From contig CAXIUT010000060.1 of the NCBI GenBank assembly GCA_964035545.1, positions 1 through 45,769 on the forward strand: 45,769 nt of DNA. The letters run 5' to 3'. The notes under the pieces are model-generated. The model ran no database searches and was not told the DNA's origin. It was given only the letters and a program-made list of their open reading frames with translations. How positions within the stretch are numbered: the first letter of the stretch is position 1; the number at the start of each line of letters is the position of its first letter. This document shows, one piece after another, positions 1-45,769 of the stretch. The stretch is from Bugula neritina. Its lineage: Eukaryota > Bryozoa > Gymnolaemata > Cheilostomatida > Bugulidae. The position numbers were made by a program, and so were the translations under genes.

Positions 1-81
1 CCCAACCCCAACCCCAACCCCAACCCCAACCCCAACCCCAACCCCAACCCCAACCCCAACCCCAACCCCAACCCCAACCCC
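1..81. repeat. Left telomere, C4A2 repeats
   Basis: Uninterrupted CCCCAA units run from the first base and stop at 81. On the opposite strand this reads TTGGGG toward the chromosome end, the orientation expected of a true left telomere. The unit is that of Tetrahymena-type telomeres; Paramecium uses a mixture with TTTGGG, which is not seen here. Confidence 0.97.
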
Positions 82-211
<130 letters not shown>

Positions 212-265
212 TCGATCAAATATAATATTTTATCTTTATAATAAGTATTTATTGATTAATAAAAA

Positions 266-2916
266 TCATGAATTTGGATTTTTTCTTACTATTAGTGAAG
301 AATTCTTCTCTTTTAACTGTTTCTTTATCTTTATTTTATTGGTTTATAAAGTTTTATTTAAAGGACTTTAGATATTTTAGTCTAAAATGTATTAGCCTTT
401 TCTTTATTATTAGAAATTATTCATTTTCTCTCTTTTCTCTATCTTGATTTCTGGTTTGATCTTATTATTGGGGCATATAAGTTTAATTATACCATAAATA
501 AAAACAAAAATTGAGTACAAAAGAAAAAGAAACTGATGAACTGAACCTAAAAAGTATACAGTTAAACATGCTATCGATGTTAACACTAAAATTTAATTCG
601 AAGAACACCAATAGAAAATCAAGAAACAAATATGAAATAGAAGTGGATAAGTTGAGAGGATAAAACTGTTAAGCCTTTGCTATTTTTTCTTAAAAGCTAC
701 ATATACTCCTAAAATAGTATAAAGCAGGATGACTATCAAAATATGATAGGATTTGGAAGAAGAACTAGACATGGATAAATGAAATTCGATTGACAAAGAT
801 ACCATTATTACACAAGTTATGCAGTTATTAATTGACTTAAAGTTATTTATTGTTGTTTTGTTATTTTCTTTGTTTTTTTCTCTTCTTTTAAAGCTTAGCC
901 ACTCTTCAAGTAAAGCTCCTTTTTTTTCTTATTATGGTTTTTAATTTTTTTAGGACTAAGAGATAAATCAGGCTTTTTTTATAAAGAATTGTTTTTCCAG
1001 TGAACTTCCTTATTTTGTTTTTTCTGCTTTTTTTTACCTTTTTTTTTTTGACTTTTATTTCTTGTAAAAGAAAAATCAAGGTCTACTTTTAAACCAATAT
1101 TTGGAGTCATCATAATAATTTTACTAGTTTATTTCTTTACTTATTTTTATTATTTTTGCTTTTAGAGCTGTTTTTCTTTTGATTTAAGCTACTATTTTTC
1201 TATTTTTCTGATCTATAAAAGTTACTTTTACTTCCCTTGAAGAAGATCAAAAAAGTAGTAGATGGGGAATACCAGAGCAACAAAATAAATAAAGGTATAA
1301 GTCAACATGTTAATTTTGCTGCTAAAATTTCTTAATCCTCCTTCTAAGATGATAAAAGTCCAAGGAAGAGTCAAAGGTATCAACATATTTATCAGATAAC
1401 CATAGAAGAAATTCCATTTTTCTTTATTTATTAGTTTTTTGAAAGGATTACTTTGGGATAGATTAGAGCAAAGCAGCTGAATTATCAGAATAATTATTAT
1501 GTATCCGAAAAGTAGAATAAAGGCTACTATATTATTCGAAAAATAGTTTGAAGAAATAGAAAAGGATAAGGCCTTTTTTCTATTGACTTTTTCTTTGCCC
1601 AATGGAGGTATTGAGATATCAATGCCTAGTGATGAAAATATATTAGTATTTAGTTTATTGTAAGTCGTTGAAAGGTAGTCATAGATTTTATCAGGGATAG
1701 GAAAGTTAAGGAACACATAAAGACTACAGATGGTTAAGTAGTTAAGAAAACCTAGAAAATACATAGTGAGAGGCAAAGTTGTGAGGACAGTTGATATTTA
1801 ATTGCCTATTTATGTTGTAACTGTTAAAGAATCATTTAAAGTAACTATTATTTGGGCTTATACTTCAGTTAATTCAGTAGGAAGAACCTATTATTATTAT
1901 TATTATTCAATAGGTGGAGAAGATGTAATGTAAAGCTGTTCTAAAAGATTATCATTGCAAATAAAGATATTACCTTGATAGTCACCCGTATAAGTAGTAG
2001 CTGGGATAAACGAAGTAGAATATTGCATATTATTATTGGTCAGATCGACTAATATGGTTGCTGTCTGGCAAAAGGCTACTATGTAGGAGTTGTTTGAGCC
2101 AACAAAGTGAACATAATGTATGACATCATTGATAGTGATGTTGTAAAGAATGTCATAAGTAACCATTTAAATGATTTGAATTGGGTTATAGCCATCAGAT
2201 TCGATTATTAAGAGAGTAGAGTCATGGTTCCAAGTTAAATTGTTTGTCGCTCCACTTGTAGGAACAACATCTGGATAATGAGTGTGTTATTTATCAATAT
2301 CAGGATACTAATAGATTCTGACGATTGAAAATTGAGTCCAAGCTCCTCCCCACTTGAAGTCTGGAGAGAGAACCATTCCTTGATAAAATTAATTCAATTT
2401 TTAGTCTTCTTATTTGTCTCCTGTATCCTACTATACTGTCCAAAGTTATGATTTTCCACTTCCTCGAGCAATGAAGAATTTGTATACAATCGATCCTTAA
2501 ATGGAAATATCATCTGAAACATCATTTTTTTAAACTTCACTTCTAGTGCCGTTATAGGAATAGTTAGCATTTAAATGATAAATATAAAAGCCTCCAATAG
2601 GATAGATAAAGCTTGTATCGAAAACTACTTTAGTTGCTAAGCTGTCTACTCCAAAGTTAGTAACTGTTGGAGATAATATAGTTACGTTGATTGTGTCAAT
2701 ACTTGTGAGAGAACCTTTGAACCAACTCTGATATGTTCCAAGAGTGTTGAGATGATGAACCGATGTGTTTCTTGCAATTATTTTTCTACACCTATCTCCT
2801 GCAAGGCCATAGTTATTAATGCTGGTGGATGAGATAGAACTCATTGAGAAAGAAGAATTTCCAAACCTATAAAGGGTACTTGAAGCGATGCTGATCAATA
2901 AACAGTAAAAGAACAT
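266..2916 (-). pseudogene. Subtelomeric multi-pass membrane protein family, member A (one frameshift)
   Basis: Starting at the ATG at 2916, TAA/TAG read as Gln give a hydrophobic signal peptide (MFFYCLLISIASS), a ~360-residue ectodomain rich in N-glycosylation sites, four membrane segments (motifs WNFFYGYLIN, FPIYYFFDLLQG), a Lys/Gln-rich cytoplasmic linker, and a C-terminal block of about three or four segments starting WYLCQSNF. Near 735 the frame is lost by a 1-nt deletion relative to paralogues C and D: after the NPI codons the frame hits TGA, while the homologous protein continues in another frame to the TGA at 266-268. Allowing for that base the product is about 883 residues. Function is not recognised; the ectodomain looks beta-rich. 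It is either a young pseudogene or a one-base assembly error. It is transcribed toward the telomere. Confidence 0.82.
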
Positions 2917-3061
2917 TTATGTTTCTTTTTAAAAATAGAATATAAAGAACAATTTATAGAAGCTAATTTAAATATAATTAATCAAAAGTAAGTTATGTTA
3001 AAATTAGAAAGGATAAAATTCAAATTAAACTTAGTTTTAAATATTTTTTTATTAATATTTA

Positions 3062-3081
3062 ATAGATAGATAGATAGATAA
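3062..3081. repeat. GATA tetranucleotide repeat
   Basis: A short GATA array (AATAGATAGATAGATAGATA) lies in the 2917-3450 spacer between family genes A and B. The spacer is more G+C-rich than its surroundings around 3090-3290. Confidence 0.8.
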
Positions 3082-3114
3082 TGGATACAAAGTATCATGC
3101 CCTTTCGGGTTAAT

Positions 3115-3333
3115 CTATAAAAAAATTTTTGTTTTTGTTTTTTGACTCATTATACTCACTCCTAAACTCCCTTACTCAAATGACTACCAAAATAGATTTT
3201 TTCCCCGCCCTTAATGAAAAGGGAAACGCTTAATGGGATCCACCATGGCAAGCATCTAGTAACTCTCTCATCTCTCTTTTCCACCCTCTTTCCCTACTTC
3301 TTCTTCCTCTTTTTCTTTCTCCTGATCATCCAT
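3115..3333 (-). other. Possible small broken coding segment in A-B spacer
   Basis: On the minus strand an ATG at 3333 opens a Glu/Lys-rich peptide (MDDQEKEKEEEEVGKEGG), followed by an in-frame TGA and then a protein-like stretch (ESYQMLAMVDPIKRF...). A GTGAGT...TATAG intron-like segment lies at 3115-3159, and the reading continues beyond it without a clear end. The base composition is unlike the flanking AT-rich DNA, so something coding once lay here. I do not recognise the protein, and the in-frame TGA with no proper stop argues that it is a relic. Confidence 0.3.
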
Positions 3334-3450
3334 AAAAGTATAAAAAGATAAAAGAAAATATTTAATATATAATTATGCTTCATGATTTTTAATTGATAAT
3401 TTATAAGAGTAGAAAATAAAAAGAAGAATTATATCAAATCTATTTCAAGA

Positions 3451-6100
3451 TCATTAAAGTTTAGGAGGCTTATTAGGAGTAAACCTCGATACCAAGAACC
3501 CTGCATCTGTAAACTATATTTACCTTCTTACTGTAGACAAACGAATCTTATTCAATGACATAGTTTTCTCTTTCAAAGGAGATTGAATCTATAAAGAACT
3601 CATTGGTTTCTTCTCTAAAGAAAAAGATTTCTTATTATATTGATCCTTAACTTTCTTCTTAGTTTAACTACAAAAATTATTCTTAATAACCTCATAGAAA
3701 AAGTAAAATATTTAGTAAATAGCGATGAGAAGATGATGAGTTGACCCTATTAAGTAAATAGCCAGACAAATGATAGAAGTTATTATCAAAACGTTCATAG
3801 AAGAAGACCAGTAGAATATCATAAAGCAAATATGGAAAAGAAAGGGATACAAAGAGGTTATTCTACTGTTAAATTTCTGTTTTTATTTTTTGAAGGCTAT
3901 AATAACTCCCATAAAAGAGTAAAACAATATTATAATCAAGAAAAATTAAGGATTTGGTAAGAGAACCAGAAATGGATAGATAAAATTTGACTGGCACATA
4001 TACCACTCCTCAACAACCTCTACTGTCAAGAGATCAGTCAAGTATAAAGGCTTTTATTTGTATGATATTTACTATTATTACTTATTGGATTTTTAGATTT
4101 ATTGCTTTGAAACTTTACTTTTTGAGAAATTACCACCTGTTTCTGGAGTTTCAATTTTTGACGATCTCTTTGGAAGTTAATCTAGCCACTTTAAGTTTCT
4201 CGTTGTTTGGTTATTGCTTTTTTATACTTGCTATCCTTCAGATATTTTTTAGTTATTTTATGGAGAAATTAATGCGAAAGCTGGTCTCTTTCTTGGCTTA
4301 AGTTTTTATTTAGATCTTTTTCGATTGTTTTTCATTTTTTTCAAATACTATTATTTCTCCTGCTTTCTTTGTTCTATTAGTTAACTTTATTTATTTTGAA
4401 CAATATCAAAAAGATAGTAGATAGGAAAGACAAAGGCAACAAAAAATGAGAATACATATATAAGATACCCCATTTTGCTTCTAAAATTATTAACTCCTCC
4501 ACTAAACATCAGAAAAGTCCAAGGTAAAGTGATAGGTATTATCAAGCCAACTATATACCCAAAAACAAAATTATATTTTTAATTTTCAACATATTTCCTA
4601 AAAGAATTACTCCGATCCAAAGGCTGAGCTATTATTTGCATAAAGATCACTATGACAATACTAGTCATCAAAAAGATAAAGGAGGCTAAGTTGTTAGGAA
4701 AAACATCAGAAGATATTGAAAAAAATAGAGGTCTATTTCTGTTGACTTTTTCTTAACTGATGGAAGATATGCCGACATTTATCTATGCGTATGTAAAGAA
4801 GTTAGAGTTCATTTCGTTGTAAGCATTGGCCAAGTGTTTGTAGACTGGTTAGGGGATAGGAAAGTTGAGTAAGACATAGAGACTTCCCAAAGTAAAAAAG
4901 TTCAAGAAGCCAAGAAAGTACATAGTAAGAGGTAGAGTTGTTGTGAAAGTAGTCATGACACTTGATGTATCTGAACTAACAGATAATGAATTTTGAAGCA
5001 TTGTAACTGCCACTTCTTATTGATCGTTCATATCAAGAGTTTTATAGAATTAACTTTAGTCTATTTAGCTATTTGATGCCTTTAGAATTGTTTCAAATAT
5101 AATTTCTAGTTTTTAAAAGGTATTATTAGAACATTTAAAAATATTACCTTATTTATCAGTTATTGCAGCTGTAGCTTAAATAAAAGAAGTTTAATACTGT
5201 TTATTTGAAGTGAGATTAACGAAAATAGTTGAACTTTGACAGAATACAACTAAGATAGTGTTATTTGTATCCATGAAATGAACTGATTTGATCACTTAAG
5301 TGATATTGATGCTATAAATGACTTCTGCAGTACTTATATTGATCACCTGGATTGGATTATAAGAATCTGTCTCAATTATCAAAAGAGAAGAATCTTGACT
5401 GAATGTTATTGTGTTTGTACTATTATCTATTAAAGGACTTATCTTTGGAACAATTGTATGGATTAGACTGATCGTAGGGTTTAATTGATAGATATAGATA
5501 GTGGAAGATGATGACCAGCCTACAGCCCATGAGTAATCCTATGAAATAACCATATCTTTGAGATTCAATCCTAAATAGTAATTTTATTGACTCATGCCAG
5601 TGACTGGATTAGTTTTTCTTATCAAAGATTATCCACTACTAGTATTAATATAAAACTTATATACAGTTTATCCCTAAATGAAAATTCTATCAGAAATACT
5701 TGACCTTAAAGATCTACTAACTACTATTAAAAGAATAGTTAGAGTATAACTGATAGATGAAAAATCCTCCATCAGGATAAACAGCTGTCGTATCGAATAT
5801 CAATGTGGTTCCATCAATATTAGCTCCAAAAGATGTAACATTCAAGGAACCTGTAGTCACATTGATTTTATCAATACTTTAATCCAAAGAACTCTTTAAC
5901 CAACTTTCGTAGACAGATAGAGTGCTCATATGATATATTGTATCATTTCGGATTATGAGCTGACTACAAGTATCAGACTACGGACCATAAGAATAAAGGT
6001 TTCCTGAAGAAACTGAAGCTATTGAGATACTAATATCTTCAAATGAGTAAAGAGCAGCTATGACTGAGCTAGCAAGGAGAAATAGAATTCGAACAAACAT
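3451..6100 (-). pseudogene. Subtelomeric multi-pass membrane protein family, member B (one frameshift)
   Basis: It starts at the ATG at 6100 with a signal peptide (MFVRILFLLASSVIAALYSF) and has the same layout as A, C and D: ectodomain with a conserved DTC.Q/K.LI.RN motif near residue 47, four membrane segments, a basic linker, then EEWYMCQSNF and further segments. It ends at the TGA at 3451-3453. At 5704-5705 (CC on the plus strand) there is one extra base. The frame entering reaches TGA after 10 codons, but the paralogous protein (SSISDRIFI) resumes exactly if that base is removed, giving 882 residues. Because the insertion lies in a two-base run, a sequencing error is possible; a second independent break in a second paralogue makes decay plausible too. 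Confidence 0.82.
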
Positions 6101-6250
6101 TTAAATTTATAATGTTCGAAACAAGAGTATGATTTCAATATCTATATTAAAATGATTTTAGATAATTTTATCGATATTTAAATGAATTTTATATCTTTCC
6201 TTAAAAGTAAATATAGAAAACTTTAAAACTTTATAATTTCTATAATATAG

Positions 6251-9200
6251 ATGCGACCTAAAAAGCCCATTTATCCCACCGAAGATCCATTTACTTCCGA
6301 AGCAGCCTTGAAATCTTTATCCCTTCTGTACTCTATCTGTCATTAAGGTATAAATAAAAAGATTACAACAAACTTGCTTCCAAATTAAGAAACTATCAGC
6401 ATTTAGCTCTTAGTTTACAAGCTCAACCTGCCCTCGATAGTCAACATCTCAATAGAATATAAGGAAATCTCATCATGTTCAATCATCTTATCCATGAAAT
6501 TCATCTTAATTGCGATTGTAGTTTTATTTTAATGAAGAAATTTAAGAAGATCTATCATCATTAGGATTTAGAAATCACTCAGATATTCTTGATATACTTG
6601 CACAAACTCTTAAAATAATGCATGAGTATATGTAAAGAAACGTTAGATAAGAACTTGCCGAATGTATTCAAGAAGGATAAAAATCAAAACAAAAAGTATA
6701 AATATGTCCTTTATGCCACTAACTCCAATAAGTCAACAGAATTAAAAAATTAAAAAATGATTTTGGATTAAATTAACACGATTCTTTACATCTATTCTCA
6801 AAAAGATAACTATAGTAATAAATATCAACCAAATAAACTGAAGAATTCATTGAAATGATCAACAACCTTTTAAACAAAAAGTAAAAAATATTAAATCTCT
6901 CCTTCAACACCAATAAACTACATAGTTTAGTAGAATCGATTAATAAATTAAACAACTTTAAATAATAAATCAATAATAATCATAGAGAACATATCAATAG
7001 TCGGAAAAGAGTTAAATAATATAAATAACCTTAGTCTTATTCAGTCAAAGAGTTAAATAAATAAAATTAAGAACTAGAAAACTAACATAAAAAAATAATA
7101 TAAGATATTCGATCAGTAATCACATCCAAATATAAGTAAAATTATATCGCAAGAATTAAAGATCTTCTTGGAAGATTCTAATAATCTCTAAAAAATGATC
7201 ATTCCTTCAAAGTTTAAAGAAAAAACTTTATAAATGTCATATCCACATAAAGTCAAGTATTTTATATCATAAATAGACCATTCAAAGTCCATAGTCATTT
7301 CAAATCACTCTTCTTAAAGAACAAATCTAAGAAAAAGATAAATAAATTATAGGTATCAAGGAAGGTAGAGCAAGAATGGAAGAAAGATTTATGGGACTTC
7401 TTTAAAACTAAAGAAAAATCATTCATAATCTTACTAATAAAGATCTTAAAGCCAATATTCTCAACAATTAAATAGAATAAAAATCAAAATAAATATAGTA
7501 TGTTATCTTTAATATAGAAACCTTAAAATATCACTCAGAAAAATGTAAGTTTAAAAAGAACAAGAATTCGAATAACAATTTTTATCAACCCATAAAATAA
7601 GCAATAATTGTAGCTAACCTACTACTAAAAAAACACTAAAAGAACTAAAGAAAGAAAGAATAAAAACTAAATCATACAAAAAAACATAAAGTTAATAATT
7701 CGGAATTCAAACTGAAGTTGTAGTATAGCTTGATTTGCAATCTGATTTGGTTGAATCTAACAATGGAAGTATTCAAAATTCAGGTAGAAAAAAATTATTA
7801 AAGAAAATGTCTAAGTTTCTTTTCAATTTACATGAAAATAACGATAAAAATAAAAATAATGATAAATAAAGATACAATCTCAGAAGTAGAACAGTCAATC
7901 TACATTTCTAAAAGATAAGTGAAATATAAAAATAAAATCAACTTTAATGCTATGATTATTAATCTTATCACTTTGGAGAGAATTAATCATAAAATAATAA
8001 TTAACTTTATCAATCAAACAGTGACTTGAGTCTCTCAAAAAGAAAATAAAAAAGTAAATATTTTACAAATAATAGAAAACCTAAAAGCATGTTCAAAGAT
8101 TCAAGTAATCTATCTAAAACAATGACCATTAGATAGTAATAATAAGAATTCTTTAAGAGATAAAGTTCAGATAGAGCCATAAAAACATAAACTTCATAAT
8201 TCACTACTAAAAAATCAATAGGAAACAATCTAAAAAATAACAACAAATCAACTAAAATACTAAAATCATAAAAATAATTATCTTTTCAACATGCTAAACA
8301 CTAAAATAAATAATATAAAGCACATATTGATACTCCTATAAAAAAGACTTATCATCTCAACCAACCTAAACTCCTATAAGACATACCATCAACACTAGAT
8401 CAGTATAATTCTCTTGTAAAACAAAAATAAAACAAAATAAGAATAAATAAATTTTAAAGAAAACATTCAAACAAAACCTAAAAATAAAAAATAAAAGAAA
8501 TGATGATGTTCCTTAAATCTAAAAAAAACAAAGATATTCATCTATCTCAAAATAATACTCTTAATCATACGCTTAAAATTATAGATAAATCAGATCATAT
8601 ATAATAAGCACAATAAAATTAATCAGATCATTCAATTAGACATTAAAAATAGTTATAGAATAAACCAGATAAATAATTTAGATGTGATTTCAAGTCAATT
8701 AGGTCAATGAAATCCATGAAATCTATTAAATTTGTTGAGTAAAATATACCTTAAGCTATCAGAAATGCTAAAATAATTATTTAGTGTGAATATCCTTATC
8801 TCAAAGCTACAGGATTTATAAATTATTTGCTTTCAATAGGCAAGAAATTATCAATAATTTAAAAAAACAGCTTAAAATATCAATTCTAATGGACTCATAT
8901 CAACTAAAGTGATCTTCAATTATTCGGAGGAATCTAATAATTAAAAAAATATCATAAACAAAAAGGTACATGGAAATAACTATTACTATAATAATAAATA
9001 CTAAAAATCAATTCTAAATACAACCTCTTTATCTCAAAAATAATAAAATACTTTAACCTTCTCAAAAAAATGAATACCTAATTACATAGATAATATTTAT
9101 TCTTCGTCTTATCTCCTCTTGAATATGCTATTAATTCTTTTGATATGGAATAACTGGAAGATATCGAATGGAATAAATAAGAATATTATTCAAAATAGAA

Positions 9201-9339
9201 GGAAAGACAAGGAAGGGAATAATAAATTTTATATTAAGGGTTATTAAAAATAATGAAATACCATGATAAATATCATGATAATTGCTAGCATATTAGTCAT
9301 TTTCTATAAAAAATAGGATATTATCGTTATCAGATCTGA
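6251..9339 (+). CDS. Coiled-coil protein, 1002 aa, four 20-nt introns
   Basis: ATG at 6251, TGA at 9337-9339. Removing four introns of exactly 20 nt (6328-6347, 6518-6537, 7257-7276, 7545-7564), all starting GTA and ending AAG or TAG, joins five exons into 1003 codons with G concentrated at first codon positions throughout. The first third is helical and carries a CPLC zinc-ligand-like pair (KVQICPLCHQLQQ) at about residue 150. Strong coiled-coil stretches follow (KEQIQEKDKQIIGIKEG, ERFMGLLQNQRKIIHNL), then a Gln/Asn/Lys-rich low-complexity middle containing GIQTEVVVQ, and a folded-looking C-terminus ending HFLQKIGYYRYQI. I do not recognise the family; a cytoskeletal or basal-body role would suit the composition but is a guess. 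It lies head-to-tail with the cyclase, 74 bp downstream. Confidence 0.85.
6328..6347 (+). other. 20-nt intron 1 of the coiled-coil gene
   Basis: It starts GTACTC and ends TTAAG. Without its removal the exon 1 frame does not join the exon 2 frame; with it, CT|G TAT AAA reads through. It is one of four equal-length introns in this gene. Confidence 0.75.
6518..6537 (+). other. 20-nt intron 2 of the coiled-coil gene
   Basis: It starts GTAGTT and ends ATGAAG; phase 1. Removal joins ...NCD to QIQEDLSSLGF, restoring a frame that then stays open for 719 nt. Confidence 0.78.
7257..7276 (+). other. 20-nt intron 3 of the coiled-coil gene
   Basis: It starts GTATTT and ends AAATAG; phase 0. It switches from the frame coding ...NVISTQSQ to the frame coding the coiled coil that begins LLKEQIQEKDKQ. 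Confidence 0.8.
7545..7564 (+). other. 20-nt intron 4 of the coiled-coil gene
   Basis: It starts GTAAGT and ends AACAAG; phase 1. After removal the last exon runs 1775 nt to the TGA at 9337. Confidence 0.8.
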
Positions 9340-9413
9340 TAGTTCATTTTGTTATCATCTAATTTTGTAAATTATAGTTATTCAATATATTTAAAAAATA
9401 ATTAGTTAAAAAA

Positions 9414-10376
9414 ATGATCTAATAAGAATCAATACCTCCTTCATCATAGAGAAAAACAACCTAAAACCTAGATTAAAAAACAACAATAAAAAATGAATAA
9501 ATCGACTCTGAATCAATCCATCCATGTCGTTCTAAAAATTGCTGCTATCTTCTATCATCAATTCTTTTTATCTGTCTTTGCTTCTCCTTATACCTTCTTC
9601 TATTTTCCGATCCCTTTGACAATCTAAATTTATAAATAAAACCTAAACCCAAATAAGTAAGCAATAAATTCAAACATGATAACAAATGTTTTACTGAAGG
9701 ACTGTCTTTTATCAACAAAACACATATCATATAATCATGCGGATTACGAAATAAATCATATTTCAGAATAATGAAGTACAGCCATAACTAAAATAAACTA
9801 TAGTAAACTTATAGATCTAAAATAATAAATTAAAGTTTATTCCTTGAAGGAAATACGTACTTTCCAGCCAATAACTTGCTCTACTTTCTCACCTATAAAA
9901 AACAAATTGCTATCAGATACACCATAGGAGAGTAAATCATAGAAAAAGATAGAATTAAATGGTCAAAAAAATAAGGATGGGGAATGACTCATAATTATAC
10001 TCACCTAATAATCAGTACAGGAAGTTATAACCTCTATGTTACAGATGGCGACCTCAATATCCTCTAAACCATTGTTGTAAAGGATTAAAATGGTTATCCA
10101 AAAAGATCATTGAATGAGCTTGAGTATGTTGTAGAGGATAATAAACCTTTTATTTATGCGAACATTTTTGAGAAAGATATTATAGTCAAGATCGACTATA
10201 AGAGTGGAAATATCGTAAAAACTTTTAATATGACAAAATATGTGTAAAAATAATTAGGTTTGAAATTGAAAGGACAGAAAGTTTTGAATGGAATAGTCTA
10301 TGACAAAGACAATAAATAGTTTATGATTACTGGTAAACTATGGAATTCCATGTATAGAATAAAAAACTTTTAATGA
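9414..10376 (+). CDS. Glutaminyl-peptide cyclotransferase, membrane-anchored (beta-propeller type)
   Basis: A single 321-codon open frame (320 aa) from the ATG at 9414 to the TGA at 10374. Family landmarks of the plant/bacterial-type (beta-propeller) glutamine cyclotransferase appear in order: CFTEGLSF, the segment around YFLTYKK, GWGMTH, NELEYV...IYANI, VLNGIVYD and the terminal FMITGKLW. The family turns N-terminal Gln of peptides into pyroglutamate in the secretory pathway. Residues ~43-66 (CCYLLSSILFICLCFSLYLL) form a membrane segment after a short polar N-terminus, so I infer a type II Golgi/ER-anchored enzyme. No intron is needed. The open frame on the opposite strand at 9545-9730 is its shadow. 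Length matches the family plus the anchor. Confidence 0.9.
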
Positions 10377-10942
10377 TTGTTTTCATATCTAATAATAGAG
10401 GACATTTAAATAATATAGAAATAACCTTCTTTTAGTATCAATCCAAGTTCTAGGACTACTTAACTTGATAGAAATAACAGATGATTAGGTTTATTCTCTT
10501 GTTTATAGATTTTATATTAAATAATTATCAAAATTTATGAGCAAATAGAATGATCAACTTCAATGAGATTATATTTAACTTAAACAATATCTAATAGACG
10601 ATATCATTAAGTTTATTATCACCTTATTTGATAAATTTTACCCTTATTTCTAATAATAAAAACAAAATAATAATTTTCATATCAATCTATTAAATCATAT
10701 ATTCAAAGACTTTTATATCTAAAATAAATGAATATTGCCTATCCCATTCTAAAAATGAAAAGTTCTTTATCTAAAACTGACTTTCAAATTTAATAAATAT
10801 ATTATATTTCTATTTTAATAAAGTATTTATAATCTGATAATAACAAAATAACTTATTTTCTTTTGCTACAAATTCCCATTTTATTTCAATATTCTTGTAA
10901 TTTAATTCAATAAATAATAAGTTATAATTATAATGTTATTGA
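10377..10942. other. AT-rich intergenic, convergent 3' ends
   Basis: The spacer lies between the 3' end of the cyclase (plus) and the 3' end of family gene C (minus). It is very AT-rich. I saw no open frame with coding character, repeat or RNA gene here. Confidence 0.7.
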
Positions 10943-13621
10943 TCATGATTTTTTGGGTCGATATTGCAAATTAGATGTAAATTTATTATTTTATTTTAAA
11001 CATTTCTTTATCTTACTTTGTTTTGGCACTGAAACAGAAACCTGCTTATCTTAGTCATTTTTCTAATCTTTAAATATATTAAGCGCAAGTTCCTTCAATA
11101 CCTTTTTCTTCTTCAAAGGAGTTTGAGGCGAAACTCTATTCTTCTTACAGTATTTTACAACTATCTCGTACAAAAATACACAAGATTCATAAAGCAAAGT
11201 TATGAAGTGATGAATAGATCCAAGCAAATAAACAATTAAACAAGCTATAGTTGTAAAAACAATCATCTCAGTAGAAGAACTCCAATAGAAAACCATGAAG
11301 CAAACATGAAAGAAAAAAGGATAAAGAGACAAAACAAAACTATTTAGTCTTTGTTTTTTCTTCTTGAAACCTATGTAAATACCCAAAGCTGTAAACAAAA
11401 AGATCACGATCATAAAATACAAAGGATTAGCCAGCAACACAAGGCAAGGATAGATAAAGTTAGCCTGACAAAGATACCACATCTATAGTATTTAAAAGGT
11501 AACTAGGTCACTAAAAGTTAATGGCTTTATTGGTACTTATTTTTACTTGTTTAAATCTTCTTCATAACATTCAACTTTCAGAAAATTGAATCTACTGTTT
11601 AATTCCTATTTTTTAATCTTTCTTAAATATGTATTTTTATTGTCTTCTACTTATTACTATTTGTTATCCCTTCTGGCCTTTTTCTCTTTCTTATTTTTCT
11701 TATTTTTTCCTAAAGAATTTTAGTTTTTTTATACTTTTCTTATCAGCTGATGTGGCATACTAAAGTTGAATACTCGTCTATTTTATAACCATTTTCTATG
11801 TTTTTCTCTTTATTATTTTTCTATCCTTCTTTTCATCAACAACATTTTTTATCTATCTGATAAAAGATCAAAGAAGTAGTATATTGGAAATACTAGAGCA
11901 ACGAAGTAGACAATTATGTAAGCCAACATGTTTAGTTTACTTCCTCCATTTCTTACTCCTCCCTGAAGCATCATAAAAGTCCAAGGCAGAGTGAAAGTAA
12001 TAAAGGTGTTTATCAAATAACCATAGAAGAAATTCCATTTTTCTTTAGATAAAAATCTTCTTAAAGGATTAGTTCGAAGACAATACGAACTTAGAAGTTG
12101 AATTCCTAGCATAGATAGAATATTAACTAGCAAAAAGATAAAAGAAACCAAGTTACTGGGTACAGTATCTGATGAAACTTAGAAAAAAAGAGGTTTTTTT
12201 CTATCAACTTTTTATTGACTTAGATCTCCAATATCTAGGTCAATTCCTAAATAAGCAAAGAAGTTGGCATTGATTTAATGATATACTGTTGATAAGTAGC
12301 GATAGATTGGTTCTGGAATAGGAAAATTCAAAAGGACATAAAGACTACACATAGTAAAATAGTTGAGAAACCCTAAAAAGTACATTGTTAAAGGCATAGT
12401 AGTGACAAAATTAGATATTATACTTGTCACATTACTAGTCACTTTCAAAGAACTGTTTAGAATTTCGATTGTTTTTGCTTAATTGTCACTTAAAACTAAA
12501 GAATTATAAAAAGAACTTTCTTCATCTTAAGTTTAGTTTGAAGCTGAACTTGAAGGAGGTGAGCTTGCTGGGGAACTTGAAGGAGGTGAGCTTGCGGGGG
12601 AACTTGCAGGTATAATTCTTGTAAAATTGACTTGAAATTAACTGAGATCATTATTACTACAAGTATAGAGATTATTATTTTGATCAGCCATTGCTATTGT
12701 TGCTGATATAGCTGGAGTACTATATTGATTTCCATTTGTTAAATCAACAAAGATAGTAGAAGTTAGTCCAAAGACAACCATGATAGAACTATTTGCATCT
12801 AAGAAGTAGGCTGATTGGATTGTATCGCTTATGTTTATACTATGAATGACTGAACTGTTTCCCAAATTGATGACTTGAACGGGATTATAGCTGTCTGTTT
12901 AAACTATTATCATCGAAGAATCTTTGCTAAATGTTACTATTCCTGTTGTGTTGGCTGGAGGAGTAGAAGAAGGAGTTTTTGTATGCTTCAAAGATATTGA
13001 AGGTTAAATTTGGTAGATTTTAATGGTTGAAAGTTATGTCCAACCAACTGCCCATTGAATATCAGGCGAATAGACCACATCAGTTAAGTTAATACCAAGA
13101 GGATATTTTCGAATACTCAAGCCTGATGTTGAGTTATTTCTTCTTAATTAAGATGTACCACCATAGTTTTTATAAAATTTGTAAATATTGGATCTCTAAA
13201 TAGTTACTCTACTAGCAATAGTTCCTTTATAAATAGTTGATTCATTATCAAAGGAATAGTTGGCCTTTAGGTTATATAAAATGAACGATCCTGTTGGGTG
13301 AGTAGCCTTTTATTAGAACAATATTTTAGTTCCTGCTATATCAGCTCCAAAATCTACTATTCCAGAAGAAAGGCTACTCACATTTTTAGTGTCAATAGAA
13401 GTAGATAGTGACCCTTTCAACCAACTTTCGTAGATATAGAGACTACTCAGATGATAGATAGATGTGTTACGGATGATAAGTTTTTTGCAAGTGTCAACAG
13501 AAGGACCATAATATGAAAGAGTAGTTGAAGAGGTAAGATTGACTTCAATTTTTGCATCTATAAAGGAATAGAGAGTGCAACGAGTCAAACTTACCAATAG
13601 AAATTGAACCAGGACTAACAT
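10943..13621 (-). CDS. Subtelomeric multi-pass membrane protein family, member C (intact)
   Basis: One uninterrupted frame of 893 codons (892 aa) from the ATG at 13621 to the TGA at 10943-10945. Signal peptide MLVLVQFLLVSLTRCTLYS; ectodomain with conserved DTCKKLIIRNTS and repeated beta-rich stretches (NPVQVINL, SIMVVFGLTSTIFVDLTN); a Ser/Pro linker (ASSPPSSSPASSPPSSS) just before the membrane region; four membrane helices (PLTMYFLGFLNYFTM, WNFFYGYLINTF, FPIYYFFDLLSDR); a basic Gln-rich loop of ~130 residues; then MWYLCQANF and further helices ending before a Lys-rich tail. It is a likely cell-surface or ciliary membrane protein of unknown function. It is the intact reference on the left arm against which the frame breaks of A and B are seen. 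Confidence 0.9.
12546..12605. repeat. 27-bp coding tandem repeat (Ser/Pro) in gene C
   Basis: Two near-perfect 27-bp units (GAACTTGAAGGAGGTGAGCT...) plus a partial third encode, on the minus strand, the Ser/Pro linker between ectodomain and first membrane helix. It is absent from paralogues A, B and D, so it is a recent expansion and G+C-rich for this sequence. Confidence 0.85.
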
Positions 13622-13775
13622 TTTTTTAAATTATACCTATAGAATTAATAGAATATTTTAAATTAGAATATAAAGAAAATTTATTTTTATCTTTCAAACT
13701 GTATTCATAGATTTTTGATTGATATCTATCCTATATTAATTATTTTTACAATAAATTCAGATTATATTAAATATA

Positions 13776-15773
13776 TCATGATTTAACTATCTTCACTAAT
13801 TTTGATTTATTCCATATTCCTTCAACTATTCCTTCTGCACTATAAAACCTACCCATCCCATCAACTTCATCTCCTCTAAATTAACCCTAAAAAATCTACC
13901 CGCTATATAATTTAACCTTTCCCCGCCCCTACATCTGATCATCAACCAAATCGCCTTCATACCACTCGCAATACTTAAAAAATTAATCAAAATTCTTATA
14001 GTCAAAATTCTCATTCAATACAACCAAATCGTCATTGTAAACTTTACCCCTACCATTAAACATGTCATCCACCCACTCACCTTCATACGCCAACTTATTA
14101 CTAGAATAAAACAACCTCCCAAATCCATTCATTTTGTTGTCCCTCCACTCACCCTAGTAGTATCCTCCGTCATTATAATACAGCTTGCCTTGTCCGTTTC
14201 GCATTCCTTTTGATTTGTAGCCTTCGTAACGACCTTCTGTATCGTAGTTTTAGATCACAAATTCACTGTTTTTGTTCTAGATTTTTCTTATTGTCTAGGG
14301 CTGCTGTCCATTAACTTCTTATATTGATGAGTTTTGTTTTATATTTACAGGTTTAGAACTTGATGCTCTGCTTTTTTATTGTAAATGGTTATTTTTTTGA
14401 GGTTATATTGACTTTATATCTCCTTTATTCACTATTTTCTACATAGTTATCATAGAATTGTTTCTCATTACATTGAATTCTTCTCTTTTGCTCATTTGTA
14501 TATTCAAAGGCTTTTCTCTATACTATATTTTAACATTTTGCTTTACAGGTCTCTCTTAATATCCATTATTATTCATTCTGGGAGTTCCTTTCGGGATATG
14601 AGTTGATTCTATTCCATTTTTCAAATGATTTCCCTGATAAATATTCTTTTATCTTTATTATTTCTCCTGACTATATCTCTTTATTTACTTTCCCATTCCA
14701 TAAGACTCACCAATTGCTATGGGATTCTTACTTCTATCTTGACTTTCTGATCGATTAAAAGTAATATTAGGTCTATTTGATTTCTGCATCGAAATAGGAT
14801 TCATTGATGAAGTTCTAACTTAGGTCAATATTTGAGATTGAAGTATTCTTGGAGATTACAAAGGAGGAAATCTATTATTATTATTTTGTAGTTAGCTATT
14901 TGGTTATATGAAATTACTTTGTTACAATACTGGTTCTAGAAAATGTTTTTATCTATTTTATATTCCCCAAATCCGATAAATTTATTTTCTTTTATGAGGC
15001 TACCTACTAAATAAAATCTATATTCCTTTTCTCAACTTTTAATCTCTTATTTCTTTCACTCTTTGCCCCAGTTATCCCCAAAATATTTATTTCTTTCTAT
15101 AAACTCTATCAGCAAACTACAATCTCTTCAACTAAAGACTAATTACTCCCACACTCCATAAATTTGATAAATATTAATCATAATACTACGTTTCTGTTGA
15201 TAATAAAGAATGCAATTTCTATGGAGATGGGTAGCTTTGGATTATTTTTTGAAAGTTATCGATGTTCTAACCCTACTCGTTCAAAGACAACAATGGATCC
15301 TTCAAGTATATCCTCTTTGTTGACAAATCTAAAGCTAAATTTTCAACAGTCACTGAAATAAAATTCCTCTCAAATCTATTTTTGTACTCCTTCAGACCAC
15401 TCAAATAGCACTATATTATATTCCTGATCTCTTCTTCGCGAAATGGTCTTCCAAAGAACCTGCGTTTGACTATTTACTCTCTGAGGGAGTAATTGTTTTC
15501 TCCTTCAAAGATAAAATAGTGTAATTTTTACTGAGAACAGTAGCTGTTTCCCTCTGTCTTGTAGTAGCCTTTCAGTTTAGAGATAGACTAGCACTTAGAA
15601 CGTTTGTACTCGGACTCAATGCCATCAATGTGATCAGAGTTTTGGGAAGAGTTAGTGGTCATTTTGTGAAGAGTGCATAACTAGTTGGAACGACGATGCA
15701 GTACGAACGATTTGGAGTAGAGTTGGTACTAGGAGTGAAGAGTCTAAGAAGTTTATGGAGAAGACAAACCCAT
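13776..15773 (-). CDS. Pseudokinase with five C-terminal MORN repeats
   Basis: 666 codons (665 aa), intron-free, from the ATG at 15773; a second in-frame ATG at 15662 is possible. Residues ~60-215 align with a minimal protein kinase fold: LHYFIFEGENNYSLREQI (hinge region), GRPFREEEIRNIIQCYLSGL (alpha E-like), RNFISVTVENLALD in place of the HRD...N catalytic loop, KDP in place of DFG, and SNLWSVGVI matching the D-W-S-x-G motif. The glycine loop, VAIK Lys, HRD and DFG Asp are absent, so catalysis is unlikely. A low-complexity Ser/Asn/Gln linker follows. The last ~140 residues hold five MORN units (YEGYKSKGMRNGQGKLYY, YQGEWRDNKMNGFGRLFY, YEGEWVDDMFNGRGKVYN and two more), which in other proteins bind membranes or scaffold. 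The 5' end is duplicated at 18395-18740. Confidence 0.85.
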
Positions 15774-15786
15774 CAATTGTTATTAT
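15441..15786. repeat. 346-bp direct repeat, copy 1 (pseudokinase 5' end)
   Basis: It covers the first ~110 codons and 13 bp upstream of the pseudokinase-MORN gene. It matches 18395-18740 in the same orientation with three substitutions in 346 bp and no gaps; both edges are sharp. Confidence 0.97.
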
Positions 15787-15942
15787 TTATTTATATTAAA
15801 TACCATGCTATTATTTGATTAAGTATTTTTCAATTAAGTAAAATGATAAAAGTAAAGTATTTGATCATTGAAATGAGTTAATACTTTTGATAAGATTAAA
15901 TAAGATAAATTAATAGTTTAAAATTTACATTTAATCTGAAGA

Positions 15943-16521
15943 TCATTTTGAATGTTTTCCCCCTAAGAACATATCTTGGTAATAGATGATAAGAGCACGG
16001 CTATCACAAGGAATTGATTTTTCAATTAAAAACTGTTAAACTGTTTTATCTTTTATTTATTTATATAATACTTTTTTACCACAGATAATAATTCCAGTAT
16101 TTTACTTTACTTGACCTAAAAAGGATAAAAAATGAGGAGATTGAGAAAGAATATTTTCAAATTTTTAATTTTTAGAAACTTTAGCAACAGGATAAGATTT
16201 TCCTCCTTTAAAACTTACAATAGAAAAGTCAAAAACTTTATCAGCAGCAATTGTAGAACTAGTGGCTTTATAGTATTGAATAAGAGTAGTAAAAGGTCGA
16301 ATCTTCACTTGTCTAATACAATCACACTTACCACAATGAGCTGGATTAAGACAGTCTTCGCACAGAATATGTCCACAAGATAATAGCACAATCTTTTTCT
16401 TCTATTTCAATATAGATTCCTTACACATAGAACAAAATTGATAGTGAACTTCTTACTGCTAGAAATACTTCTTGTCTATGCCTTCACTAACCATCTTTTG
16501 GAAAAGAGCATCTTGACTCAT
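15943..16521 (-). CDS. RING-finger protein (putative E3), cassette 1
   Basis: 192 aa from the ATG at 16521 to the TGA at 15943. A C3HC4 RING lies at residues 30-66: C30-x2-C33, C49, H51, C54, C57 (SCGHILCEDCLNP), C63-x2-C66 (HCGKC). This family recruits E2 enzymes for ubiquitin transfer. The C-terminal ~60 residues (GIIICGKKVLYKQIKD then TVQQFLIEKSIPCDS and LIIYYQD) are conserved with cassette 2; spacing and hydrophobic pattern loosely resemble a ubiquitin-like/RAWUL fold, which is inference. It is divergent from USP1 across 171 bp. An open frame on the other strand at 16132-16383 is a shadow. Confidence 0.88.
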
Positions 16522-16692
16522 CTAATACTTTTATTTTATTAAAATATCAATTCTTCTTATTGATTTATTCCAGAAATACTTTTTTATTAAGATAATTTTT
16601 CCAATAAAAAATACTTTTTTTTTCACTTTTTTTATGATAAATTCTTACTCCTATAATTTATTATTAATATTTAATTTGGCATACTTTTTACA
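16522..16692. promoter_or_regulatory. Divergent promoter RING1 / USP1 with ATACTTTTT elements
   Basis: 171 bp between two start codons, almost pure A/T. The element ATACTTTT or longer occurs at 16525, 16575, 16610 and ends about 6 nt before the USP1 ATG. The same element recurs in the second cassette and, inverted (AAAAAAGTATAAT), before both E2 starts. Confidence 0.55.
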
Positions 16693-17517
16693 ATGGGAAT
16701 AATTTGTTATCAAAAAGAATAGCTGCAAATAATTCTGGATTAATAAAGAAAGCAAAATCTACAATTAGAAGGTTTGCCTAATGTTGGAAGAACATGTTAC
16801 CTAAACTCCGCTCTTCAACTCATATATTCAATGACAGTATTGAAATAAAAGATCAGAAATAAAAATGAAAAAACAAAAGAAAAGAACCAAAATATCACCC
16901 ATTTATTGATTGGAAATGTTTTCAAGTGTATTGATTAAGGAATGGCTTAATAAAAGAAACAATATCTCAACAAGTTAGCTCGTCACCTTCAAGAACTATT
17001 TAAAATAAAAATAAAAGAGAAGAATGATCTCTTAGATATCCTTATGAAGATTTTAAATCAACTAATTTCTTAAGACTAAACTATTAAATCTTACTTTACT
17101 CTTAAGTTTCAGCAACAATGCAAATGCCATACCTGGAATTTTGAATAAATGCTTATTACAACTCCTCAAATATGCTAAAAATGTTCATAGGAAATAAAAA
17201 TAATTGTAAAGGATTCAACTCCATATCTATTAGTTGATTCTAACCTGTCTGAAACCAAATAATTTCTAAAAAAAGATAAGTCAAAAGTACAATACAGACT
17301 CATATCCTACTCAACTTTTTCAAAAGAATATAACGGACACTATATCAGCTACAGAACGATAGATATTAATGAAGAGAAGAAGGTTAAGAAAACTTGGATA
17401 AAAATTAATGATAGCAATGTCACAATGATGCCTTATCATAGAAAAGATGATGATTCCCCTAAAATAGCAGTCTATCAAAGAGTTAGTATAGAAGATTAGA
17501 TGTTGAAGACCTTATGA
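16693..17517 (+). CDS. Compact ubiquitin-specific protease (USP), cassette 1
   Basis: 274 aa from the ATG at 16693 to the TGA at 17515; no intron. The Cys box GLPNVGRTCYLNSALQLIY has catalytic Cys at residue 35. The His box YNGHYISYRTI (His ~216) is followed by WIKINDSNV, which supplies the Asp/Asn. Two Cys pairs (CKC ... CQKC) sit where USPs carry a zinc ribbon. All catalytic residues are present, so it is probably an active deubiquitinase. At 274 residues it is a minimal USP core. It lies 62 bp upstream of the E2 in the same direction. Confidence 0.93.
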
Positions 17518-17579
17518 CGATGATAGATATTTATAAGAAATTATCATATTATTTTATTTGACAAAAAAGTATAATATTT

Positions 17580-18170
17580 ATGGGAAATAAACAGTTGTCA
17601 TAACCAATATCAGATCCAAAAATGTAGGAATTCCTAAGGCAAATATTTTATTCAGGAGGATAGAAGACGAATCAATCTGTTTCTGATAACTCCTGCACTT
17701 TAGCTGCCAGAAGAGTTGCAAATGAGCTTAAAGAAATAAGCTAAAATCCTCCTATGAATTGGAAGGTTATCACCAATGGATAAAAATGGAACCGATGGGA
17801 TGTCTGGATCACAGCTGATGTAATTTACTTTTTAAGATAGTATTTTAGTCCTTTTCATGATATTCCATTCAAAGTTAATGTTGAATTTCCTTCCAATTAT
17901 CCTCATTAACCAGCTGAGATCAGAATAGACAAGCCTCATCTATTTTTTCACCCAAATATATCATCTTTTGGTAAAATTTGTGAAAAAACAGTCAATAGTT
18001 CTAGTCCCTCTATAAGAATAAGAGAAAAGCTTAATGCAGCTGTTGATGTTCTTTTGATTCCAAACCCTAATAGCGTATATAATGAAGATGCTGCATAACT
18101 ATATAAATAAGACCAAACTTCATATACCAGAAAAGCTGCCAGAATCTTTAGAGGAGTTTTGAAAAAATGA
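17580..18170 (+). CDS. Ubiquitin-conjugating (E2-like) enzyme, cassette 1, 21-nt intron
   Basis: ATG 17580, TGA 18168. With a 21-nt intron at 17820-17840 the product is 189 aa. After a ~45-residue Ser/Gln-rich N-terminus comes a UBC fold: ANELKEISQNPPMNW, VNVEFPSNYPHQPAEIRI, the HPN motif (LFFHPNISSFGKIC) with the catalytic Cys at ~127, LLIPNPNSVYNEDAAQLY and the C-terminal helix. The residues after the Cys (EKTVNSSSPSIRI) depart from the usual LDIL..W core, so the partner may not be canonical ubiquitin. The intron is in frame here, but its homologue in cassette 2 breaks the frame, which proves the position. Confidence 0.9.
17820..17840 (+). other. 21-nt intron in E2 of cassette 1
   Basis: It starts GTAATTT and ends AGATAG, and is followed by TATTTTA as in cassette 2. 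Length is a multiple of three, so an unspliced read would add seven residues not found in E2 folds. Confidence 0.7.
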
Positions 18171-18394
18171 TTGTGACACATTTAATAGATTAAAAAACGT
18201 TATTCCTAACACCAATATATATTTATCAATTTTCATTGTTTTTAATACTGTTTCTAAAAATAAATCAATAAATATTAGTAAATATCAAATTATTTGAAAA
18301 AGTATTTTAACTATCTTTCTTATAGAACCTTTTAAAAACAAATATTTTTTATTCTATTTGTATGATACAGGACTAAAACTAGTTTATCTTTATT

Positions 18395-18740
18395 AAATGG
18401 TCTTCCAAAGAACCTGCGTTTGACTATTTACTATCTGAGGGAGTAATTGTTTTCTCCTTCGAAGATAAAATAGTGTAATTTTTACTGAGAACAGTAGCTG
18501 TTTCCCTCTGTCTTGTAGTAGCCTTTCAGTTTAGAGATAGACTAGCACTTAGAACGTTTGTACTCGGACTCAATGCCATCAATGTGATCAGAGTTTTGGG
18601 AAGAGTTAGTGGTCATTTTGTGAAGAGTGCATAACTAGTTGGAACGACGATGCAGTACGAACGATTTGGAGTAGAGTTGGTACTAGGAGTGAAGAGTCTA
18701 AGAAGTTTATGGAGAAGACGAACCCATCAATTGTTATTAT
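18395..18740 (-). pseudogene. Truncated copy of pseudokinase 5' end (346-bp repeat copy 2)
   Basis: Same orientation and 99% identical to 15441-15786. It holds the start codon (18727), 111 codons and 13 bp of upstream sequence of the pseudokinase-MORN gene, and ends at the GRPF codons where homology stops abruptly. Beyond that the frame runs into unrelated AT-rich sequence. It sits between E2 of cassette 1 and RING of cassette 2, at the position expected if the tandem duplication unit began inside the pseudokinase gene. The 18171-18394 spacer contains no gene. Confidence 0.93.
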
Positions 18741-18835
18741 CTTATATCAATCACTTATTATCGATTTTCATTTTACTCATTAAATATTAAAATAAAGTTA
18801 AAGCATTTTGAATATTGAAATAATGGTGATGATAA

Positions 18836-19444
18836 TCATGAAGTCTATTTTGGGCCTCTATCTCTTTCATAGTAATAAATAGTTAAGAACTTATCAGAAT
18901 TAGTAGGGGAAGATATTAAATTTCTGATAATAAATTACTCAAGGGACATATTTTTGATATCACTATAATATTTATTTTTTCCAAAGATAATAATGCATGG
19001 TTAACCTTTAGTTTACTCCAAGAAGTTCATAAACTCAATAGATTTTTTTAGAATATTTTCAAAAACTTCATCTTTTGATACATTTGGAACAATTTTTGAT
19101 CTCCTAGCTTTTATATCCCATCTAGTAATAGAAACTTCGTAAAACTACTGTTCAGAAGCCCTAAAATATTCCAGAAGAGAAATAAAAGGATCCTTTTTAA
19201 TAGTACTTTTAGAACAAGAATTTAGAATTAAACCTATTCCACTACCAAATCCAGGACAACTAAACTTTCTTTAAATACATCTTTTACATAATATATGTCC
19301 ACATGTAAGAAGCACAGGTATAGTATCAGAATTATTAATTGATCCCTTACATATAGGACAAAATTAATAGAGTTCAACTGATTTAAAAGATTTTTCATCT
19401 AAACCTTCATCAATCATCTTTTGGAGAAGACTATCTTTACCCAT
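18836..19444 (-). CDS. RING-finger protein (putative E3), cassette 2
   Basis: 202 aa from the ATG at 19444 to the TGA at 18836. The N-terminus (LLQKMIDEGLDEKSF) mirrors cassette 1 (LFQKMVSEGIDKKYF). RING ligands: C29-x2-C32 (FCPICKGS), C48, H50, C53, C56 (TCGHILCKRC), C63, and the last Cys displaced to about residue 77 by a Gly-rich insertion, so the second zinc site is altered. The C-terminal module (CIIIFGKNKYYSDIKN, SLEQFIIRNL, FLTIYYYERDRG) matches cassette 1. Divergence from RING1 is deep, in contrast to the almost identical repeat next door. Confidence 0.87.
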
Positions 19445-19604
19445 CAATACCTTCAACAAACTAATTATTATTACTATTTCTTGTTAATTTAACCAATTTA
19501 AAATACTTTTTTTTGACTTTAATTAATACTTTTTTTTTAACAAAATTATTATCACTATTTCTTATACATTTTTAATATAAGATTTATTATACTTTTTACT
19601 ATCA
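19445..19604. promoter_or_regulatory. Divergent promoter RING2 / USP2 with ATACTTTTT elements
   Basis: 160 bp between divergent start codons, nearly pure A/T. Three copies of ATACTTTTT (about 19503, 19529 and 19589) keep the number and spacing seen in the first cassette although the surrounding sequence has diverged. Confidence 0.55.
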
Positions 19605-20447
19605 ATGTCAAGCTGTTGCTAATTTATCTACAAATGTCTGTTTTCTAGTTCTGAAAATGAAAACTAATCAAAAAATGAGAAACTAAACTTGACTAAAGAT
19701 TCTGGATTACCAAATATTGGAAATACATGCCACTTGAATTCTACCTTACAGCTCATCTACTCAATGAAGACCCTCAGATAAAAAATTCTCAATGAATTTA
19801 ACTATCAACTTACAACACATCAACTTATTAAAAATGTTTTTCAATATATGGACTTGGAAACACAAAATAAAAACAAAAATAACTCTATTAAAGAGAGTCA
19901 TCTTATTGTCTTGGAGAAACACTTATCAAAGTCATCAGGAGTTAATCTTAAATAGGCAAATGATTTGATTGATATTCTGTTGATGATTTTGGATAAACTA
20001 ATTTCTGAAGATAAAAAAGTCAGAAGCTACTTTAGATTGAAGTATAAAAAGAACTGTGATTGTGGTCTCTCCTGGAATTTTGATTAAATAGTTATAAGCA
20101 TTCCTGAATAATGCTAAAAATGTTAGAAAAAAATGGATCTAATAGTGGATGATTCTTCCCCTTATCTCCTAGTTTTTTCAAGCTCATAAGAAAAGTAAAA
20201 AAGAATCTATTTAAAAGATTAAAAAAACAAAAAAATTCTATTTTAAAACTTAAGTTTTGCCTGCTTTCAGGGAGATAAAAGATTTGGCCACTATATCAGC
20301 TACCGAATTGTTGATGGTTAATGGAAAAGGATAAGTGATAGCCAGGTTACAACTATCGATAAATACTAAGATATTCAAGATGAACCTAAAATTTTGATTT
20401 ACTAAAAGAAAGAATATTCTGTTAATCTGCCGAACAAAATGAAGTGA
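19605..20447 (+). CDS. Compact ubiquitin-specific protease (USP), cassette 2
   Basis: 280 aa from the ATG at 19605 to the TGA at 20445. Cys box SGLPNIGNTCHLNSTLQLIY (catalytic Cys ~42), His box RFGHYISYRIV (His ~229) and WKRISDSQV complete the triad. The zinc-ribbon pairs CDC and CQKC are retained. Layout matches the cassette 1 USP, but overall similarity is moderate, so the duplication is old or the copies evolve fast. It is 59 bp upstream of E2-2. Confidence 0.93.
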
Positions 20448-20506
20448 TGATCAAAATTCTATAAGAAATTCTTATATTATTTTTATTATAAAAAAAGTAT
20501 AATTTT

Positions 20507-21069
20507 ATGGGACCAAGCTTAGCTCAACAACTTACATAACATACCCAGTCTGCTCAGTCTACTCAGTTAACATCAACGTCGACTGTCTCCTCTTCTTTTG
20601 CAATAAAGAGGATATCAAACTAATTGAAAGAGATAAGAGATAATCCTCCAGTGAATTGGGAAGTTAGAACTAACAGCTAGAAATGGAATGAATGGACAGT
20701 TTGGGTTGCAGCATAAGTAAATTATTAATAAAATAGTATTTTACTCCTTTTTATGGAAAACCTATCAAAATAAACATTACTTTTCCTCAAAATTATCCTT
20801 TTTCTAAACCTATCATGAAAATAGATAAGCCTCATCTATTTTTTCATCCGAATATCTCAAGTTCAGGAGATATTTGTTAAAGATCGGCAATAAATAACGA
20901 CAATCCTTCTGTTACTATTCGCTAAAAAATAGGTGGAGTAGTAGAAATACTAATGTTTCCTAATCCTAAAAGTTCATTTAATTTGGAAGCAACAAAACTT
21001 ATTGAGAGGGATCCAAGATAATATAACCGAAAAGCTTATTAAATCTTTAATGAATTGAAGAAAAAATGA
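20507..21069 (+). CDS. Ubiquitin-conjugating (E2-like) enzyme, cassette 2, 20-nt intron
   Basis: ATG 20507, TGA 21067. The reading frame is continuous only if 20 nt (20717-20736) are removed, giving 180 aa. N-terminus rich in Thr/Ser/Gln; then KRISNQLKEIRDNPPVNW, YFTPFYGKPIKINITFPQNY, the HPN motif (LFFHPNISSSGDIC, catalytic Cys ~116), ILMFPNPKSSFNLEA and the final helix. As in cassette 1 the residues after the Cys are non-canonical. The 5' leader AAAAAAGTATAAT ... ATGGG is nearly identical to that of E2-1. Confidence 0.9.
20717..20736 (+). other. 20-nt intron in E2 of cassette 2
   Basis: It starts GTAAAT and ends AAATAG. Not a multiple of three: unspliced, the frame stops before the catalytic Cys. 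It occupies the same position as the 21-nt intron in E2-1. Confidence 0.88.
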
Positions 21070-21431
21070 TCCATAATCAAAATATTGAATCCTCAGTTAT
21101 TTTTCAAGATTAACATTTATAATTTTTACAAATATTATCTTTCTGATTATCTCAGACAAATAAATTCTATTTAAAAACAAAATAATTCATTTATCGTAAG
21201 ATCATTTTCAACATCTTATTTTTTCAACTGTGCTAATATTTTTCTTTTCTTAATTATCCCAAAAATAATCATAAAAACTTTCAATCTGCATTAAGAAAAA
21301 GATGACGACTTAGAAGGAATTAAATTTATTTCTTCCAAAATTTTTACATAATGAAATACCTCTTTTTTGGTGAGTTTATTTTTTATTTATATGAGAGTTT
21401 TATCTAATCAAAGGAAATCTATCCTTTTTTT
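21070..21431. other. Convergent intergenic region
   Basis: It lies between the 3' ends of E2-2 (plus) and USP3 (minus). AT-rich, with no open frame of coding character; I see nothing else in it. Confidence 0.65.
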
Positions 21432-22406
21432 TCATCTTTTCCTAGTTTCTAACTTTTATACTTTAGCTCTTTTACATTTATTAATTGCTTACTTTTTTAT
21501 ACAATAGTAATCTTGACTTTTTGGCCAACCTAAATTAAAAAAAACATACGAAGCATTATCATATTTTGAATATTGACTAAACTATCTCACTAGACTATCA
21601 TTTAAAATATACTTCTTTTAGTTTTCCACTCTTAGACAAGTATAATGACCATAATAACCAGTTCCATAGTACATGATAGAACTAACAAAACGATATTTAC
21701 TTTTCTGAACTTCTATAAAATCATCAATTTATTTCTATTCATTATTTGCAAACTGTATCATATATTATGGAAGTTTAAGATACTTTTTCTTGATTTTTTA
21801 TCCACATGATTCACATTATTGAGACGAACCAACATCATATAAAGATTCACTAATAAAACCATTGATAATACAGGGACACTTTAAACTTATCTACATATTG
21901 AATAGGTCCTTTATTGAATTTTCTGGTGACAAGTTCATTTCAATGTTGTCAATAAGATTTATCAAAATAGAAGAAGCATCATCAGGACTATATCTTTCAT
22001 AATAAGAGTTTATGCTTCTAAGATTTTTAACCATATGATCAAGGTAATACCTTTTTTAAGTATTTTTCTAATTTCTCTATTTGAGAAGATGAAAGATTTA
22101 ACCAAGTGTGTAGATAAAAGAACATTATTTACCATTGCTTTATCTCATTGTTTGAGCTTGTTTGATAATCCTCTATCTGAACTATTCTGCTCCATAAAGA
22201 AATTGAATAACACTGTTTAAGAAGCATGTATTACCTATATTAGGTAATCCTTAAGGAATTTTCTCTTAAAACTTATGTTATTTCTCTTAAAACTTATTTT
22301 ATTTTTCTTCTTCAGAAATCTTTGTATTAAAGCTATGGCAATAATATAAACGACCTAAAAAATAATAAGCTTTCGTAGAATACTTAGGACTTGGACTATC
22401 TTCCAT
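21432..22406 (-). CDS. Ubiquitin-specific protease (USP), third copy
   Basis: 324 aa, one frame from the ATG at 22406 to the TGA at 21432. Catalytic Cys ~61 in QGLPNIGNTCFLNSVIQFLY; His ~253 in GYYGHYTCLRV; NDSLV follows; zinc pair CESC (and CPC upstream). All triad positions are filled. The N-terminus contains a tandem KFQEKQH/KFQEK duplication. It faces the second cassette tail-to-tail and has no adjacent E2 or RING, so it may be an offshoot of the cassette USP. An AAGTATT element lies about 8 nt before the ATG, resembling the cassette promoters. Confidence 0.92.
22261..22302. repeat. 21-bp tandem repeat in USP3 coding region
   Basis: Two units of TTCTCTTAAAACTTAT.TTAT encode KFQEKQH and KFQEK on the minus strand. 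Confidence 0.8.
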
Positions 22407-22681
22407 TATCACAATACTTAAATAATAAATATTTAGTAAGAATTATTATATTTAGATTTTATCAAAAATACTTATTTTTCTAGTTTTAACAAAATAAATA
22501 AAAATCTGATAAGAAATTATCATAAAGTTCAATATTAATCTTTTAGTTTAGTTTTAAGCTAAAAATTTACTATCTATCATCATTGATAAAAAATAAAATT
22601 TCCATCTTTCTTCTGAAGATAAAAATAATTAAAGTTGTTTATAAAGTTATTTATAAATACTAAAACTATTATCTATTTAAA

Positions 22682-23320
22682 TCAAATAAATTTAAGACTA
22701 TGACCTGATCTAGGTTATTAATCTTGCTTCATAATGCTTTAGGCTTGATATCTTTCCTTGTACGTGGTGTGAAAATTAAAATTTATCAACTCAAGTAGTC
22801 CCCACTAGATACTTGTTCCTATATTATTGAATACAAAGTAGTTATGATCCTTGCAATACTTATTCAAAATATTCCAAGTTCCTCTAATAATTTTTCTACG
22901 TTGAGATTGGCTAGTATGCAAACGAATCTGCTTCATGATCTTGTCGAGCAAACAGATATAGATCACCTTGAACTCATAGCTATTTTATGAAATAATGGCT
23001 GATGAAAATCCATGTTCTATCTCAGAAAAAGATTGACAATGATCTTCAAGTTATAAATTTTGCTAAGAGATCATGTTTTAGATTGAAGGTATGTAATGAA
23101 GACTTTTTTATTTGTGAGCTTTGTTGATATTGAGAAAAGATATCAGTTGATTGGTAGGTTTTGCTTGATGAGGATGAGCTATTTCTCTGAGAAAAGCATG
23201 AAAATTTTTTGTGATGAGACAGCATCTACTTGAATGTGATAGTTTCTTCGATGTGTAAAGGCGATGGTAAGGAGTGATGATTTTTCTTTTGTTGAGAATT
23301 GGTGATGAAGACGAGGGCAT
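22682..23320 (-). CDS. Hypothetical protein, 212 aa
   Basis: One open frame of 213 codons from the ATG at 23320 to the TGA at 22682. The N-terminal third is basic and Ser/His-rich (MPSSSSPILNKRK); the C-terminal half looks folded (YEFKVIYICLLDKIMKQIRL, IIRGTWNILNKYCKDHNYF, SIQWGLLELINFNFHTTY). No known family is recognised. It is divergent from the giant RNF213-like gene across ~215 bp of AT-rich DNA that ends in the first interstitial telomere tract. Confidence 0.6.
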
Positions 23321-23535
23321 TAAATATGTGTTTATATCTTGATATATTGAGGGTTATTTGAAGCTTTTGGCGTTATTTGATAGAATCTATAAAAAATATA
23401 TCAAAAAAAACAAAGATAAAACATGATAAACTATGTTTAAATATTTAAAAAATTGATTAATTATTCATAATTATGATATTGTAGGGATAATTCTGATATT
23501 GATATATTCGACTATTTATGATTTGATAATTAAGT

Positions 23536-23593
23536 GGGGTTGGGGTTGGGGGTTGGGGTTGGGGTTGGGGTTGGGGTTGGGGTTGGGGTTGGG
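23536..23593 (+). repeat. Interstitial telomere-type tract 1 (G4T2)
   Basis: Nine or more TTGGGG units on the plus strand with one GGGGG interruption, ending abruptly in TTGGGATCTC. Orientation is that of a right-hand telomere. The plus-strand frame of the following RNF213-like gene runs into it as a Gly-Trp dipeptide repeat with no ATG, and the frame is closed by TGA at 23524. The minus-strand Gln-Pro open frame across it is a by-product of the repeat. Confidence 0.95.
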
Positions 23594-23595
23594 AT

Positions 23596-26500
23596 CTCAA
23601 AAGTTTGACCTCAGAAAATAACATCCCTATTAATGACAAAGACCTTTTCTAGTAGTTCTGTCAGAAAGTCTTCCTTGAAAAGAACATCACTCCCGCTATC
23701 AAATAAATTATTCTCAAATTAGTTGATGAATAAATGGTTGAGCAGTTCACTTTGATAGTCCAAAAGAAGATAAAAAGCCTCGAACATTCCAAGGAAAAAA
23801 CCAAAATAGTTGGTGAAAAAAAGGTGAATTAATGATTTTTAACATGATGAAGATGATAATACTGATGAAGACTAATGTTATTAAATTGATCTGACATATG
23901 ACCCAAAAGGCACAGAAAAGAAACATTCTTGCATTAGTTTATAGCGACAAAAAGATCCAAAAAGTGAGTCTTGTTCAAATTTACCAAGGTACATAAATAA
24001 AATGTTAACAAATTTTCTTTTAAGATGACAAAAAATATGGATGCTGTTGCCTCATTTCCGGTAACTTCTAAATTTTATCATTAAAAAGTTATTCCCTTCA
24101 ATAGATTTTTTAAAGTTCTTTTTTGTCTTTTATTAGTAGTAGGGCACTTCCCAAAAAAGTAACAAACCTTGAATCAGAAGTAAAATACTATATCAATAAA
24201 GGAATAATAGAAGTTACTTAGAATATAGAAGAATATGAAAAACTGAGAAAAAAAAATGTTATTGAAAACATCTAATTTTTTGTTCTCTTTATAATTCTAG
24301 AAAAAAGGATGGCAAACAATAAAACCATGGTGGCATCTAATTCAACAAATTTATCCACCTTTGAAAGATATTTCATTAGAAAACTAAATCATTTCTTCAT
24401 TGGCATATGAGAAAAAAGATTTAATCTTTCCTAAATATTATTTATATCTTTTGAAAAGTATATTCAAATAAGAATACTAAGGTCTAAAAAATATGTGTAC
24501 ATCTTTCAGATAGATACCAATTGGTTAATCTTATTAAAAACCTAAAGATATTACTAAGGAATAATAGTAAATAGAACTATAATATCTGAGTTGTTTATTG
24601 AAAACAAAATACACTAATAAATAAATGAAAGTAGTTCACTGGAATATTGTATATCAAAATTAAAGGTTCAAAGAAATATTTTGATAAATTTAAAGAAGAA
24701 ATATATTGAACTCTTTGAAGATCTTGTTCAAAAAAAATTAATGGAAAATAAATATATTACTATGTTTAATTATACTGAAAAGTACTTTAAATATCTTAGA
24801 AGTAAAATAGATCAACAAAAACCATCAAAATAAACCTAAAGCTATGAACTTTAAGTGATATTTAAAGCTTTTACTTTTGATTTTAGACAAGGCAAAAAGT
24901 AAATGTAACTTAGGAATTGAACCTGATGATACTACCTATTTTAGAGAATAATTCAAACTTATGCTTGAAAGACCTTCATCCCAATGGAACTTATTAATCC
25001 AAGATTACCTTCAAATTAGTTCCTTAGATTTATAGAATTGTCAATCAAAGTATCAGAATATCAACCTTCTATTGGAAAAAGTATGATATCGGCTATGAAC
25101 TGGAATGGATATACAATAAAACCAGCTCTTAAAGCTAACTATACTTAAATGAGAGAAGCTATACTGGAGACAAAAGATGAAAAACTTGTTGGATTGCTGA
25201 AACAGTATCAAAAATAAGAAAATATACCTATGTAGCCTATGGTTAAAAGTAATTAAAATAAAGTTAAAATTCCTGAAGAAATAAGTAAAGTTCTGTCAAA
25301 TAAAATGTCAGAAGTTTTGATAGTCAATGTAGATATCAATTAAAATAAATAAGTTCCATTCTAAGATATTCCTGAGATTAAATAATAGGAAATATAAAAA
25401 AAATTTGATCAAGCATATTTCGTTTTAATTTCAAAAAATCCTGTGACTCATCTCATTGATGAAAAAACTAGAGTTTAAATACTGCCTTTTCAAAAAATAA
25501 AATCATAAAGAAGAATAAATATTAGTATCTTTATTGATTTATAAAAACTTTCTCATCTTTAAAGAAAGAGGTGTTTATGCTATTGATGAAAAAGAATAAA
25601 AATTCAGTATTATCTCTTAAAAACTCTTATAGAATCAAAATTAAAATGAAGTTTTAGTCTTTATAAAGCATGAAGAAGAAATATCTTAATAACTTTAATC
25701 CTATTTTCAACTATATTCTTTAAATTTTCTTTGTGGATAATATTCTCAAAATCTTGATGAAATAAGAAAATGGTTGAAGTTGTTTTCAAATGTAATAAAA
25801 AGTTAAAAAAAAGATACATTCTTGTCAAACCTTGACGCTTATCTTGACAAAATTTCAAATAAGAAGATAAATTTTGAATTTTTCTATTGCATATTAAAGT
25901 TGTCCATTGACTATTTCCAAGAATAAGCTGAAGAAATGTTATTTAAAAATTGCACTAAACTACGTAATTTTACAAGAATTAAACTTTTAAATATAAAACA
26001 AATTCTAATAAAAAATCAGTAATAAGAACTTAAAATTTTTAAACTTTTATCAAGAATATTTTTTATGCTATTTCTTAAAGACAAAAGTATTAGCCTCAGA
26101 TAAGTTGCCAAAATATTTGGATAAGGCCTATAGATAGTCAACAGTCCTTTAGGAAAATAACTTATTCATTATGCCATTCAAAAATAATGTCCCTCTTTAT
26201 TAGTAGAATCTAATTCACAAGTCTCTAAATATTGTGAAATAAATAATAACATATCAGCTCTTTAATTTTTCTATGTAAAATGTTTTTATCTCAATCGAAG
26301 TGATAAAAAACTAAAAGAACTTGTTGACCTTTGTGAAACAATTAATAAAAAATATTTAAAATAAAAAGATTATCCAGTCAATCCTCTTGAAAAATAATAT
26401 ATTTCAATAAAGTTATCAAATTAAACAGTTAAAAATGAATTAAATGACTTTATTTTTTCAAATGTCAACAGATAAAATTATAATTATTCACAATCAGATA

Positions 26501-29500
26501 TCAATGATAAAAAACAATGTGTTTTAATTGAAAAAAATGAAGATTTTTATTTAATCTATAAAGCAATCAAATGTCTTGAAGTCTAAGAAATATATTAAAT
26601 CTTTACTAATCTTCTAAAAAGTATCTTTGATTAAAGAATAATGAAAAACTTAAAAAATTAATCATCTTTCTCAAAAACTATTGAAATTGTTCTTACAAAA
26701 CCTATCAGAGATAGCTAGTATAAAATGCTTGAAGATTTTATCAAGATAGATAATTTCAAACCTGAAATATTATCAAAATTATTGACCTTTTATTGGACAG
26801 AACAATAAATTATCGGAGATCTACCTTTTGTTCAAGATATTCTTATAGGTTTAGTTAAAAATAATCCTAAAAGTGCATATAACAGTCTAAACTTTCTAAA
26901 ATAAATCAATAGTCTTTCAATTGAAAATAACTAAAACAAATAATCTTTTTATTAACAGATTAAAAACATATTCTCTTTGATTTTGATCAAAAAAGAAGAC
27001 TATAGTTCTTATCTTGCCCTTTGTGAGTCATTTTCAGATGAAAAACTAAGAGATATTTATCTAGCTCATATATGCAGTCAAATCTATAATCAAAATCGAA
27101 CAAATCTCAATAGATAAAACTGAGTTTTACTCGTATCTTACTTAAGCGTTTAGAAAAAATATGTCCCTCAAACATTCTTAAAAATAAATATCAATTATCA
27201 AAAGAAATGCTGTCACTATATATTTTAGAAAGCAGGAGATAAAAAAACTAAAAGCTTTCAAGAAAAAACAGCATAGTTTTGGAGTTATCTACTTGAAAAA
27301 CCTTAATTTGTTGAATACCTTTAATATAAATATTATCAGTAATTTACTTAAATCTTAAAATAAATATCTATTAAACTTTAAAAAAAAGATTATTTAAGTC
27401 ATTAGCTCGAAGAAATATTTAAAAACATGAAACTATTTCCCTAAATCATTGAAAAAAGAACCAATATTTATAAAATTTAAATCTATAACTTGAATCTTTT
27501 TGAAAGATTACTTGGAAATATTAAAGATTTGGTTGCTATTTTTTAAGAACTGGAAAGATCTTGAGAAATAATTTGAAGAGCTAAAGAAAATATTATTGAT
27601 AAAATCGAGTCTTAAAGTGTCTTAACTTTATCGAGTGATGTAAAGATATAAATAGTTTAAAGGTGAAATTAGATAAATAAAAAATTTTAATGAATCTAAA
27701 ATGTTTTAGACAGTAAAAAAGTTGGAAATTTTGATACTTTAATCAAATAATACAGACATACTAAATCATTTATCATTAAACAAATATAGTTGATCAATAA
27801 AATCAGCTTTAGATAGTTTCTTGATATTTTTGTTCACATTGATACTACTGCTTTAGTAAAAATTTTGTAATTAAGCTAAAGTTAACAATTTTGAGATCAT
27901 ATCTAGGTATACCAAAGCATTTAAGTCATAGTTTATAGAAAGTTTGAATGAAACAATCAACTCTATTGTCTTTATAAAAGAAATAAAATGTCAAGAAAGT
28001 CCTAAAGATATTTAGATAAAAGCTATATCACAAATGGAAAATCTCATAAAAGAAATGAAAGATTAACAAGATCAAAAAAATACTGTTGAAAAATCGTTAT
28101 TAGCTGATTCAAAATTGTTAAAAATTGGTTAAGAAAATCACAATGAAAACTGGCAGTAAGATATAAAAGCTAAAATATTGAGAGCTACATATAGATATAA
28201 AGATTTATTTGACAAGATGGACAAGAGTTAATTATCGAAAGATAAAATTAATAATCTTAAGGAATATAGTAATTAGATTCAAAACAGTGTAGCTAAAGTT
28301 GATATCATAAGATAATTTAGAAATGTTTATGAGTATTGGTCAGGTTAAAAAAAATATAAAAGTTTAAAAGATTTTTTGAAAAAAAATTGAAAATCTTATA
28401 TCAGGAAGAAATAAAAGTTTTCAATAATTATAATAAACATCAAGAGTTGCTACTTTAGTATTAATATGTTGTTTCAAAAATTAGAATAAGCTTCTGATTT
28501 ATCTCTTTCTTTCAAATTTTAAGTTTAAGCTCTTTTAAATCGTTCAGTTTTGACTCTTAGATAAACATAAAATGGATTTTAAATAAAAATTACTAAAATT
28601 TACTCAGGATAAAAGATGCCTGAAGATATTTCTTTTAATAAATTAAGCCTATTCAGATAAAAGTCAATGTTAGTTTAATTTAATTAGAACAATGAACTTG
28701 AAGAAAATCAGTCAAATAAAAGATAAATCTTGAAAGAATTTACTAACTTATTTGATAATATTGAACAAATAAAAAAATAATGTAATTAACTCATTGATTA
28801 TGGATATGATCCTCGACTTTTGACTAAAACTATTGACATATAAAATAAAAATTATTAATCAATAAAAAGTCTTAGATAGTAATTAATAATGATTCAAAGA
28901 AATTGGGTTGAAGGAATAAAATAAGTATATGCATAGTCTTTTGTTTTAACCCATTTTATTGGGAGAAATTTAGTTTAGTCTCATCAATTCTATTAAAGAA
29001 AAAAATCTTTATCAAAGTTTAAAAAATATATTGTATCTGACTAAATAGTAATTTTAAAAACTTCTAAAAAAACCTGATAATGAAAAACTAGTTAAAGACC
29101 TCAACAGTAGTTAACTGAATCAACTTGAGAAAGTAAAAATAGTAAAAGATATTTTCAAAGGTTATGATGCCAAGAGGATACCTCAATAAAAGAGAAAAGC
29201 TGAAAAAATAAAGCTTATAACATCATAACCTAAATATTTTATAAGTTACTTGATAAAATAAAACGATAATACTATTCCTCTAGCAAATCAAGTTCTTATG
29301 TGTCATGAAAACATATTTGCCCAAGAACTTGAATTCTTTCTCTATAGAGCTTTAATAAAATGATTCTAATTGTCATTTTATAGTCGGAATACATAAGGTA
29401 TCAGAGACAGTTAAAAATTCCTTCTGTTCTATTTTAAGTTAGCTAAATAAAAAAGAAATAATATTTTCATCAGTTCAAGCTAGTTTTCATTGATAATGAT

Positions 29501-32500
29501 GATACTAATGTGGTTTATACATATCTTAATAAAACAAAATCATTTAAGATTGAAACAAATAAAAATTTCTAAAGAATGTTCTCAGAACAAGCTGAAAATT
29601 ATAATAGGATTTTAGTCAAGAGTCTTTCAAAGACAGGAATTACTCGATCGATTAAAGCTGTCTAGGAAAGACATATTAGTTGAAGCAGGAGCATTAGCTA
29701 AAGGTAAAGAACTTTAATCATTTTCCAATAGGAGGAAATATTAACTTTAAAAGCTTAGGAAAAAGATTAAAATCATTAAATTTCATTGGAAAAGAGATAA
29801 TATTGCTGAAGATAGGTTCAGTTGTTAATAAAGATCATTTAGAGTTATTTTTGGCTTCACTTATATTATTTAGATGTTTCTTTTCTGAAGAATATATCTA
29901 TCTACATCTCTAAACTTAGATTGTCATTGAACTTGAAAACATATATCAAGAAAATCACGTCGTACAGTAAAAAAGGAATTAAGAAATCAATTTAATCAGT
30001 TAAATAAACTAATAATATCATATTCTTCATATTTTGAAGAAAAATAAACTTTAATTTATCATCGAAGGATTTGATCATAATCATATTAAACTATGAACAA
30101 ATGGATTAATAAGAAGAGTTTGTTTTTCTGTACTTAAATCTTTTCGATAAAAAAACTATCAATCTTACTAATATTCTATTCAAAGATATTAGAACCTATT
30201 AGTTTTATCTCGGAATAAAGAAAAAAACAGTTGATTTTAAAATATTATGCTGATTCTGTAAGAAGGAAACATATTGAACCTACTTTATTAACAATATAAA
30301 AACTTAATGAAAGTATTATTCAATATATTTGATACTTTTTCCAAAAAATTCATGTCTTTTACCAGAATTACTTCAAGAATAAAATCATTGGAATAATCTT
30401 AAAGAAGTAAACACTTCAGCAGTATCGATATCATTTTATTTAAATTTGTATTTAAAATACAATGAAACTACTAGAATAGATATATACTGAGAACAAATTT
30501 ATGAAGAAAATGTTTGAGAAAAGATCTTTTAGATAAATGGCATAAGATTATTCCATGCTTATTATGCCAGATTTTCTAAACTAAAGTTATCAATTTGTTT
30601 ATTTTAAAGATCAAGATGTACCTTTTCTTATCAAGTTCTATAATGTCATTCAAAACTTTGAAACTAATAAACAACTATATAGAGGAGCTGCTGCTTAAGC
30701 ATTTTAAACCATTTTTTCCAAAAATTGTTCTTATAATTCTTCAATTTTAGATAAGAAAGCTTTAGATAAAAAAATGCTTGATATTCTAAGAGCTACCACT
30801 GGAGATGATCGGATAGTCAGGATTGAATAAGAAGTTTAAAATAACAACTCTCAACTCTTTGATAACTATGTTTTAACTAAAGATAATTTCTTTAAGATGT
30901 GTCTAATCATTCAAAGATAAAGATCAGGAGTTCCATGTGTAATTTAAGGAGAATCAGGAGTTGGAAAAACAGCTCTTATCAGATTTTTAGTCTAATATAT
31001 CTACAAAACAAGACTATTAACCTTCAACATCACAGCTGGAACTCATTAAAAGGACCTTAAAAATATGGTTGAACAAATTTAAAATGAAGCTGAACTTTTA
31101 AGTCATCATAAATCTAAAAAAGTGTGGGTTTTCTTTGATTAATTCAACACTACTGAAGAATTAACATACATAAAAGAAAATGTTAGTTGAGCATAGATTC
31201 ATGGGCAAAAAGTTACCAAAAAACCTATACTTTGTTGCTGCATGTAATCCTTATAGAACTCATATAGCTAGGCATCGGGTCCATTAAAAAGGGATCCAAA
31301 TAAAATAGCTTTTCGTGTGAATCCTCCTCCTTTGTCAATGATTCAACTCATGTGGGATTATCAACAACTTACTGATGTAAGAAAATACAGTCTATATATA
31401 AAAAAATTCTTTAGAATTTAAAGTATCCTAGATAAAAAAGTTAGTGAAAGCAATGGTATAAGTCCATAAGCAAATAAAGTAGTTTGTATAAATCAGTGCT
31501 GTTAGTCTAAGAGATGTTTAGCGATTCAAAAAATTGTATGTATGGTTTACAGAATACTTAATCAATATAAATTAGATTATCTTATAAAAGAACAGAACTC
31601 GACAAAAATAAATGAAATAAAGTAGAAATAGTGATCTCGAAAGAGCTGATAGAGCAGCTATTCTTGCTCTTCTATTCTGTTATTGCCTCAGATTTTCTGA
31701 CTTGGGTGTGAGAGAAAAATACATAAACATTATTGAAAAAAAAATTAGATTTTTAATATAATTTTATGAAGAAAGTTATTGATGAAGAACAAAAATTGTT
31801 TATAAAAGGTTTGAAAATGCCAGCTGATGATATTGCCATTAATATGCTCTGAAGTAAACGTTTTTGTTTCCTTTGTATGTGTCATGAATAAAATTCCTGT
31901 CTTAATGATAGGTAGTCAGGTAGTTCTAAATCATTATCAGTCAGAATTCTTATTTCTAATTTGAATGGAAATAGTTCTTAAGCTTAAATATGTAAAAAAA
32001 TACCCTTAAATTAATATGATATATTTCCAAGGTTCTTAATCATCAACTTCTGAAGAGAATTTAGTAAGTCTTTAACAAGGTAAACTTGATGGACATTTCT
32101 AATAAATATAATTGTCAAAATTGTATCTATTTTGACGAGATAGGACTGGCATAAAAATCAGTACATAATCCTTTAAAAGTTCTTCATAGTAAGCTATAAA
32201 TCCATAATTAAAAAAAGGTGGCTTTTATCGGTATTAGTAATGACTAACTTGATGCAGCAAAAATGTCAAGATTTCTGTAATAAATAGACCTCCTCCATCA
32301 ATTGATTAATTGAGAACAACTGCTAGATAAATTTATTTGAAATAAAAAGAGATATTGAAGTTGAATAAAATATAAAAATAAAAATAAATAGAACATATGG
32401 AGATTTATATTTAATTTTATACGTATTTGGTAAAGTAAGCATGCAGGCAAAAAAGGATTTTTCGGACTCAGAGATTTTTTATAACTATGTCAAGTATGTA

Positions 32501-35500
32501 TGTAAGAAAATAAAAAAATACTCAGGATACTTTCCTTTCTAAGAAGAACTAAATAAAGCTATTTCTATTAATTTTGATGGTCAAGAATAAAGTCTTTCAA
32601 CTTTTAGATCAGAAAAAGCATTATTATTCAAAGAAAGAGGTAGAAACTAAATGATACAACCTCAATCTATCAAAGAAATAGTTTAATAAAATTTATCTGA
32701 GAATAATTCAAGATGTTTACTATTGATAATTAAAGGATAAACTCTTGTTCCTAATATTATAGAAAGCATCGCTGCCAATCGAAAGTCTGTTTCTATCATC
32801 TATGGAAGTGCCTTTTCTAATGATGCAAAAAATTAAGAATATAACTTAGAAGTAACCAACAAAGTTATTACTATGATGTCGAAAGGATAAATAGTTGCTT
32901 TTAAAGACATCAATAACTCTATCCAGAGTTCTCTTTATGATCTATTTAATAAATCCTATATAGCTATAGGCACTAAAAAGTATTGTAGAATCGCTGTAGG
33001 AGCCAATTCTAATCCTCAGTGCTTAGTTGGTTCTAACTTCAATGCTATTGTCTTTATGTAAGAATCTAAAGTTTCTTTATTAGATCTTCCTTTCTTAAAT
33101 AGATTTGAAAAACACTTTTTCAAGTCATAAACCATCTTGGATAAATACTAATTGAATCTTAAATCTTCAATTTTAACATGGTTGTAAAAAATACTTCCAA
33201 TAAATGAGAAAAACTTTCTGAAAAGATAAAATTTTATTTTTAATAGTTCTTAATAATCAATTATAACTCTTCTTCTTAAATACAGAAACTTATAATAGCA
33301 CTAAAAATAGAGATTAATTAAAAGAAACCTTCTTCAAAATGCCACATTTGATTTTATTGTCTTACATAAATACATTTCTTAATAAAGTAGATAAATATTC
33401 CAATAATAATTTCAAAATATAGGATATGAATCGCCTGCTACAGATCTTAGTGATCTTATTATTTACACCTACGATCAATTCGCTCACCTAGATGATTATA
33501 ATACAAGTGAACTACTGAAAGATGCCTTCAAAATTAAAATATCTTAGATACAATCATAAAAGCAGTTGAAGTAAAAGTTGGAAAAAGGATTTAAATTCAG
33601 ATAATATTCTAAATGTGCTATAATACTAAACTATTCTCAACATTATCATCTCATAGAACAAATTTTATTTTTATCGAAAAGAATTAAAAAATAAAGATAA
33701 TCTGATGGACAAATCATTATTGTAATTCAATTCCATAGATTTACCTTGATGAGAAAACCCGAACTAAATCTCACCATCAGTTATCTTCATCCTTTTAAAC
33801 AGTATTTCTTGTAAAATCTTGATGTTTAAATAAGTTAGTATCTTAGAAATTCTTCATTCTATTTTAATCTTTTCAAACTCTTTAAAATGGATTAAAAAAT
33901 ATAATCTTTGTACTCTGAAGCTATTTCTTTAATGAAAATCTTACCGAATGAATAAAATCTTGAAGAAAAGAATCTATTTGAAGTTGTAAGTTATCTTATA
34001 ACAAAAAATAAGATGAGAAATCAATTATTTGCTTTTCTTTAACAAATATTAAAGAACTAAAGAATAGATTATGAGGTTTTACATTCTTAAAGACTTAGAT
34101 TTTAAGATTATTCAACAACTTTGGAAGCTTTACAAGCCTTTACTTCATAAATAATTGTTAAATATATATTTATTTTTGTTGAATTAGTTGTTAGTGGAAA
34201 TCATTTGAAATTATTTGAACAATAAAGAATGTAAATGTAAGAAGAAGATCTTGAACAAAATATTCAAATGTCTCAGTTTAATTCTGATCTTGAACAACTA
34301 AAAATGTACATATTATCAAATTAAAAGAAAATAATTGATAAAATAAAGTATTAGAAGGAATCAAATGACATAGTTATCAGAAAAAATAACTATAAAATAA
34401 AAGGGATTTAAAATTTTATTGATAATCTTGAAATAACTTTCAGAAATAGAAGAAATATTTAACTTTCTTGTGGAGTTTAATCAGATTTAATGTCCTCAAA
34501 TGCATAATATATATGCTTTACTCATAGTTTTGATGCATAGTTGAAGAAAAACTCAATTATTAGAAATTACTATCAGAAAAAAGAATATCGAAATACCATT
34601 ATTAAAGATATAGTGACTTATTTACATCATTAAAAAGACCCGATTATTATTGAATTTATTGAAAAATTGATAGAGTAAAAAATAAAAACATCAGATTAAC
34701 TACCCAAAATATATTTCCTTTTATGCAAGAACAACGTCTTTGACATAGCAATTCATGTCCTTTAAAATATCTTAAAATATCACACTAATCTTAATAAATT
34801 ATTAGATGATTTCGAAAACTTATCTTTCTAGAGCAATATAAATTTGAACAATATTTGTAATAACTTCTTGACAGTTGTTATGGATAAAGCTATTAAGCTA
34901 TCCTTCGTTACTTTTGAAAATATTAAAGATTTCAATGGCCCCTAACACTTCTATTCCTACATCAAAGATCTTGATAGTACTATCTACTTGTTCAGCAATT
35001 AAATATTTTAAATATCTCCTATTTCACCTGAGTATTTCTTACTTAAAAATTTTTATTAACTTTTTGAGACAGGAAAACATGAAGAAAAATAACAAGGAAT
35101 TTATGACTTTTTAAACTTCTAAAATTAACAATCGTTATATTAAAGAATATATAATTTTACCTTACAGTTGAGAAAAAATGATGATAAAAATAAAGAAATA
35201 TATGAAAGTTTCTTAAGTTTAAAATTTTTTGAATGTTGGATCATGCATTAACTCAAATCTGGCTCTTAAACTAGTGTTAAATAATGTATAGCTCAATTTG
35301 TTGAATGGTGTAACTCAAGCATTCACTTCGCTAATCGATCTTATAACTTTTTCTGTTAATTTTTCAGTTAACTTTAAACTATGGACAACTTTTAAGATAT
35401 TCTGAAATATTTAAAAGGATAAAATAAAACTCAAATTATCAATAGATATTTAGTTGAAAAAAGTTCTTTTAGTTTGGCTGTTAATAATTTTTTCATTAAA

Positions 35501-38500
35501 AAAATTAATGAGATAATTAATGATGGATAAACTGATAGATAAGTTAAAATTATTGAAGAATATTTTGATATTTTTGAGATATTTACTTCAAGTGCAATAA
35601 ATCCTGAGACTACAGGTGGAAGTTTTAAAATAGCTTTCGTCAAGGTATATTTATCATCTTATCTGCAGTATCTAACTAAAGGTCTTCACTCAGATACAAT
35701 GAAGAGAATTGATGTTTGTCTTAATCAATAAGGAATGTTTAAAGAACATGCAAGACTTTATCTACTTAAATTGATTAAAAATACTCAAACTCAAGAAGAA
35801 ATCTAAACTAACTTCTTCAAGTGCAATCGATGTGAATGGATTAAAAAAGATTAATAAATAATATTGGACAAAAAAAGATCTTTTAAAGTAGTTAAGTTCT
35901 AATAACCTCAGTAGTTATTCAATGAAATAAAGGCATTTGACAATAGTTCTCGAAGTGGTCTTAAAGAATATGAAAATTTAGTCAAATCAGGATTAAAGAA
36001 TAATCACTCAACATATGAACTACTTACTTATTTTTTAACTCAAATTTACTTTGAACTTGAAGAAAATAAAAGATAAAATCTACTGAAACTTCTTGAAAAG
36101 AATAATCAACTCAAAAAAGTTGAAAATCAACCAATAAGATCTCTATTAGAACTATACTCAAAAGGTTTTCTCAAAAATAATAAGATCAAGTAAAGACAAG
36201 ATTCTTATAGTTTAAAATCAGCATACCTTTACAACTACCTTAATATAATTATTTCATGTAGAGATAAATAGTGTCCTTTAACTTAGATGTTTTTTTCACA
36301 AGGAAAAATACATAAATCTTTAACAAACTACTTAAAAGATAAATTTATCATTGGTAACAATCAAAATCCAGGTATTACAAGACTTTAATTTATCATGAAT
36401 CGCTAAAAATAGAATCATAAAGCTTAGATGTACTTAAAATGTTCAAAGGATTGTGATTTTTATATTCCAGTTGGTGGTAATTTCTATGGTTTCTACGATG
36501 GTTGTGATATTTACAAAAAACTTAAAAAATGCCCTTTCTGCAGCAAATAAATCAATCCTCATAAACTAAAATAAAATATGAAAAACTATATCACAATATC
36601 TGGAGATCAGATTGAAGACTAAATTATATCACTATCTTAGAAAAATATCTCATACTTCAACACTCACAAACTTGAACTAACTGGTTTGTCTAAGTTAGAA
36701 GGAAAAAGAGATCTAGAATAAAAACTTGAAAGAAAAAGATAAATGATTTAAACTCTTAGTTAAGGATTCATTAAAAATAAGTCAATTGTTTCATCATTTT
36801 TACTATAAATCATCGTCTATTTTGTTTATTCTTTCTGTCTTTAAAATTCTTTGATCAGCTCATAGTAATCATAAAAAGCTTTTGGATTTTCTAGTAGTAA
36901 AGCAGTGAATAAATTTTTAGATTTCACTTCATTGCTTGAAGAATAAATAATTCGTATTGAAGGTTTAAACCATGATGAACTATGTTTTTGGAATATTGGT
37001 GTGGGAAAGCATCTATTTGATTTAATATAATCATATTCTAAAGATGCAGCTAAGAGAGACTATCGAGGACTTACTAGTTCAACATAAAGAGATAATTTTG
37101 AACACTTATTCTAACAGTCAATATTCAAGATAGCTAACAATTCGATCTAATGCAAGAAATAGATAATATAAACAAGAAAAGTAGTAGATTTGAATATAAT
37201 ATAAGTCCTTGAAGAAAGTAGTTGTTCTTATTACTGGTAAACTAAATACAGATATCTTCATTTATTCAAAAATATGCAAACAATAGGTAAAATTAATAGA
37301 GATAATCAATAATAGTTCAGTTATTAGTATATGATGAGATATTATGATAATTATATCAGAAATCAACATCCTCTCCTTCACTATATAACTACTATCATTC
37401 AACCAGAATAAACCTATCAAACAAACTACTTTTTATAAAGCCTTAAAACTATTCTAATCTTCCTTTCTAAAATAAAAAAGATGACAAATCTAAAAATAAG
37501 AAGGCATTAGAAGAAAATATCAATAAAAAGCTTTATCAATGAAACAATTATAAATTCTTCTGAAAGATAAAAAACACATTAATAGCTAAAAAACTTTGTT
37601 AAAACCTGGAAAACTTTTATGACTAAAAGTAGAGATATTTTAGATCATTCAGATTATCCATTCATTGTTGATGTTTTAGAGATAAGCTAAACAGATTCAC
37701 TTAATAAATTTATTTTAGTTGAAAAAGATAAAGAATTCAATAACAAAGAGGGATAATATATGACTAATTGTACATAATGTCTAGCTAAAATATATAATCA
37801 AATATGTTTGACTTTAAAAACTATTGTTACCAGAATTAATCCTAACTCTGTGATAGCTACAAATAATTATGATCCTATTGATCCTACTGATCTTAGAGAA
37901 AATAGCAGATTGCTTGAACTTCCATAAATAAATTTAATTAAAGGGATTATTCATAAATATTCTAACTATTCTGTTTAAATGGGCATATCGAACTTTGAAT
38001 TATTTTTCATATAGATATAGAAAACTCTCATTAGCAAATTAAAACCAGTACCTTTGATGAAAGAAAAGAAAAGTTAGTTTAGTTATGCTAAATTTATTGG
38101 AGATAGTAGTCATTTCTTGATATAAATGAAAAAAAATACATAAAATAAAACTCTAAAAGAAATTAATAAGCTAGAAGCAGTAGAAGATTATTTCAAGGGA
38201 TAAAAATTAAGAAAAAACTAAGTCTATCACAAATTTTTGAAAAACTTTCAAAAAAGTTTAGAAATCATCATGGTTTATTACAAAAATATCAAAGTAGAAA
38301 TTGTCCCTAAGAATATTGAAGAATTATTTGAATACTATCACATTCCTCATATCATAACATAACTGAAGTAAGAACCCTTTAAAAAATTACCTCCAACTAT
38401 AATAGTTGATCTCTATGAGTACATTGAATCATTTAACTTTGAAAATATAGATTAAATGCTTTCTGATAACTACAAACAAAGAATGAATCTATAACAGGAG

Positions 38501-38854
38501 AAAAAACTTCACTAAGTCATCGAAATCATGAAGGAAAATAGAGATATTGAAGGTTATCCATCATACAATAGCTTCAAAAAGGCTTTATATCGTTTTGTAT
38601 TTAGAAAAGTTTTGACAGAATCAGGAAGTCTGGAAGAAACTCTCAGGTAGAACCTTTGCTCATTTTCATACTTTTGGGACAAAGAAGCATAGTTTTTGAT
38701 AGAAAAATTCGATAGAAAGTATGGAGAAGTCTTCAAAATAGAAATAAAGCATCTGTATTATGTCTTGCAGAAGATTAAGTGGATTGAAAAAAAATCTGAG
38801 GTCAACCCAAGAGGGTCTGGTTCAAATAAAAAACCCAATAAAAAGTGTTATTGA
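23596..38854 (+). CDS. Giant RNF213/mysterin-like AAA+ E3 ubiquitin ligase (5' end unclear)
   Basis: About 15.3 kb of coding DNA broken by small introns (for example 24282-24300, 19 nt) ends at the TGA at 38852. Human RNF213 is 5207 aa, so the size fits. Landmarks: KKGWQTIKPWWHLIQ (24301); AAA3 P-loop GESGVGKTALIRF (30948) with Walker B WVFFDQFNTT (31122) and CNPYR; AAA4 P-loop GSSKSL (~31911) with FDEIGLAQKS (32131) and GISNDQLDAAKMSR; then SIIYGSAFSNDA ... LLDLPFLNRFEKHFF (32770-33120), as in the metazoan protein. Near 36440-36541 Cys pairs (KCSKDC ... KKCPFC) resemble the RZ-type zinc module used for transfer. Walker B of AAA3 is DQ, not DE. The first in-frame Met after the telomere tract is near 23733. 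1-nt breaks occur in AAA4. Exons were not all resolved. Confidence 0.85.
24282..24300 (+). other. 19-nt intron in the RNF213-like gene
   Basis: It starts GTTCTC and ends TTCTAG. It joins IENIQFF to KKGWQTIKPWW, a conserved region. Confidence 0.65.
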
Positions 38855-38885
38855 TTGTTGAATTGCATATTAATTTATGAAATAT

Positions 38886-39575
38886 TCATTATTTAAAATT
38901 ATATTAATATTTTGATTTATTTGAAAGAATTTTGATCAGAATAATAAATTTATTATCCATATTGTAAAATTTCTTTGTACTTTCTTTCTTCCTTAAGCTT
39001 TTTTTTGAGTAATAATCATTTTTAGCTTATTTAATGTTGAAAAAAAATATCTATTGATCTTTTATCCAAGGTATTTTAGATTGTTTTTCAATAGACTTAA
39101 GTTCTTCCTTTTTTATTGCGGGGTCAAAATTGCCCTGTTGATTAATTTAAGTTCAAAATATCTCAAATTATTTCTTTTGAGTTTTATGTGATCCATTCAT
39201 GGATATTTTTTTTCCGATCATTTTTCAGACGTCAATAATTATTGAGAATGTTTGATTGGGATTTAACCTCTTTTTATTGTTAATGAGAAAGTCATTAGTT
39301 AGTTGACAGATACTAGAGATAACTTCTGATCTTTTCCTTTAGATCAAAATAAATCAAATTTTTTCGATGATGATTTTTTTTATACTCTACTTTCATCGCA
39401 GTTATGAACTTAAAGATCTTTCTTCATAATAAGTTCCATCTATCTAAAATAAGGCTATATCTGTCTTGAGTCTTTGGTCTTTAGAAGAATCAATATGATT
39501 AAAATATTATTAAAGTTTGATTTAATATCGATAAAAATATTTTTTGAAAATTTATATTTAATTATGATCTAACAT
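38886..39575 (-). pseudogene. 230-codon frame with four in-frame TGAs
   Basis: From an ATG at 39575 one frame has coding character (G at codon position 1) for 230 codons to the TGA at 38886, for example KTDIALFQIDGTYYEERS, LTNDFLINNKKRLNPNQ and NFDPAIKKEELKSIEKQ. TGA interrupts it at 39393, 39354, 39225 and 39153. Every other well-resolved gene here uses TGA only as stop. The simplest reading is a decayed gene; alternatives are unseen short introns or sense decoding of TGA. The family is not recognised. It lies 31 bp beyond the RNF213-like stop, on the opposite strand. Confidence 0.5.
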
Positions 39576-39742
39576 ACTTAGTTCTCCTTAATATCTTTCA
39601 CAAAAACATTAAATTTTTAAATTAGATTTTTTTTTTTCGAAATACAGAAAAAAACAACTTAGTAAATGATATCAAGAAATAGATATTATTAATATTGAAC
39701 TAAAATTATAGATGTGATCATTTAACACTCTTTTTAATATTT

Positions 39743-40092
39743 TCAATAGTTATCAATATAGTGTAAAAACACAAATACCCTTACCATTAATACCACAATT
39801 GATTCTCTTCTAATTTTAACTATCAAAAAAGCTTGTACCTGTTAAGAGTAACATTTTTCTACGATTGAGAGCCAACTTATAAATGACAAAATATGATGAT
39901 GATAATATATTGATGATCCAGGAAGAAGATGTATAAATGATCTAGTAAAATATTTATGAATTTATTAAAATATTTAAATAGTTTTGGGCTAAAAAGTAGC
40001 TTAATTACAGGTAGGGTATAAAAACTATTAGTTAGAGAAAAAGAGCAAAAAAAAATAAATGAGAAAATTAACTTGATGACCATTTTAGTCAT
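39743..40092 (-). CDS. Small secreted or membrane protein, 20-nt intron
   Basis: ATG 40092, TGA 39743. With a 20-nt intron at 39989-40008 (GTAATT...TTTTTAG) the product is 109 aa; unspliced, another frame stops at a similar distance, so splicing is inferred. Residues ~5-22 (VIKLIFSFIFFCSFSLTN) form a signal peptide or anchor; the rest includes LPGSSIYYHHHILSF with a His cluster. No family is recognised. It is divergent from the helix-turn-helix gene across 105 bp. Confidence 0.5.
39989..40008 (-). other. 20-nt intron in the small secreted-protein gene
   Basis: On the minus strand it starts GTAATT and ends TTTTTAG; length and borders match the other 20-nt introns. Confidence 0.6.
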
Positions 40093-40197
40093 AGTGTTCT
40101 CTTTGATTTGGTATACATAAATAATATCTATTTATCTAAGAATCTTTAACCGTAAAACTGATATTTAAATTTCTCAGTTATAATCATATAAATTTTA

Positions 40198-40586
40198 ATG
40201 GGAATTTCATCCTCAAAGAAGAGATATTCAAAAATATCGTATATTGTAATTGTTTTTTTATCTAGAAAAGACTAAAACTGATCAAATTGGTCTAAGAAGA
40301 TAGTATTGGAGTTACTAGGGCAGCCAAACAATTAAAGATAAAAATCCCAACTGCTAAAGTGATTTTAAGAAATTATCGAAATAAAGGCAGAGTATATAAG
40401 AAAAAAAAGGATCAAATTCAAGAATCTCCCCATTCAAGATAAGAAGCCCCTCAAAATACGGAACAAAATCCCATAGAAAATCCCAATAGTCCTGTTCAAG
40501 ATTTTTTTGTAGCGAATTAACCTCAATTCTTCTACAACTGGATGTACCCTTCGATGTTCTATTGGAATCCATACACTCATTTGTGA
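40198..40586 (+). CDS. Small homeodomain-like helix-turn-helix protein, 20-nt intron
   Basis: ATG 40198, TGA 40584. Removing 20 nt (40246-40265, GTAATT...TCTAG) gives 122 aa. The centre, LIKLVQEDSIGVTRAAKQL then KIPTAKVILRNYRNKGRVY, has the helix-turn-helix pattern common in ciliate homeodomain-like proteins and transposase N-termini: an acidic helix, an AA.xL helix, then an Ala-Lys recognition helix. A Gln/Pro/Asn tail ends in WMYPSMFYWNPYTHL. A DNA-binding role is inferred; it could be a domesticated transposon-derived factor. The minus-strand open frame at 40354-40602 is a shadow. Confidence 0.75.
40246..40265 (+). other. 20-nt intron in the helix-turn-helix gene
   Basis: It starts GTAATT and ends ATCTAG; without removal the frame meets TGA 6 codons into the next exon. 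Confidence 0.85.
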
Positions 40587-41210
40587 TATTTGTGAGAATC
40601 AAAATAACTTTATTTGAATATTATCACCTTGTTCATGATTAAAACTTTATTTTAAATCATAAATCAATGAAAGACAGTCCAAACATTCTATTTCCAGATC
40701 AAAATACCCAAAAAAGAGTCTCTAAATAGTTAATTAACCTTTTTTTTTTAATGACGTTTCAGCATAGAATATGGATTATATTTAAATATTCTCCATTTAA
40801 AGTCTTTGTTTTGAAATAGGCTTTTTTCTCTAAACTGTAGCTATATTTTTTAGACAGTTTTAGATAAAAAGAAGCTGAAATATTTTCTATTTAAGTTAAG
40901 TCCTTCATGAATAAAAATAAAAATATCATTGATGAGAAAATGTCAAAAAAAAAAGTTAAATAATAATTTTGATACTGAAGCTAGACTATTTACTCATAAT
41001 TATGCCATAATAATCTTATTGGCATAAAGAAGTCTTCTTTATAAGAAAACTAAATTTACTAATATTCTCTCACAAGTTAGATTAAACTATTAATAAATCA
41101 ATCTAATCAAACTGAATTCTTAAAAACTTTGTTTTAACTTTTTTCATCTTAATACAACAGAAAATTATAAAATATCATTATATTTTACTTTCTTCACAAG
41201 TACATAAATA
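40587..41210. other. AT-rich region, no clear gene
   Basis: No frame with convincing coding character on either strand; nothing else was recognised. Confidence 0.5.
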
Positions 41211-41772
41211 TCATTTCTCATAATACTCATCATTTTCATGAGCATATCCTATTAATGGAGCAAAAAATTGAACTGAGTCTTCTTTTTATTCTCTTTTTCA
41301 TAATTATTAAGTTACTATCTTTCACTTATGCACCCTTATATGTTGAAGATCTTGATGTTTTTACTCATTTATTTTATCTTAAATTTTGTATAAATAACCC
41401 TCTAAAAGCATCGAGATATTATTAAAAGTTTAAAGAATGTTGATGTTTGGTGTTTTAGATGAAATAAAAAATAATAGCAAAGTAATTTCTTTCCACTATT
41501 TTATGACTAAAAATAGATGATTTATTCATGGAGTAGAAAATAAAATAAAAAAGGTTAAGGATAAGTTCCATGAGTCTTATGAATGATGACCAAAGCATCT
41601 GATAATAATTTTATCAAAATAATAATTATTCGTATGAATGTTCATCATCATCTAACTTCTTAATATTTTATATAAAAAAATTAATCCTTCATCATTTCAT
41701 CTTTCCTTGAACTAAAACTAAAAACTGATTTTAGACAAGCTAGAAAGCAAAAATATTGGTTAGATATTTTGA
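41211..41772 (-). pseudogene. Degenerate minus-strand coding pieces
   Basis: Several short coding-like stretches occur in different frames: LDDDEHSYEQLLF then TGA then a stretch beginning YYQMLWSSFIRLMELI (41630-41410), and near the end DSVQFFAPLIGYAHENDEYY to the TGA at 41211, joinable through a 23-nt GTAACT...AAAAG segment. They may be 3' exons of the cysteine-rich gene upstream or a separate relic. Two in-frame TGAs and frame changes prevent a gene model. Confidence 0.35.
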
Positions 41773-42839
41773 TCAAAGCACTTGATTGTAAAGAAAATAC
41801 TTCTTTTCATCAACAATAACACTAATTGTCTCACTAACATTATTTATTATCTAGAACTTTAAACTATCGTTCAGATGTTTAGTTGATTTATTAATATCAT
41901 CATTCCTCTTTTTTCCTTCCAGGTCTGATTTACTTTCACTATAATCATCTAAAATATGTTCAATTATATCAATTAAATTATTAAAAAACGGGGGGTTGGG
42001 GTTGGGGTTGGGGTTGGGGTTGGGGGTTGGGGTTGGGGTTGGGGTTGGGGTTGGGTTGGGGGTTGGGGTTGGGAATTTTTATAATTATTTCTCCCAATAA
42101 GTCTTTAATCTTCTATAATTCTCCAAGTTCCAGTCTATATCATCTGTTGTTGTTGATTATAATGCCACTTTCCCATCATAACTTTATCTCCAATAAAATC
42201 TGAAGTATACACCATAGTTCTACGATCTCCATTTTGAAGTTATTTTTCAGGTTAGTAATAATATTTTATCATCCAGAAGAAAGGACCTGCTTCTAATATC
42301 AAAAAAGAACCTTAAGCCCTCCAATAACCTAATTAATCTTCTCCTTTTAATTCAAAATCTAAACTTAAAGATTGAGAATATTTACTTTATATATTTTAAA
42401 CATTACATCTTATTTATTTCATTCCTTTGTTCTCCAAAAATAATTTTTTACCCTCTTTAACTTCATAAATCAACCTCATAAAATTATTTTTCTATCCCTC
42501 AAAAATAATATTAATGGTTGATAAATTCCTCATATTATAGTAATACTATCTGATCTTACTAATTTACTTTTGTTTTTAGTCATTCTCTCCTTATTTTTAA
42601 TCATCTTTACAACAACAGCAGCAAACATTATTTTTCATACAAACATAAAAAGGAATACAAAGAGATGCACAAAGACATGTACAACAAGGATCACATATTT
42701 ATTTGCCAATACAAGTACAAATAGGAACACAAATAGCTTAGCAAATAGGTTTACATATAATCATGCAGAGAAATTAACAGATTGTCTAACACAAACATCT
42801 AAATATAGGCTAGCAGCAGGCTCCAAGAATTCTATCCAT
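41773..42839 (-). CDS. Cysteine-rich protein gene with an internal telomere-type tract
   Basis: The ATG at 42839 opens a frame whose first ~80 residues carry more than 20 Cys (LGACCQPIFRCLCQTICQF, DPCCTCLCASLC, NVCCCCCKDD), suggesting a palmitoylated or membrane-hugging segment. A folded domain follows (FEGQKNNFMRLIYEVKEG, GYWRAQGSFLILEAGPFFW, TSDFIGDKVMMGKWHY), then a Gln-Pro/Pro-Thr run encoded by interstitial tract 2. Beyond the tract a coding stretch (NNLIDIIEHILDDYSESKS ... VDEKKYFLYNQVL) ends with TGA at 41773, but out of frame by 2 nt unless the tract length differs. In the tract's own frame the stop is at 41871. The family is not recognised. It is divergent from gene D across 162 bp; the plus-strand open frame at 42570-42884 is a shadow. 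Confidence 0.55.
41990..42073 (+). repeat. Interstitial telomere-type tract 2 (G4T2)
   Basis: About fourteen TTGGGG-like units on the plus strand with irregular units (GGGGGG, GGGGG, GGG), starting ACGGGGGG and ending TTGGGAATT. Same orientation as tract 1 and as the right telomere. Both flanks are coding on the minus strand. Confidence 0.95.
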
Positions 42840-43001
42840 ATTTCTTTTAATATTAATTTAATATTTTCAAAAATATGTATTTAATATATTGAAATAGAAG
42901 GGTTGTCAACCGTTATGACTTATTATTTAAAATTAATATAAAGCAATATAAAATATAAATAGGATTTATCCTTTTCTATCTAGAAATTTCATAATTTAAA
43001 T

Positions 43002-45632
43002 ATGCTTGTTCTATTTTTTTCAGTCGTTTTCATCCTCACCTCATCCACCCTCCATACCTTTGATGACATCTCCATCTCAATATCAACCATCTCATCAGGC
43101 AACCTCTACTCTAATGCTTCAATTGATACCTGTAAAGAACTCATCGTCAGAAACTCATCTTTATACCATCTCAGTTCTCTCTTCATCTTTCAAAACTGGC
43201 ACAAAGGTGCACTCGCATCAAGCATCAACTCACTCAACGTGTCCTAGAGTGTGCCTTCTGTGAGACCAACCGTCACAACATATGGAATAGATATCAATGG
43301 AAAATCTATTGTTTTCTAAACTGATAGCGTTTACCCAGATGGAGGCTTTTACATCTATTATTTGGATAATAGCTATTCTTTTGACTCAGGTGCTGAGGTT
43401 TACAAATCAAGTATCTCAGATAGAATATTCATAGAATAGTAACTAGTCTATAAATTCTATATCGATGTGGGAAACGGACAATCCCATATCAGAAAAACCA
43501 ATAAAACATCAGGATAAAGTCCATAATATCTCCATCTAGGAATAACCATCATTAATCTAGTCATTTCTCCTAACTATAATTGGGCCATCGGTTGGTCATA
43601 ACTATCTGTCGTTGAAATCTACCTCCTACAACCAAACATCACTCATAGCAACACCTACACTCCCAGCAATACACCATCTAAGAACATTACTAGCACTATT
43701 TCCTTCAGCCAAGATTCATCACTCTTTATTCTCTAAACAGATACTTTCAATCCAGTTCAAGTTATCAGAGTTGACACCCTCTAAGTCATAAATAATATCA
43801 GCATTGAATCAACTATCAACTCAGTACAATTTCTAGATTCAACCAACACGATCATAGTCGCTTTCTGCCCTAACTCAACTATCTTCATCAACCTCACCAA
43901 CAACAAACAGTATATAACACCATATATGTAATCGAATATTGCCCTAGCAGATCAGCAAAATAACATATTCACATGTTATAACAACAAAATCTCCCAACAA
44001 TCAGTTATCTTGAAAAACATCGATTAATAAATCGATCAAAGCGAATTCTACAAAGTTCTAACTCTCAATGAAAAATAATAAAAAGTTGTAACAGCCATGG
44101 ATCACACTTTAGACATCACAACCGATACATCAAGCATAATATCCACCTTCACAACTACCCTTCCTCTGACGATATACTTTTTAGGATTTCTCAACTACTT
44201 CACCATGTGCAGCCTCTATGTACTACTTAACTTTCCCATCCCGAAACCTGTATACGACTACCTGTCAACTGCCTACCACGGCATCAACAGCAACATCTTT
44301 AGCATCTTTGGAATAGAAATCACCATTGAACCCATAGGCGACTAAAAAGTCAATAATAATAGAGCTCTCTTTTTTGATGTCACGTCAGATATTATTCCCA
44401 GTCATCTCACTGGCTTTATCTTCCTCATCTGCAATATAATCGTCATTATCCTTATCCAACTCTTCTGCTCTTTCCTAGCAAGAAAAAATGCACTCAAAAA
44501 GTTTGTAAATAAGTAAAAATGGAACTTTGTCTATGGCTACATCATAAATCTAATGATTCCCTTTACACTTCCTTGGACATTTATGATGATGCAAGGTGGA
44601 GTCAGAAATATAGGAAGTAAGCTAAGTTTACTCACATATATTTTGATATACTTTGTGGCTCTTGTTTTTCCAATATATTATTTTTTTGATTTGATTCAAG
44701 GAAGATAGACTGAATTACTTAAGAAAAGAAAATTCAATAAAATTGAAGAAGAAAATAAGAAGATGTTAGAAATAAAGAAAAAATCATAAATTTTGAATAA
44801 AAAGTGTATATTTGAAGAAAGTGTTCATGAGTATGAGTTAAGACCTTCTGAAATATAAGAAAAACCAAAGAAAATCAAAAGTAATAATAAAAGTATAAAA
44901 TGGTTAGATTTATAAAAGAAATCAGAACAATAAGAAAGATAAAAATCAATTATATCAAATCAAAGAGATACTATTCTCAAAAAATCAAATAAAAAAATAT
45001 AAAACCAACCAAAAACATCAGAATAAATCAAATATCCACCTCTCACCTTCAGCTAACTTATCACATTTTAAATACTTGAAGAATGGTATCTGTGCCAATC
45101 TAACTTTGTCTATCCGTTTCTTGTCCTCCTATCCAACCCAATCTACTTCCTAGTCATGATCTTGTTCTACTCATTCATCGGAGTCTTCATCGCCTTCAAA
45201 AAACAAAAACAAAGAGTCAACAGCTTTATCTTAGCACTCTACCCCTTCTTCTTTCATATCTGCTTCATGATATTCTACTGGTCATCTTCAATGGACATTT
45301 TAGTAATAACTTCTATCATCAGCATGGCGATCTATCTTTTAGGTTCAATTCATCACTGTCTAACAATGATATACTAGATAGTAGCATTTTTTTACAATCA
45401 GATAAAGAACAATTGTCAAAAAAATATAATAGGCTTTAAAAATATGTTTTCAAATAAAGTATCACCTTCTGACGAAGAACCAAATCAAGTTAGTGTAAAA
45501 GATTGTATAATATCCCATGAACAATCAAAGAAAGGATCAACAAAAAAGGTACGTCTTTCAAATTCATTCAAAGACATTAAATAGATATAATTTCCATCAT
45601 TTTCTCATCGTCATCCACCAAAACAATAATGA
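43002..45632 (+). CDS. Subtelomeric multi-pass membrane protein family, member D (intact)
   Basis: 877 codons (876 aa) in one frame from the ATG at 43002 to the TGA at 45630. Signal peptide MLVLFFSVVFILTSSTLHT; ectodomain to ~residue 380 with DTCKELIVRNSS and beta-rich repeats (VQFLDSTNTIIVAF, STIFINLTNNKQY). Membrane segments near 386-411 (PLTIYFLGFLNYFTMC), 470-492, 506-530 (WNFVYGYIINLMIPFTLPW) and 543-566; a Lys/Gln-rich loop of ~130 residues; then EEWYLCQSNFVYPFL and three or four more segments, ending in a Ser/Lys tail. G+C is higher and C-rich compared with the left-arm members. Function unknown. The stop is ~60 bp from the right telomere. Confidence 0.92.
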
Positions 45633-45692
45633 TTACACTATCATATATTATAATATCAAAATATAAATAATTGAATGAGTATGATAGTTAAT

Positions 45693-45769: not shown

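Follow-up and report, generated by a model that had tools for sequence, protein, structure and literature searches.

A ciliate chromosome carries two adjacent, strongly diverged three-gene sets, each encoding an enzyme that carries ubiquitin, one that removes it and a ligase with a predicted ubiquitin-like fold at its C-terminus. Each set looks like a small co-regulated unit for writing and erasing ubiquitin. The two sets (cassettes) lie in a window of 45,769 nucleotides, which is the whole stretch of DNA analysed, and their genes are listed below.

15943..16521, minus strand: RING1, C3HC4 RING plus C-terminal ubiquitin-like (Ubl) module, 192 aa, tail LGG-KHSK; zf-RING_5 1.7e-6
15943..16245, minus strand: Ubl module of RING1
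16522..16692, unstranded: divergent promoter region 1, 171 bp; ATACTTTTT at 16576, 16611 and 16681
16693..17517, plus strand: USP1, 274 aa; Pfam UCH 7.4e-14; Cys and His boxes
17518..17579, unstranded: USP1-E2_1 spacer; ATACTTTTT in reverse at 17564
17580..18170, plus strand: E2_1, 189 aa spliced; UQ_con 6.3e-24, 84.6 bits spliced, 73.8 unspliced
17820..17840, plus strand: E2_1 mini-intron, 21 nt, GTA..TAG, frame-neutral
18836..19444, minus strand: RING2, a RING followed by a C-terminal module that resembles the RING1 module, 202 aa, tail RGPKETS; zf-RING_5 2.3e-7
19445..19604, unstranded: divergent promoter region 2, 160 bp; ATACTTTTT at 19503, 19526 and 19589
19605..20447, plus strand: USP2, 280 aa; Pfam UCH 1.1e-15; Cys and His boxes
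20448..20506, unstranded: USP2-E2_2 spacer; ATACTTTTT in reverse at 20492
20507..21069, plus strand: E2_2, 180 aa spliced; UQ_con 3.1e-22, 79.1 bits, profile positions 1-137 of 140
20717..20736, plus strand: E2_2 mini-intron, 20 nt, GTA..TAG
21432..22406, minus strand: USP3, a third, more distant USP adjoining cassette 2; Pfam UCH 2.4e-22; 25% identity to USP1

Cassette layout and protein families

Analysis of the window bore out the layout described in the first-pass annotation. The order and orientation RING (minus), USP (plus), E2 (plus) occurs twice, with all six coordinate pairs confirmed; the divergent gaps (171 and 160 bp) and the USP-E2 gaps (62 and 59 bp) are exactly as claimed, and the unit of about 2.9 kb has a measured step of 2912-2927 bp. 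The strong protein divergence also holds, with 41-49% identity between cassettes. Sequence comparison gives the gene identities, since Pfam recovered RING, UCH and UQ_con in both cassettes. Silent divergence between the gene copies is 1.2-2.4, and the dN/dS values of the three gene pairs are 0.48, 0.20 and 0.29, that is, fewer amino-acid changes than silent changes, with dS near saturation.

RING1 possesses all eight zinc ligands at C3HC4 spacing; RING2 possesses seven at canonical spacing, the eighth being displaced (CPGF, next Cys 14 residues on). From these sequences, the RING proteins are predicted E3 ligases. The extra C-terminal module attributed to both RINGs was found, the RING2 module resembling that of RING1, and a di-glycine occurs in the tail of RING1 (LGG-KHSK) and not in RING2. 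The model of the RING1 module (pLDDT 83.6, pTM 0.77) has the beta-grasp order and matches solved Ubls by fold in Foldseek, with rows tied among Ubls; on this model, the C-terminal module of the RINGs has the predicted identity of a ubiquitin-like β-grasp domain. A model of full-length RING1 under the glutamine reading reached a pLDDT of only 40; its Foldseek rows carry no meaning. Sequence profiles revealed no kinship of the module to ubiquitin, and no Pfam family, RAWUL included, matched it at E<=10, with filters dropping most matches above 0.1. A search of the assembly for RING relatives recovered the two cassette copies and no others. In viral contigs, the RING alignment gave 207 pattern matches and no confirmed relative, and E2_1 gave no match.

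Both USP1 and USP2 contain the UCH domain, Cys box, His box, Asp/Asn and CxC/CxxC pairs and are, by sequence, predicted USP-type deubiquitinases. USP2 was closest, by a margin of about 2 bits, to a chain that bears the name ubiquitin carboxyl-terminal hydrolase 8 and is presumably yeast Ubp8; the closest matches to USP1 were other USPs.

E2 enzymes, mini-introns and genetic code

Alignment of the cassette E2s with three other ciliate E2s revealed HPN and the catalytic Cys in both, as had been claimed. The cassette E2s share these features and the UBC fold with the UBE2D/UBE2A class. They differ from it at the residues after the Cys, already noted as unusual, which are EKT/ERS instead of LDI, and in the absence of Trp from the next loop. 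The SPA-like loop, which is the RING contact of E2s, is retained as SPS in E2_1 and NPS in E2_2. A profile of the two spliced E2s matched ubiquitin E2s (UBE2D, UBE2A/B), with 143 PDB sequences passing E 1e-10, and none of the best 60 of these was named for SUMO or NEDD8; the cassette E2s look ubiquitin-type. Unspliced E2_1 was closest to UBE2A/B, and the spliced profile had no preference for UBE2A/B over UBE2D.

Both E2 genes contain a mini-intron, for which there are two lines of sequence evidence. Unspliced E2_2 has no single open frame and needs the removal of 20 nt (20717-20736). The possibility of a frameshift or pseudogene was rejected, because excision of this GTA..TAG segment restores the full UBC domain and removal of the 21-nt segment of E2_1 raises its Pfam score by 10.8 bits. 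Spliced, both genes exceed the UQ_con family cut-off of 27 bits. Four other ciliate E2 genes have GT..AG candidates, 17-20 nt long, at breaks or ends of the profile match. Contigs C156 and C20 have one each, the two copies of the latter being alike wherever they were compared; contig C106 has three, of 15, 20 and 20 nt, and contig C44 has one past the end of the profile match. The GTA..TAG length spectrum of the whole window had no clear intron peak at 17-21 nt, where z was at most 2.7; the largest z, 4.3, fell at 13 nt. Very short introns of 15-25 bp occur in Stentor and Paramecium, according to PMC10553269.

TAA and TAG probably encode glutamic acid, as in the peritrich code; the initial reading as glutamine (table 6) was replaced on the basis of codon positions in ubiquitin, USP and paralogues. 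TAA appears at E64 in the ubiquitin of contig C207, and TAA/TAG at T14, E16 and E24 in that of contig C58 (417 kb, perhaps another organism). In a USP of contig C74 such a codon occupies x of QDSQ-x-F. Among conserved stretches of the window paralogues, leaving out TAA/TAG themselves and rarer residues, the partners were E 26, S 16, I 10, D 10, Q 10 and K 7 for TAA, and E 5, K 3, P 3, G 3 and Q 2 for TAG. Pfam totals are only slightly better with Glu, and this reading worsens three of nine best-family scores (USP1, RING2 and the C-terminal part of E2_2). The peritrich genome paper PMC12411067 nowhere uses the words intron, telomer, genetic code, ubiquitin or GC content.

Shared spacer motif, junction repeat and neighbourhood

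The four cassette spacers (452 bp) contain eight copies of ATACTTTTT, four from each cassette; other ciliate contigs, totalling 134,047 bp, contain 10. In dinucleotide shuffles, none of 1000 had any G/C-containing 9-mer at eight copies, the highest being four. This enrichment makes co-regulation of the cassette genes through ATACTTTTT probable. The USP-E2 spacers are 82% identical between cassettes (68 columns), against 66.7-70.7% for the longer old matches. An Rfam search gave no matches.

13776..15806, minus strand: MORN-repeat gene adjoining cassette 1, ATG at 15773 or 15806; Pfam MORN 8.6e-15
15441..15790, unstranded: first copy of the junction repeat, within the 5' part of the MORN gene, 98.9% identity over 351 columns to 18395-18744
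18395..18744, unstranded: second copy of the junction repeat, a truncated MORN 5' piece lying between cassettes 1 and 2, 350 bp
32306..38854, plus strand: RNF213-like giant ORF; PDB phmmer RNF213, best E 1.3e-19

The 350-bp MORN piece between the cassettes was absent from the first-pass annotation. Counted from the ATG at 15773/18727, 330 of 333 nucleotides of the repeat are identical (dS 0.028), and a 320-base query from it occurs at only these two places in genome G000. The near-identity points either to a recent joining of diverged cassettes or to conversion of the MORN piece.

E2 and USP genes are seldom neighbours in this genome: we count 18 E2 loci on its small contigs, and the only two with a USP locus no more than 1 kb away are those in this window; on the other two contigs with both, the genes are about 8 and 14 kb apart. 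The RNF213-like ORF lies beyond an internal telomere tract, outside the repeated unit. A codon-usage path through its region requires 25 introns of scattered length and three shifts, which proves nothing. Judged by titles and abstract openings, the papers listed that mention RNF213 with ciliates look unrelated.

Proposed mechanism, alternatives and known systems

We give about an even chance to each cassette being a co-regulated E2-E3-DUB module on ordinary cell ubiquitin, with Ubl docking and recent joining. The RING protein would be the ligase, its RING accepting ubiquitin from the neighbouring ubiquitin-type E2, and its C-terminal Ubl would act as a built-in ubiquitin mimic, most likely docking the adjacent USP or the backside of the E2. 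By such docking, ligation and reversal would be held together and the ligase shielded from auto-ubiquitination. One 9-mer in the RING/USP promoter and the USP-E2 spacer may switch writer, ligase and eraser together. The cassettes would be old relatives now head to tail, probably joined recently by recombination at the MORN gene. We infer the pairing within a cassette, the docking through the Ubl, the co-expression, the substrates and the manner of joining. A compact writer, ligase and eraser unit stands from the earlier interpretation. Its self-containment is unsupported: the subset of window ORFs scanned contained no E1-like Pfam match and no free modifier, and the E2s look ubiquitin-type. 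Gene order was indeed kept through divergence, but the argument from this to co-selection is weakened, since block duplication alone yields identical order twice and the 98.9% junction piece is young or converted.

That outcome of block duplication, together with the compactness of ciliate macronuclear chromosomes, would also suit three ordinary ubiquitin genes adjacent by chance and forming no functional module. This is rather unlikely, as the spacer motif is far above background, the USP-E2 spacer is better kept than longer old matches, E2-USP adjacency is found only here among the loci in this genome, and dN/dS is below 1 in all three pairs. The same ratios, with both copies kept together, argue against a selfish ligase-antidote pair in which RING/E2 harms, USP rescues and deep divergence reflects turnover; a promoter region common to writer and eraser, and proteins so diverged next to a junction piece that is nearly identical, would fit such a pair, which is nevertheless highly improbable.

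It is improbable that the RING-Ubl is a modifier precursor, RING1 being cut by the USP after LGG and the RING-bearing Ubl conjugated by the E2, in a self-contained Ubl system with only an E1 lacking: RING2 ends in RGPKETS without GG, the E2s look ubiquitin-type, no E1 was among the scanned ORFs, and the RING stands before the Ubl. Quite improbable is a combined reading, that of a eukaryotic Ubl conjugation cassette whose ligase is also its modifier (RING1 trimmed to LGG by the USP, its RING-bearing Ubl attached by the E2) and the cassettes are long-separated haplotypes or paralogues (silent divergence 1.2-2.4) recently joined at the MORN junction (0.03), as under diversifying or balancing selection (self-recognition, immunity). 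An improbable identity for the RINGs, too, is that of divergent PRC1-type RING-RAWUL proteins in a histone ubiquitination/deubiquitination unit. In its favour, a UAF1-USP12 complex chain, presumably RAWUL-bearing UAF1/WDR48, appears at Foldseek rank 32, and unspliced E2_1 and, by a small margin, USP2 have their closest matches in UBE2A/B and the hydrolase 8 chain, respectively. An N-terminal RING with a C-terminal ubiquitin-like fold is likewise a key feature of PRC1 RINGs according to PMC2447854. However, the cassette RINGs have no RAWUL profile match (within the Pfam limits given above) and, unlike PRC1 RINGs, are linked to USP and E2 genes; the UBE2A/B preference is gone in the spliced profile, the USP2 margin is only about 2 bits and USP1 is closest to other USPs.

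Bacterial operons also link writer, ligase and eraser genes. Structures 8tyz and 8tyx, from bacterial Ubl-E1-E2-DUB systems, are among the fold matches of the RING1 module, so that a similar Ubl fold is shared; these systems are prokaryotic, compact conjugation/deconjugation gene sets with an E1, and we know of none with a RING-USP-E2 set. The ubiquitin operon of Caldiarchaeum subterraneum, described in PMC5654768, comprises Ub, E1, E2, a small RING and an adjacent Rpn11. It resembles the cassettes in having adjacent E2, RING and deubiquitinase genes, one on the opposite strand, and a ubiquitin-fold component. It differs in being archaeal, in its E1 and free pro-ubiquitin and in a JAMM metalloenzyme instead of the cysteine USP; its Ub and RING are separate proteins, whereas the cassette RING carries the ubiquitin-like fold itself. 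No publication was found joining RING, USP and E2 in ciliates, or clustered under a bidirectional promoter, a result that does not prove absence from print.

A eukaryotic writer, ligase and eraser unit under a promoter element of its own would demonstrate that modules of this kind can arise in eukaryotes, and would be a compact system for testing E2-E3-DUB coupling. A Ubl-bearing RING next to a dedicated USP would make it possible to test whether a ligase can itself carry the docking site for the enzyme that reverses its work. Because its old copies meet at a junction that is nearly identical, the locus is also a candidate for diversity at the level of haplotypes.

Cassette layout and protein domains

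Analysis of contig C61 of the Bugula neritina assembly G000 revealed two cassettes of RING, USP and E2 genes, whose coordinates, order and spacing match those described in the first-pass annotation.

736-3267, 3451-5799, 10943-13693 and 42522-45632: large ORFs of 782-1036 aa, paralogous to one another, lying towards the two window ends
9279-10376, plus: glutamine cyclotransferase gene (Pfam 2.5e-50)
15943-16521, minus: RING1
16693-17517, plus: USP1
17580-18170, plus: E2_1
17820-17840: 21-nt GTA..TAG segment of E2_1, frame-neutral, at the position equivalent to the E2_2 segment
18836-19444, minus: RING2
19605-20447, plus: USP2
20507-21069, plus: E2_2
20717-20736: 20-nt GTA..TAG segment of E2_2, at the frame change
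21432-22406: USP3, adjoining cassette 2

Every cassette domain was detected by Pfam, and protein identity between the cassettes is 41% for the RING proteins, 43% for the USPs and 49% for the spliced E2s. USP1 and USP2 retain the Cys box, His box and paired zinc cysteines. All eight zinc ligands are present in RING1, and the eighth is displaced in RING2. As noticed earlier, both E2s possess HPN and the catalytic cysteine with unusual residues directly after it (EKT or ERS), whereas two of the three other ciliate E2s aligned have LDI.

The E2_2 frame shifts near 20725. Against UQ_con, E2_1 scored 73.8 bits with the 21-nt segment in place and 84.6 bits once it was removed; E2_2 in spliced form reached 79.1 bits, with the profile covered almost entirely. 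GT..AG candidates of 17-20 nt also occur at profile-match breaks in E2 genes of other small contigs: one each in C20 and C156 and one of several in C106; the candidate in C44 lies past the end of the match. On these grounds both cassette E2 genes look intact. Two E2 stretches of C20 about 6.4 kb apart (L053, G000:C20:41701-42032; L054, 48102-48433) have identical translated matches and junction sequences, each with a 17-nt intron candidate.

Genomic occurrence and possible function

With gene pieces merged by eye, and some small contigs possibly non-ciliate, our count gave lower bounds of at least 18 E2 loci on 16 small contigs and at least 23 USP loci on 19. Among the loci found, E2 and USP genes share three small contigs (C33, C44 and C61) and adjoin in C61 only, which has three USPs, the highest number among the small contigs listed. 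Two RING proteins with the ubiquitin-like C-terminal module (Ubl, a predicted fold) were found in the assembly; the next match has E 0.3. To our knowledge, linked ubiquitin genes of such kind are rare in eukaryotes, and a full-text literature search found no paper with such a linked set. Among known arrangements, the archaeal operon of Caldiarchaeum comes nearest (PMC5654768).

The evidence best supports an E2-E3-DUB module acting on ordinary ubiquitin, in which the USP or E2 would dock on the Ubl and one shared element would switch the whole module. The RING-Ubl proteins might instead be modifier precursors, which is consistent with the tail of RING1 (LGG-KHSK) but not with that of RING2, where GG is absent; furthermore, the cassette E2 profile points towards ubiquitin E2s, which argues against the Ubl as their cargo. 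Kinship to PRC1-like RING proteins agrees with the domain architecture (PMC2447854), but the profile test came out negative.

Spacer motif and age of the cassettes

The 9-mer ATACTTTTT, chosen by eye, occurs three times in each divergent RING/USP promoter region and once, reversed, before each E2 (7 bases upstream of E2_1 and 6 of E2_2). Eight of its 18 window copies fall in the four cassette spacers (452 of 45,769 bases), to be read as four sites per cassette and not eight independent ones, the cassettes being related. Parts of five other small contigs hold 10 copies in 134,047 bases. Among 1000 dinucleotide shuffles of the spacers, none had any G/C-containing 9-mer at eight or more copies (maximum 4). 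The USP-E2 spacers are 82% identical over 68 columns, above the longer old matches (66.7-70.7%), which fits sequence constraint on this spacer.

NG86 estimates under the glutamic acid code, with dS close to saturation, gave dS 1.2 and dN/dS 0.48 for the RING pair, 2.4 and 0.20 for the USPs and 1.5 and 0.29 for the E2s. The stretch between the cassettes includes 350 bp copied from the 5' end of the MORN gene next to cassette 1; this copy is sharply bounded, 98.9% identical to the gene and has a silent divergence of 0.03. A 320-base query from the repeat matched these two places in the assembly and no others. A truncated piece as old as the cassette divergence should look different. Either a recent recombination within the MORN gene brought together two cassettes that had already diverged, or gene conversion has kept the two copies of the piece alike. 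In the truncated copy (18233-18727, minus) the reading frame is still open, with a single amino-acid substitution in 111 codons and a novel C-terminus; the copy may be expressed.

Neighbouring genes, genetic code and assembly

An RNF213-like ORF (best PDB phmmer E 1.3e-19) starts 11 kb past cassette 2. Since an internal telomere tract (23540-23593) separates them, it may not be physically linked to the cassettes in every chromosome copy. The region 24000-38854 holds an AAA piece (AAA_7, 8.6e-7) and this 2182-aa ORF, perhaps a single giant RNF213-like gene interrupted by introns or indels. The four paralogous large ORFs have membrane-like segments in common; the one scanned, 42522-45632, has no Pfam match at E<=0.01.

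TGA is the sole stop in the window, and TAA and TAG are sense codons for which glutamic acid fits better than glutamine. TAA stands at E64 of the ubiquitin on C207, and reassigned codons at T14, E16 and E24 of that on C58 (perhaps from another organism) and inside QDSQ-x-F of a USP on C74. Paralogues within the window also lean toward glutamic acid, and Pfam scores gain only slightly under this reading. Both codons encode glutamic acid in the peritrich code (PMC10553269); the source organism is therefore probably a peritrich.

The window is an entire contig, capped at both ends by C4A2 telomere repeats (1-77 and 45693-45769). The assembly (215.8 Mb, 295 contigs) mixes very large contigs with many small telomere-capped ones with reassigned stop codons. 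Since at least eight contigs exceed 8 Mb and carry numerous protein matches without internal stops, it appears to come from an animal or comparable host and to contain ciliate contigs. Internal GGGGTT tracts occur in the window at 23540-23593 and 41996-42061, in C33, C195 and C207, and probably in C10, C11 and C14; in the contigs examined they always have right-hand-telomere orientation and are possibly alternative chromosome ends fused by the assembler.
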